Of a stretch of 45,774 bases of DNA, positions 1 through 45,774 are shown in pieces (position 1 is the first letter of the stretch; every line of letters starts with the position of its first letter). A program made the position numbers and the translations under genes. The notes below the pieces were generated by a model. The model ran no database searches, had not been told where the DNA came from, and worked only from the letters and a program-made list of their open reading frames with translations. The stretch is from a virus, in IMG/VR virus record IMGVR_UViG_3300020141_001298, positions 1-45,774 of that record. One strand, 5' to 3'.

Positions 1-60
1 AGCTACCTGCTGACCAACACCTTTATCGTGGCCGGCGTTATTCGGCACTGGAATCGCTGA
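1..60 (+). CDS. 3' end of a gene cut by the window edge
   Basis: An open frame runs from the first base to a TGA at 58-60 and encodes the last 19 residues of a protein ending in VIRHWNR. The TGA overlaps the ATG of the next gene at base 60, the tight stop/start overlap used by most genes here, which supports it being a real coding end. Nothing can be said about function from so short a piece. If the molecule is circular, its 5' part might lie at the right end of the window, but a direct join of the two ends does not keep this frame open. Confidence 0.55.
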   Translation, partial: SYLLTNTFIVAGVIRHWNR

Positions 61-668
61 TGGGCGGGAAAGTCTGGACCACCGACGAGCTTGACACCTT
101 GGAGCTGTTGGCTGGGGACGTGCCATGGCCGGTGTTGCCTCAGGTCTACTGGAACACTGTTCGCCAGCACGGTTACCCCCGCCGCACCGCCACCGCTCTG
201 CGCCGTAAGTGCAACGACTTGGGTTTACAACGCGCTGCTATCGGCCGCTGGGTGAATGCCGGCTTGATCTGCCAGCTTATGGAGATCAGCTACGAGGCTG
301 TGCAGACGTGGATGCGCAATGGGCTGCTGCCTGGCAAGCGCTTCGGTGAAACCAAGGGTCACCGCTACTACTTCAAACGTTGCGACCTTCGCCGTCTAGC
401 AGGCACCCACCCCCACCTCTTCGGCGGTCTACCCATCTCCAACCTCACCCAGCTCTTCGACGACACCAAGCTCGCCACCAAGATCGCCGAGCTGGAGCTA
501 CCTAAGCACCAGCAGCGCCGCCCGGTGCTCTGCGTAGAAACCGGCATCACCTACCCCTCGCTTAGCGCAGCAGCCCGCGCCGTCTACGTCACCCCCAAGT
601 GCATCCACGAGGCCCTTGACCACCCCACCAAAACCAGCGCCTCCTACACCTGGCGCAGCTGCACCTAG
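60..668 (+). CDS. DNA-binding protein with MerR-like HTH and NUMOD1-like C-terminus
   Basis: This 202-residue protein appears to combine three DNA-binding segments. Residues 1-57 (WTTDELDTLELLAG, then an Arg-rich helix) look SANT/Myb-like. Residues 65-115 resemble a MerR/HTH_17 helix-turn-helix with the usual Arg-Tyr-Tyr wing. Residues 155-200 (VLCVETGITYPSLSAAARAV, ending in YTW) match the NUMOD1 pattern found at the C-terminus of HNH and GIY-YIG homing endonucleases. No nuclease motif is visible, so a regulator is more likely than an active homing enzyme. The + strand is C-rich in this gene, unlike the G-rich genes that follow. The ATG overlaps the upstream stop codon. Confidence 0.7.
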   Translation: MGGKVWTTDELDTLELLAGDVPWPVLPQVYWNTVRQHGYPRRTATALRRKCNDLGLQRAAIGRWVNAGLICQLMEISYEAVQTWMRNGLLPGKRFGETKGHRYYFKRCDLRRLAGTHPHLFGGLPISNLTQLFDDTKLATKIAELELPKHQQRRPVLCVETGITYPSLSAAARAVYVTPKCIHEALDHPTKTSASYTWRSCT

Positions 669-699
669 GGGTTGTTAAGCGATGTAACGGCCCCGCTAT

Positions 700-749
700 G
701 CAAAGCGGTACTAGGCTGTTAGTGTAAGCAGGTCCAACACACGAGGTTC
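700..749 (+). promoter_or_regulatory. Putative promoter/operator region upstream of the small-gene run
   Basis: The 81-base gap between the DNA-binding gene and the next ATG contains TACTAGGCTGTTAGTGTAA at about 709-727. Its CTGTTAG part matches one arm of the inverted repeat upstream of the RHH gene at 3966-3991, and TTAGNNTAA is also seen before the genes at 4018 and 4358. This could be a -10-like element or a half operator. No convincing -35 is visible. Confidence 0.3.
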
Positions 750-1004
750 ATGGCTACCCACACCAGCCTGCCCAACGAAAAGCTCAGCCCCTGGTACTTC
801 GCTGCGCGTTATGCGGCGTTAGTGCTGGAGCAAAGAATTGCAGTTGCAGATGAAAAAGCTTGGCCGTGCGAATACGAAAAGCGCCAGCTCCAGGTATTGA
901 TGGAGCTGGAAGAGTTTTTGAACTCAAGCTGGGATGCCTGGATGGATTCCACAGAGGAGCAGCTCAAAGCCAACTTTGTCGTGCTTAATGAGGTAACACA
1001 ATGA
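750..1004 (+). CDS. Small acidic hypothetical protein
   Basis: This 84-residue protein is rich in Glu, Ala, Leu and Trp and is predicted to be mostly helical (for example LQVLMELEEFLNSSWDAWMD). I recognise no family. It starts with ATG 37 bases after the putative promoter element. Its TGA overlaps the ATG of the next gene (ATGA at 1001-1004), so the two are probably translationally coupled. Position at the head of the replication block suggests early expression. The antisense reading at 985-1221 is a shadow. Confidence 0.75.
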   Translation: MATHTSLPNEKLSPWYFAARYAALVLEQRIAVADEKAWPCEYEKRQLQVLMELEEFLNSSWDAWMDSTEEQLKANFVVLNEVTQ

Positions 1005-1249
1005 GTGACATTATTGAAATCCGCGATCTTTGTTTTGATGGGGACCGTCTTGTTGTCGAGGCTTTGGTTGATGGTGTCGTGCTTACGCGCCAGCAGAGTG
1101 AACTTGATCCGCCTGAGTGGGGGCCTGCCTTGTGCCGAGGCTCCTTCCTCTTTTGTGATGACGACACCGTCCCAGCGACAGACAAGGAGATGGCTAGGTT
1201 GATCTCTGAACGTATTGACACCTGGGAGGTGGTTAGCCGTGACTGGTGA
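1001..1249 (+). CDS. Small acidic hypothetical protein
   Basis: This 82-residue acidic protein begins at the ATG that overlaps the previous stop codon and ends at a TGA that overlaps the next gene by 11 bases. It contains a beta-like half (IIEIRDLCFDGDRLVVEALV) and a helical C-terminus. I do not recognise a family. A competing frame at 1005-1202 is basic and unlike its neighbours, so I take it as a shadow. Confidence 0.75.
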   Translation: MSDIIEIRDLCFDGDRLVVEALVDGVVLTRQQSELDPPEWGPALCRGSFLFCDDDTVPATDKEMARLISERIDTWEVVSRDW

Positions 1250-1469
1250 TCTTGTTAACTTTCCGCCCCACTACAGGCAGGGCGGGATCGAATGTATTGA
1301 TGCGATTCGCGCTGCTTTGACTGAGGAAGAGTTTAGGGGCTACTGCAAAGGTAATGCCCTTAAATACATCTGGCGCGAGCGGCACAAGGGGGGCGACGAG
1401 TCGCTGCTCAAGGCTGATTGGTACATCGCTAAGCTTTGTATTCCAGAAGGATTGCACGAAGTTAAGTAA
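1239..1469 (+). CDS. DUF3310-family protein
   Basis: The 76-residue product contains PPHYRQGGIECIDAIRAAL near its start, followed by YCKGNALKYIWRERHKGG and DWYIAKL. This is the signature of DUF3310, a small family found in many phages, often near DNA polymerase or nucleotide-metabolism genes, whose biochemical role is not settled. I choose GTG at 1239 over the upstream GTG at 1215 because a strong GGAGGT (1225-1230) lies eight bases before it and the conserved motif starts right after. It is followed 50 bases later by DNA polymerase. Confidence 0.88.
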   Translation: MTGDLVNFPPHYRQGGIECIDAIRAALTEEEFRGYCKGNALKYIWRERHKGGDESLLKADWYIAKLCIPEGLHEVK

Positions 1470-1519
1470 GGCTTACGTGCAGATTGTTTACTTAAACCAC
1501 TATTCGCTACACCAAGCAC

Positions 1520-3355
1520 ATGAGTTACTTGAAGGGTCTGAAGTATCTGCCGTCGCTGTGCGAGGCGGAGACTATTTTCTTTGACTGTGAGACGACGGGG
1601 CTGCAGCCGGTTTTTGGGGGGCTGCGGTTGTTGCAGTTGGCTACGTTCCAGGCGCCGCCGGTGGTGCTTGATTGCTGGGATTTCAAGGGTGACGACTGGG
1701 TGGTGCTGGAGGAGTTTTTCGATGTGGAGCGGGAGTGGGTGGCCCACAACGCTGTCTTTGATTTGGGGTGGTTGCAGGAGCACTGCATTTATCCCAAGGG
1801 GCGGGTGCTCTGCACGATGCTCGCCAGCAGGGTGCTGACCAATGGGCTGCCCAACATCAAGAACGGTCTGCAGCCGGTGGTCAAGCGGTATTTGGGGAAG
1901 GAGATCAGTAAGGAGGAGCAGCGCAGTGACTGGAGTGTGCCAGAGCTGAGGGCGGAGCAGATTGAGTACGCGGCTTACGACGTGGAGTTGTTGAGTGAGT
2001 TGTACCAGCCGATCCAACATCGGATGGCGGATGGGGGGTTGCATACGGCTTGGTATCTGGAGTGTGCGGCGTTGCCTGCGATGGCGCAGTTGTGGCGGAC
2101 TGGGCTGCCGTTTGACAAGCAGATGCTGGAGGAGTTGCGGGATGAGCTGGAGGGCGATAATCAGCGGTTGGGGGAGCAGTTCATTGTGGAGCTGGATGAG
2201 GCGCTGCCTGTGAATGGGAAGCTGCCGCGGGATCCTGATGGCTCGCTCAACTTGAGGGATAAGGCGGAGGGGTCTGTGCGGGCTGGTAATAAAAAGCCGG
2301 CGGGGTTCAATATCAACTCGCCGCACCAGCTCAAGGCGATGTTTACGACGTTGCTTGGGGAGGTGCCGGTGGGGCCTGACGGGAAGCCGAGTGCCAGTAA
2401 GGCGGCGCTGCGGGAATACGCTGCGGACCACCCGATCATTTCTAAGTACCTGTCGTGGAAGCGGGTGGAGAAGCGGCGGCAGATGGTTGAGTCGCTGCTG
2501 AAGTTTCACTGCAGCGATGGGTTTATTCGGGCCAGCTACCTGCAGATGGGGGCGGACACGGGCCGGATGAGTTGCATGAGTCCCAACTTGCAGCAGGTGC
2601 CGCGGGATCAGCGGTTTCGTGCTTGTGTGCATGCGCCCCAGGGGTGGAAGCTGGTGGTGGCGGACTACGCACAGATGGAGTTGCGCTTGGCTGCGGCTGA
2701 AGCGCAGGACGAGCTAATGATCCGGGCGTTCCAGGAGGACAAGGACCTGCATACCCTGACTGCGATGCAGATTTACGGGGTGGGTGAGGACGAGGTCACC
2801 AAGGAGCAGCGGCAGATTGCAAAGAGTGCGAATTTTGGGCTTCTGTTTGGCTCTGGTGCTAGAGGGTTGCGAAACTATGCTGGAGCTACTGGGATTCAGA
2901 TGAGCATGGAGGAGGCGGGGGTGATCCGCGACAAGTTCCACGTGGCTTACATCGGGATTCACAAGTGGCAGCGGCAGGCGGCGGATGCGGCGAATCGTTC
3001 CAGTGGGAGCAATGCTGCGGTGTGGATTCGCAACTCGAATCTGCGGCGCTTTTTGCCGGGGGAACAGAACAAGCTGACTACTCGGTGCAACACGCCGATT
3101 CAAGGGGCTGGGGCGGCGGTTATGAAGCGGGCGTTGGGGAAGCTATGGCCGAAGTTGTACAAGGCGACGGAAGACGTGGTGAAGCTTGCGGGCGTGGTGC
3201 ATGACGAGTGCATCGTGCTGGTTCGGGAGGACAAGGCCGAGGAGTGGGCTGAGATCCTTACGGCCACCATGCAAGATGCTGAGCGTGAATGGCTTGGGGA
3301 CGTACCAGCGCTGGCGGAAGCCGGTATAGGTGACAGCTGGGATACGGCGAAATGA
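1520..3355 (+). CDS. Family A DNA polymerase with 3'-5' exonuclease
   Basis: This 611-residue enzyme is a phage-type Pol I that copies the phage genome and proofreads. The 3'-5' exonuclease motif I is FFDCETTG (D22, E24), with later exo acidic residues in VAHNAVFDLGWL and the YAAYDVELL segment. Polymerase motif A is ADYAQMELR (D382), motif B is the RQIAKSANFGLLFG helix around residue 433, and motif C is VHDEC (H561, D562, E563). There is no 5'-3' exonuclease domain, as is usual for phage Pol A. The length fits the phage subfamily. The + strand is strongly G-rich here. Long antisense frames inside it are shadows. Confidence 0.97.
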   Translation: MSYLKGLKYLPSLCEAETIFFDCETTGLQPVFGGLRLLQLATFQAPPVVLDCWDFKGDDWVVLEEFFDVEREWVAHNAVFDLGWLQEHCIYPKGRVLCTMLASRVLTNGLPNIKNGLQPVVKRYLGKEISKEEQRSDWSVPELRAEQIEYAAYDVELLSELYQPIQHRMADGGLHTAWYLECAALPAMAQLWRTGLPFDKQMLEELRDELEGDNQRLGEQFIVELDEALPVNGKLPRDPDGSLNLRDKAEGSVRAGNKKPAGFNINSPHQLKAMFTTLLGEVPVGPDGKPSASKAALREYAADHPIISKYLSWKRVEKRRQMVESLLKFHCSDGFIRASYLQMGADTGRMSCMSPNLQQVPRDQRFRACVHAPQGWKLVVADYAQMELRLAAAEAQDELMIRAFQEDKDLHTLTAMQIYGVGEDEVTKEQRQIAKSANFGLLFGSGARGLRNYAGATGIQMSMEEAGVIRDKFHVAYIGIHKWQRQAADAANRSSGSNAAVWIRNSNLRRFLPGEQNKLTTRCNTPIQGAGAAVMKRALGKLWPKLYKATEDVVKLAGVVHDECIVLVREDKAEEWAEILTATMQDAEREWLGDVPALAEAGIGDSWDTAK

Positions 3356-3519
3356 CGGACGTCTACGTGGTGACGATGCGCTCCAAGGATGGGATGGTGG
3401 AATCGGTGTCGTTTGTGGGCGACACCGCCAAGCAGGTTTTGTATAGCGCCTTCGAGTTTTACCCGAACTACCAAGTGGTTCGTGTCAATAAAGCTCAGCA
3501 GTGGGAGGCGACCGATTAA
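3352..3519 (+). CDS. Small hypothetical protein coupled to DNA polymerase
   Basis: A 55-residue frame starts at an ATG overlapping the polymerase stop (ATGA at 3352-3355) and ends with TAA at 3517-3519. The product begins MTDVYVVTMRSKDGMVES and has the alternating pattern of a small beta-sheet protein. I recognise no family. The start/stop overlap and similar codon use argue that it is real. Its end overlaps the convergent gene on the other strand by four bases. Confidence 0.7.
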   Translation: MTDVYVVTMRSKDGMVESVSFVGDTAKQVLYSAFEFYPNYQVVRVNKAQQWEATD

Positions 3520-3722
3520 CTGCGGTCCACGCGGAGTTCTTCGATGATCTTTTGGTACTTGGAGGACAGGAAGGTCAGGTCTTGGCGGTGAATGTTGAAG
3601 TGGCCTTTGCGGAGTAGTTCGGCGTGGTACATGAATTCCCCGAAGGCCTTGGCGCGTTCGGGGATGTTTTGGCGGGCGTACCGTTCGATTGCTGTGGCTA
3701 GAGCCTTATAGTTTTTCTGCAT
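3516..3722 (-). CDS. Small basic helical hypothetical protein, opposite strand
   Basis: This 68-residue protein (start MQKNYKALATAIERYARQNI) is basic, charged and predicted to be helical. It is the only - strand gene in the first 6.4 kb, convergent with the gene ending at 3519 and divergent from the gene starting near 3785. The balanced amino-acid composition is unlike that of the antisense shadows, which are Pro/Arg/Ser-rich. An AGGG lies just before the ATG. No family is recognised. Antisense expression within the early block might let it act at a different time. Confidence 0.6.
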   Translation of the reverse strand: MQKNYKALATAIERYARQNIPERAKAFGEFMYHAELLRKGHFNIHRQDLTFLSSKYQKIIEELRVDRS

Positions 3723-3784
3723 AGCCCTAGCCCCGCTTTGGTGAAGACCAGTCTATGCAAAGCCAAACCGGGAGGCAAATTGTG

Positions 3785-3961
3785 ATGCGGCGGCTGTCTG
3801 AGGCGATCCAGCGGGCTAACACCGCGGATCTGCAGCGGGCAGCCATGTTTCTTGAGTGGGCCTGGGACGTCAGGAAGGGGTGTGCCAAGCAACGGGGTTC
3901 CGCTAGAAGGGCTCAGGCTGGGGCGTGGAAGAAGCAGGTGGATGAGGATGTGCGCTGGTGA
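3785..3961 (+). CDS. Small basic hypothetical protein
   Basis: The preferred 58-residue product starts MRRLSEAIQRANTADLQRAA and is basic and Ala/Arg-rich. The frame is open back to an ATG at 3755, but GGGAGG at 3770-3775 is well placed for ATG 3785 (or GTG 3782), so I take the shorter form. It ends at a TGA just before the operator of the RHH gene. No family is recognised; the charge pattern would suit a nucleic-acid-binding or DNA-mimic-binding helix protein, which is a guess. Confidence 0.6.
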   Translation: MRRLSEAIQRANTADLQRAAMFLEWAWDVRKGCAKQRGSARRAQAGAWKKQVDEDVRW

Positions 3962-3965
3962 TGAG

Positions 3966-3991
3966 CTAACAGGGTAGCGTTCTCCTGTTAG
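3966..3991 (+). promoter_or_regulatory. Inverted-repeat operator upstream of the RHH gene
   Basis: CTAACAGG (3966-3973) and CCTGTTAG (3984-3991) form a perfect 8-bp inverted repeat with a 10-base spacer, centred about 40 bases before the ATG of a ribbon-helix-helix protein. RHH proteins bind such two-fold repeats as pairs of dimers and commonly repress their own genes. The right arm overlaps TTAGACTAA, a possible -10 region. The 14-mer GCTAACAGGGTAGC covering the left arm recurs at 11714-11727. Confidence 0.55.
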
Positions 3992-4017
3992 ACTAACGGT
4001 GAGATCGTTCCAGGTTT

Positions 4018-4275
4018 ATGCCCGTTCGCCAAGGCCACAAGTGGTACTGCCAGTTGCTGTTGGATGTGAACCGATACACGCTGCTGGAGCGGATGGCAGG
4101 AGAGCAGGGTAAAAAAGTTACAGTGCTGATTCGGGAGTTGATTTACCAGGGGTTACAGGCAGCGTTGCCCTCATCTGAGTACAAGGCGGCGGAAAAAGCA
4201 GATGCCGCGTTGTGGGCTGAGTCGGTACGACGGAGAGTGCAAGGTCGCATGCGTTCCAAGGAGTTGGACTCATGA
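4018..4275 (+). CDS. Ribbon-helix-helix (CopG/Arc-type) regulator
   Basis: The 85-residue protein opens with a short strand (WYCQLLLDV) followed by two helices (YTLLERMAGEQGK, then VTVLIRELIYQGLQ), which is the layout of a ribbon-helix-helix DNA-binding domain. The remainder is a charged helical tail. Such proteins act as dimers that insert the beta-ribbon into the major groove. The inverted repeat at 3966-3991 is a natural candidate for its operator, implying autoregulation of this gene and perhaps the downstream run including dCTP deaminase and sigma factor. A CGTTCCAG word lies in the leader at 4006. Confidence 0.72.
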   Translation: MPVRQGHKWYCQLLLDVNRYTLLERMAGEQGKKVTVLIRELIYQGLQAALPSSEYKAAEKADAALWAESVRRRVQGRMRSKELDS

Positions 4276-4324
4276 GACTCACTTGTGGATTGTTACAGAA
4301 ACGGTTAAAAGGGCTTCTCCTCTA

Positions 4325-4333
4325 TTAGGGTAG
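4325..4333 (+). promoter_or_regulatory. Putative -10-like element
   Basis: TTAGGGTAG precedes the gene starting near 4358 and aligns with TTAGTGTAA (719-727) and TTAGACTAA (3988-3996). A shared TTAGNNTAR word before three + strand genes suggests a promoter element or operator half-site. TTACAG at 4296-4301 might be a -35, but its distance is longer than the usual 17 bases. Confidence 0.25.
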
Positions 4334-4357
4334 TCTCGTTGTTTGAAGGTGGCAGCG

Positions 4358-4597
4358 GTGACGCGCTACTCGGTCAAGGTTGGGGATCGTTGGATTGCTG
4401 CAAGCTATGCCTCGGTGGAGGCTGGTATTTTGCTTACGGACCAAGTGGAGGATGCTGGGTCGTGGGTGACGCATGAGAAGGCTGCGCAGGTGGCGCGGCT
4501 GGCGACACAATTCTTTAAGGAAGCTGCGTGGATACACGTCGCCGAAGAGGTTGACTATCCGCCAAGCTGGAACGCTTACAAAGGTGCCCGAGTATGA
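4358..4597 (+). CDS. Small hypothetical protein
   Basis: The 79-residue product begins MTRYSVKVGDRWIAASYASV if translation starts at GTG 4358, which sits eight bases after GAAGG (4345-4349). The frame is open to a TTG at 4343, but that would bury the Shine-Dalgarno sequence inside the gene. The first half looks beta-rich and the second helical. The stop codon overlaps the ATG of the next small gene. No family is recognised. Confidence 0.65.
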   Translation: MTRYSVKVGDRWIAASYASVEAGILLTDQVEDAGSWVTHEKAAQVARLATQFFKEAAWIHVAEEVDYPPSWNAYKGARV

Positions 4598-4773
4598 AGG
4601 ACTGCCATCCAAGCCAAGAGCAAGCCAAGTACGAGTTCTTGGAGCAGTTGTACAGAAGTGCTGGACGGGACCGGGCAGACCATCCGTTCCACAGCACTTA
4701 CACGGGGCTTTATCAGGAGTGGGCCGCGGTGAACGAGAAAGCCGCAAGCCTTAATGAGGAGCCGGCGCTGTGA
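4594..4773 (+). CDS. Small hypothetical protein in overlapping run
   Basis: A 59-residue frame starts at the ATG overlapping the previous stop (ATGA at 4594-4597) and ends at TGA 4771-4773, which in turn overlaps the next ATG. The product is polar and helical (start MKDCHPSQEQAKYEFLEQLY). The chain of start/stop overlaps from 4358 to 4943 indicates a polycistronic run in which each small protein is translationally coupled to the one before. Confidence 0.65.
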   Translation: MKDCHPSQEQAKYEFLEQLYRSAGRDRADHPFHSTYTGLYQEWAAVNEKAASLNEEPAL

Positions 4774-4943
4774 TGACTGACGTGCAGATTGAGCTGGCGC
4801 TCCAGGAGTGGTGGGCGGATTCGTTTCCGCGGGCACCGATTAACAAACAGAACGCGAGCAACATGGTGGCGTTTGCGTCCCACGTGCTGGCGCTGGCGGA
4901 GCTGTTCCGCGAATACGAAAAGCCCTCTGCAACCAACGATTGA
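4773..4943 (+). CDS. Small hypothetical protein in overlapping run
   Basis: A 56-residue frame starts at the ATG overlapping the preceding TGA and ends at TGA 4941-4943, one base before the deaminase ATG. It begins MTDVQIELALQEWWADSF and is predicted to be helical. It shares the first eight bases of coding pattern (MTDV) with the gene at 3352, perhaps by chance. No family is recognised. It occupies the frame just upstream of dCTP deaminase, so the longer deaminase frame seen from 4789 should not be used. Confidence 0.65.
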   Translation: MTDVQIELALQEWWADSFPRAPINKQNASNMVAFASHVLALAELFREYEKPSATND

Positions 4944-4944
4944 C

Positions 4945-5463
4945 ATGATTTTGAGTGATGTCGAGATCGCGGCCTATTGCCGGGCCGGGATGGTGGATCC
5001 TTTTGATCCAAAACTGGTGGGGCCCGCTTCGCTGGACGTGAGGCTGGGAAGCCAGCTGATGGTGGAGACGCCCCACGATTTGGAGTTGCAGCGATTTGGG
5101 ATTGCGGATCGGTGTAAGGAGCATCCGTACCTGTTGAAGCCGGGCGAGTTTGTGCTGGCAGAGACGGTTGAGGTGTTCCACCTGCCGGAGGATTTGGCGG
5201 CCCAGTTCATCTTGAAAAGCAGCCGGGGGCGGTCTGGGATCAGCCATAGTCTCTGCGGATTTTGCGATCCAGGGTGGAATCACAGTCGGCTGACGATGGA
5301 GCTTCATTCGCTACGGAAGTTCCACCCGATTCCGTTGTGGCCTGGGATGCGGATTGGGCAGATGGTGTTTAGTCGGATGTCCCAGGTGCCGGACCTGAGC
5401 TACGCGGTGACTGGTAACTACAATGGCGACCTCACTGTGATGCCAAGCAAAGTGGCGGCATGA
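4945..5463 (+). CDS. dcd: dCTP deaminase (dUTPase superfamily)
   Basis: This 172-residue enzyme belongs to the trimeric dCTP deaminase/dUTPase fold and would convert dCTP to dUTP, feeding thymidylate synthesis for phage DNA. Visible signatures are PASLDVRLG near residue 30, KSSRGRSG (catalytic-type Ser and Arg) near residue 92, the DPGW turn, and LTMELHS containing the general-base Glu expected in deaminases. The C-terminal PLWPGMRIGQMVF matches the usual core strand. The ATG at 4945 follows the preceding stop by one base; the frame upstream is shadow. Whether it is a bifunctional deaminase-dUTPase cannot be decided by eye. Confidence 0.9.
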   Translation: MILSDVEIAAYCRAGMVDPFDPKLVGPASLDVRLGSQLMVETPHDLELQRFGIADRCKEHPYLLKPGEFVLAETVEVFHLPEDLAAQFILKSSRGRSGISHSLCGFCDPGWNHSRLTMELHSLRKFHPIPLWPGMRIGQMVFSRMSQVPDLSYAVTGNYNGDLTVMPSKVAA

Positions 5464-5645
5464 GCCGCGACATTATTCGCGTGGCGATGGATGCCTACTG
5501 GGATCATCGCTTGGCTGGTAAGACGCTCCACGCGGAGGAGCGCATGGAGGCGGCACTTCGCGCTGCTGCGCTCCAGTGCTCCTTTAATGGGGGCGCCGAA
5601 CTGTTAACAAAACTACACAACCACAATGGCACGGACAGGGATTGA
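5460..5645 (+). CDS. Small hypothetical protein between deaminase and sigma factor
   Basis: This 61-residue protein starts at an ATG overlapping the deaminase stop (ATGA at 5460-5463) and its 3' end overlaps the sigma factor start by 20 bases. The sequence (start MSRDIIRVAMDAYWDHRLAG) is polar and helical and matches no family I know. Because its ribosomes end beyond the sigma factor ATG, its translation may control sigma factor expression by coupling. Confidence 0.7.
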   Translation: MSRDIIRVAMDAYWDHRLAGKTLHAEERMEAALRAAALQCSFNGGAELLTKLHNHNGTDRD

Positions 5646-6507
5646 TACTTACTTGAACAGCATTGGCACGGTGCCTTTGCTGACTCCGGAGCAGGAGATT
5701 GACCTGGGGCGGAAGGTGCAGCGGATGATTGCGCTCCAAGGAGAGGGGATTGAGTTGACGCCCCAGCAGCTCAAAGAGGTGCGCGTGGGGGAGCGGGCGT
5801 TGCAGCGGTTTGTGCAGTCGAATTTGAGGTTGGTGGTGTCAGCGTCGAAAAAGTATGTCGGGGTGCTGGAGCACATGGATTTGATGGACTTGGTGCAGGA
5901 GGGGAATATCGGGTTGATGACGGCGGTGCGAAAGTTTGATCCGAGTAGGGGCTACAAGTTTTCGACCTATGCCTATTGGTGGATTCGGCAGGCAATGATT
6001 CGAGGAATTGCGGCAAAGGAAAGGTCGATCCGGTTGCCTGGGAAGGTATCGGACATGGCGAGCAACTGGAATAAGAAGGTGAGGGAGCTGAGTCAGGAGT
6101 TGAGGCGGATGCCCACTACTGAGGAGATGGCTACGGCTTTTGATTTGCCGGTGGAGGAAGTCAGGATGTATTTGGACCGGGGTAAGTATGTGACTTCCTT
6201 GGATGCTCTGATGATGGCCGGGGAAGGGAGTGCGATCGTGGAAATGATTAGCGATCCACGAGATCCCGATGGGACGGTGGCGATGGAGCATACAGAAATG
6301 CAGGAAACGCTGGTTGCGCTGGAGTCGGCCTTAGGTGTGCTGACACCTAAAGAGCGGGATTTTGTGCAGCGCAGGTGGGGGCTCCACGGCAGACCTGAAG
6401 AGACTTTTGTTGAGCTGGGGAAAACTATTGGGGTAAGTAGGGAACGGGCAAGACAAGTGGTGGATCAGGCGCAGCGAAAAATGAAGCGCTACCTGTTACT
6501 GGCTTAG
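5626..6507 (+). CDS. RpoD/SigA-like sigma-70 factor
   Basis: This 293-residue protein has a full sigma-70 layout. Region 1.2 begins DTYLNSIGTVPLLTPEQE. Region 2 contains NLRLVVSASKKY, DLMDLVQEGNIGLM, FDPSRGYKFSTYAYWWIRQA and RSIRLPGKV, nearly identical to the consensus of bacterial primary and group 2 sigma factors. Region 3 spans roughly residues 150-200, and region 4 ends in the helix-turn-helix TFVELGKTIGVSRERARQVV. Region 1.1 is absent, as in group 2 factors. It would direct host RNA polymerase to -10/-35-type promoters. It is the last gene of the + block and converges with the glycosyltransferase, overlapping by 12 bases. Capture from a bacterial host is the likely origin. Confidence 0.95.
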   Translation: MARTGIDTYLNSIGTVPLLTPEQEIDLGRKVQRMIALQGEGIELTPQQLKEVRVGERALQRFVQSNLRLVVSASKKYVGVLEHMDLMDLVQEGNIGLMTAVRKFDPSRGYKFSTYAYWWIRQAMIRGIAAKERSIRLPGKVSDMASNWNKKVRELSQELRRMPTTEEMATAFDLPVEEVRMYLDRGKYVTSLDALMMAGEGSAIVEMISDPRDPDGTVAMEHTEMQETLVALESALGVLTPKERDFVQRRWGLHGRPEETFVELGKTIGVSRERARQVVDQAQRKMKRYLLLA

Positions 6508-7401
6508 GAGGCTGGTTTCCCAGCTTCTGCAGACCAAATGGAGGAGTTGTTTGTGGTCGAGCGTTCCAGCGGATTCAAGTTGCCCTGGTCCGTGGAGGTG
6601 TAGGGCGGCTGGCATGAGGTCGTGGGCTGTGGTGCCGGGGCGCTCGCTGTAGTTGTAGGCCTCGTGCAGCAAGTCGGTGTCGCTTAGGTCGAGGGCGCGG
6701 TTGTAGAGGTCGCCCCAGTGGAAGCCGCAGGCGGGGGTAGTGGTTTTGAAGTGGGCGACGTTGGCCATCCAGCCGAGGATGGCTTTTTGTGCGAGTTGCT
6801 GGCTGCTGCGAATGGGGATGTGGGCGAGGTGCGCACTAGGTAGAGGGATGGTGCGGACTTTTTTGGTGTTGCGGGTTAGGGCGTGGTAGCCCTGGGCGAT
6901 GGTTGCGGTGGGGTCGCTGTTGGGGCAGCGGATGACGATTTTGCCGTGGCGCAAGGCTTCGTGTTTACGTGCCAGGGCAAAGCGTGTGGGGATGTGAAGG
7001 GAGTTTGTGTCCGCTGGAACGCAGGTGCGCCAGAGCCAGTGGCCTACTTGGTTTGGGCGGATAACAGAAAGAGTTTTGTGGAGTGTTTCGCGGCTGGGGG
7101 ATTGTATGAATTCGTCGGCGTCGAGCGGGATGATGTAAGTGGGGTGACGTTCCAGGAGGACTTGTTTGTAGAGGGCGGTTATTTTGGCGCTTTGGTTGTA
7201 GGTGAAGGTGGGGTCTGGGATGGTGCGGAGGGGGAGGCCTTCTTCGGTGAGGCGTGCCAGGTGGTGGGGGGTGGAGTCGAGGCTGTTGTTTTCGAGGAGC
7301 CAGAGTTCGTCGAGGTAGTGGAGGTTGTGGCGGACAAAGGCTTCGATGATGTCGGCTTCGTTTTTGACCATGCCGATGCCGATTAGCGTCGGGGGTGGCA
7401 T
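6496..7401 (-). CDS. Glycosyltransferase, family 2 / GT92-like
   Basis: The 301-residue product opens with IGIGMVKNEADIIEAFVRHN, the first strand and helix of a GT-A fold of the GT2/GT92 (DUF23-like) type, followed by LLENNSLDST and by the metal-binding motif LDADEFI (D94, D96). It would transfer a sugar from a nucleotide-sugar donor to an acceptor on a protein or glycan. It is the last gene of the - strand lysis/glycan block, sharing a base with the preceding gene. Acceptor and sugar cannot be read from sequence. Confidence 0.88.
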   Translation of the reverse strand: MPPPTLIGIGMVKNEADIIEAFVRHNLHYLDELWLLENNSLDSTPHHLARLTEEGLPLRTIPDPTFTYNQSAKITALYKQVLLERHPTYIIPLDADEFIQSPSRETLHKTLSVIRPNQVGHWLWRTCVPADTNSLHIPTRFALARKHEALRHGKIVIRCPNSDPTATIAQGYHALTRNTKKVRTIPLPSAHLAHIPIRSSQQLAQKAILGWMANVAHFKTTTPACGFHWGDLYNRALDLSDTDLLHEAYNYSERPGTTAHDLMPAALHLHGPGQLESAGTLDHKQLLHLVCRSWETSLLSQ

Positions 7402-8582
7402 TACTTGGTGGCGCGGAGGCGGGTGTGGAGGTGGGGGCCGTCCCAGTCTTGGGTTTCTATTTCAAAGCGGCCGGTGAAGCCGTACATTTTGGCCCAGAGG
7501 TCGTTGCTGAAATAGCAGGGAAAGGTGTTTTCGGTGATGATGTTGACGTGGGTGGGGTCTTGGAAGGCTTCGCCGTTGGGGTAGGCGGGGGTGTGGGAGA
7601 CGAGGATGCCGCCGGGTTTGAGGCAGCGCCAGATCTCGTTCATCAGTTCGATGAAGGGGAAGCGGCGTTTGGGGGTGTAGATGATGCGGGGGATGTGCTC
7701 GATGAAGTCGTAGGCGGTGATGTAGTCGAAGTGGTTGGCGGGGTATGGGATTGGTTCGAGGGTTAGGTCGGCGGCCTTGACCGTCAACTGCTCGTTGCGA
7801 ATACTGCGGATGTCGATGCCATGTAGTTCGGTGGCGCCGAATGGGTTGTGGGGGCGCGTTCCACAGCCGAGGTCGAGGCTTCTGGTGGTGGACATATAGA
7901 CGGTGTGGGAGTCGGCTGTGAAGAGTCTATGGAGCTTTTCGTCGTCTATACCCCAGTCGTGGCGATATTTTGCGTAATCCTCTAAGGCGGGTGTTTTGTC
8001 TATGCGGTGGTTGGTGCGGGCGCGGGGGTGGTAGATCTGGACGCGATCGTCAACGGCGACCCAGTAGTCCTGTTCCTTGGCGAGGAAGGAGGTGACGACA
8101 TCAACGCCCCAGCCGCTTTTATTCCAAGCGGGGATGGGGTGCTGCTGTTTGACAATGCTGGTGCGGGCTAGGAAACAGAAGCCTTCGACGTAGCCGCAGC
8201 CGCGCATGGCATCAGTGTTTTTGTTGAAGGCGAGTTTGGCTTCGCAGCGGGATTGTTTTTGGAGGGAGGGAGTCCACACGCCTAGCTGGTCGTAACCGGT
8301 GGCGCGTTCCAGGGATTTGCAGAGGTTGGAAGTGTCAGAAACTCGCACGTCGGAGGCGATGAAGAAAAGCCAGTCGTAGTTGCCGGTGATGGCTTGGGAG
8401 ACTGCTTCGTTCCAGAGGCCTGGGTAGTAGGTGTTGGGGATCGAGATGTCTGTGGTTTTGGGGGGACGCGGCGAGGTGGCGTCAATTAGAACCACGGGAA
8501 AGTTGGGGCTGAGCTTACGCTTGAGGGTGTCAGCGTTTTCGGAGAAGTCGTAGTTTGCAATCACTACGAGAAGGCTTGGCAT
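7401..8582 (-). CDS. Glycosyltransferase-methyltransferase fusion
   Basis: The 393-residue protein joins two enzymes. Residues 1-225 resemble a GT-A glycosyltransferase, with an N-terminal Rossmann-like strand (LLVVIANYDF), WLFFIASDVRVS around residue 71 as the DxD-equivalent region, and a WGVDVV segment. Residues 234-393 form a class I SAM-dependent methyltransferase: motif I is LDLGCGTRP (237-245), the acidic residue ends motif II at HGID, and YDFIEHIPR plus LKPGGILV are typical later motifs. I start at ATG 8582, which overlaps the endolysin stop; the longer upstream frame is antisense-like. A sugar O-methylating glycosyltransferase is the natural reading. Confidence 0.87.
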   Translation of the reverse strand: MPSLLVVIANYDFSENADTLKRKLSPNFPVVLIDATSPRPPKTTDISIPNTYYPGLWNEAVSQAITGNYDWLFFIASDVRVSDTSNLCKSLERATGYDQLGVWTPSLQKQSRCEAKLAFNKNTDAMRGCGYVEGFCFLARTSIVKQQHPIPAWNKSGWGVDVVTSFLAKEQDYWVAVDDRVQIYHPRARTNHRIDKTPALEDYAKYRHDWGIDDEKLHRLFTADSHTVYMSTTRSLDLGCGTRPHNPFGATELHGIDIRSIRNEQLTVKAADLTLEPIPYPANHFDYITAYDFIEHIPRIIYTPKRRFPFIELMNEIWRCLKPGGILVSHTPAYPNGEAFQDPTHVNIITENTFPCYFSNDLWAKMYGFTGRFEIETQDWDGPHLHTRLRATK

Positions 8583-9640
8583 CAGTAGTTCCAGGCGATT
8601 TTTGGACGACCTACTCTGATGCCTGTGTGGATGAAGCCTTTGGGGGCGCCGAGGCCTGTGCTGTACGGCCAGTTGTTGACGCACCAGTCCTGGACTGTTT
8701 TTACGGGTACGCCTTGGATGTACCAGTCGATCGCCCCGCAACTTGGTTTGAAAAGATGCTCGCTATTGCTGGCACCTCCGACTGCTTGGTTCACTGCTGG
8801 TGGCCGATGAGCGCTGGTGATGACGACTGGTTTGTTACCGAAGTGTGCGCGGGCTTTCTCGATAAAGGTGCAAAGTTCGGTGGCGATGTCGCATTGACCT
8901 TGGTTGGTGAAACGGCGGTGATTTTCGTTGAGGCAAAGTTCGCCGTAGGTGATGTGGGGGGTGATCTTGGTGGTGAGGGGGGCGGCGGGGTTGAAGCGGG
9001 GGGCGGGTTTGGAGGTCTGCGTTCCAGTGAAGAGGGAGATTTCGGCAGCGCGGCGGCGAGTTAGGCCGAGAAGAGTTTTGCCGTTGGCTTTATCCCACTT
9101 GGGCAATTCTTGCGGGATGACGACTGTTCCGCTTTCACCTGCGTTAAGGCGGCGGCGCAGGCTGGACTCACCGACAGCTCCAGGGCCGACGTTGTATAGC
9201 CAGCTGAGTAGTGCAGCTTGCTGGTTGCCACCGTAGTTTTTGGCCGCAGGGATGAGGGTGTAGAGCTGGTCGGCAAAGCGTTCCACGTTGTCGCGGAGCA
9301 TGGTGTCAGCAGTGACCTGGCTGATCTTGTCGCCTTGCCTGACGGGACGCCCGTCGATTTGGGTATTGCCCCAGCCGATGGTCCAGATGCCAACGGGGTC
9401 AGCGTATGCGACTAGGTGGCACCCCTCAAACTCTTTAATGATGCGAAGCGCTGGTTCGAGGTAGATGGGATCGGGCTGTTTGCCGGCCTGGCTCCACGTC
9501 CTAAACCACGGCTGATCCCTATTAAAGAGATCAGGCACGCGCTTTAATAACTCAGCTTCTAATTCAACAACCGCCGCCATCTGGTGCGGCGTACCTTGGC
9601 GGTAATAGCGGAATAGGTCGCTGGGTTTAATCTGACTCAT
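8582..9640 (-). CDS. Two-domain endolysin: GH24 lysozyme plus M15 peptidase
   Basis: This 352-residue protein should degrade peptidoglycan at lysis. After a short N-terminal segment, residues 60-205 form a T4-lysozyme-like GH24 muramidase: the catalytic Glu is in EFEG (E72), followed by YADPVGIWTIGWGNT with D81 and T87 in the expected places. Residues 230-345 resemble an M15 zinc peptidase: SAHRPP, then SEHLFKPSCGAIDWY and FIHTG supply the metal-binding H295, D305 and H338. The two activities would cut the glycan and the peptide stem. No signal peptide is visible, so a holin is required. It sits next to small membrane-protein genes. Confidence 0.9.
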   Translation of the reverse strand: MSQIKPSDLFRYYRQGTPHQMAAVVELEAELLKRVPDLFNRDQPWFRTWSQAGKQPDPIYLEPALRIIKEFEGCHLVAYADPVGIWTIGWGNTQIDGRPVRQGDKISQVTADTMLRDNVERFADQLYTLIPAAKNYGGNQQAALLSWLYNVGPGAVGESSLRRRLNAGESGTVVIPQELPKWDKANGKTLLGLTRRRAAEISLFTGTQTSKPAPRFNPAAPLTTKITPHITYGELCLNENHRRFTNQGQCDIATELCTFIEKARAHFGNKPVVITSAHRPPAVNQAVGGASNSEHLFKPSCGAIDWYIQGVPVKTVQDWCVNNWPYSTGLGAPKGFIHTGIRVGRPKIAWNY

Positions 9641-9921
9641 CGCTTGAGGTTGCGGATAGCTGCCTTAACAGGATCGTAGAGACCCAGGATGGTGCTGACC
9701 TGCGTGGCAGTAGCAGTACGGCCAAGCTTTTCTTCGATGACATCAGTAATCACTGCCTGTACCTCAAGCGGCTTGGCGTGATCTACCAACAACATAGAAG
9801 GCAACTCCACATCAAGCTTGGCGAAGATCGCTGGCAACTCCCGGCGGAGTGCGCGATCCACCGCAAGCTTGAGCAGCGCACGGCTGATCTCAAGGGCGAT
9901 GGTGCGGAAGATGCTGGTCAT
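9637..9921 (-). CDS. Hypothetical helical protein next to endolysin
   Basis: This 94-residue protein starts MTSIFRTIALEISRALLKLA and is predicted to be all helical, with an amphipathic N-terminal helix that could lie on a membrane. Its stop overlaps the endolysin ATG and its start overlaps the stop of the next gene upstream, so the three are probably made together. I recognise no family. A lysis accessory or regulatory role is suggested only by position. Confidence 0.7.
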   Translation of the reverse strand: MTSIFRTIALEISRALLKLAVDRALRRELPAIFAKLDVELPSMLLVDHAKPLEVQAVITDVIEEKLGRTATATQVSTILGLYDPVKAAIRNLKR

Positions 9922-10523
9922 TTCAGAAGCTCCACACGGAGGCGTTGGATGGGTACGTCAGGTAACGCCCCACCTTTAACATCACTGTATCTGTACTTGC
10001 GGCCTTGCAGATCAATGATGTCCTCAGGGCCAAAGTTCTTGATCGTTACCTGCTGAAGGTGATTAAGTGGATGGCATTGGATGCCATGCTTTTCGGAGCA
10101 CTTGGCTACGTCGATTTTATTTGTAAAAGTAAAAACATCAGGTGCGTTGTCTTTACCGAAGTCAACTGATCCGGTAGCGCGTTTGCTGATGATGACGCCT
10201 TGTGAGCCAAATGTCAGCGTGTCAGGTCCAGTGGAACCAATGAATCGCCAGGAGGTGAAGATGCCGCGATCAAGGTGGAAGCCAAGGATCTTAGCTTTTG
10301 TTTGGCCTATAGCTTGCATCTCGTCCCGCTTGCGTTGCGGGGTAGTGCGCATCTCTAGTCCCATGAGATGACTGCTTGGTGCATTGGCTTGGATCTTGAC
10401 GATGCTTCCGTTCCTGTTGGTATCAAGCGCGAACGTTGAATACCCACGTTGCGTGGTATCCAGTGCGTTCCAGTTGAGTGCAACGGTGAGGATGGGCAAG
10501 ATAGCGGCGGCTGGTGCTGGCAT
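9918..10523 (-). CDS. Hypothetical protein with RTX-like end
   Basis: The 201-residue protein begins with a hydrophobic MPAPAAAILPILTVALNW stretch that could be a weak signal or membrane segment. Its C-terminal half contains NFGPEDIIDLQGRKYRYSDV, which resembles the end of calcium-binding RTX/hemolysin-type repeats (xxFxxxxDxIDL). The middle is beta-rich. I infer a virion or secreted surface protein, but no family is certain. It lies between the membrane protein gene and the endolysin group. Confidence 0.65.
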   Translation of the reverse strand: MPAPAAAILPILTVALNWNALDTTQRGYSTFALDTNRNGSIVKIQANAPSSHLMGLEMRTTPQRKRDEMQAIGQTKAKILGFHLDRGIFTSWRFIGSTGPDTLTFGSQGVIISKRATGSVDFGKDNAPDVFTFTNKIDVAKCSEKHGIQCHPLNHLQQVTIKNFGPEDIIDLQGRKYRYSDVKGGALPDVPIQRLRVELLK

Positions 10524-10528
10524 GATCG

Positions 10529-10735
10529 TTAGGGTTTAGTTGGAACAAGGAGACCACCGATCCAGCCGGCGGCTGCACCAACCGCTGCACTGATTGCGCT
10601 GGATTGCGCGTCACAGGCAGATGGTGTGCGAACGCGGCAAGCTGCTAGGTCAATGCTACTGATGATGATGCCTGTTGCTAGTAAGCCCACTAGGCAGCGG
10701 AGGAGATAGCTGCGTTCGTTGGGTGAGGTCGTCAT
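10529..10735 (-). CDS. Small two-helix membrane protein, candidate holin
   Basis: The 68-residue protein has two hydrophobic segments, LLRCLVGLLATGIIISSIDLA near residues 11-31 and ISAAVGAAAGWIGGLLV near 48-64, with a polar loop containing two Cys. Size, topology and the position two genes upstream of the endolysin fit a class II-like holin, but holins share little sequence and this is not proven. I choose ATG 10735 over the GTG two codons upstream. Confidence 0.6.
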   Translation of the reverse strand: MTTSPNERSYLLRCLVGLLATGIIISSIDLAACRVRTPSACDAQSSAISAAVGAAAGWIGGLLVPTKP

Positions 10736-10770
10736 CTGCACCTGTTGCTGCCGTCCGAAGTGGTGGCAGG

Positions 10771-11160
10771 TTACCTAAGTTGCCCTGCAGGCTGTGACAG
10801 TAGAAGGGTGGTGCTGATGCCGGGGGTTTCAGGGATGCGGATTTGAGGGATGGCTGGGTCGAAGGGGCGCATGTTGCGCTGGTTCGCTCCAAGGAGCCAG
10901 ATGTCGGCGATTTGGAGGTAGGGGGTCATGTCGAGGGTGTCGAGTAGGAAAGTCTTGGCGGTGGCGGGGTGGGTGCGGACGGCGAGGAGGCGGGTTTGCT
11001 CACTTTCGCTGGGGCGCTCGTGGCCTTTCTGCACGCGGACCCAGTAGTCGTTCATGACACCGACGATCAGGTAGTCGCAGTAGTCGTGGCAGCGTTCCAG
11101 GAGATTGAAGTGGCCGGCGTGGAAGAGGTCGAAGACGCCGACGGTGAAGCCGATTTTCAT
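10771..11160 (-). CDS. TagD-like cytidylyltransferase
   Basis: The 129-residue enzyme has the HxGH nucleotidyltransferase motif in GVFDLFHAGHFNLLERC (H14, H17) and ends with PETPGISTT (S116-T118), matching the RTxGISTT signature of glycerol-3-phosphate and related cytidylyltransferases. Length equals that of bacterial TagD-type enzymes. It would make a CDP-activated phospho-alcohol (glycerol, ethanolamine, choline or similar) from CTP. The gene overlaps the LicD-like gene just upstream by four bases, which strongly suggests that LicD uses the CDP-compound made here. Confidence 0.9.
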   Translation of the reverse strand: MKIGFTVGVFDLFHAGHFNLLERCHDYCDYLIVGVMNDYWVRVQKGHERPSESEQTRLLAVRTHPATAKTFLLDTLDMTPYLQIADIWLLGANQRNMRPFDPAIPQIRIPETPGISTTLLLSQPAGQLR

Positions 11161-11687
11161 TGGACCTTGGTGCTGTTGAGGGGGCTAGTGGCGAAGTGCC
11201 ATCGGCGTTTGGGGGTGCGCCAGTCGGGGCCGTATTTGGTTTCGAGGAAGTGTTCGGGTGGGTCTGGAGCGGGCATCGAACCAGTGGTGGTGTCGATGGT
11301 GGTGAGCTTGAAGGGGGCGTAGGTGAAGCGGTATTCGACGGTGTTGCGGAGGTAGGCGGAGTGCCAATAGTTGCCGGCGTCGTCTGTGTAGTAGAAGAAG
11401 ATGTCGGTCTTGACGCCGTTGCGGGTCCAGCGTTGTTGCCAGCCGGATTGTTGGGTGCCTAGAACGGAGTGGGATGTGAAGCCGGCGTTTTCGAGCCAGT
11501 TCCAGCATGCGGGTTTCCAGGTGGGGGTCCACAGGCCGATGTCGGTGTCGTGGTCCCAGCGCATGACGTGACCGTCGCGTACCAGGCCGAGCAGAGTGCC
11601 GTCCTGCACCCAAGACATGCAGCCGCCGCTGTTGAGCAGTGCGAGCATGTCGTAGGTGTTGCGGAGGGCGATTTCGTTATTGATCAC
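11157..11687 (-). CDS. LicD/fukutin-like phosphotransferase
   Basis: This 176-residue protein carries the LicD core: DGTLLGLVRDGHVMRWDHDTD, in which D45, D47 and D49 are the conserved acidic residues, followed by the KTDIFFYY strand and a C-terminal FLETKYGPDWRTPK segment as in LicD and fukutin-related proteins. LicD enzymes transfer phosphocholine or another phospho-polyol from a CDP donor to a sugar. It overlaps the cytidylyltransferase gene downstream and the glycosyltransferase gene upstream (11 bases), so donor synthesis, transfer and sugar addition are encoded together. The exact alcohol is unknown. Confidence 0.88.
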   Translation of the reverse strand: MINNEIALRNTYDMLALLNSGGCMSWVQDGTLLGLVRDGHVMRWDHDTDIGLWTPTWKPACWNWLENAGFTSHSVLGTQQSGWQQRWTRNGVKTDIFFYYTDDAGNYWHSAYLRNTVEYRFTYAPFKLTTIDTTTGSMPAPDPPEHFLETKYGPDWRTPKRRWHFATSPLNSTKVQ

Positions 11688-12420
11688 GTTCCAGCCAGTG
11701 CCCGTATTCCTTGGCTAACAGGGTAGCTGTGGGTTGATTGGCTTGTTCGTATTGCTTGCAGCGGTTACGGTTGTGCATGAGTTGGGTGCGGTTGGCTTTG
11801 CTGCGATCGCCGGGGTGCCAGAGGTGGGTGCGGGCGCCGTCGAGTTCCAGGACGTTGCCAAGCTGGTGATGGATGTTGAGGAGGAAGGCTTTGTCTTCGG
11901 GGCCCCAGCCCTCAAAGAGTTCGTCCATGCCGTTGATGTGGGCGAAGACTTCGCGGCGGATTACAACGTAGGACTTGCTGCCGCTTTCCTTGGGGCGGTA
12001 CAGGAAGGTGGTGTTGCCGTTGAGGAGGTGTTCGCGGCCGGCGTGGCTGGTATGGAGGGTGGTTAGGTGGGGGGTGATGGCGGAGTAGGAGTTGGCGGCG
12101 GCGAGGGCTTCGACTAGGTGGGGGACGCTGGGGATGAGGTCGTTGTCCGCAAGGATGTAAATGTCGCGCTCTGGACCGGTGCGGTATGCGGCGCGGGCGG
12201 CGGTATTGATTGCGCGGGCGCGGGAGAAAAAGCCGCTGGTGGCTTGGTCCGTGCCAAGGAAGACGGAAAGGTTGCGGGCGGCGTACCAGTGTTTGGTGGT
12301 GCGCTCGTTTTCGAGGCGGAATGGACAGGTGCCGAAGCTGGGCATAAGGATGGCCACGCGGGAGGCGTAGCGTTCCAGGGCAGAGTCTTCGGGAGTGGGG
12401 CCCAGAGTGATGGGCTGCAC
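11677..12420 (-). CDS. Glycosyltransferase with galactosyltransferase-type C-terminus
   Basis: The 247-residue enzyme has a GT-A fold with the metal motif LADNDLIP (D92, D94) and the acceptor/donor motif MDELFEGWGPEDKAF (W172, E175, D176), followed by HLWH (H199, H202). This combination is characteristic of the Glyco_transf_7C group, which includes beta-1,4-galactosyltransferases and chondroitin-polymerase domains. It probably adds galactose or N-acetylgalactosamine. It overlaps the LicD gene, placing sugar and phospho-alcohol addition in one operon. The 14-mer GCTAACAGGGTAGC, also in the RHH operator, lies inside it at 11714. Confidence 0.87.
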   Translation of the reverse strand: MQPITLGPTPEDSALERYASRVAILMPSFGTCPFRLENERTTKHWYAARNLSVFLGTDQATSGFFSRARAINTAARAAYRTGPERDIYILADNDLIPSVPHLVEALAAANSYSAITPHLTTLHTSHAGREHLLNGNTTFLYRPKESGSKSYVVIRREVFAHINGMDELFEGWGPEDKAFLLNIHHQLGNVLELDGARTHLWHPGDRSKANRTQLMHNRNRCKQYEQANQPTATLLAKEYGHWLERDQ

Positions 12421-12422
12421 GG

Positions 12423-12671
12423 TTACATGCGAGGGGAGGCTTCCAATTTAGAGACCCGCTGCTCGACTGAGTTAAGGCGGCCGAAGGTTTCCTTTCGCTC
12501 TTCGCGCATGTCGAGGTGCATTACTTCTAGTTGCGTTGCTATGTGCTCAACGGCAGAAGTCAGTCGTACCACCGCATCTTGTTGGCTTTGGGCGCGACTG
12601 GATCGTCCCATTGTGCTCATCGCTGCCCAGGATAGTGATGCCCCGCATACGGCAGCCAAAATTTCGATCAT
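12423..12671 (-). CDS. Membrane-anchored coiled-coil protein
   Basis: This 82-residue protein starts with a hydrophobic helix (IEILAAVCGASLSWAAMS) and continues with heptad-like repeats from about residue 30 (VVRLTSAVEHIATQLEVMHL, then FGRLNSVEQRVSKLE). A single N-terminal membrane segment followed by a coiled coil resembles small lysis-associated or host-envelope proteins such as spanin components or XhlA-like proteins, although XhlA has the opposite order. It sits between two glycosyltransferase genes. No family assignment is claimed. Confidence 0.65.
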   Translation of the reverse strand: MIEILAAVCGASLSWAAMSTMGRSSRAQSQQDAVVRLTSAVEHIATQLEVMHLDMREERKETFGRLNSVEQRVSKLEASPRM

Positions 12672-12693
12672 TTGGCCGAGCGGGTATCTCTAC

Positions 12694-13776
12694 CTAGTTT
12701 TCCCGCAGGGTGTACCAGCCGGAGCCGTGAAGATCGGCGAGGGTTTGGAAAATGCGGTCGTATTTGGCGCCACAGGTGGCGAGGGAGTAGCGGTTGCGGG
12801 TGATGTGGGCGATGGAGTGGCGGTTGAGGTCACCGGCGAGGTGGATGGAGTCGATCCAGTCCTGGAGGGTGTGGCAGCGGTAGCCGGTGATGCCCTCCAG
12901 GATGGTTTCGGTGAAGGCGCCGTAGTTGACTGCGATGAGGGGCGTGCCACAGAGCATGGCTTCGACGCCGGCACCGGCAAAGGGTTCGGTGAACACGCTG
13001 GGCATTAGGCAGGCGCGGGCGTTGCGGAGGAAATCGCTGCGCTCTTTGCCGTGGATCGGGCCGCGGTACTTGATGTTGGGGTGTTTCCAGGGGGCTGGGT
13101 CGCCTTGGCCGTGGAGGACGATGGGCCAAGGACTGTGATCTGCGATGGCGCGGATTGTGTCCATGCCTTTGATGCTGCAGATGCGTCCCAGGAATGCGAG
13201 GTAGGTGCCTGGTTGGTAGTTGGGCTGCCAGTCGCCGAGGTCGAAGTAGTTGGGGACGACCCACTCGTAGTTGACGCCGTTGCGGTTTTCGCGGCCTTGG
13301 TGGTGGTGCATCCAGGCGTAGGACTCGAAGATGCGGAAGCTGTTCGGCATCAACGTGGGGTAGCCGATGCCGGTCTCGACGTGCTGGTGGTGCGGGAACT
13401 CCACCATCAGCTGCTGGTGCGCGTGGCCGAACGGGTGGCAGATGATGTCGTGGGGTTCCAGCCGTTCGCGGAGCGCCGGGATCAGTCTGCGCTCGAAGAG
13501 CGTGTGGCCTTCGCTGCCGACGCAGGCGTCGTCGCCGTAAAAAGCGGTGCTGGAGCGGGAGCTGTAAAGGCGCTCGAATTCCGCGTCGCTCAGCATTTCG
13601 ACGTGCTGGGTCGCTCCAGCGGTAGAGCCGCTGTTGCTGTACTCAATGACTTCGTAGCCTTGGCCCTGCATCATTTTTGGGAAGCGCAGGGCCTTGCCGG
13701 TAAAAGCGCAGTGGCTGTATTCAGCCGTGGCGCGGGTGTGAAAGATTCCGACGAGGTGTAGGCGCACCAGGGACAA
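12694..13776 (-). CDS. Glycosyltransferase family 4 (group 1)
   Basis: The 360-residue protein shows the C-terminal Rossmann domain of GT4 enzymes: YLAFLGRICSIKGMDTIRAI, then IVLHGQGDP, and PSVFTEPFAGAGVEAMLCG with the conserved EPFxxxxxEA nucleotide-sugar motif. The N-terminal half is divergent and would bind the acceptor. It probably acts in the cytoplasm on the same glycan as its neighbours. The start is uncertain: the frame opens at TTG 13776, and GTG 13767 is an alternative; neither has a strong ribosome site. It is the first gene of the glycan/lysis block. Confidence 0.88.
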   Translation of the reverse strand: MSLVRLHLVGIFHTRATAEYSHCAFTGKALRFPKMMQGQGYEVIEYSNSGSTAGATQHVEMLSDAEFERLYSSRSSTAFYGDDACVGSEGHTLFERRLIPALRERLEPHDIICHPFGHAHQQLMVEFPHHQHVETGIGYPTLMPNSFRIFESYAWMHHHQGRENRNGVNYEWVVPNYFDLGDWQPNYQPGTYLAFLGRICSIKGMDTIRAIADHSPWPIVLHGQGDPAPWKHPNIKYRGPIHGKERSDFLRNARACLMPSVFTEPFAGAGVEAMLCGTPLIAVNYGAFTETILEGITGYRCHTLQDWIDSIHLAGDLNRHSIAHITRNRYSLATCGAKYDRIFQTLADLHGSGWYTLREN

Positions 13777-13818
13777 GACTAAAGTGCTACTTTACGCCGG
13801 TCTTACTGCGGACGGCCA

Positions 13819-14277
13819 TTAGGGCGCTTCAGGCCAGGTGACATCCCATGGGAAGCCTTCCTGTGCGGTTACATCACGCAGCTCTTGGCGGTATGTAGCC
13901 CAGACTTCGTGGTCAGCGGGGGAGTCGGGAAGCTGGGTCCAGTCGCAGGCGCTAAGTAGCGCATTGCGCTGTTGACGCACCTCTGCGGATTTGCGTTCGT
14001 TTTCAGCGTCCTTCTCCTCTTGATCCATCTCAACCACTTCCCACGTTTGACGCCAGATGCCAACTTCTGAACGTACGGGAGCGACCTCTACAGCTTTTTC
14101 GTATCGTCCCAGTTCGGGATGGTTAGCAAAGTCATAGATGCCGTAACCCAGTGGTTCTGTTGTCTCGGCGGTGAAAAACCGGGGGAAAGATGTATTGGGG
14201 TAGAGCTGCCGCAAGTTGAGCTCAGCGATGGGGTGGCCGACGGGCTGGCCGTCCTCCAACTGAATAAAGAAAGTCAT
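13819..14277 (-). CDS. Tail fibre assembly protein (Phage_tail_APC-like)
   Basis: The C-terminal third of this 152-residue protein reads RNALLSACDWTQLPDSP followed by WATYRQELRDVTAQEGFPW and WPEAP, the signature of the phage tail assembly chaperone family found next to fibre genes. The N-terminal part, with LYPNTSFPRFF and PLGYGIYDF, resembles segments of fibre-linked chaperones too. It should help fold or attach the fibre proteins encoded directly upstream. Its ATG overlaps the stop of the polyglycine gene, indicating coupling. Confidence 0.85.
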   Translation of the reverse strand: MTFFIQLEDGQPVGHPIAELNLRQLYPNTSFPRFFTAETTEPLGYGIYDFANHPELGRYEKAVEVAPVRSEVGIWRQTWEVVEMDQEEKDAENERKSAEVRQQRNALLSACDWTQLPDSPADHEVWATYRQELRDVTAQEGFPWDVTWPEAP

Positions 14278-15071
14278 CAGAGGTTACCTGTGTTAGTAGA
14301 TGGGAATTGTCGGGTAGTCCCCGGCCAGATGATACGAACGGCGCCTATGGCACCTGGGCCGCCGCCAGCTGAAAGACCACCACCACCACCACCACCACCA
14401 AATGCCCCGCCGCCGCTACCGCCGCCAGCGCTGCCGCCCCAGCCGCCGCTGCTACCGCCGCCACCGCCGCCACCGCCGCCACCGCCGACACCGCTGCTGC
14501 CAGCCCCATAAATCCCAACACCACCACCGCCGCCTGTAGCTCGATCGGGGTAGGAAGTCCCACCACCACCACCACCACCACCACCACCGCCGCTGCCCGA
14601 CCCCCCAGTACCACCCGGCGTGGAACGCTCCCCCTGGCCGTATCCGCCACCACCACCATTGCCGGTATAGCCACCAGCTCCACCGCCACCACCACCACCA
14701 CGCTCTCCTATTACGCCGCCGGGGCCGCCATTCCCGCCGCCAGTGCCAGATCCACCTCCTCCTGTTTGTCCTGAGCCTCCGGTAGCAGTGACTGCGCTTG
14801 CAAAACTGCTACTCCCAGAAGTGCCGCCTACGCTGACGGCATAACTTGACCCAGGCGTAACCGTAATGTTATTTGTGTATCTCAAGCCGCCACCGCCGCC
14901 ACCCACGCCACTTGGGCCGCCGCCGGTGCTGCCGCCACCCACGCAAACAACAGACACCGACGTAACGCCTGGCGGGGCTACCCAGGTAAAAGATCCCTGA
15001 TTGGTGAACTCTTGCTGCCCCGGTGCCGCCGCAGCCGCAGCCACTGCCCTTAGCCCGTGTGGGTGCCTCAT
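14277..15071 (-). CDS. Polyglycine-rich tail or fibre-tip protein
   Basis: This 264-residue protein has a short folded N-terminus (FTWVAPPGVTSVSVVCVGGG), then about 190 residues dominated by runs of Gly broken by Ser, Tyr and Trp, and finally AIGAVRIIWPG, an ending common in Gly-rich phage tail proteins. Such sequences can pack as polyglycine-II helices, as in the receptor-binding tips of T4-like gp38 adhesins. It lies between the chaperone gene and two fibre genes, so a receptor-binding or fibre-tip role is likely. Its repeated codons make length variation by slippage likely. Confidence 0.78.
   Translation of the reverse strand: MRHPHGLRAVAAAAAAPGQQEFTNQGSFTWVAPPGVTSVSVVCVGGGSTGGGPSGVGGGGGGLRYTNNITVTPGSSYAVSVGGTSGSSSFASAVTATGGSGQTGGGGSGTGGGNGGPGGVIGERGGGGGGGAGGYTGNGGGGGYGQGERSTPGGTGGSGSGGGGGGGGGGGTSYPDRATGGGGGVGIYGAGSSGVGGGGGGGGGGGSSGGWGGSAGGGSGGGAFGGGGGGGGLSAGGGPGAIGAVRIIWPGTTRQFPSTNTGNL
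14377..14720. repeat. CCA/CCG trinucleotide-repeat tract
   Basis: The + strand carries repeated runs of CCACCACCACCACCACCA and CCGCCACCGCCGCCACCGCC, encoding the Gly runs of the - strand protein. Runs of five to nine identical triplets occur near 14382-14402, 14455-14480, 14563-14590 and 14681-14700. These are prone to replication slippage and to assembly error. Confidence 0.8.
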
Positions 15072-15661
15072 GCCACATCTCCTACAGATGCGCCATACAC
15101 CTGGGTGCTGACTTTCCAGAATTGAATCACGCTATAGCCAGTTGTTGCAAGCGTTGGTGCGCTGCCTCCTCTCCAGATAACGCCGCTAGCGCCCCAAGTG
15201 GCATCACTCCACGTCAACGTATAAGCGCTGCCGTCATCCACCATCAGGGTCACGGCTTCACCAGCCGCGAAGTTAGTAGCCTTCGGTGTGCGCGAGGCAC
15301 CAAGCGTGATCAGTTGGATGCTGCCATTACCGGGGTCCACCTCAAACGCAGCGCCATCGGTGATGGTGAACACGTCCTCAAGGATCGTGCCGATGATTGC
15401 TGGATCGGTGAGGGTCTTGGCAGTCAGGGTCTGCGTAGCAGAGGTGCCTACCAGATCACCACTGGGAACCGTCACGGTGGCAGCCGTACCAGATCCAGTG
15501 CGGTTGACAAGCCCGGTGGTAGAAAGTGCCGCAACAGCGGCTAGGTCAGTGTCATAGCCCTGCACCGTGACGCCAATGGCGGCAGCTTCTAGCAGGTCAT
15601 CAACATCCACCACCTGAGTGCTGGATTCGATCTGATCAACTTTTACTTTTCCAAAGGCCAT
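15068..15661 (-). CDS. Tail fibre-like structural protein
   Basis: The 197-residue protein begins [20 protein letters not shown] and continues with LAAVAALSTTGLVNRTG and ATQTLTAKTLTDPAI, sequence types often seen in the fibre and neck proteins of aquatic phages. The C-terminal half looks beta-rich and ends in a Trp-containing sheet (YTLTWSDATWGASGVIW). It overlaps both neighbouring fibre genes by a few bases. A fibre or fibre-connector role is inferred; receptor binding is not shown. Confidence 0.78.
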   Translation of the reverse strand: MAFGKVKVDQIESSTQVVDVDDLLEAAAIGVTVQGYDTDLAAVAALSTTGLVNRTGSGTAATVTVPSGDLVGTSATQTLTAKTLTDPAIIGTILEDVFTITDGAAFEVDPGNGSIQLITLGASRTPKATNFAAGEAVTLMVDDGSAYTLTWSDATWGASGVIWRGGSAPTLATTGYSVIQFWKVSTQVYGASVGDVA

Positions 15662-17601
15662 TAGATGATCACCCAGACGGCGCCAGCCGGGACAGTAACA
15701 GTGTAGGTTGCCCCCACTGCAACTGGCCCAGCGGATACTGCGTTAAACCCGGCTGTGATCGTGTAGTTTTCGGAGATGACCTGTTCGGTTTCGGCAGCAG
15801 GGAACTGACTTCCTACACCTGTCGCCCCTTGAGGACCGGTCGCACCAGTGGTGCCAAGAGGTCCAGTAGGACCCGCGATACCAGTGGCTCCCGCAGGACC
15901 GGTAGGTCCTGAGCTACCGGCAACACCGCTAGCACCAGTCGGACCAGCGGGGCCGGTGGCGCCGGTGGCGCCTTGGATGCCACTTGTGATGGCAAGGAAA
16001 ACACTGTGGTTATCGGCAAAATTAGTGGTGCCCGTCCCAGCCGAAGAGATCAGTGTGACCGGGTAAATCCAGTAGCTATTGGCGGTGCCGGGGTTGGTGT
16101 TAGTTGAGGTGGCGGTGACCTCCCATATCTGGTAGTTGGCGCTAGCAGTAAGATCTTGGATTGTGAAACGCTCACCAACCTTGATTTGCGCCAGAAAAAT
16201 GTCAATGTCGGTGTTTTCAACCGTGCGGTGGTTGACATTGATACTGGTAGCGCTGATCTGTGTGGCGTTGTTCCACAAAAGCTTTCCATCACCAGGGTTG
16301 CCACTGGTGATGCTGGTCTCTGTTTTGTAGTTAAAAATGCTGGAGGAAACACCCTGCGGGCCTGTTGCTCCTGTGGAACCTATAGATCCTGTGGCACCTG
16401 CAAGACCGCTGGCACCTGTGGCACCGGTAACACCCACGACACCACTGGCACCTGTGGCACCGGTGGCGCCTTTGTAGGCATACAGTTCCCATTCGGTGGG
16501 ATCGTTAGCCGGGTCTGTGTAGACGTTTACGGTTGTTTGAGTGCTGATATAGGTGTTGTTGTCGACGGTGCTGACAGCAACCGTGTCTTTGACGTATGAG
16601 CTTTCAACCCACAGCCCTATAAAAGTAAGTAGTGTCCCTGTCGGACCAGTGGGGCCGGTTGCACCTGTGGAACCTATGGTTCCGGTGGCGCCCGTGGGGC
16701 CGGCGATGCCGGTGGCACCGATTGCACCGGTGGCGCCTACTGCGCCGGAAGGACCTTGGGGCCCCTGGATAGAACCACCACTGACCCAGCCTGCGGTCTC
16801 GTCGTAGACCCAGAAGCTGTCGTCCGCTTGGACGATGTACGAGTCGCCTTGGTCTGCCGCACCAGGCAGATTGCCAGTGGTTGCGACTTGGCCTTTGAAG
16901 GTGATGCCTAGGCCCGCTTCCCCTTGAATACCTTGAACGCCTTGGGGACCACTGGCACCTGTGGGGCCTGCAATACCGGTGGCACCGACGGGGCCTGTAG
17001 TACCGACGGGGCCGGTGGCACCGCTTTGGCCGATGATGCCGGAAGCACCAGTGGCACCACGTGGGCCGGTTGCGCCGGTAATTCCAGTCGGGCCAACTAC
17101 ACCCGTAGAGCCTTGGGGCCCTGTGGCACCTGTTATGCCTTGCGCACCAGTGGAGCCTTGAAGACCTTGGATGCCGGTGGGGCCTTGCAGACCGCTGGCG
17201 CCGGTTGGACCTGTGGTGCCTTGGATGCCGGTTGCACCAGTGGGGCCCTGAATACCTGTGGAGCCTTGGGGACCCGTTGTTCCTTGGAGACCGCTGGGGC
17301 CAGTGGCACCTGTTGTGCCTTGGGGTCCGGTCGTACCAGTGGAACCTTGAGGGCCGGTGATACCGGTGGCGCCCGTAGTTCCAGCGGAGCCAGTCGCACC
17401 AGTGGTGCCGGTGGCACCTACAAGCCCGGTAGCGCCAGTTGTACCGGCGGGACCTACTGGGCCGGTGGCTCCGGTTTTGCCGGGGGTGTTGACTTCGATG
17501 ACGGAGGCGCTGGGGACCAGCAGCTCCACGGTGTTGACAGCGACCTCGGTGACTTGGACCTGGGACTGCTGGTTTTCGACGTTGATGAGGATGTCAGCCA
17601 T
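15661..17601 (-). CDS. Collagen-like tail fibre protein
   Basis: The 646-residue protein has a short N-terminal attachment segment (residues 1-40), then at least four collagen-like blocks of Gly-X-Y triplets, mostly GATGPTG and GPQG. The longest covers about residues 41-225. Two small globular modules interrupt the triplets: one around [19 protein letters not shown] with WVYDETAGW, the other [19 protein letters not shown] to WELYAYKG, whose layout recalls CBM5/12-type carbohydrate-binding modules. Thr-rich triplets form a trimeric rod and are plausible glycan acceptors for the nearby glycosyltransferases. The motif CGTNCCAG is nearly absent from this repeat. Confidence 0.88.
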
Positions 17602-17948
17602 CAGCTTTCCTCGGGTTCCGTGTAGCCCTCGCTGGGACGGACGATGCCTTCAAGGTAGTACTGGCGGAGGCCGGTGCTGTCGTTGATCAGCATTACGTCG
17701 TAGTAGGCCTCGTCTGGAAGCAGTTCGGTGGAGATGTAGTCGAGGGTGAGGACCACGTTGCCTTCGGCCTCGTCGGCTACGTCAACGAAAAAGTCGCCAT
17801 ATTTCGTGGTGCGGCACTTGTTCCAGACTTGGGCCAAGACGGTGTAGGGGCTGAGATTGATGACTTCGCCTTCGCTGTCCTTGAAGGTCAGGTTGAGCTG
17901 GAAGTCGGCCCGACGTTGGGGGCGGATGTTGTAGGTGCCGGGGTTCAT
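17601..17948 (-). CDS. Baseplate/fibre attachment protein
   Basis: From ATG 17948 the product is 115 residues (start [20 protein letters not shown]), with the pattern of BppU-like N-terminal domains: a polarised beta-sandwich that describes a linear term ([20 protein letters not shown]) and ends in an acidic tail. Such domains join fibres to the tail tip. The frame is open further upstream, but that part is Pro/Arg-rich and antisense-like. Its stop is immediately before the ATG of the collagen-like fibre, consistent with a partner role. Confidence 0.72.
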
Positions 17949-17952
17949 GGTT

Positions 17953-18363
17953 TTACGCTCCAGGGCAATCGGAGGTTGGGGCGGGGTTGGTCTGGATGTC
18001 CAGCTGGAGCTGGTGCATCGGACCAGCTCCCTCTGGTACGGACAGTGTCCGTACACCGGTGCCGGGGTAAACCTCGATCACCTTGGCGGCTAGGGCTTCT
18101 AGGTCGGTGTTGTTGTCCCAGTCCACTAGGTAGGTGGTCCAGGTGCGGAGGGCGGCTTGGTTGGTGTACTGGCGGATGGGGTTGAGGCCTGGGTCGCGCA
18201 CCAAGACGAGTTCGACGCCCGAGACGGTGGTGCCTGGGGTCATGCGTTCGCCGAGGGCGCGGACAGAGACGGCGCTGGTTTCGCTGCCATTAGGCAAGGT
18301 GTACACACCGAGACTGTCAACCAGCAGCGTTTCGAGTTCGGTGCGCAGCTGGAGGATGTCCAT
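17953..18363 (-). CDS. Putative tail structural or completion protein
   Basis: This 136-residue protein starts MDILQLRTELETLLVDSLG and contains beta-strands around VSGVELVLVRDPG and WTTYLVDWDNN. It resembles in size and layout the tail-completion or tail-terminator type proteins, but I do not see a decisive motif. It lies four bases after the frameshift-fusion gene and four bases before the attachment protein. A virion role is inferred from position. Confidence 0.65.
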   Translation of the reverse strand: MDILQLRTELETLLVDSLGVYTLPNGSETSAVSVRALGERMTPGTTVSGVELVLVRDPGLNPIRQYTNQAALRTWTTYLVDWDNNTDLEALAAKVIEVYPGTGVRTLSVPEGAGPMHQLQLDIQTNPAPTSDCPGA

Positions 18364-18367
18364 ACAT

Positions 18368-19536
18368 CTAGTTTTCCGAGACCAGCAGCAGGCCTACTTC
18401 GAGGTAGCCCGCTAGTGGGCGCTGCGGGAACCGGAGGGTGTATGTCATCAAGGGGCGGTCTAGGTCGCGGACCCGGACTGGGGCGTCGAGGTAGCGTCCC
18501 ACGGCCACGAGACCCGCTCGAATGTTGGGGCCTTCCCAAGTGGGGGCGAGAATCCAGATCTCGTTGTCGTCGCTGTGGAAAGCGCGGATGTCTGGGGGCG
18601 TACCAGCTTCGGAGGCGCTGGCGAGGATTTGGGGCCAGGCGGCTAGGAGGATGAGAGGGGCTTTACCTTCGTGACGCAGGGCGAGGGCGACAGTTGCAAC
18701 TTCAGGTGGGACTGTCGCCTCGTCGCGTTCCTTGGATTGGAACATGGCGAAGTCGGTGGCGCTGAAGGCCTTGCTTTTCTTGGGGTCGCGGTTGATGTTG
18801 GCCAGCAGCGCCATGTGCTGGGCTTGGGGGAGTTCGGAAAGGGCGGCGTTTTCGCGGCGGATGCGCTGCAGTTGGCGCCAGGCGCGGAGCACCGTGGCGC
18901 GGAGAGTTAGGGCGAAGTCGTGCCGGTGGAACTGCGAGGGGAAACCGGCGGCTAGGTCGTAGAAGATCTCTTCCCAGTTCGTTTCGGTTCGCTCGTAGCT
19001 TCCGGCTGCGGCTTTTTTAGTTCGTCTTCCGTGATCGGCTGGGAGGGCAGGTCTTCGGCGTCCTGCTCTTCGCGTACCAGGGCAAGCAGATCGTTGAAGA
19101 GGGATTCGTGGAGGGTGCGGGTGTCGTCCAGGCTCCAGGTGGGGAGGTTGAGGCGGCAGCGGATGAGGGCGGTGACGGTGGCCTCGATGTTGCGGCGGCC
19201 GGCGTTGGTGTAGACGCGGGCAACCTGCTCGATACGCTCGGCGTGCTTGGTGCGAATCTCGTCGGCCTTGGGTTCCAGTTCGCGGCCGCCGACGGCGCAC
19301 TCGATGATGTGGAACGCCTCGGTAAGGGTGATGCCTTCTTCTTTGGCGATGGCGTCGGCCATCCGCGCACCAGCGACAAAGCTGCTTTGCTCCATGGCGA
19401 GTAGCTCGGAGGTGACACCGGCCTCGCCGACAGTGATGCCGCCTAGTACCGGGATCTCCAGCACACCGGCAGTGTCGTTGCCCACGCGGCGCAGCTCAAC
19501 CTGGCGCGGCGCAACGACGAAAGGCAGCTTGGTCAC
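18368..19536 (-). CDS. Frameshift-fusion tail assembly protein (G-T-like)
   Basis: Two overlapping frames are joined by a predicted -1 ribosomal frameshift at A_AAA_AAG (19012-19018). The fusion would have 175 residues from the upstream frame and 214 from the downstream frame, 389 in all. The downstream part starts AAAGSYERTETNWEEIFYDL and has no plausible start codon of its own near the junction, which argues for frameshifting. Tail assembly chaperones of long-tailed phages, such as lambda G and GT, are made this way. The unusual point is location: these chaperones normally lie just before the tape measure gene, whereas here the pair lies after it. The part of the downstream frame above 19012 is a shadow. 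Confidence 0.75.
18952..19536 (-). CDS. Unshifted product: putative tail assembly chaperone (G-like)
   Basis: Without frameshifting, GTG 19536 gives a 194-residue protein starting MTKLPFVVAPRQVELRRVGN and ending with a Lys/Arg/Thr-rich tail after TEDELKK. The middle is helical (SFVAGARMADAIAKEEGITL), consistent with a chaperone-like fold. The GTG overlaps the stop of a 42-residue gene upstream (GTGA), so translation is probably coupled. It would be the major product, with the longer fusion as a minor one. Confidence 0.8.
   Translation of the reverse strand: MTKLPFVVAPRQVELRRVGNDTAGVLEIPVLGGITVGEAGVTSELLAMEQSSFVAGARMADAIAKEEGITLTEAFHIIECAVGGRELEPKADEIRTKHAERIEQVARVYTNAGRRNIEATVTALIRCRLNLPTWSLDDTRTLHESLFNDLLALVREEQDAEDLPSQPITEDELKKPQPEATSEPKRTGKRSSTT
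19012..19018 (-). other. Slippery heptamer for -1 frameshifting
   Basis: On the - strand the zero frame reads CTA AAA AAG, so the classic slippery heptamer A_AAA_AAG is present in the correct phase, followed by GCCGCAGCC. A slip back by one base enters the long downstream frame that continues to 18368. A stable downstream stem is not obvious, but A_AAA_AAG is efficient on bacterial ribosomes without a strong stem. Confidence 0.8.
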
Positions 19537-19661
19537 TTAGGGCTCTGCGTTTTCTGTACTGTACTAGAGATGAGCTTGCGTGCATTAAGGCGGCGTACCA
19601 GCGCAGCCTGGTTCGCAGCCGCTCGCAGCGCCAGTGCTTCAGGAAGTAGAGAAGAGGTCAT
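19533..19661 (-). CDS. 42-residue hypothetical protein
   Basis: A short frame starts at an ATG overlapping the stop of the 552-residue gene upstream (19658-19661) and ends in a TGA overlapping the GTG of the chaperone gene (19533-19536). The product (start MTSSLLPEALALRAAANQAA) is a basic helix. Overlaps on both sides and the lack of any other coding frame in this 121-base gap support it. Confidence 0.6.
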   Translation of the reverse strand: MTSSLLPEALALRAAANQAALVRRLNARKLISSTVQKTQSPK

Positions 19662-21316
19662 CGGTACACAATCCGGTACATAAGACGAGTGGAGGTTAGT
19701 GACGAAGTGGGCGTAGTAGGTATTTTTGTAAAAACTATCCTAGGCCCATTTACAGCATATTGCTGCTTAAAAGGTTGCACGTTAGGAGCTGTCAAATCTT
19801 TTGAAACTGCTATAAATTTTGGAGCTTGCGCAGCAAAAATTTTATCTTTGTCTGTGTTTGAAAAGCTATCCAAAATAAAAATGTCAGCTGCATTGACGGT
19901 CGATGCAGAAGCAGCGTTGTATGTGTTAAAAGATTGCGGCCATGGGTAACCTAATCGTTTTACGTCTGCGACGTTTGTAGGTTTTGTAGTTTCTGATATT
20001 TCTAGTAGGTCGCTGCTTATGGGCTGAGCAGTCGAACCAGCGGAAATCACTCTTATGCCTGTTTTGCTGTCGTAGCCGTCCCAGCGAGGGTAATCTATAA
20101 ACCCAAAAGTATCTTGTATTCTGCCAGCCGTCCGTACATACAAAGGGTTAAAGTAAGGTAAGAAACTTGTCGTTCCGTGATACCGCTTAGTGTTAAGTCC
20201 GTTTACAGCGGGATTCAGTAGAAATGCGTCAATAAAGGGTTCCGCCGCAGGTGGTATGACATCGAACACGTTGTCCGTAAAAGTGTATGTGTAATCTGTT
20301 TGTGTTTCCCCTGTGTATACAGGCAGTAGAGTAAAGTTAAACTGCGGTGTGTAAGTATTTTCATACAAAAAAGTAAGTAATTCTTCGGTTAAAATGTTTT
20401 CTGTTGCTGCTCTCCAAAAAACGTAACCCACGGCCAAAACATTACGCCAAGTATGTGCGCATTTAAGTATGCTAGTAGTGTTAAAATCATGAAATAAAAA
20501 ACTGCTTTTTGTGCTTGCACCTGTATCTAAATTTACAGTGACGACAAAACAGTCTGTAGTTTTTCTTGCTGTCTCAAAAAATTTCTCTTCAAATAAACGA
20601 ACAGTTGGTACACCGCCAACCGGCACTGTGTAGGTTGCGGTATATGTTACTTCATAAGCATCTACAAAACTACGGTAAAAAATTAAATTAAGTATGTTAT
20701 TTGCTACAAAAGAAGCAATTAAACGATCCCTAACAGGAGTACCAAAATACTTTTTAATTCCTCCACCTACAAGACCTACATTAGTTGCGTTTGGTACAGG
20801 TCGTGCAGGACCTAAGTCTATTAAAGATTCAGAAGTTTTATTTGAAAATACACTAGGATTTCCTACGGGTTCTAGTTGAATTTGATCTACGCCTGCTATT
20901 CTGTTTATCCACGCTTGGAGGAAGGCTTCCTCGTGTCCGGGTATTAAACCTTGACTTAGAGATGGTAGACCCGGTTCAGTAAGGGGAGTTACACCAAATA
21001 TGGTTCCTTTGCTACCTGTTAAGACTGTGTAAGTGAACCCGCCTAGTACGGGTCCTTGGGTTACTTTTATTATAACGGGGTCTAGTTTGAAGTCTTTCTT
21101 GCGGCGTTGGGCGGAGGGGCGGCGTTCCAGGCGGAGGTCGGGGACTCCGCTGGGGCGCTCCTCGGGGGTGGCTTGTTCGGCGGCTTGCTCGGCGGCCTGC
21201 TGATCTTTGGCGGTTTGGGTGCGGTCGTCGAGAGCTTGCTGGTTCGCGGCGGTGCGGCGCTTGCTATCTCGCAGCAAGCGCTCGTCGGTAAAGCTCAGGT
21301 CTATTCGGGTGCTCAT
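19658..21316 (-). CDS. Large hypothetical virion protein, compositionally mosaic
   Basis: The 552-residue protein starts with a charged, helical, Gln/Ala-rich N-terminus (about residues 1-80), then becomes beta-rich and aromatic (for example YEVTYTATYTVPVGGVPTV). The first 80 codons are GC-rich like the neighbours, while about 21080-19690 is clearly AT-rich, with many Lys, Asn, Tyr and Phe codons. No family is recognised. Its place between the tail tip genes and the chaperone pair suggests a tail-tip or baseplate-periphery protein. The junction looks like recombination that replaced most of the gene while leaving both ends. Confidence 0.75.
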   Translation of the reverse strand: MSTRIDLSFTDERLLRDSKRRTAANQQALDDRTQTAKDQQAAEQAAEQATPEERPSGVPDLRLERRPSAQRRKKDFKLDPVIIKVTQGPVLGGFTYTVLTGSKGTIFGVTPLTEPGLPSLSQGLIPGHEEAFLQAWINRIAGVDQIQLEPVGNPSVFSNKTSESLIDLGPARPVPNATNVGLVGGGIKKYFGTPVRDRLIASFVANNILNLIFYRSFVDAYEVTYTATYTVPVGGVPTVRLFEEKFFETARKTTDCFVVTVNLDTGASTKSSFLFHDFNTTSILKCAHTWRNVLAVGYVFWRAATENILTEELLTFLYENTYTPQFNFTLLPVYTGETQTDYTYTFTDNVFDVIPPAAEPFIDAFLLNPAVNGLNTKRYHGTTSFLPYFNPLYVRTAGRIQDTFGFIDYPRWDGYDSKTGIRVISAGSTAQPISSDLLEISETTKPTNVADVKRLGYPWPQSFNTYNAASASTVNAADIFILDSFSNTDKDKIFAAQAPKFIAVSKDLTAPNVQPFKQQYAVNGPRIVFTKIPTTPTSSLTSTRLMYRIVYR

Positions 21317-21726
21317 CAGTCGTCAGTGGCCAGCGTGATGCGGTAGATGATGCTGGCGCCGTCGACCAAAGCGATCGGCGGTGACTCGACGATGATGCTG
21401 TGGAGCGTTTCCTCGTAGCCGTCGTCGATCACCGTGTAGACGGTGTCGTAGGTCAGCGTTCCACCGGAGGCCTGGAACTCACAGGAGATCTGGGGCATCT
21501 GGTAGCGCAGGTTGGTCTCGTTGAAGGCGCCGTTTTCGATGAAGCCCTCAACGCGGGCGTAGCCATTGCCGCTGAGTTCGATGCCGTCCCAGGCGGCGAG
21601 GCTGCTATTAGCGGTCAGACCGGCGGTGGCGTTATTGGCTAGGCAGATCCGGTAGGGCAACCCCTCGTATGCCGCAGCTGCTAGGCGTGCCAGCTCGGCT
21701 TGGCTGATCGTGGTGGTGATGGCCAT
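21316..21726 (-). CDS. Small virion protein
   Basis: This 136-residue protein starts MAITTTISQAELARLAAAAY and then becomes beta-rich (YARVEGFIENGAF, GTLTYDTVYTVIDD). Its ATG and stop are in a tight run with its neighbours, sharing a base with the gene downstream. The composition is GC-rich and unlike the AT-rich genes on both sides. I do not recognise a family, but the composition fits a tail or baseplate component. Confidence 0.7.
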   Translation of the reverse strand: MAITTTISQAELARLAAAAYEGLPYRICLANNATAGLTANSSLAAWDGIELSGNGYARVEGFIENGAFNETNLRYQMPQISCEFQASGGTLTYDTVYTVIDDGYEETLHSIIVESPPIALVDGASIIYRITLATDD

Positions 21727-21771
21727 GACGGAAAAGCGGCGGGGAAGTGGGCGCAGAACTGCAGTGTAAGT

Positions 21772-22986
21772 CTACAGCTCTTCAAAGTCTGTGTTCGGAT
21801 TGAGCATAAACTGCACATTAAAGGGGTAGGCACGTGCAGTACTACCTGTCGTTACCGTTATCGCAGTGTCCAGTTTTATCACACCTACAAAATTATCGAA
21901 GTTGGGATAGGTAATGGTGTCCCCCTGAAGAGGTGACAAGTTGGTGGGATTCAGAAAAACAGCAATGGCATTGTATGTGTACGATCCTGCGGAGGGAGCC
22001 GCAAAAACAAACTCCACGGGATTTTGCATTGAGATGCTTTGACCCGCCCAGAAAATTCTTTCAGTTACTCCCATAAAAGTGATGTCGTAAAAGGCGTTGT
22101 GGTTTTCGTACTTGTAAGTTGTGGGAAGAGTTGCGACGCTGTACCTGTTAATGCGGTAGGTTTGCCAGCCTGCCCAACCCGTTTCAAAATCAGGTTCTGC
22201 TCCGGTTATGTTGAGTGCTTGTGCGATGAGCGAAGCATTGGGATACTCAGGTCCTTTAAGTAACAGATTTCTGTACCCTTGCTGTAAATAGGGGAAAGCC
22301 TGTGTTTTTGCGGTGTACATATTAAGAACCCCGCCTGTAGACGAATAAACTTTAGGTTCCGTATACAGCCCTGTTTCATCTATTTCATCTAGAAATTCAA
22401 GTTCGTCGGTGTCTACAAAGTCTTGAAAGCTGGCGTAGCACGTGTTTATTGCGCCTGGGAAATCTATAGATAGACGGATACAGTCGATAAAGATAAAGTC
22501 GTTGTTGATGAGGGTTATAGGTTCTTCCGATTCTCCCATCTTGACCACGGCGACCATGTAAGTGTCCGTATTTGCAGCTGTAGCTGAAATAATCTGGTTC
22601 GGTTGCTGGATGAAAATGGCTACGTGTGTGAAGTCGGCGTCTGCTCCAGTGTTGTTGAATATACGTGTGCCGACGTTGCTGCTGCTCGTGGGGCTTTCTT
22701 GGTAGTACGCACCAGGGGAGGGGTGGGTGTAGCTATCGCGGGTGTCGATTACGGCAGGTGCTGTGGGGCCGACGCTGCTGAACGACATGAGGGTGTCGCC
22801 GATGCTGTGAACTAAGCCGGGCACGCGGTACTGGCTCCAGTTCGCTGCCCATGTCCACGTGGAGCGGTCGCCAGGTTCATCCACTGGTACGTTTAATCCC
22901 CAAGCGGGCATAAACGAATTTGGGTTTTCAAACAGGTTGCGCAGCGCTTGGCGGCTGAAGGTGCTGTTGGCGATGAAGGTAGGCAT
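21772..22986 (-). CDS. Hypothetical tail-tip protein
   Basis: The 404-residue protein starts MPTFIANSTFSRQALRNLFE and is rich in Thr, Tyr, Phe and Asn, with repeated beta-strand patterns, as in virion spike or tip proteins. Its 5' 200 bases are GC-rich and the remainder AT-rich. It follows the hub-like genes and is four bases from the next one upstream, so it is probably part of the tail tip. No family is recognised. Confidence 0.72.
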   Translation of the reverse strand: MPTFIANSTFSRQALRNLFENPNSFMPAWGLNVPVDEPGDRSTWTWAANWSQYRVPGLVHSIGDTLMSFSSVGPTAPAVIDTRDSYTHPSPGAYYQESPTSSSNVGTRIFNNTGADADFTHVAIFIQQPNQIISATAANTDTYMVAVVKMGESEEPITLINNDFIFIDCIRLSIDFPGAINTCYASFQDFVDTDELEFLDEIDETGLYTEPKVYSSTGGVLNMYTAKTQAFPYLQQGYRNLLLKGPEYPNASLIAQALNITGAEPDFETGWAGWQTYRINRYSVATLPTTYKYENHNAFYDITFMGVTERIFWAGQSISMQNPVEFVFAAPSAGSYTYNAIAVFLNPTNLSPLQGDTITYPNFDNFVGVIKLDTAITVTTGSTARAYPFNVQFMLNPNTDFEEL

Positions 22987-22989
22987 GGT

Positions 22990-23502
22990 TTAAGGAGACT
23001 CGATGACAAAGGGAACAATTAACAAGCCAGTAATCGTGAAGCACTCTGTCAAGTCTTCGCGGATTGCTACTGCACCTCTATCGACCGCCAGCACAGTGCG
23101 TGTACTTAAGATTACATTGCGGGCAGAAAACTCAAAAACGCTGATTTTTGTGCGCACCACGAGGGTGACAGGTTGGATTGCGGGGATGTTGGGGAACGTG
23201 GTAACTACTTCGATGATGCTGCGGATAGCAAAAACTTCATTTATGATTTCGCGCCACGGGGGAATTAAAGTTTCTGCAACGTATTCTTCTGCTGGTACTG
23301 CTGGGGTGTCGATCGGTAAGTCTTCGCACCAGAAGGAAGAGGGTGGGTTTATGGGGTCGAAGTCGTCGTCAACGTCAACGCTGTCGGCTGGTGCCGGGTA
23401 CTCGTTGCTGACTAGGGGTGGGGCGGGCGGAGCTACCGTGATCCCTGGCTGGGTCGGAAACCAGAAGGGGCCGCTGTCGGGGATTGGGCATACTGTTGTC
23501 AT
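22990..23502 (-). CDS. Hypothetical tail-tip protein with Pro-rich start
   Basis: The 170-residue protein has a Pro-rich N-terminal third (WFPTQPGITVAPPAPPLVSN) and a long acidic stretch (SVDVDDDFDPINPPSS), then a beta-rich C-terminal half (VTLVVRTKISVFEFSARNVI). The start overlaps the stop of the hub-like gene by four bases. It may be a linker or cap at the tail tip. No family is recognised and the assignment rests on context. Confidence 0.7.
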   Translation of the reverse strand: MTTVCPIPDSGPFWFPTQPGITVAPPAPPLVSNEYPAPADSVDVDDDFDPINPPSSFWCEDLPIDTPAVPAEEYVAETLIPPWREIINEVFAIRSIIEVVTTFPNIPAIQPVTLVVRTKISVFEFSARNVILSTRTVLAVDRGAVAIREDLTECFTITGLLIVPFVIESP

Positions 23503-25460
23503 GGTTGGATTCCTATTCCGCCCCAGAACAGGGCATCGGTATTACAGATGATGCCGGTGCTGTCGAAGGTCCAGCTAATACCGTTGCAGCGGTACGCACC
23601 AACGAGATTACCCGCGCCTGCTATGGAGAGGCCGTCTAGCGGATTAGGTGGGATGTCGACAGGTGACAGCTGAATACTAAAACCGTTGCGGTGCCCGAAA
23701 GCTAGTTTGTGTTGTGCTCTTCCATAATTGCGGGCTTTTACTTCCGCATCGGAGCGAGTAACCCTGTATCCGGTTGCCGAGCCCAAAGCGCGGGAAACTC
23801 GATCATCAGGAGCAGAGGGCAGGCTGTAGTCCGTTACGTTTTCTGCTGATTCTGTTCCGTAAATAAACTCCACTTTTGACACAGAGGTTTCTTCCAGCTT
23901 TGTGGTGTCTAAGTTTTTTCGCTCCTCTGCACTGGGACGACGTTGTACGCCGTAAAGACGGTCCACGCGGGTAGATACTGTGCTACCCATGTTTACTAAG
24001 GCAGAGGCGTTTGCTGTTGTTATAGAGGCCCCTGCAATGTCTGTTACGTCAAAGGCTTGGGCTGCTGCACCTTGATTGCCTTCTGGGCTGTCAACTGCAG
24101 CCATAACTGTACTTGTTGTTGTTTTGGTTATTCCCGAAGCTGAGTCTTTTTCGTAAATAACGTTTACGGTGCTAGTTACTATATTTGGAAATTTTGACGG
24201 TTCGTAAGTGCGGAGTTCAAAGGTGTTTTCACCTGTTTGAACTTCCCATCCGTAAGCCTCAAAACCTACACGTCCTGCTACTGCTATTTCTGATTCATAC
24301 ACAGTCTTAACTTCTTGTACTTTTTCGTTGTCACGTTCGGGATCAAACACAAGCTCATCAGCTCCGAACTTAAGGCGACACTGGCCAGGTCCAGGTGGCT
24401 CTGCCGGTTCGCTTAATAAGTGAGCAGGGAATCTATACAGGTGTGTTTCTAGCTCAAGGCTGTAGATATCCCAAAGAACACCGTCAGCTTCGTCCGTAAA
24501 CCCGTTTTCGAGTCTCCACTTGATATAGCTAGGGTTGGCACTTGCAATGTGCTGTCTTCTTTGGGTGGTTCTAGACACAACTCGGTCAAAGCTGTCATAG
24601 ATAGTAGAGGTTTCAACAACAGGTAAAAAAGTTCTTACGTACGAAGGACCTGTGCGAGGGATGATTGTGCGTCTTTCCGGGGGACCTGTTGTGACGTCTA
24701 GCTCCCAGTTTCGCTTTTGCTGCTCTTCCTCTGTTGGTTCTTCTGGAGGAACTATAAAACGCTTTGTGCTGTAAGACACTGAAACAGCATCACCAGGAAC
24801 TTCTCCAGAATTGACGGGAGATAAATCTATAATTTTGCTTCCTGCTATATTTGCGTAGGTAGGGTTTAAGTTGTTAATGTTTAATACAATAAGTGTTTCG
24901 GAAGCAGTAAGGTAACCTACTTTAGACTCTGCTTGCAGTAACTCACTTAGTACGTTAACGTAACCAGAAGAAATGTCAAATTTTTCTTTTGCGTAATAAT
25001 TAGTAAGACCTAAATTTCCGTGCGGTATTTGTAATTTAGTTAAACATTCCTTGGCTACGTACTCTGCTGATATAGAGATTACAGCGTTATCAAAATAAGT
25101 ACATTCTAAAGTGCTGTTGCTTAAATCGTCCCAGGTGTAGACGTAGCGATCTTCGTTGGTTGCACCTGTTAGGTTTTCTAGCCACGTGAGGCGGCAGCCG
25201 AGCTGAAGTGTGGTTTGACGGCGGAAGGGGTCAGCAAAACAGCTGAGAACTCGTAAGGCGCGAGGAAACCGGACTGCTTTTCCATCTTTGTAGTAGGCCA
25301 GACGGATTGGCGTTCCAGGCGGGTAGTTGTAGAGGTCTTTGAGGACGACGTCTCCGCGGGTGCGAATGAGGCCGGTGCCTTGGGCGTGGTCGTCGCTCCA
25401 GCCGCCGCTGATGACCTCGCCGAGGTCACACATGATCCTGGCGCGGATGTCGACTGTCAT
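23499..25460 (-). CDS. Tail hub-like/baseplate protein
   Basis: This 653-residue protein is the largest after tape measure and collagen-like fibre. The N-terminal part (VLKDLYNYPPGTPIRLAYY, then LRVLSCFADPFRRQTTLQLG) looks like the hub domain that forms a ring on the tail tube, and the arrangement directly after a distal-tail-like protein fits a hub (gp27-like) protein. Codons before about 25150 (residue 103) are GC-rich and those after are AT-rich. Evidence for the hub call is structural resemblance and order, not a decisive motif. Confidence 0.68.
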   Translation of the reverse strand: MTVDIRARIMCDLGEVISGGWSDDHAQGTGLIRTRGDVVLKDLYNYPPGTPIRLAYYKDGKAVRFPRALRVLSCFADPFRRQTTLQLGCRLTWLENLTGATNEDRYVYTWDDLSNSTLECTYFDNAVISISAEYVAKECLTKLQIPHGNLGLTNYYAKEKFDISSGYVNVLSELLQAESKVGYLTASETLIVLNINNLNPTYANIAGSKIIDLSPVNSGEVPGDAVSVSYSTKRFIVPPEEPTEEEQQKRNWELDVTTGPPERRTIIPRTGPSYVRTFLPVVETSTIYDSFDRVVSRTTQRRQHIASANPSYIKWRLENGFTDEADGVLWDIYSLELETHLYRFPAHLLSEPAEPPGPGQCRLKFGADELVFDPERDNEKVQEVKTVYESEIAVAGRVGFEAYGWEVQTGENTFELRTYEPSKFPNIVTSTVNVIYEKDSASGITKTTTSTVMAAVDSPEGNQGAAAQAFDVTDIAGASITTANASALVNMGSTVSTRVDRLYGVQRRPSAEERKNLDTTKLEETSVSKVEFIYGTESAENVTDYSLPSAPDDRVSRALGSATGYRVTRSDAEVKARNYGRAQHKLAFGHRNGFSIQLSPVDIPPNPLDGLSIAGAGNLVGAYRCNGISWTFDSTGIICNTDALFWGGIGIQP

Positions 25461-26206
25461 CAGATTTGTAGGAGCCGCAGGCTCACTGTATAGCGGGTGG
25501 TTTTGACGCCGAGGTCGATGATGGCTTCGGCGGTGGCGGTGGGGGGAGTGACCGGGTAGTACGTGCCAGCGGCGGGGGTGGTTTGGACGATGGCTTCAAA
25601 GTAGGAAAGGAGGGCGGTGTAGCCGGCGGAGGAGCAGGTGCCTTCGATGTCTCGGATGCGGGAGGCGGTGAGGGGGCCGCTGATGTAGTGGTTGCCGGCG
25701 GCGGTGAGGGCGACTTGGGGATTGTTTTCGTAGGTCTCCATCGGCTTCAGGAGGGTGATGACGGTGCTGCCGATGGTGACCGTGCCAAGGTCGGGGAGGA
25801 GGGCTTCGGAGCGCTGTTTGTTTTTCTCTTCTTGGTAGAGGAGGACTTCGAGGGCTTGGATGGCATCGACGACTTCGGCGTCGACGCTGATGTAGGGGCC
25901 GGTTTGCTCGCCGCTGGGGGCGGCAATAAACCAGCAGGCGACACTGGTCCAGGTGATGCCGTTGGCGTTGACGGTGAGGGGGACCGTGGTGCCGATGACG
26001 CCGCTGGCGAGGGAGTCCTCGTCTTCTTTGCGGTCACCTTGCCAGGCGTTGTAGACCTGGAGCAGATCTTGCCACTCGGAGGGGGTGCAGAGGCCGGCGA
26101 TGCGCCACTTGCGGGCGCTGAGACCTGCCTGCACGTCGGTCTCGGCGTAGCCGAAGGGCTGGGCCGTCAGCGTGCCAAACGAGAAGTCGCCGAGTGTGAG
26201 GGTCAT
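25460..26206 (-). CDS. Distal-tail-like protein
   Basis: The 248-residue protein lies directly after the tape measure gene, where the distal tail (Dit) protein is usually found. It starts MTLTLGDFSFGTLTAQPFGY and contains ARKWRIAGLCTPSEWQDLLQ, typical of phages whose Dit-type proteins act on a tail-tube ring. Both ends share one base with adjoining genes. The call is by order and general pattern, with no catalytic motif expected. Confidence 0.68.
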   Translation of the reverse strand: MTLTLGDFSFGTLTAQPFGYAETDVQAGLSARKWRIAGLCTPSEWQDLLQVYNAWQGDRKEDEDSLASGVIGTTVPLTVNANGITWTSVACWFIAAPSGEQTGPYISVDAEVVDAIQALEVLLYQEEKNKQRSEALLPDLGTVTIGSTVITLLKPMETYENNPQVALTAAGNHYISGPLTASRIRDIEGTCSSAGYTALLSYFEAIVQTTPAAGTYYPVTPPTATAEAIIDLGVKTTRYTVSLRLLQI

Positions 26207-29200
26207 TAGCTCAGGCTGTTGATTGAGTTGATTGTCTTGGAGCCGTCGGCGTTGTTGACCACATTAAGCGAGACGGTCCAGTTCTTCGCTACGAGAGCGG
26301 TTGTGGCTTCGGTTAGGCCGGGGATGGTGGAGACGAGGCTTTCGAATTGGGTGCTTAGGCGGGTGTTGATTTTGATTAGGGCAAGGTTGCCTTGGTCGAT
26401 GGCTTTGGTGAGTTGGGTTTCTTGGCGAGTGAAGTCGACGAAAGCTTGCTTTTCTTGGATGATTTGTTCGCTGGTGCCGGTGATGCGCGGGGTAAAGCCG
26501 CGTTCTTGGGTGGCGGCAACAAAATCGCGTTGAAGCTGGTTTAGGGTTTCGCGCTGTTCGCCGGGGGAGAGGAAGCGGAGGTTGCTCAGTTTGAGGTTTT
26601 GGAGGCTTTGGGTGGCGCTGATTATGTTGGCGCGGACGGATTCGCCGGCTTCTTTGAGTGCTAAAGCGCCTTCGACAAAGCGTTGGCGGGTTTCGAGGGC
26701 GGCGGTGCGTTGTTGGTCGACGAGGCGGGCGGCTTCTTCGTCGCGGCCGCCTACGCGGGCTTGGTCGATCTGAAAGCCAATCTGAGCCTCCTTGCGGCGG
26801 GCAGCATCAATGGTGTCGCTGATCTGCTGGATCGTTCCAAGGGTGTCGCGGTACTGGCCCTGCTCCGTCCCAAGCAGTTGGAGCGTGTTACCGATGCTGC
26901 GGCTGATTTGTTCGCGGGTTTGGAACTCCTTAAATGTAGCTAAAGCAATGCTGTCTTGAGCACGCTGTATTTTATCTAAGCCTTCTATGTTAGCAATTTC
27001 TCTGGTATTGATGGCAGCGTTTACGCCTGCTTCGGCTGCTCGTATTTCTTTAGGATCAGCACCCGGTGTGCGCCTTAGTTTATTTAGCTGCCCTTGTGCC
27101 TCATCCGCTGCAACAATCGCTTTTTTTATTTTAAGTTGCTCTTCTAGTATTGTGCGTTGATCTCCGTAAGCACCTTGTAGTTGTTTAGCTTCGGCTAAAC
27201 CTTTTACTGACTGTGTTTGTGCTGCGGCGGCAGCAGCAAGCAGGGCGTCTCTTCTTAGTTCAATAGCTAGCCGTAACTGTTTTTTCTGTTCGCCAGCTTT
27301 AGCTATATCTTCGACCGCACCAGGTCCAAAAGCACCGCTAAAAGGGTTAGCTAGATTTCTATCTAACTCTTGTTCAATTTTACTTAACTCTTGCTGCTCT
27401 TGAATTTGTAACGCATTAAATTGCGCTTGAACAGAAAGTTGTTGGGCAAGATTTTCTTTGCCCTGACTGGTGGCTGTTAAAATTTGTTTTTCTAATCCTA
27501 ATTGCCGCTGTTTAGCCTCGGCTATTCTAAGTTCAAAACCAAGAACCTCTGATGATTGTGCTACAGCTAAGTCTGCGTTAGAGGAAGTAGCACCCGCAAA
27601 TCCAATACCGGCCATGCTAACGCCACTACCGATCAGACCTGCGGCTACAGGAGCACTAGCGCCGCCGGTTACAATAAGTGAGGATATACCGCCTGCAGCT
27701 AAGCCGACACCTGCAAGTATTCCTCCGACATTGCGGCCTATTGAGTTTGCTGCTTTTTCTTGTGATTTAATAGAAGCTGTTATGGGGTCTTGTGTTGCTG
27801 CCTCTTTTGTTGTTCTTAGTACGCCGGTAAGAAACGTTAGAAATCCTGTGGCAGGGCCGGATACAATAGCTCCTAAGACATCTTGAGTATCGGATAATGC
27901 GCGGTTGAATTGATCTTGGGCTATGACAGCTCCTTGAGCTTGGATTGGGTCAATAGTGCGGGATGCTTCAGTGCGTATCAGTTCGGCGGCTGCTGTGGTT
28001 TGCCCTGTTTCTTGGAGAGCTTTGACTAAGGACTCTTGTGCTTTTGAAGCTAAAGTAGCTTTTTCTACAAAAGCGTCAAAATTTGCTAGTGGATCTTCGA
28101 GTGCTTTAGCTAAATCCCCAAAACGTTGGTTGAGTAGATCAATTTGGCTGCCTACCAGCGTACCAACGAGAGAAGCTCCAAAACCAAAAGGCCCTCCGCC
28201 CGCAACACCGCCAAGAAGACCCCCTATAGACGCGCCCCCTCCTTGCCCAAACATCAGCGGAAACGCGCCCCCGATTAAGCCGGAGCTTATGCGTCCTTGT
28301 ATATCTTGTGCGCGTTGTTTTTTCTCGGCTGATGCTACTCGTTCAGTGGCTTTAGCTGCTCTTTCGCGCTGCGCGGTTAATTTGCGCTCTGCTGCGCCGG
28401 CTTTTTCTAATGCAATGGGAGAACCAGGAAAAGCTGCGCCCCCGCGAACAGGAGTAGCGTTCAGTGCCCCAATACGCAAACCTTCTTGAAGCTGTTCACG
28501 TTGTCTTTGTGCTAATAGCCTGCGCTGTTCAGCTGCTTGCTTTTCTTGTTGACGAGCTTCTGCTTGAACTGCAGCGGGAGAACCAGGAATGGGTCCTGTC
28601 GGTGTTCGTCCGGTTACAGGTTGTGCATTAAGACGGCCAAGGCGCTTACCTTCTGTTACTTGCTTTTCAATAGCAGTATTTTGATCCCGAATAACTTTTA
28701 ATTTTTCCCGCTCTTTGCGCAGGGTAAAGTTAAGAGAGTCTGCTATTTGGTTAAAAGTGCCGAACTGGCGGCGGGATTGGGCGGTAGTCGCTTCTCCTAG
28801 CTGGGCCCGTAACTTGGTAGTGTTAACACCCGCTATTTCAAGGCTGCGTATCTGTTGCTCCAGCCTAAATCGCTTTTTTTGTGCGTCAGTTAAAGCGGTT
28901 ATTGATTCTGCACCACCTTTTTGTGTTGCTGTACCTGTAGCTGCTTTCTCTGCTGCTGCTTGGCGTTTTAGTTGTGCCGTTTGAAGTTCGCTGACGCGAA
29001 GCCTGCCTTCTTCAATTTTTAGGGTGTTGGATAGTTGTGAAGTTACCTGCCTTACAGTGCCGAAATTACGTTGACTATTTGCGGTAATAGCTTGAGATAG
29101 CCGCGCACGAGCTTGGCTAATGTCAACACCTTTTGCTTCAAGTACATTTATTCTATTTTGTACTCCGATTATACGTTGATTAGCTCTTTCAACTGCATCG

Positions 29201-29388
29201 GTGGATTCTCTCGCACCACCCTTGGTTGTTACCCGTGTACTGGGGGGTGTTCGTCTGGTGCGGCTGGTGCCGGTGGTGGCGGTGCCGAGTTCTTGCTCGA
29301 CTTGTTGCTTGGCTTTGGCGAGGGCTTCCTTGAGGCCTGATGTGTCCAGCTCTAGGCGGAGTACAGCTGTGCCGAGTTCGTCTGCCAC
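26206..29388 (-). CDS. Tape measure protein
   Basis: At 1060 residues this is the longest gene and sets tail length. It has long Gln/Ala/Arg-rich coiled-coil regions (residues about 60-360 and 620-980) and two Gly/Ala-rich hydrophobic regions (around 375-420 and 548-605), which are typical of tape measure proteins. It starts with GTG 29388 (product MADELGTAVLRLELDTSGLK). Codon use changes sharply: residues 1-53 and 819-1060 are GC-rich, while the middle (about 29230-26930) is AT-rich and lacks the CGTNCCAG word. At about 1.5 angstrom per residue, a tail of roughly 160 nm would be expected. Confidence 0.92.
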   Translation of the reverse strand: MADELGTAVLRLELDTSGLKEALAKAKQQVEQELGTATTGTSRTRRTPPSTRVTTKGGARESTDAVERANQRIIGVQNRINVLEAKGVDISQARARLSQAITANSQRNFGTVRQVTSQLSNTLKIEEGRLRVSELQTAQLKRQAAAEKAATGTATQKGGAESITALTDAQKKRFRLEQQIRSLEIAGVNTTKLRAQLGEATTAQSRRQFGTFNQIADSLNFTLRKEREKLKVIRDQNTAIEKQVTEGKRLGRLNAQPVTGRTPTGPIPGSPAAVQAEARQQEKQAAEQRRLLAQRQREQLQEGLRIGALNATPVRGGAAFPGSPIALEKAGAAERKLTAQRERAAKATERVASAEKKQRAQDIQGRISSGLIGGAFPLMFGQGGGASIGGLLGGVAGGGPFGFGASLVGTLVGSQIDLLNQRFGDLAKALEDPLANFDAFVEKATLASKAQESLVKALQETGQTTAAAELIRTEASRTIDPIQAQGAVIAQDQFNRALSDTQDVLGAIVSGPATGFLTFLTGVLRTTKEAATQDPITASIKSQEKAANSIGRNVGGILAGVGLAAGGISSLIVTGGASAPVAAGLIGSGVSMAGIGFAGATSSNADLAVAQSSEVLGFELRIAEAKQRQLGLEKQILTATSQGKENLAQQLSVQAQFNALQIQEQQELSKIEQELDRNLANPFSGAFGPGAVEDIAKAGEQKKQLRLAIELRRDALLAAAAAAQTQSVKGLAEAKQLQGAYGDQRTILEEQLKIKKAIVAADEAQGQLNKLRRTPGADPKEIRAAEAGVNAAINTREIANIEGLDKIQRAQDSIALATFKEFQTREQISRSIGNTLQLLGTEQGQYRDTLGTIQQISDTIDAARRKEAQIGFQIDQARVGGRDEEAARLVDQQRTAALETRQRFVEGALALKEAGESVRANIISATQSLQNLKLSNLRFLSPGEQRETLNQLQRDFVAATQERGFTPRITGTSEQIIQEKQAFVDFTRQETQLTKAIDQGNLALIKINTRLSTQFESLVSTIPGLTEATTALVAKNWTVSLNVVNNADGSKTINSINSLS

Positions 29389-29453
29389 TGCTGTGCGGTG
29401 CCCTTATACCCGAGGTTGCCGGCGGAAACCTTGGGTAAAGGGGTGTAGGCAAA

Positions 29454-29846
29454 ATGGCATCGGCTCTGTCCTCGGTGATGAACGCCACGGTTACGTTCCA
29501 GGTGGCGAAGACGGGGACCTATACGGATCCGGCTACGGGGAACGTGTTGCCGGCTACGAGGGATGTGACGGTGAAGCTGTTTTTGAAGGCCCAGTCGATG
29601 GGGGTGCGGCTGTTTCCGGGGGTGGATGTGACGGACACCGTGTACGAGGGCTACGCGGTCGATCCAGTGGCTTTTGATGCGGGGGTGGTGATTGGCACCA
29701 CGGGCACACTGACGTTTGCTGCTGAGGCTCCTGCGGCCTGTGAGGTGCTAGAGCTGCGTATGAATTATGGGTCAAGTGGGCTTATTGGGTCCATTCTGGC
29801 CAGCACGCTGGGACAGAAGGTGCGGTTGGTGGTGAGAAAGTTCTGA
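29454..29846 (+). CDS. Head-tail or tail-terminator-type protein, inverted
   Basis: The 130-residue protein (start MASALSSVMNATVTFQVAKT) is beta-rich and shares one base with the next gene. The + strand is unexpected because all flanking virion genes are on the - strand. By position between tape measure and tail tube, it may be a head-closure or tail-terminator protein. A CGTTCCAG word lies at 29494. No decisive family motif is seen. Confidence 0.7.
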   Translation: MASALSSVMNATVTFQVAKTGTYTDPATGNVLPATRDVTVKLFLKAQSMGVRLFPGVDVTDTVYEGYAVDPVAFDAGVVIGTTGTLTFAAEAPAACEVLELRMNYGSSGLIGSILASTLGQKVRLVVRKF

Positions 29847-30286
29847 TGACACGCATCCGTGCCACGGTTACGTGGGATCTGGCGAAGTTAGAGAAGCGGG
29901 TGGATCAGATACTGGAGAATTTTGGGCCGTTGATTTCGTTCCAGCTGCAGGAGGAGATTAGTAAGGATCAGTTTGTGTACACGAATGATGAGGGGGATGA
30001 GGTGGTGACGAGGCGGGAGAACCGGCAGGTGGTGGGGAGTCCGCGGGACATTGTGGATACGGGCCAGCTGTTGAATTCGCAGAGCACTCCGGAGGTGGGC
30101 GGCGGGATGCTGACGATTCGGTGGACAGCGCCGTATTCGCTGGCGGTGTTGAGGGGTGGTTATACGGTCCAGTCGCAGAGGGGGAATTACACGGCGAAGG
30201 AAAGGGATTGGATTACGCCGGCGTTGAGGGAGCAGCCTTTTAAGCCGTATGTGTTGAGGCAGTGGCGGCAGTTGTCGGGCCAGTAA
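29846..30286 (+). CDS. HK97 gp10-like head-tail joining protein, inverted
   Basis: The 146-residue protein has a helical N-terminus (WDLAKLEKRVDQILENFG) and then VGSPRDIVDTGQLLNSQ, LTIRWTAPYSLAVLRGGY and ERDWITPALRE, the pattern of the HK97 gp10-like/tail-component family that completes the head-tail joint. It ends at a TAA overlapped by a terminator serving the opposite strand. The gene pair 29454-30286 has its own ribosome sites and must have a + strand promoter. Confidence 0.8.
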   Translation: MTRIRATVTWDLAKLEKRVDQILENFGPLISFQLQEEISKDQFVYTNDEGDEVVTRRENRQVVGSPRDIVDTGQLLNSQSTPEVGGGMLTIRWTAPYSLAVLRGGYTVQSQRGNYTAKERDWITPALREQPFKPYVLRQWRQLSGQ

Positions 30287-30306
30287 AAAGCCCCAGGTGG
30301 GGGCTG
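30284..30306 (-). terminator. Intrinsic terminator after tail tube gene
   Basis: Read on the - strand, AGCCCC and GGGGCT form a 6-bp GC-rich stem around CACCT, followed by five T. It ends - strand transcription just after the tail tube gene, before the inverted + strand pair. The T-run overlaps the stop codon of the + strand gene. Confidence 0.8.
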
Positions 30307-30347
30307 GGGCAGGTCTCCTCTTGGTTGTTCGTTGAGCGGGTTAGCGC

Positions 30348-30833
30348 TCAGCTGCCGGGGGCTTGGGCGTTCCAGTCGTAGGCGCCGTAGCCGATGAGGT
30401 CGAAGCTGACTTTAGCGATGTTGCCGGCGACGATGTCCTCGGAGAAGGAGCCGACTTGGGCGAGGCCGGCGTGGTACTCGGGGTCGTCGCCGGAGCCGTC
30501 AGTGACGGGGGTTTCGCGGTACCAAGTGACGAGGGTGCCGGAGGTGGCTTCGAGGGCGGCCTGTTTGAGGGTTTGGTAGCCGGCGTCGGTGACGTCCAGG
30601 TTCATCGAGCAGGGGATGGTGTACGACTGGCCCGTGATCAGGTTGGCCTGGAAGCCGAATTCGGAGTCGTAGTCAAGGACAGCGGTGCTGTCGCTGGTGG
30701 CCTGGATGCCAGCGTTGTCCAGAGACAGGACGCGGGTCATCCCGGCGTCGCTGGTTGGGATTGTGCTGGAGGATGTTCCCAGCTCCACGTACAGCTTGTA
30801 GTTAAAAGCTGCGAAAAAAGCACCAGTTGCCAT
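30348..30833 (-). CDS. Major tail tube protein
   Basis: This 161-residue protein begins MATGAFFAAFNYKLYVELGT and is beta-rich, with FGFQANLITGQSYTIPCSMN and a C-terminal strand KVSFDLIGYGAYDW. Size and composition match TP901-1-like tail tube proteins, which stack as hexamers around the tape measure. A terminator follows it at 30284-30306. The gene is preceded by a sigma-like gene, which is unusual. Confidence 0.78.
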   Translation of the reverse strand: MATGAFFAAFNYKLYVELGTSSSTIPTSDAGMTRVLSLDNAGIQATSDSTAVLDYDSEFGFQANLITGQSYTIPCSMNLDVTDAGYQTLKQAALEATSGTLVTWYRETPVTDGSGDDPEYHAGLAQVGSFSEDIVAGNIAKVSFDLIGYGAYDWNAQAPGS

Positions 30834-30847
30834 GACAAGGAGGAGAC

Positions 30848-31411
30848 CTATAGACCTAGGTTGCCGGGGGTGGCATTTTCCTCGGCTTCGAGGACGTCCC
30901 AGGGGGTGGGGCGGGGGCAGACGTGGAGTTCGAAGCCGCGGATTTCGTGGTCTGTGGGGCTGGTAGCTACGAGTGCTTCTTTGAGTTTGGTGTCGGTGAT
31001 GTTGAGTTCGGTCATGATGCTGGCCATGGTGTCGCCGCGCTTAATCATGTAGCGGGCGCGTTGGCCGATGCTGCGGATCGTTCCAGGGGCTTTGATGAGC
31101 CAGTTGTGGTCGCGGATGAAGTGGCGGATTTCGCCTTCGCAGAAGACGGTGAGGAGGGTGGAGAAGGTGCCTTTGGCAGGGTCCCAGGCGCGGCAGGTTT
31201 TGATGAAGGCGATGTCGATACAACTGAAGAGGTCTTCGTTGGCGACGTAGCGGTATTTGCGGCACATTTTGCGGCCCATCAGTTTGATAAGGCCTTGGTG
31301 CTGGCGGTACAAATTTCCCACGCGCTTTTGTTCGTCGCGTGTAAGCGGGGTGGCTAAGTAGCCGGTTTTTGGTCGTGCGGCTGTTGCCATGTACCACAGG
31401 ATAGGGCACAT
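30848..31411 (-). CDS. Divergent sigma-70-like factor in the virion block
   Basis: The 187-residue product contains a recognisable sigma region 2: LYRQHQGLIKLMGRKMCRKY, then DLFSCIDIAFIKTCRAWDP, FSTLLTVFCEGEIRHFIRDH and APGTIR, matching the DLxQxGxxGLxxAxxxFDxxxGxxFSTYAxxxIRxxIxxxIR layout of SigB/SigF-type factors. A short region 3/4-like part follows (MASIMTELNITDTKLKEAL). The usual aromatic residues of the -10 melting region are reduced. Start is uncertain: ATG 31411 or ATG 31390. It lies between tail tube and head-tail connector genes, so it may act as a late sigma factor or anti-host factor. Confidence 0.8.
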   Translation of the reverse strand: MCPILWYMATAARPKTGYLATPLTRDEQKRVGNLYRQHQGLIKLMGRKMCRKYRYVANEDLFSCIDIAFIKTCRAWDPAKGTFSTLLTVFCEGEIRHFIRDHNWLIKAPGTIRSIGQRARYMIKRGDTMASIMTELNITDTKLKEALVATSPTDHEIRGFELHVCPRPTPWDVLEAEENATPGNLGL

Positions 31412-31430
31412 GGTTTAAGGGGGGTTGGTG

Positions 31431-32003
31431 TTAGCTGCGTACCACGCCGACGAGGAGGCCGGAACCGCCGGTGCCGAAGGTGCTGAGGGTGCCGTAGAGG
31501 ACGGTGCTCAGGCTGGGGGCGCGGGTGACGAGGGCGCTGTAGTTGCTGGTGCGGTTGGAGGGGAGGCCTTCGGTGCGCCACTCGATTTCGAGGACGTCGA
31601 GCTTGGCGCGTTTGAGGTCGGAGTTGGGGATGCCGGGGATGAGGTTGCCGGCGGTGGCGGCGTCCGCGCCAGCCTCGGCTTCGTAGAGGAGGGCGAGGGC
31701 GAGGTCGAAGGTGGCTTGTTTGACTTCGCGGGGGATTTCGTCGTCGGGGATTTCGCGGCCGTTGATGTTGGCGTCGGTGCGGGGCCAAGCCAGGGCTTGG
31801 GTTGTGGTGGTGCGGGTGCCGACCCAGGGCAGATTGTTGAGTTGGGAGGTGGAGCTGACGAGGGCGCGAATTTTGTCGTCGCCGGTTGCCATGATCCAGC
31901 CTTCGTTGTTGAAGTCGTAGCCGGCGATGTCGTCACCTTCAGCGACTGTCAGGAAGCTGTTGGAGTTGACGCCGCCTACGGTGGCGTCGATTGTGATTGT
32001 CAT
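31431..32003 (-). CDS. Head-tail connector (DnaT-like family)
   Basis: The 190-residue protein has NSFLTVAEGDD near its N-terminus, then DDKIRALVSSTSQLNNLPWVG and TQALAWPRTDANINGREIP, the signature of the phage DnaT-like/head-tail connector family. This protein forms the ring below the portal. Its position between capsid and tail genes is the expected one. The name DnaT comes from an older annotation and does not imply ssDNA binding here. Confidence 0.85.
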   Translation of the reverse strand: MTITIDATVGGVNSNSFLTVAEGDDIAGYDFNNEGWIMATGDDKIRALVSSTSQLNNLPWVGTRTTTTQALAWPRTDANINGREIPDDEIPREVKQATFDLALALLYEAEAGADAATAGNLIPGIPNSDLKRAKLDVLEIEWRTEGLPSNRTSNYSALVTRAPSLSTVLYGTLSTFGTGGSGLLVGVVRS

Positions 32004-32050
32004 GGGTGTTTGTCTCGTAGCCTAGATTCCCGCGTGGTCCGCAGGCAAAG

Positions 32051-32078
32051 AAAAAGCCCCAGCTGTGAGGCCGGGGCT
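32051..32078 (-). terminator. Intrinsic terminator after capsid gene
   Basis: On the - strand AGCCCC and GGGGCT pair around a 12-base loop and are followed by five T. It lies 26 bases after the capsid stop and would reduce transcription of the connector, sigma-like and tail tube genes relative to the capsid gene. Confidence 0.8.
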
Positions 32079-32103
32079 GTTGATTGCGAAGTAAGCCGGA
32101 GGC

Positions 32104-33144
32104 TTACGAAGCAATCGGGTCGAGCGGGGTGCCGGACTTGAGCTGAACCACGGGGATCAGCGCTGGGTCGTACTTGAGGGTCCAGTTGGTGGGATCCTCG
32201 AGGACGGCGTTGGTGGGGTTGTCGGTTGCGTCGTTCCAGGTGACGCCGTTGACGTGCATGCCGTAGTGGTAGTCCACTGCCATGACGTCTTGCTTGGAGA
32301 GGATGTTGCGCTCGGCTTCGATGCGCAGTTCCTGCTGGACGCCTTCGGCGACGGCGCCAGGTCCGAAGAGGTAGGAGGTGTAGACACCGCCTGCTTTGGG
32401 GAGCTGGGAGTCGCTGATGACGCGGAGACCGGCGAAGGTGGCTACGCCAACGTTGGAGACGTTGGTGCCGCCGGCGCCCCAGGTGATGGCGTCGCCGGAT
32501 TCGATGTTGCCGCCGGTGAAGGTCAGCATGCCGATCTGCTGCAGGTAGTAGTACTGGTTCGGGTGCATGGCGATCGCGTTAAGCGATTCGCCGCGCTCGC
32601 CCAGTTTTGCCTTGGCAGCGATGACGGACATTGCGCTGATGTTGTAGTCAACATCGCCGCTGATGTCCAGGGTGTTGTCGGTCAGGGCTGTGCCGAAGAT
32701 TCCTTCTAGTTGGGCTAGGAGGGTGGCGGTGCGCAGCTTGTTGATCGAGGCGGCCAGGTAGCCGCGGATGGCGGCCATTGGGTCGGCGCCGGTGCCGAGT
32801 TTGGAGAGGTCGTCCACGGCGTAGCTGAAGCCACGGTGGAGGATGGTCATGACCTGCTCGGAGGCTGTGATTGACTTGGGAGTCAGGTAGCCTTCGCCGG
32901 CTTCGCCCCAGGTGGCGTTGGACTCGATGATTTCTTCGAGTGGGTCGATGGGCTGGAAGTAGGGGACGCGGACGCGGGTGCCGCCTGCGCGGGCATCAAG
33001 GCCTGCGTTGCGGGTGATTACGCCGCTCTGCACGAAGGGGGAGCGCTCCACGATCTCCTCGGCTAGGTAGCTGAGGAATTCGGGGCGGGTGACGAGATCT
33101 GTAAGGAAGGTCCCGTCGGAATAGTTCTGGAAGGGGGCGGCCAT
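32104..33144 (-). CDS. Major capsid protein
   Basis: The 346-residue protein carries signatures of SPP1 gp13-like capsid proteins: PEFLSYLAEEIVERSPFVQS near the N-terminus, RVPYFQPIDPLEE, FSYAVDDLSKLGTGADPMAA and IAMHPNQYYYLQQIGML, plus the HK97-fold C-terminal part with FGPGAVAEGVQQELRIEAER. A separate scaffold protein gene lies directly upstream, as in SPP1-type phages. It is followed by a terminator, as expected of the most highly expressed virion gene. Confidence 0.93.
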   Translation of the reverse strand: MAAPFQNYSDGTFLTDLVTRPEFLSYLAEEIVERSPFVQSGVITRNAGLDARAGGTRVRVPYFQPIDPLEEIIESNATWGEAGEGYLTPKSITASEQVMTILHRGFSYAVDDLSKLGTGADPMAAIRGYLAASINKLRTATLLAQLEGIFGTALTDNTLDISGDVDYNISAMSVIAAKAKLGERGESLNAIAMHPNQYYYLQQIGMLTFTGGNIESGDAITWGAGGTNVSNVGVATFAGLRVISDSQLPKAGGVYTSYLFGPGAVAEGVQQELRIEAERNILSKQDVMAVDYHYGMHVNGVTWNDATDNPTNAVLEDPTNWTLKYDPALIPVVQLKSGTPLDPIAS

Positions 33145-33171
33145 GGGAGGGGGTAGCGGGGTTGCCGGTGG

Positions 33172-33897
33172 TTACCCGCGAGAGGAATCGCTCTTGAGGA
33201 GACGAGCCAGCTCAGGGTTTTCGACTTCAAGGCGCAGCTGGTCGGTGAAGTTAAAGGTTTCCCTTTTGTAGGGGTTCACCGTGCCAGGTGGGACGTTGTT
33301 TGTGGGAGAGGAGCCCATGCCGCGGGCGCCGTTGGGAGCGAAGTGGTGGTCCCAGCCGGAGTTGGGGTTCTTCAGGTTCCCGAGGTAGGCGGCGAGGGGT
33401 TGTTCAATGCCGTTCACGATGACAACGGGGATGCCGTTGTTTTCGCGGAGTTGGGGCTGCAGCAGGCCGAGCAGTTGCTCAGGTGCCAGGGCAGAGGCTG
33501 CGCTGATTTGCTGGAGGGCTGTGGCTCGGAGGCGCTCGCCGGCTACTTCGCGGTCTTTGGTTTGAAGCGCGGCTTCAAGCTCAACGATGCGTTGTTGGAG
33601 GCGGGCGTTGTCGGCATTGGCTTCTTCCCAGAGCGTCTTGAACTCGCCTTGGTCGGCGCGTTGCTGCTGCTGGTTGGACTTGAAGCGGGTCTCTACTTCC
33701 CGGAGAGATTTCTCCAGTTCGCCGATGCGCTCGTTGAGCTTTCGGTTGGCTTCGCCTTTGCTCTGGTTGTCCTGTTGGACAAGGTCGAGTTTGCGGCGGA
33801 GCCCGGAGGAATCTTCTGGGCTTTGGGGGGCGGGTTGCTGAGCCACCGGCTCAACTTGCTCCTCCGCGGGAGGAACACCCATGACCTGCTCAGTCAT
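33172..33897 (-). CDS. Capsid scaffold protein
   Basis: The 241-residue protein has a Pro/Gln-rich N-terminus and then a long coiled coil (residues about 30-130, with repeated Glu/Lys/Gln/Arg heptads such as LNERIGELEKSLREVETRF), followed by a flexible C-terminus ending in LARLLKSDSSRG. This layout, and its position directly before the capsid gene, is that of SPP1-like scaffolding proteins. It would be removed from the head during maturation. Confidence 0.87.
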   Translation of the reverse strand: MTEQVMGVPPAEEQVEPVAQQPAPQSPEDSSGLRRKLDLVQQDNQSKGEANRKLNERIGELEKSLREVETRFKSNQQQQRADQGEFKTLWEEANADNARLQQRIVELEAALQTKDREVAGERLRATALQQISAASALAPEQLLGLLQPQLRENNGIPVVIVNGIEQPLAAYLGNLKNPNSGWDHHFAPNGARGMGSSPTNNVPPGTVNPYKRETFNFTDQLRLEVENPELARLLKSDSSRG

Positions 33898-33922
33898 GAA
33901 ATCGGGGGTAACTTGTACCCTC

Positions 33923-34072
33923 CTAGATTACCACTTTAGAAGTGGATGTGAACTGTTCAATATGTTGCTCTAGTTTCTGCTGCAAAAGTTGCAGCGCTGG
34001 GTTCGGGGTCGGGCTTTCTGCGTTTCGTTGCTTTATGCGCTCCAGCAGGAGGTTCGCCCGTGAGGGGTGCAT
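33923..34072 (-). CDS. 49-residue helical protein
   Basis: In the 261-base gap between MuF-like and scaffold genes, a frame from ATG 34072 to TAG 33923-33925 encodes a helical protein (start MHPSRANLLLERIKQRNAES, then PALQLLQQKLEQHIEQ). The heptad-like Leu/Gln pattern is protein-like, and the alternative frame in the same stretch is Pro/Arg-rich. It may be a small capsid accessory protein. No family is recognised. Confidence 0.55.
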   Translation of the reverse strand: MHPSRANLLLERIKQRNAESPTPNPALQLLQQKLEQHIEQFTSTSKVVI

Positions 34073-34158
34073 TGGTTTGGGGGGCGGTGGGACGTTTCTT
34101 GCGGACCCAAGGTCCGGGGATCCAGCAGGTCATGCGCTTCGCGCAAACTACACAAACT

Positions 34159-34959
34159 CTAATCGCTGTAGTTCGGGATCAGAACGCAGCGACAGAAGGG
34201 GTGGATTGGGGGTGGGCCGGAGGGGAAGGCGGAAGGGGTGGGGGCGGTGGTGTTGTTGAGGGGGCGGCAGATGGGGCAGGTTTTGGGGTCGAGGATGGCG
34301 TTCCAGGTCCAGGAGGTGATGGGGGTGGAGGAGATGGCGGCGGCGCGTTGTTGGGCGGCGAAGGCGATGGCCCAGAAGGTGGCGGCGGTGATGGCTTTGG
34401 TGCGGGAGCGCCAGGCGTTGGCGACGGTGCCTTTGGTGAAGGTGGGGCGGTTGCGGCGGGTGGTGGTGACGATGCGGGCGGCGATTTCGGCGGTGGGGTC
34501 GTTGCGGAAGAAGGCGGCTTGGATGGTTTTGTCGAGGAGGCGGAGGAGTTGGGTGGCGAAGTCGGAGATTTGGGTGCCGCGGGGGGCGAATAGTGCCAGG
34601 AGGGATTGGAAGCGGATGCGGGTGTCGGTGACGAGTTGGGGGAGGGGGCGTGGGGGTTGGGGAGGGGTGTCGAGGAGGGTGGCGGCGGTGGTGGTGGCGG
34701 AGCGTTCCACGGGGGAGAGGTGGGTGCGGAGGATGTTGTAGATGCGGGTGGAAGTGGTTTGGATTTGGGGGAGGAGGGTGGTGCGGAGGCGGGGGTATTG
34801 GAGTTGGCGTGCCAGGGGGGATTCGGGGAGGGTGAGGATGAGGTTGCGTATGCGGAGGGCGAGGGCTAGGAGGAGGGGGCGGACTTCGGTGTCGGTGAGG
34901 TCTTCCTCGCGGGGGATGAGGAGGGCGAGGGCCCGGATGTATTCCTCGTCTTTAGTCAT
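34159..34959 (-). CDS. MuF-like head morphogenesis protein
   Basis: The 266-residue protein ends with ILDPKTCPICRPL, then HPFCRCVLIPN, the Cys/His cluster of the Phage_Mu_F family (SPP1 gp7-like), found next to portal genes. The N-terminal part is helical and basic. Such proteins are minor head components injected with DNA or used in head assembly. It overlaps the portal gene by four bases. The + strand is extremely G-rich here, so several long antisense frames exist and are shadows. Confidence 0.9.
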   Translation of the reverse strand: MTKDEEYIRALALLIPREEDLTDTEVRPLLLALALRIRNLILTLPESPLARQLQYPRLRTTLLPQIQTTSTRIYNILRTHLSPVERSATTTAATLLDTPPQPPRPLPQLVTDTRIRFQSLLALFAPRGTQISDFATQLLRLLDKTIQAAFFRNDPTAEIAARIVTTTRRNRPTFTKGTVANAWRSRTKAITAATFWAIAFAAQQRAAAISSTPITSWTWNAILDPKTCPICRPLNNTTAPTPSAFPSGPPPIHPFCRCVLIPNYSD

Positions 34960-36506
34960 TCGTCACGGCCGCTGCGCATTGGGGTGGGCAGGGTTTGGCT
35001 GTTGAGGGATTCGCCTTGGCCGGCGTTGCGGCCTTCGGCCGCCTGGAAGGCGGAGTCGGGGCCGTTGAGGCGTTCCAGGGCGAGGTCGGATTCGGCGCGT
35101 TCCTCGGTGCGTTCCAGTTCTTGGGGGATGTCGAGGGTGGTGGGGAGGACTTCGCCGGTTTTGAGGATTTCGAGGAGGGTTTCTTGGCTAATGGCGTTTT
35201 GCATGTAGAGCTGGAGGTAGGCGGTTATTTGGTTGCCGTCGATGAGGCGGTTTTCGTAGTCCTGTTCGATGATGACTTCGGGGGGTTCGATGCCGGCGTA
35301 TTTGGCGGCGATGGTCAGCATTTCGCTGAGGGCGCGTTGGAGGTCGCTGGAGATGAGGGCCATGATCGAGTCGGAGTCGATGCGATCCAGGCGTTTGGAT
35401 TCGGCGGCGGCGTTAGTGAGGTTGGTTTGGGAGAGGGTGTTGATGCCGAGGCGGGAGATTTGGTCTTCGAGGGCTTCGAGGCACTTGAGTTGGGAGTCGA
35501 AGGCGTCGGTGGTGGGTTGGACGTATTCGCAGCCGCCGTCAGGGGGGAGGAGGACTGCGGTGTTGACGGAGATGCCGATGGGCACGTCGCCGTCGGGGTC
35601 GAAGCCGCGCATTGTGAGGATTGGCATGGCGCCGGTGTGGAGGGCGTGCATGTAATCGCAGAAGCGTTGGGCGTAGCTGATGTTGAGGTAGGCGACTTCG
35701 AGGAGGGGTGGGGTGCTGAGGAGGTTGCCGAGGCGGTTGCTGTAGACGGAGACGAGGGGGATGGTGTTGAGGGAGGTTTCGCCGGAGGTGAAGATTTGCC
35801 AGGAGCCGGCGGAGGCGAGGTCGCGGCGCCAGACCTCGTAGCGGCCGGGGTAGAGGACGCGGATTTGTTCTTCGATGTCTTCGCCGAATTGGCCTTTGGG
35901 GAGGGCGATGTACTCGCGGATGCGGACTTGGCTGAGGGCGGATTGGGGGCGGAGGTCGTCGGTGCGCCAGCCGAGGATTTGTTTGGGGTTGACTTGGATT
36001 AGGTAGGGTTGGCGGTCGGTTTGGGAGCGTTCCTCGGCCAGGGTGCGGGGGTCCGTGCCAGCGGGGAAGTCGACGAGGGCGCTGCTGTGGCCGTAGAGGA
36101 CGGCGACTTCGAGCATGCGGCGGGCGAAGGCGTCGAGGGTGGTGCCATCGCCGGAGACGTTGCGGCTCCAGGTGTCCCAGTAGGGGTCGCCTTTGAGTTG
36201 GACGCCTTTGCGGAGGATGAGGCCGGCGGCTTGGCTGGCGAGGCGTTGGAGGAAGGGGGCGAGGGTGGCGTGGAAGATGCGGCGCTGGTAGGCGGAGTCG
36301 TCTTCGCGGGGTTCGCGGGGGATGAGGCGCTCGGATTGGTCGCGGAGGGCTCGCGTTCCACCGAGGCAGATGTCGATGGGGTCCCAGCGGGGGATCATGG
36401 CGTAGACCGCGTTGGTCAGTTCGCTGGGATCTTCGCTGGGGCCCTCGATGGCGGTGCCAGTGTTGCGCGTGAAGTCGCGGCCGGGGTAGGTGCTGTAATC
36501 GACCAC
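34956..36506 (-). CDS. Portal protein (DUF4055-like)
   Basis: This 516-residue protein resembles DUF4055 portal proteins: SAYQRRIFHATLAPFLQRL, then RRMLEVAVLYGHSSALVDFP, QVNPKQILGW and the crown-like helical C-terminal half with QISRLGINTLSQTNLTNAAA. It would form the dodecameric ring through which DNA passes. It starts with GTG 36506 (product MVDYSTYPGRDFTRNTGTAI). The order terminase, portal, MuF, scaffold, capsid is canonical. Confidence 0.93.
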   Translation of the reverse strand: MVDYSTYPGRDFTRNTGTAIEGPSEDPSELTNAVYAMIPRWDPIDICLGGTRALRDQSERLIPREPREDDSAYQRRIFHATLAPFLQRLASQAAGLILRKGVQLKGDPYWDTWSRNVSGDGTTLDAFARRMLEVAVLYGHSSALVDFPAGTDPRTLAEERSQTDRQPYLIQVNPKQILGWRTDDLRPQSALSQVRIREYIALPKGQFGEDIEEQIRVLYPGRYEVWRRDLASAGSWQIFTSGETSLNTIPLVSVYSNRLGNLLSTPPLLEVAYLNISYAQRFCDYMHALHTGAMPILTMRGFDPDGDVPIGISVNTAVLLPPDGGCEYVQPTTDAFDSQLKCLEALEDQISRLGINTLSQTNLTNAAAESKRLDRIDSDSIMALISSDLQRALSEMLTIAAKYAGIEPPEVIIEQDYENRLIDGNQITAYLQLYMQNAISQETLLEILKTGEVLPTTLDIPQELERTEERAESDLALERLNGPDSAFQAAEGRNAGQGESLNSQTLPTPMRSGRDE

Positions 36507-36536
36507 GGGCGCTTCGCTTTACTCTGTTACCCTAGT

Positions 36537-36809
36537 TTACCATTTGGTTCGGTTTGCCCAGAAAGCGGCACTCATTTTGCCTTTGGCGATATTTTTGGCG
36601 TGTCGCGCCTTAAATGATGCCCTTCTGGCTGTGTTTGACGCTGATTCTCCTTTTTGTGGTGGTGAGCCAGATACGCCCTGCTGACCGAAACGGATGAGTT
36701 TGATGGTTTCACCTTCTTTGGCGAGCACAGCGTGTGACTTATTCGGATGCTTAGGCGTCCGCTTTGGCTTGTTGTAGCCGCTGAATTGCTCGCCGCGGTA
36801 GGTAATCAC
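36537..36809 (-). CDS. Lys/Arg-rich conserved phage protein
   Basis: From GTG 36809 the product is 90 residues (start MITYRGEQFSGYNKPKRTPK) and contains KSHAVLAKEGETIKLIRFGQ, GSPPQKGES and FKARHAKNIAKGKMSAAFWA. This basic pattern occurs in many aquatic phages as a small protein of unknown function near structural or packaging genes. GTG overlaps the stop of the next small gene upstream (GTGA). The longer frame upstream of the GTG is Pro/Arg-rich shadow. DNA binding is likely from its charge. Confidence 0.8.
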   Translation of the reverse strand: MITYRGEQFSGYNKPKRTPKHPNKSHAVLAKEGETIKLIRFGQQGVSGSPPQKGESASNTARRASFKARHAKNIAKGKMSAAFWANRTKW

Positions 36810-36970
36810 TTCTTCTTCTTGGGTTTCTTGGCGGTTTTGGCGGAGGCGCGGAAGGCGGCGGCGGTGGGCGCTCCAGGGGAGCCGGGGGTGCGCATGCGTT
36901 CGCCGCTGCCGGCTTTGATGCGGCGCTTTTTGGCGGCGATGTTGGAGTAGAGGCCGCGCTTGGCTGGCAT
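36806..36970 (-). CDS. Conserved 54-residue Lys-rich phage protein
   Basis: This frame from ATG 36970 encodes a 54-residue basic protein (start MPAKRGLYSNIAAKKRRIKA, with GSGERMRTPGSPGAPTAAAF and a KKPKKKK end). I associate this type of small protein with aquatic cyanophages and related viruses, where it lies close to the terminase. Its TGA overlaps the next gene start. It is below the length usually called automatically. A DNA-condensing or virion role is inferred from charge only. Confidence 0.75.
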   Translation of the reverse strand: MPAKRGLYSNIAAKKRRIKAGSGERMRTPGSPGAPTAAAFRASAKTAKKPKKKK

Positions 36971-37021
36971 GGGGCGTTCCAGGGCAGAGGGGAGGTGGCC
37001 TAGGTTCCCCTGTCGAGTGGA

Positions 37022-37041
37022 GCACGTACGTCAGTACGTGC
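37022..37041. repeat. Perfect inverted repeat at the terminase stop codon
   Basis: GCACGTAC and GTACGTGC form an 8-bp perfect inverted repeat with a 4-base loop that contains part of the TerL stop codon (TGA at 37031-37033). There is no T-run, so it is not a standard terminator. It could be an RNA 3' stabilising structure, a pause site or a protein-binding palindrome. Confidence 0.6.
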
Positions 37042-38383
37042 GGAACGAAGACCCGCCGGTGGCGTAGCGGCGGAGGCCGGCGAGGGCGTGGATGGCGTAG
37101 CCGGCGGCGTCGGCGGGGCCGGACTTGTCGTCGAGGCCGCCGATGCCTTTTTCCGGTTTGCCTTGTTTGTCGAAGGCTTGGGTTTCGAGGGCGCGTACCA
37201 AGTATTTGCAGTTGGGGTGGACTTTGAGGCGGTTGCTGATGAGGAGGACGTTGAGGGCGTTGACGCGGTCTTCGATGGCGGGGTTGGAGGGTTGGGCTTT
37301 GACGGTGAAGCCGCCTTTGCGGAGGAGGGCGAGGTCGGATTCGGCGGCGTTGGTGGTGGTGCGTTGGCGGGAGGCGGCGTCGGGGATGACGACGAGGTTG
37401 GAGCGTTCCAGGTGGAGGGGGTAGTGGGTTTGGAGGAGGCGGACCAGGGCGGGGGTGTCTTTGGCGTGGTGTTCGGCGCAGATGTGGAATTCGGGGCCGC
37501 GGCGGACCATTAGTTCCAGGAAGCAGGCGCCGACGTTGAAGTCGATGCCGATGAAGAGGCGGTCATCGTCGGTGATGGTGGTGTCGCACCAGTGGAGGTC
37601 GCGGTCGAAGTAGGGGTAGACGTTGGTGTTGGCGAGGTTGGTGAAGTCGCCGTTGATGTAGGAGGCGATTAGTTGGGGTGGGTAGTTGGTGTAGAGGGAG
37701 TCGACGAAGCCTGGGGGGAGGTGGGGGTTGTCGGTGGTTTTGGCTTTGATGAGGTGGCGGTCGGGGCCGGGTTCTTCGATGAAGGTGCGGTGCATCCACT
37801 TGAAGCCTTCGGGGGTGCTGGCTACGGCGAGCTGTGGTTTTAGGCCGCCGCGGAGGCGTGCCAGCATCATTTCGGAGGCTTTTTGGGCGGTGTCGGCGGG
37901 GGAGGTGTCGATTTCGTCGGCGAGGATGAAGCTGAGGTTTTGGCCGCGGATGCGGTTGAAGGTTTCGGTGGCGCGGCAGAGCAGGGTGACCGTGCCAGGG
38001 GGGAGGTGGAGGGTGTACTCGGGTTGGGGGGAGACGCGGAAGTCGAAGGGGATGTTGAAGCGTTCCAGGAAGTCGTCGAAGGCTCGCATCCAGACGTCGC
38101 GGATCATGATGTTGGTGGGCTCGAAGACGGCGGCGATCGTTCCAGGGTTGGAGAGGCCGAGGAAGATGGCTTTGGCGGCGAGGGCGTAGGTTTTGCCGCT
38201 GCCGAAACCGGCGCAGTAGCCGAGGATTTTGTGGTCGGTGTTGTCGACGAACTCTCGCTGGGGTGGGAGGAGGGTGTCGTAGATGCGGGTGCGCAGGGAT
38301 TCGGTGGTTTCGTCGCTGCGGGTGCCCTTACTGGTGGGGCGTTCCAGGCACTTGCCTCCAGGGACTCCGGCTAGCACTGACAT
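37031..38383 (-). CDS. terL: Terminase large subunit
   Basis: The 450-residue ATPase/nuclease packages DNA into the head. Walker A is AGFGSGKT (K64), Walker B is FILADEID (D157, E158), and the coupling motif is in VASTPEG. The RNase H-like nuclease has GIDFNVG (D282), VIPDAA (D336) and GPADAAGY (D426). Order and spacing are typical of the Terminase_3/Terminase_6 groups. Ten or so CGTNCCA words lie inside. It starts at ATG 38383 just after a G-rich, C-poor stretch without a clear ribosome site. Confidence 0.96.
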   Translation of the reverse strand: MSVLAGVPGGKCLERPTSKGTRSDETTESLRTRIYDTLLPPQREFVDNTDHKILGYCAGFGSGKTYALAAKAIFLGLSNPGTIAAVFEPTNIMIRDVWMRAFDDFLERFNIPFDFRVSPQPEYTLHLPPGTVTLLCRATETFNRIRGQNLSFILADEIDTSPADTAQKASEMMLARLRGGLKPQLAVASTPEGFKWMHRTFIEEPGPDRHLIKAKTTDNPHLPPGFVDSLYTNYPPQLIASYINGDFTNLANTNVYPYFDRDLHWCDTTITDDDRLFIGIDFNVGACFLELMVRRGPEFHICAEHHAKDTPALVRLLQTHYPLHLERSNLVVIPDAASRQRTTTNAAESDLALLRKGGFTVKAQPSNPAIEDRVNALNVLLISNRLKVHPNCKYLVRALETQAFDKQGKPEKGIGGLDDKSGPADAAGYAIHALAGLRRYATGGSSFRTY

Positions 38384-38523
38384 GGTGCGGGGAGGGGGGA
38401 GGGGGAGGGGGGTGCTGGGCGTACCAGCGGTAGGGGTAGCTTACTCGGCTGTGAGTTTAGCTGTAAAGTAATAGAGTAGTTGAAAATGGGTTTGGTGTGA
38501 GATTTGCGGGGTCTACCGCCCCA

Positions 38524-38567
38524 CCCCCCGCCGTCTGTACGGGGGGAGGGGTGGCCGAGCCACCCCT
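38524..38567. repeat. Tandem GC-rich hairpins between terminase and small gene
   Basis: Two stem-loops lie side by side: CCCCCCG/CGGGGGG (38524-38530 and 38540-38546, 9-base loop) and AGGGGTGGC/GCCACCCCT (38547-38555 and 38559-38567, CGA loop). They are immediately followed by the CTAGGGGCCCTAGGG palindromes. No T-run follows on either strand. They lie between TerL and the small gene next to putative TerS, so they may be a packaging-related structure or an RNA-processing element. Confidence 0.6.
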
Positions 38568-38574
38568 AGGGGCC

Positions 38575-38793
38575 CTAGGGCTTAAGTATCCATTCCAGAT
38601 CGGCGCAGGCATCTAGCAGCGTCCCTAGGGCCGGATGCTGCTGTTCTATGGTCTCCCACTGTGATTCACTCAAGGCGCCCCTAAGGGCTTCTAAGGCAGC
38701 CACAACTGAAGCAGCGGTCTCCAGTTGATCTACTAGCCGTTCGGTATCTATCAACATTGAGCTAAGGGTGGGGGGCTGATGTGCCTCTCCCAT
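38575..38793 (-). CDS. Small acidic protein between the terminase genes
   Basis: The 72-residue protein starts MGEAHQPPTLSSMLIDTERL and is acidic and helical (VDQLETAASVVAALEALRGA, then LGTLLDACADLEW). No family is recognised. A TATACT (38800-38805 on the - strand) lies only six bases before the ATG, so a leaderless transcript is possible. An acidic helical protein in this place could be a regulator or DNA mimic. Confidence 0.65.
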   Translation of the reverse strand: MGEAHQPPTLSSMLIDTERLVDQLETAASVVAALEALRGALSESQWETIEQQHPALGTLLDACADLEWILKP

Positions 38794-38799
38794 ACCTGT

Positions 38800-38860
38800 A
38801 GTATAGCACTCTAGCGCACTGTACAGTGATATTGTAACAATTCTTTACCTAGGGTAGGGT
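38800..38860. promoter_or_regulatory. Promoter/operator region with two palindromes
   Basis: The region holds AGTATA (- strand -10, TATACT, 38800-38805), the perfect 12-bp palindrome CACTGTACAGTG (38817-38828), and the odd palindrome ATTGT-A-ACAAT (38831-38841), followed by CTAGGGTAGGGT. It is AT-richer than its surroundings. Two symmetric sites close to a -10 indicate regulation by one or two dimeric proteins; the RHH or HTH proteins of this phage are candidates. Confidence 0.5.
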
Positions 38861-39015
38861 CGCCTAGGTGGACACGTTGGACAATCGAAACCCCTTGCTA
38901 CCACTAGGTTTTGCCCATTGCGTCACTGTGTCGTACACAGGTACGCGGACCTGGCCTGTGCGGTGTTGGGGTGTGGGGTGCCAGGGGGTGCGATATGTGG
39001 GAGAGGTCAGCGCAC

Positions 39016-39375
39016 CTAAGCGGATCGCCCCAGGATCCCTGCCAACTCCATAAGCAGCCGGGTAGCTCCTATGGCGTTGCTCCCCTGTCGGGTATCGAGA
39101 CTCATCTCCTGCACCTTGAGGAGTGTCTGCATTGCCTGCGCTGCAAATTCTTTCCGATCAATTCCCTCCATTTCGGTGACCATCAACCGCCGGGCCGTCT
39201 GCATCCGCAGCTCAGCAGTCCGAGGTGCAAGCCCCCAACGCTCCGCGCAAATCGCACGGATCTGGTAAGGACGTTTCCCGTGGCTTATGGCGTCCTTCAC
39301 AACTTCGACCTGTTCCATTATCTCAGGAGCAGAGAAGCCGACCTTCTTGGGTTTGGGTGTCGGCTGTTCGCTCAT
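39016..39375 (-). CDS. Putative terminase small subunit
   Basis: The 119-residue protein starts MSEQPTPKPKKVGFSAPEIM and contains a helix-turn-helix-like segment (YQIRAICAERWGLAPRTAEL RM), then a helical oligomerisation region (FAAQAMQTLLKVQEMSLDTR). DNA-binding N-terminus, helical core and location near TerL fit a small terminase subunit, which recognises the packaging site. The 72-residue gene between it and TerL is unusual. The + strand frames overlapping it are shadows. Confidence 0.7.
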   Translation of the reverse strand: MSEQPTPKPKKVGFSAPEIMEQVEVVKDAISHGKRPYQIRAICAERWGLAPRTAELRMQTARRLMVTEMEGIDRKEFAAQAMQTLLKVQEMSLDTRQGSNAIGATRLLMELAGILGRSA

Positions 39376-39549
39376 TGGCTCGGGTATTGGCTGCGGTCGT
39401 TCCCCTAGTATTCCACCTCACCTCACTGTTACGAATTATTAATATTCCCTCCCCCCTGCCGCCCCAGTTGGCAGCGCCTCGCAATCTCGTCTACAGTGAC
39501 AGGTGAGAAGCAACGAGCCCGCCCCGTGGCCTGCCTCTCCCCTGATCCG
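39376..39549. promoter_or_regulatory. Divergent intergenic region
   Basis: This gap separates the - strand small terminase gene from the + strand small-gene operon. It includes an AT-rich core, TTACGAATTATTAATATTCC (39429-39448), in an otherwise GC-rich region. TATTAAT-like -10 boxes can be read on both strands. It is likely the divergent promoter region. A + strand frame opens from GTG 39496 into the next gene, but ATG 39550 is the more likely start. Confidence 0.45.
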
Positions 39550-39747
39550 ATGCTCACCCTCTCCATGCTCTGGGCCCTTGCCTGGAAGCTGCTCCTGCCG
39601 GCTCTGCTGTTAGTCGCCCTAGTTGACGTGCTGACCCAATCCCAACCGCAGCGCATCCGCCGCCTAGCACGCGCCGGCCTGTCACAGCGTGCCATTGCCG
39701 AACGTTGCCAGATCACCCGCTACCGCGTCCGCCTGGTGCTGGCATGA
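39550..39747 (+). CDS. Membrane-anchored helix-turn-helix protein
   Basis: The 65-residue product has a hydrophobic helix at residues 5-27 (SMLWALAWKLLLPALLLVAL) and an HTH at the C-terminus (IRRLARAGLSQRAIAERCQI, then TRYRVRLVLA) of the resolvase/sigma-region-4 type. An HTH joined directly to a membrane helix is rare in so small a protein. I take ATG 39550; GTG 39496 would add a polar leader. The stop overlaps the next ATG (ATGA). Confidence 0.68.
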   Translation: MLTLSMLWALAWKLLLPALLLVALVDVLTQSQPQRIRRLARAGLSQRAIAERCQITRYRVRLVLA

Positions 39748-39935
39748 CTACCGCCATTCTCTCCAACCTTCTCAGCTGCGCCTGGCAGCGTGAACAAGAG
39801 GCCGCCTTTTATTGCGAAGCCGCCGCCCGCCGCGAGTGGTGGGCTCAGCGTCGCCTAACGCGCCAATACCAGACCTTGCTGCGCCGCCAAGCGTTAGCTG
39901 CGCGGCTCGCAGGCGAGACCGTCCCAACCTTCTAA
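39744..39935 (+). CDS. Small basic helical protein
   Basis: The 63-residue protein starts MTTAILSNLLSCAWQREQEA at the ATG overlapping the preceding stop and is Ala/Arg-rich, with a long amphipathic helix (AAARREWWAQRRLTRQYQTL). It belongs to a series of tiny overlapping genes on the + strand whose third codon positions favour C, unlike the rest of the window. No family is recognised. Confidence 0.62.
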   Translation: MTTAILSNLLSCAWQREQEAAFYCEAAARREWWAQRRLTRQYQTLLRRQALAARLAGETVPTF

Positions 39936-39943
39936 ACCCTCCC

Positions 39944-40087
39944 ATGATCCGCACCACCCACATACTGCACGGTTCCCGCTGGGCCGTGTTGGCCTTGCTA
40001 GTCGCAACGGCCACCCTTGCCTTTGATCTCGGCCGCGACACCTGCCCCCAGCCCGCACCAGGCCAAACCCTCACCCGCTCCCTCTGA
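39944..40087 (+). CDS. Small single-helix membrane protein
   Basis: The 47-residue protein has one hydrophobic segment (WAVLALLVATATLAFDL, residues 13-29) with a basic N-terminus, implying an inner-membrane protein with its N-terminus inside. Its stop overlaps the start of the next gene by one base. I take ATG 39944; the frame extends to an upstream ATG but that part overlaps the previous gene. Confidence 0.6.
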   Translation: MIRTTHILHGSRWAVLALLVATATLAFDLGRDTCPQPAPGQTLTRSL

Positions 40088-40362
40088 TGACAACCGCACC
40101 TAACCCCCTTAATTGGACCGGGACCTATGTCACCGGGTCGACCGCCTGCGCAGTGGTTCGATACCACGCCCCGACCAATAGTCGCGGCAGTCGCTGGATC
40201 GCCACGATTAAGCGAGGCGGCGATGAGACCTGGCGAGCTTCCGTCCCATTTCAAGATGGCCCCGTAGTGGCGGCTATAGCCGCCGCCGCAAAGTTCGGCG
40301 CCACTTGGGCCCCTGTCGATTGTCATTCAATTGATGCTGACACCTATTGCATCGGGTTCTGA
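40087..40362 (+). CDS. Hypothetical small beta-rich protein
   Basis: The 91-residue protein starts MTTAPNPLNWTGTYVTGSTA and has a beta-rich first part (SRGSRWIATIKRGGDETWRA) followed by a helix (PVVAAIAAAAKFG). No family is recognised. The pattern of short beta-strands and one helix resembles small phage proteins that bind host targets, but this is a guess. Translation start overlaps the previous stop. Confidence 0.68.
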   Translation: MTTAPNPLNWTGTYVTGSTACAVVRYHAPTNSRGSRWIATIKRGGDETWRASVPFQDGPVVAAIAAAAKFGATWAPVDCHSIDADTYCIGF

Positions 40363-40364
40363 CT

Positions 40365-40601
40365 ATGTATTACAACAGCTTCGACATCTGCCTTGCACAC
40401 TGGGCCTACGCGATCGCATGGCACGAGGGACAAGGCAGCGCAACCTATGCAAAATTCTCCCAACTGCACCGTCTAAACTTCTCTGCTGGTGTCTGCCAGT
40501 CCGAAGAACCACGCCACCTAGGCGACAACGCCCGCGAGATCTACCGCCAGTTGGTAGTCAAGCGCTGCGGCATACACTCTACGGCCCCATCCAATGGCTG
40601 A
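40365..40601 (+). CDS. Hypothetical small protein
   Basis: The 78-residue product from ATG 40365 starts MYYNSFDICLAHWAYAIAWH and is rich in His, Tyr and Cys. It begins two bases after the previous stop and overlaps the next gene by eight bases. An ATG 18 bases upstream in the same frame lies inside the preceding gene and is less likely. A HIP1 palindrome GCGATCGC lies in it at 40410. No family is recognised. Confidence 0.65.
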   Translation: MYYNSFDICLAHWAYAIAWHEGQGSATYAKFSQLHRLNFSAGVCQSEEPRHLGDNAREIYRQLVVKRCGIHSTAPSNG

Positions 40602-41016
40602 CCGTTCCACCGATGCGGAGCGGGCATCCCGAGAGGCTGCCGCGCTCCAGCTGCTCAGCACCGGTAGTGGCTCCGCTTATGCGGCGTCGCTGCTGGCTGA
40701 CCGCTACGGGGTCAGCCTGCGGCAAGCCCGCCGCTACGTTGCCGCCGCATCGTTTGACCTTATCGGCGAGGTCACGCCCCATAGCTTGGATATGTCCGTT
40801 GGTTTGGCGCTCCATCGCTTAGACCTCATCGCCGGCCGCGCCATGGAGAGCGGTAGCCCTGAGGATCTAGCGCTTGCCATTCGAGCCACAAAAGCCCACG
40901 CGTCCGCGTTGGCACAGTTTCGCCGCGCACTTGAGCCGGGGCGCCAGACCCGCTTCAGGCTGCCAACCGACCGAACCAGCCCAGACCTCCCAGACGAGCC
41001 AGGGCTCCCGTTTTAA
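40594..41016 (+). CDS. HTH DNA-binding protein
   Basis: The 140-residue protein contains AASLLADRYGVSLRQARRYV (residues about 29-48), an HTH similar to those in small terminase subunits and phage regulators, then a helical middle and a polar, Pro-rich C-terminus (TRFRLPTDRTSPDLPDE). It is the last gene of the + operon and is followed directly by an intrinsic terminator. It is a second candidate for a TerS-like role or a regulator of the operon. Confidence 0.72.
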   Translation: MADRSTDAERASREAAALQLLSTGSGSAYAASLLADRYGVSLRQARRYVAAASFDLIGEVTPHSLDMSVGLALHRLDLIAGRAMESGSPEDLALAIRATKAHASALAQFRRALEPGRQTRFRLPTDRTSPDLPDEPGLPF

Positions 41017-41018
41017 CC

Positions 41019-41042
41019 GCAGCCCCTAGGGGCTGCTTTTTT
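41019..41042 (+). terminator. Strong intrinsic terminator
   Basis: GCAGCCCC and GGGGCTGC form a perfect stem with TA in the centre, followed by six T (41037-41042). It lies three bases after the stop codon and closes the + operon. The stem centre, CCCCTAGGGG, is one of several CTAG-centred palindromes in this part of the window. Confidence 0.9.
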
Positions 41043-41043
41043 A

Positions 41044-41393
41044 TGTCCCTATGGTGTCCCACTTGGCACGGCGCCAGGCAGCGGCGCCCCGATTCGTTCC
41101 AGGGGCAGACACCCCAGGGGCCGCCTAGGTGCCCCTATGGGGTGCCCTAATTTTCAGCGCCCCTACCACCCGAGCCACGCCCTAGGGCACCCTTGGAGCC
41201 TCCCCTGGTAGGGCTGAGCCTACGCTACCTGTAGCGTGCCATGGCGTACCAGGCGCTAGGCGGCACTTTATGGGTAAGACTCGTGAGACTCACACCGAGA
41301 CACCCCAGCGCGTACGGCTTATGTACGTACGTTCCAGGGCAGAGCATTAAGCCTATGAATGCGATTTTTCGCTTTGAATGGCCTTGAATGGGT
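41044..41393. other. Structured non-coding region between converging operons
   Basis: No convincing gene is present in these 350 bases. They are rich in symmetric elements: GGCGCC arms (41069-41088), CCCCTATGGGG (41134-41144), GCCCTAGGGC (about 41180), CGCTAC-CT-GTAGCG (41223-41236), and ACGTACGT (41323-41330). CGTNCCAG words lie at 41095, 41243 and 41330, the last as CGTTCCAGGGCAGAG. Convergent transcription ends on both sides. The region could hold a replication origin, packaging site or structured RNA. Confidence 0.5.
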
Positions 41394-42248
41394 TTATTTG
41401 CAAGTGGCGAGCTGTTCGTAGAACAGCGAGCAGCGAAGCAAGTATCCAGCTTGCGCCTTGTCCAACTCCGCTCGGTTGATGTAGGTGACATTGGGTGCGC
41501 CGATGCGACGCGCCACAACGATGAACGCACCAGCGGGGCGGATGCCGGTGAGATGCTCCAGTCCTAAGGCGTAGGCGCCGCATTGGAGGGTGTAGTCGTG
41601 CATCATTGCGGGGCTGCGTTTCGAGGCGCTGGTTTTCCAGTCCGCTATGAATGGCGCACCAGCCAAAGATGGATCTGCGTTGTGTCGAAGGAGGGTCTCT
41701 GACCCGACTGAGACCAACCCGTCTGCGGTTCCTGCGAATCCAGCGGGGTGGTGGGTGGAGAATTCACAGGCGTGGCATTGCACCACGTTCTCCACGATCC
41801 AGGTGCTCAAACTTCTGGCGTAGCCAGAAGCGCTCCAGGTCACGGGGGGCAGCTTTGCTGCGGCTTTGCTGAGACCCCACCGGAAAACGGGGGTGGGGAT
41901 GCGTGCCAATCCATGCTCGTCCCAGGTGAGACTGTTGTTCTTGTTGGCTGCTGCACGAGCCAACTTGTTGGCGAGCTTCAACAAGAACTCGGCTTGGTTG
42001 TGGGCTTGCGTTCCACGGGTGGCGGCGACGTTGCGGTCTTGAATGGCCGCTCCAGGTCCGTAGATGCGGTCAGTGAATGCGATCCAGTTGTCAAGACCGC
42101 TTTTATCTGCTGTGGCCGACAGGATGGAGGTCACACTGTGGTAGACGTTCCCTCCCTTGTCGCGGTACACGCGGCTGGGGCCAGAATCATCACGTACCAG
42201 GGCAGAGCGTCTTAGTGCTGCTAGTGCATCCTGCGTAGTGGAGGTCAT
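41394..42248 (-). CDS. PD-(D/E)XK nuclease (RecB/Cas4-like)
   Basis: The 284-residue protein shows the PD-(D/E)XK core: GFAGTADGLV supplies an Asp, FIADWKTSAS gives the D-x-K (here DWK), and YTLQCGAYALGLE supplies the QxxxY motif of RecB-type nucleases. An upstream helix (GTQAHNQAEF) gives the His/Glu typical of Cas4/AddB-like enzymes. It would process DNA ends in recombination or host DNA degradation. No cysteine cluster is evident. The start at ATG 42248 is preferred over GTG 42257; both lack a strong ribosome site. Confidence 0.87.
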   Translation of the reverse strand: MTSTTQDALAALRRSALVRDDSGPSRVYRDKGGNVYHSVTSILSATADKSGLDNWIAFTDRIYGPGAAIQDRNVAATRGTQAHNQAEFLLKLANKLARAAANKNNSLTWDEHGLARIPTPVFRWGLSKAAAKLPPVTWSASGYARSLSTWIVENVVQCHACEFSTHHPAGFAGTADGLVSVGSETLLRHNADPSLAGAPFIADWKTSASKRSPAMMHDYTLQCGAYALGLEHLTGIRPAGAFIVVARRIGAPNVTYINRAELDKAQAGYLLRCSLFYEQLATCK

Positions 42249-42281
42249 AAGACGCACGTTCCCACATATATACTACCCGCT

Positions 42282-42308
42282 AAAAAACCCCCCGCAAGAG
42301 CAGGGGGC
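42282..42308 (-). terminator. Intrinsic terminator after SSB-like gene
   Basis: On the - strand CCCCCTGC and GCGGGGGG pair with a TCTT loop (one G-T pair) and are followed by six T (A run on + at 42282-42287). It lies just after the SSB-like gene and before the nuclease gene, so the nuclease probably has its own promoter; TAGTATATAT at about 42266-42275 (- strand) is a possible -10. Confidence 0.85.
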
Positions 42309-42324
42309 AGTGGTGTGGTAGGGA

Positions 42325-42954
42325 CTAGGCAGCCTTGAATGGGTTGCCGCCTGTTAGGAGGCGTTCCAGGGAGAAGCCGTTGGACTTGGACTCTTCCCAG
42401 GCAGTGTCAATGGTGTCTTGACTGCCTTTCTTGCGGGGTGCTGGGCGGAGTTTGTACTCAGTGGTGAGGCCGGTGCCCTTCTTACTGAGGGTGAAGTCCC
42501 AGGCCATGAGGTCTGAGTAGTCATCCTCTTGGGAGATGGCGTCTAGTTCGCGGAGGATGGACTTCTGGGTAAGGCTCATCACTTGGACCGTGCCAGCTTC
42601 GTAGTTGAAGACAGGGACGGCGATGGCGAACTTGATGTCTGCCGTACCAGGGCCACCGCGGCCTTCGCGGGGGGTGTAGTTGCCGAGTTCGGTGGAGATG
42701 TCCTCAGGGGTGGGTTCGTAGTCGAAGCGGAAAGGCTTTTGGGAGCCGTCAGGAGCTGTGCCCCAGCATTCGAAGAACTCCAGGGGTTCTTCAGACAGGA
42801 GGGCGAAGCGGACTGAACCGCCGTCGGTCAGCTTGCTGGGGCTGAGGTAGCCGCCACCTGTGTTGTTGTTGGTGACAGCGGCGGAAGCTGTTTTGCTAAG
42901 AAATGCCACGTTTTCTTGAATGGGTTGTGGTTTAGGACGGGCTGTGGGGCCCAT
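42325..42954 (-). CDS. SSB-like replication/recombination protein
   Basis: The 209-residue product from ATG 42954 has VPVFNYEAGTVQVMSLTQKS and a following helix, then DLMAWDFTLSKKGTGLTTEY and KLRPAPRKKG. This order is characteristic of phage single-stranded DNA-binding proteins of the OB-fold type found in many cyanophages and marine viruses. The GTG at 42972 is an alternative start without a better ribosome site. It lies opposite the primase gene and next to the nuclease, consistent with replication. Confidence 0.78.
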   Translation of the reverse strand: MGPTARPKPQPIQENVAFLSKTASAAVTNNNTGGGYLSPSKLTDGGSVRFALLSEEPLEFFECWGTAPDGSQKPFRFDYEPTPEDISTELGNYTPREGRGGPGTADIKFAIAVPVFNYEAGTVQVMSLTQKSILRELDAISQEDDYSDLMAWDFTLSKKGTGLTTEYKLRPAPRKKGSQDTIDTAWEESKSNGFSLERLLTGGNPFKAA

Positions 42955-42968
42955 CGACTCACATAGTA

Positions 42969-43030
42969 ACACGGGCTTGACCGTGTGCGTAACCTAGAAA
43001 AACGCCCCACGGGGATTAGCCGCAGGGCGT
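42969..43030 (-). promoter_or_regulatory. Leader with operator-like repeat and attenuator-like hairpin
   Basis: ACACGG and CCGTGT (42969-42986, 6-base spacer) form an inverted repeat next to the SSB-like start. Further upstream ACGCCC/GGGCGT (43002-43007 and 43025-43030) form a stem that, read on the - strand, is followed by five T (42998-43002). This could end antisense transcripts from the primase gene or attenuate the SSB-like transcript. Confidence 0.45.
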
Positions 43031-43061
43031 GTGGTCCATTCTTCCCTAGGAGTCTAACAAA

Positions 43062-45530
43062 GTGTCTACTGAGTCGCAAGTGCTACTGGATCTGGTGCGT
43101 GGTTTGCCGGTTGGACCGGCATATGCCCCCATTTATGCCAAGGGGCAAGTTTTTGGTAAGCACCAGGATGTGTCGAGTGGAAAGGCGCCTTATGAAAAGG
43201 CGCACCACGCGAAGTTGTCGCCTGCTGATGTGGCGCTGCTGATTGAGCAGCGGCCTGAGGTGTTCAAGGCGGTGGGTTTGTTTACCGGTATACGTAGTGA
43301 CGGGCTGGTGATCCTTGATGTGGATGCCAACCTTGCGACGCTGCGGAAGCGGTGGGGGAGCACCTTGGATGGCGCTCCAGTGGTGGAGAGCACCAAGAAG
43401 AACGCGGCGAAGTTTGTGTTTCGGGTGCCTGAGGAGCAGCGCTCCAAGGTGAAGGGAATTAGCGGGAAAGTCACAGGAGCGGGCTACGAGGTCCTGTGGG
43501 GCATGCAGGGGGTGATTGGGGGTGCATACCCGGGCAGCAGCGATGGAGGGGCTCCAGGGGGCTTCTACAGGCTTGTGAGCGGGTCTTTTGATTCGGTACC
43601 CGTTGCTCCGGACTGGTTGCTGGCTGAGATGCGGGCGGCGAAGGAGGCGGACGCTCCAGCTGCAGGGGGGTTTGTGAAGAACCGGAAGGGGTTGGATTTC
43701 TCAGGCAGGACTGAGGATGAGATTGCCGAGCTGGTTAGGGATTGTTTGGCGGTGTTGCCGCACCTTGGACGGGGGACTGAGGACTACTGGTGGAGTGTGG
43801 GGGCGATGGTGGCGGAGGCGCTGCCCAGTGAGAAGGGGTTGGTGTTGTGGAGTGCGTGGAGTGCGGAAGATCCAGCGTTTGAGCAGGACTGGGAGAGCGG
43901 TGATCCTTGTGAGGCGAAGTGGGCGCACATCCTCGGGAGGGTGGGGCGTGCCAACAACAAGGGGCTGGGGAGTCTGATTTTCCTGGCGGATGAGTACGAC
44001 CCAGGCAGGCAGCGATTCCAGGAGTCCAGCCGGAAGACGCTTGGTGAGGTCGAGGCGGACAAAGTTCTGCAGGTAAGGCGGGTGGGGCTGGATTACGACG
44101 AGGTGATTCAGCGTGCCAAGGCGATCCAGGAGATTGAGAACCCGGCGCAGGGTGCTCATGCGATGAATGTGCTGGCCTTGGAGGCTGGGTATCGGGATGC
44201 CGGGGCGTTGGAGCGGCTGTTGATTGCTCAAATGCAGTACGAGGACCAGGACGACGAAATGCAGATGAGCACTTTGTTGGGTAAGGACTTGAATTTTGAG
44301 TATCTGATTCCTGATTTGCTGCCTTGTCCGGGGACTGTGATGGTCCATGGGGCTGGTGGGGATGGCAAGTCGATGTCGGCTTGGACCATTGCCAAGCATG
44401 TGGCGAGGGGGATTCCGTTTTCGGTGCGGGGTGATCTCGTGCCAGTGGAGGCGGGGCCCGTGTTGATCCTGAATGGGGATCAAAGCGAGGTGCAGGTGCA
44501 GCAGCAGATGCGGGAGCTGGAGTTTGAGCCGACCGATCCAGTGACGGTGGTGATGGGGTGGGACTTGAACTGGTACTACCGGTTTGTGAAGCTGATTAAG
44601 AAGCACCAGCCGAAGCTGGTGATTATCGACTCGATTACTGGGTGTTCCAGGGGGTCGGCGTTTGATGAGAACAAGAAGGAGTTTGCGGGGCCGATCTATT
44701 GGCTGAGCAACAACAATGGGCGGCTGTTTCCCGGCTGCACCATCCTGCTGATCCACCATGCGAACAAGACGGGTGGGTTTAGGGGCTCATCGGCCATCAG
44801 GGACGCCGTAGACGAGGTTTGGGGGCTGAAGCGTCCCACGGCAGCCCAGAGGGAGCGGACAGGCGCTAACGCCCGTCTGATCCACGTGGAGAAGTCGAGG
44901 GCTGGTAGGGATGGCTCGCAGCTGCTGATGAAGCTGGAGGAGGACTTGACGTTCTCGCTGGCGGACTACTGCGAGGTGGATGGCGAGAGTGCCAGTCCGG
45001 CTTCGGTGGTGGACCGGGTGCTCCAGCGGCTGCGGGCTGTGCATCCTCGGGGGCTGACTCGTTCTGATCTTGCTTCTGATCCTCTGTGTGGGGGGAGTGT
45101 GGCGGCGATTAGGAAGGCGCTCCAGCGGTTGGTGTCGAGGGGGCTGGTTGCGGTGGAGGAAGCTCCACGTTCCAGGGATGCTGGTTCTGCCCCGAATATG
45201 TACCTTGCTGTTCTCTCGCGTGATATGTCTCGTAGTGTGTGTCCCAGTAGCCTAAAACCCTTACAAACACTAGAAAACCAAGTGGGACAGGGGTTAGAGG
45301 TGTACCACATAAAAGAGGTGGATTTAGGGGCACTTGGAACGCTTGGGGCGGAAGCGGCCAAAAAACCTGCTAACAAGGGGGACACCCCTTTACCCTGTCC
45401 CACTAAAGAAACGAGTGATAGCAGTGGATTTGGTCAGGTGGGACAAGATTTGCCTATATCCCCAAGGGGAGAACGTACATCTGAGGAGCTTCGGGCCTTA
45501 ATGGAAAGCGCGGCGAAAGTTTGGGACTGA
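43062..45530 (+). CDS. Primase-polymerase fused to RepA-like helicase
   Basis: The 822-residue protein combines three parts. Residues 1-200 form a bifunctional primase-polymerase with LVILDVDAN (D86, D88) and VLWGMQGVIGGAYPGS. Residues 210-300 resemble a PriCT-type primase C-terminal domain (WWSVGAMVAEALPSEKGLVL). Residues 420-650 form a RepA/AAA_25 ATPase, with Walker A GAGGDGKS (K436), Walker B LVIIDS (D523) and the ILLIHHANKTGGFRGSSA segment. A winged-helix-like C-terminal domain follows, and the last 90 residues are low-complexity. It should prime and unwind the replication fork. It starts at GTG 43062, ten bases after AGGAG. Confidence 0.93.
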   Translation: MSTESQVLLDLVRGLPVGPAYAPIYAKGQVFGKHQDVSSGKAPYEKAHHAKLSPADVALLIEQRPEVFKAVGLFTGIRSDGLVILDVDANLATLRKRWGSTLDGAPVVESTKKNAAKFVFRVPEEQRSKVKGISGKVTGAGYEVLWGMQGVIGGAYPGSSDGGAPGGFYRLVSGSFDSVPVAPDWLLAEMRAAKEADAPAAGGFVKNRKGLDFSGRTEDEIAELVRDCLAVLPHLGRGTEDYWWSVGAMVAEALPSEKGLVLWSAWSAEDPAFEQDWESGDPCEAKWAHILGRVGRANNKGLGSLIFLADEYDPGRQRFQESSRKTLGEVEADKVLQVRRVGLDYDEVIQRAKAIQEIENPAQGAHAMNVLALEAGYRDAGALERLLIAQMQYEDQDDEMQMSTLLGKDLNFEYLIPDLLPCPGTVMVHGAGGDGKSMSAWTIAKHVARGIPFSVRGDLVPVEAGPVLILNGDQSEVQVQQQMRELEFEPTDPVTVVMGWDLNWYYRFVKLIKKHQPKLVIIDSITGCSRGSAFDENKKEFAGPIYWLSNNNGRLFPGCTILLIHHANKTGGFRGSSAIRDAVDEVWGLKRPTAAQRERTGANARLIHVEKSRAGRDGSQLLMKLEEDLTFSLADYCEVDGESASPASVVDRVLQRLRAVHPRGLTRSDLASDPLCGGSVAAIRKALQRLVSRGLVAVEEAPRSRDAGSAPNMYLAVLSRDMSRSVCPSSLKPLQTLENQVGQGLEVYHIKEVDLGALGTLGAEAAKKPANKGDTPLPCPTKETSDSSGFGQVGQDLPISPRGERTSEELRALMESAAKVWD

Positions 45531-45545
45531 TACGTAACCTGTACC

Positions 45546-45572
45546 GGGGCCTGCTGCTGCGGGCCCTTTTTT
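45546..45572 (+). terminator. Intrinsic terminator after primase-helicase
   Basis: GGGCC (45547-45551) and GGCCC (45562-45566) form a GC-rich stem around TGCTGCTGCG and are followed by six T (45567-45572). It lies 17 bases after the stop codon of the primase-helicase and separates it from the last gene. Confidence 0.8.
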
Positions 45573-45592
45573 GGCTTACCTGGAGCGCACCA

Positions 45593-45774
45593 GTGCCGAC
45601 GCAAGCTGCGACTCAACCAAGACCGCCGAGACGCCCCACGCTCTGCTATTGCCAAGGTGAGATCCCCGACGAGGTGCTAGCGGTTATGCGTCTTAGCTGG
45701 TACAAGCATGGCCGCGTGAAGCACATCGAGGAGGCCCAGCTGATGGAGAGCGATGACGGGCTGTTGGTGCTCCA
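45593..45774 (+). CDS. 5' part of a gene cut by the window edge
   Basis: From GTG 45593, which follows GGAG by seven bases, an open frame runs to the end of the window. The visible 60 residues begin MPTQAATQPRPPRRPTLCYC and include CQGEIPDEVLAVMRLSWYKH. It has a Pro/Arg-rich start and then a helical region. Composition is C-rich, similar to 1-668 and 39,500-41,000. No family is recognised from this fragment. Confidence 0.6.
   Translation, partial: MPTQAATQPRPPRRPTLCYCQGEIPDEVLAVMRLSWYKHGRVKHIEEAQLMESDDGLLVL

Follow-up and report, generated by a model that had tools for sequence, protein, structure and literature searches.

Region 4 of the sigma-70 proteins, which provides -35 recognition and flap binding, is found in the majority of the family but is lacking from some proteins, gp55 of phage T4 among them. 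The partners of gp55 are gp33 and gp45, the sliding clamp; gp55 itself is, like the protein described here, a short region 2 protein that lacks region 4 (PMC2988020, PMC7892883). The late promoters of T4 contain a -10-like element with no conservation at -35 (PMC2988020), and gp55 without its clamp motif still supports basal transcription (PMC7892883). The bacterial consensus for clamp binding is QL(S/D)LF (PMC9690074). Our limited survey of the literature returned nothing relevant on sigma factors lacking region 4 or on clamp-coupled late transcription in siphoviruses.

We analyzed, entirely in silico, an IMG/VR virus record of 45,774 bp (the window, meaning this whole stretch of DNA), in which a gene of the virion block encodes a sigma-like protein here termed SIG2. 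Judged from its sequence and that of its relatives, SIG2 is most likely a late sigma factor that reads promoters consisting of a -10 element only.

Gene context and start of SIG2

The SIG2 open reading frame lies on the minus strand at 30848-31411 and has 187 codons. A sequence-only reading of the window had placed a protein of this size, with a sigma region 2, between the tail tube and head-tail connector genes, and profile matches of the two neighbors bear out this placement (Table 1). The same reading counted two sigma-like proteins in the phage; the other one is the full-length protein SIG1, encoded at a distance from SIG2. That SIG2 lies on the minus strand and has no region 4, that the candidate promoters are of the -10-only kind and that the sister branch has a clamp motif, all described below, are points beyond that reading. 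The host is likely to be cyanobacterial, based on the relatives of the terminase.

The two neck-like genes, whose identity is assigned from position only, are inverted within an otherwise minus-strand late block and are served by a predicted divergent late promoter. The inversion (29454-30286) is retained in most relatives; in the branch that includes L072, the second neck-like gene is found upstream of Ad1 in the late orientation instead. Upstream of the major capsid gene (33145-33171, minus strand) is an inverted repeat, GCGGG...CCCGC, in which a GGTAAACC-like stretch is embedded; the repeat is present in most relatives inspected and could be a leader hairpin or RNA element. Elsewhere on the minus strand, sugar or nucleotide-sugar type genes, including glycosyltransferases and a cytidylyltransferase-like protein, surround the lysin gene (6496-13776) and sit behind late promoter-like sites, and the tail region at 14277-17601 encodes a glycine-rich protein followed by a long collagen-like protein with GXX repeats.

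Table 1. Genes and candidate promoter sites of the window.
Feature	Position	Strand	Remarks
SIG2, sigma protein with regions 2 and 3, no region 4	30848..31390	-	180 aa from Met8
SIG1, RpoD-like sigma with regions 1.2, 2, 3 and 4	5626..6507	+	
Head-tail adaptor Ad1, upstream neighbor of SIG2	31431..32003	-	phrog_477, E=1.1e-27
Tail tube, downstream neighbor of SIG2	30348..30833	-	phrog_38654/1407 (tail protein/major tail protein)
Two neck-like genes (29454-29846 and 29846-30286)	29454..30286	+	identity from position only
Candidate SIG2 promoter TATCCT (TAnnnT)	31398..31403	-	7 nt before ATG
Candidate late promoter GGCAACCTAGG, tail tube gene	30855..30865	-	overlaps SIG2 3' end; predicted +1 is A at 30851
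Candidate late promoter GGCAACCTCGG, tape-measure gene	29410..29420	-	back-to-back with GGAAACCTTGG
Candidate late promoter GGAAACCTTGG, inverted neck-like gene pair	29424..29434	+	
Candidate late promoter GGGAATCTAGG, Ad1	32021..32031	-	one mismatch to consensus
Candidate late promoter GGTAATCTAGG, scaffold gene	33922..33932	-	
Candidate late promoter GGTAAACTAGG, portal gene	36531..36541	-	
Late promoter-like site GGGAACCTAGG, small gene downstream of terminase	36999..37009	-	one mismatch
Late promoter-like site GGAATACTAGG, ORF 39016-39375	39404..39414	-	one mismatch
Late promoter-like site GGAAAACTAGA, ORF 17953-18363	18367..18377	-	one mismatch
Candidate late promoter GGAAAACTAGG, ORF 12423-12671	12693..12703	-	
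Candidate late promoter GGCAACTTAGG, ORF 10529-10741	10774..10784	-	

The seven codons ahead of Met8 contain a conserved TAnnnT element, TATCCT, followed by GTGGTAC-ATG. An element of this type precedes an in-frame start by 3-9 nt (mode 6) in 53 of 61 relatives of the window's branch, compared to 3.9 expected from shuffled sequences. Based on the positions of TATCCT and this ATG, translation of SIG2 probably starts at Met8 rather than at the beginning of the listed 187-aa frame. The spacing of the TAnnnT element would put +1 at or beside the A of the ATG, as expected for an ordinary -10 promoter, so that the SIG2 mRNA is probably leaderless or nearly so. No late motif (see below) is found directly upstream of SIG2.

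SIG2 is a sigma region 2 and 3 protein that lacks region 4

Profile searches assign SIG2 to the sigma factors. It matches PHROG 351, 'RNA polymerase sigma factor' (E=2.3e-15), as do all 28 of the 28 aligned relatives, and the NCBIfam SigB/F/G family TIGR02980 (E=9e-9). The match to Pfam Sigma70_r2 (E=1.4e-4) scores 22 bits, slightly below the curated cut-off of 24, and a profile of the SIG2 family matches SigB of S. aureus (8x6g) with E=6.6e-6. Two AlphaFold2 models, with mean pLDDT of 79 and 80, are all-helical, and their PDB matches, among those listed, are sigma factors throughout. The N-terminal (region 2) domain of SigE aligns with the SIG2 model over 79 columns (TMt 0.78, rmsd 2.2 A). 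Among viral models, the top matches listed include many phage proteins annotated as sigma factors. The region 2 helices are well conserved, and the DNA-facing helices are among the most conserved parts of the protein.

No Pfam match to region 4 was detected in SIG2 at E<=1. In all members of the family approximately 40 residues remain after the region 3-like helix-turn-helix (HTH), and because every member ends at this point, region 4 is absent throughout the family. By sequence and fold, SIG2 thus belongs to the RNA polymerase sigma factors, with regions 2 and 3 and no region 4. A metal site is possible in SIG2, given Cys and His residues that are invariant or nearly so (C73, H97, H155, H163 and C165, with the pattern HxxxxxxxHxC close to the C-terminus).

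The slot between Ad1 and the tail tube often holds head-closure or tail-completion genes, and SIG2 could by its position be a neck or tail-completion protein whose similarity to sigma factors is incidental. The independent profile and fold matches are, however, to sigma factors, with no assignment to a structural family, and phage KBS-S-2A, which lacks SIG2, has no counterpart of the gene beside its Ad1. On the profiles and folds we reject a structural-protein identity for SIG2, and we give the neck or tail-completion reading next to no credence.

Conservation of SIG2 and distribution of the family

A scan of IMG/VR identified 80 relatives of the window, and SIG2 is kept in all 80. The gene order MCP-Ad1-SIG2-tube is found in nearly all relatives whose contig spans the locus and persists even at 30% identity of the capsid protein; the shorter order Ad1-SIG2-tube is seen in every relative whose contig includes both flanking genes. 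Median identity to the window is 67% for SIG2, 48% for the capsid protein, 47% for Ad1 and 71% for the tube, SIG2 being better conserved than the capsid protein. Values of dN/dS for SIG2 in divergent pairs are between 0.02 and 0.23, indicating purifying selection. Low dN/dS together with conserved synteny indicates that the SIG2 frame is a genuine gene. Some of the compared genomes are mutually close (G013 and G014, G001 and G007).

Further scans revealed a sister branch of SIG2. When the most divergent member, L077, was used as query, the sole match was L077 itself. Matches in cultured phages are at 25-35% identity only, with no close relative among them. Bacterial genomes yielded one real relative, on a 3.3-kb contig of a Rhodoferax MAG; the contig is probably a stray phage contig, and so the match gives no host assignment. 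One SIG2 of the sister branch is found in a contig of 106.7 kb (L169, IMGVR_UViG_3300027151_000002), more than twice the usual genome length, which may reflect a larger phage, a duplication or an integrated copy.

SIG1 resembles bacterial RpoS and SigA proteins, cyanobacterial SigA among them. A full sigma factor (PF04542) was found in every near-complete relative of both branches.

A -10-only motif precedes the virion genes

The regions upstream of the virion genes visibly share one string. An EM motif finder was applied to 260 upstream regions from six relatives, the window being left out of the training. The best motif, ccGGCAACCTAGG, had a log-likelihood of 300, compared to 45 with shuffled input, and gave the consensus ccGG(C/A)AAC(C/T)TAGG. 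Start-proximal matches on the late strand cluster in position, with 53 of 80 located 30-39 bp before the start. Across seven genomes, the density is 4.5 sites per kb in late-strand upstream windows, compared to 0.056 per kb elsewhere on the same strand and 0.010 per kb elsewhere on the other strand. Four upstream sites on the opposite strand fit the inverted neck-like cassette, the nearest downstream gene of the four matches.

The motif was recovered beyond the training set. All 12 of the 12 SIG2 phages tested contain 7-14 sites each, mostly on the late strand, and the held-out phages, consisting of the window and five others (three from the sister branch), show this same range and the strand bias of the training set. 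The window has 7 high-scoring sites, fewer than its relatives; shuffled versions gave a mean of 1.6 and a maximum of 4. The motif is present in all SIG2 branches tested, L077 included.

Alignment of 75 sites demonstrated that G at -14, G at -13, A at -11 and T at -7 each have a frequency of 0.98, followed by AGG, with a preference for A or T precisely at +1. This phasing was reproduced in two further sets, one of 69 sites and one of 94 sites taken from the sister branch. No conservation at -35 was found in any of the three sets. A back-to-back pair of motifs, serving the tape-measure gene on one side and the inverted neck-like genes on the other, is found in 62 of 81 loci and in none of the shuffled loci.

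The motif was recognized in silico only and its CCTAGG portion is palindromic, features that would also suit an operator bound by an activator or repressor of the phage, or an element of the mRNA leader, with SIG2 acting elsewhere. A(-11), T(-7) and A/T(+1) are, however, spaced as in a sigma -10 element, and where two copies lie divergently, back to back, the genes they serve are on different strands; we therefore regard the operator or leader reading as very unlikely. A position between neck and tail-tube genes would likewise be compatible with packaging of SIG2 in the virion and its injection to start early transcription in the next infection. Synteny alone is no proof of packaging, however, and the motif precedes virion genes, not early genes (the early genes of the window are poorly called, which limits claims about early promoters); this scenario appears to us highly improbable.

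The proposal of a cascade is supported by two candidate promoter classes consistent with it, TAnnnT before SIG2 and GGCAACCTAGG before the virion genes; the difference between the promoter of SIG2 and the late class fits a cascade. The suggestion that SIG2 is switched on with the virion genes is probably imprecise, as SIG2 has a candidate promoter of its own, of the TAnnnT class, in addition to predicted read-through from upstream late promoters.

The late motif accompanies SIG2 rather than SIG1

By terminase, the closest cultured relatives of the SIG2 phages are KBS-S-2A, S-H1 and P-HS2. All three lack SIG2 and contain 0-1 motif sites, which is chance level. KBS-S-2A carries a SIG1 homologue (38% identity over 284 aa) but neither SIG2 nor the motif, indicating that the motif goes with SIG2. 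These comparison phages are distant (41-42% TerL identity), and the link between motif and SIG2 is a correlation, not a proof. We infer from co-occurrence, phasing and late specificity that SIG2 reads the late motif.

Another assignment of roles would have SIG1 or a host alternative sigma factor read the late motif, SIG2 serving as a modulator that binds core or as a decoy sigma that shuts off transcription of host or early genes. A region 2 protein without region 4 could indeed occupy core without initiating, and SIG1 is available in every near-complete genome. KBS-S-2A, however, has the SIG1 homologue without the motif, the motif is kept wherever a SIG2 branch was tested, and the DNA-facing helices of SIG2 belong to its best conserved parts. 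We consider this assignment unlikely. The same evidence, that the motif tracks SIG2 and not SIG1 and that the region 2 helices are conserved, does not support the earlier suggestion that SIG2 blocks the first sigma factor, and favors SIG2 directing late transcription over the suggestion that it amplifies it. Taken together, the data make it likely that SIG2 serves these phages as their late sigma factor, by the mechanism proposed in the Discussion.

A predicted clamp-binding motif in the sister branch

All 31 of the 31 sister-branch members have an N-terminal beta-clamp motif, Q-(L/P)-x-(L/F)-x, embedded in an otherwise variable N-terminal tail. The variants are QLDLF, QLSLF, QLQLF, QLALF, QLCLF, QLSFF, QLDFF, QLSFL, QLTLK and QPSLDL. 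In the window's branch the motif is missing from 60 of 61 members, the lone exception lying upstream of the start. The basal activity of gp55 without its clamp motif indicates that the window's branch could work without one.

A phage beta clamp (PF02767) was found in none of 14 records, some of which may be incomplete, which would make the clamp of the host the partner. Nor did these phages, some of them perhaps represented by incomplete records, reveal a gp33-like partner, searched for as a conserved protein bearing a clamp motif at its C-terminus. Synechococcus phage S-H1 (L236), which has no SIG2, encodes a DNA polymerase III beta clamp of its own (18187-19236), in a gene that adjoins the terminase. 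We put at roughly even chances the proposal that this region-4-less sigma docks on the host beta clamp by its N-terminal QL(S/D)LF motif, reads GGCAACCTAGG promoters and arose independently of T4, the window's branch being derived, with the tether lost or moved to another protein.

Discussion

We propose that SIG2 is initially made from the TAnnnT promoter, which would be recognized by SIG1 or by the primary sigma factor of the host. SIG2 would then bind the host core RNA polymerase through region 2 and read GG(C/A)AAC(C/T)TAGG as an extended -10 element, with GG at -14/-13, A at -11, T at -7 and A at +1, thereby starting virion-operon mRNAs with short leaders without contact at -35. Opening of the late promoters could raise SIG2 further by positive feedback, because SIG2 sits inside the late block and would be reached by read-through from the Ad1 and scaffold promoters. 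In the sister branch, the N-terminal QLxLF would tether SIG2 to the host beta clamp and, as in T4, link replication with transcription of the late genes. Phages of the window's branch may not use the clamp, or may recruit it through another protein.

If the clamp tether is true, virion genes would fire on replicating DNA. A compact, widespread phage group unrelated to T4 appears to follow the same logic, with a region-4-less sigma factor, predicted -10-only late promoters and, in one of its branches, a textbook clamp-binding motif of bacterial type. The group offers named candidate promoters with predicted start sites, SIG2 itself represents a minimal sigma factor for work on the mechanism of region-4-free initiation, and its tree provides a natural comparison of clamp motif present and absent. 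The GGCAACCTAGG motif could also be of help in recognizing late genes, and phages of this group, in metagenomic data.

Among known sigma factors, the closest sequence family is group 3 (SigB, SigF, SigG and FliA), with which SIG2 has a common GEI..F.RD..W...P core (TIGR02980, 8x6g); SIG2 differs in the lack of region 4, in predicted promoters without a -35 element and in its predicted late-phage role. The best database matches, at 25-35% identity, are cyanophage and Bacillus phage sigma-70 members (PSS2 rpoS, S-CRES1 SigF, Goe8 and Emery). Those inspected are longer than SIG2 (approximately 244 aa for S-CRES1 gp20 and 405 aa for Emery gp94) and, unlike SIG2, are found outside any position between Ad1 and the tube. 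KBS-S-2A, S-H1 and P-HS2 have a related terminase but neither SIG2 nor the late motif; in KBS-S-2A, as in the SIG2 phages, the coat protein is followed by an Ad1-like gene, and an RpoD-like sigma factor is encoded.

The comparison with T4 is one of predicted function rather than of descent. Both systems combine a short sigma protein with late promoters that are -10-like and without a -35 element, these being predicted in the case of SIG2. A terminal motif of the sliding-clamp-binding type, as in gp55, is seen for SIG2 in the sister branch only. Alignment of the family profile with gp55 by hhalign gave a probability of 0.2%, arguing against homology. Unlike gp55, SIG2 groups with SigB/F/G and has retained a linker and an HTH that resembles region 3; its clamp motif, absent from the window's branch, is N-terminal and of the bacterial QL(S/D)LF type; its predicted promoter motif is GGCAACCTAGG rather than the AT-rich TATA box of T4; no phage clamp or gp33 was found in the SIG2 phages; and its gene lies within the virion operon of a phage of approximately 45 kb with a siphovirus-like head-tail gene set. 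On the sequence evidence, SIG2 resembles gp55 in its predicted working yet falls outside the gp55 family, and the analogy suggests that these small phages evolved a late-gene control like that of phage T4.
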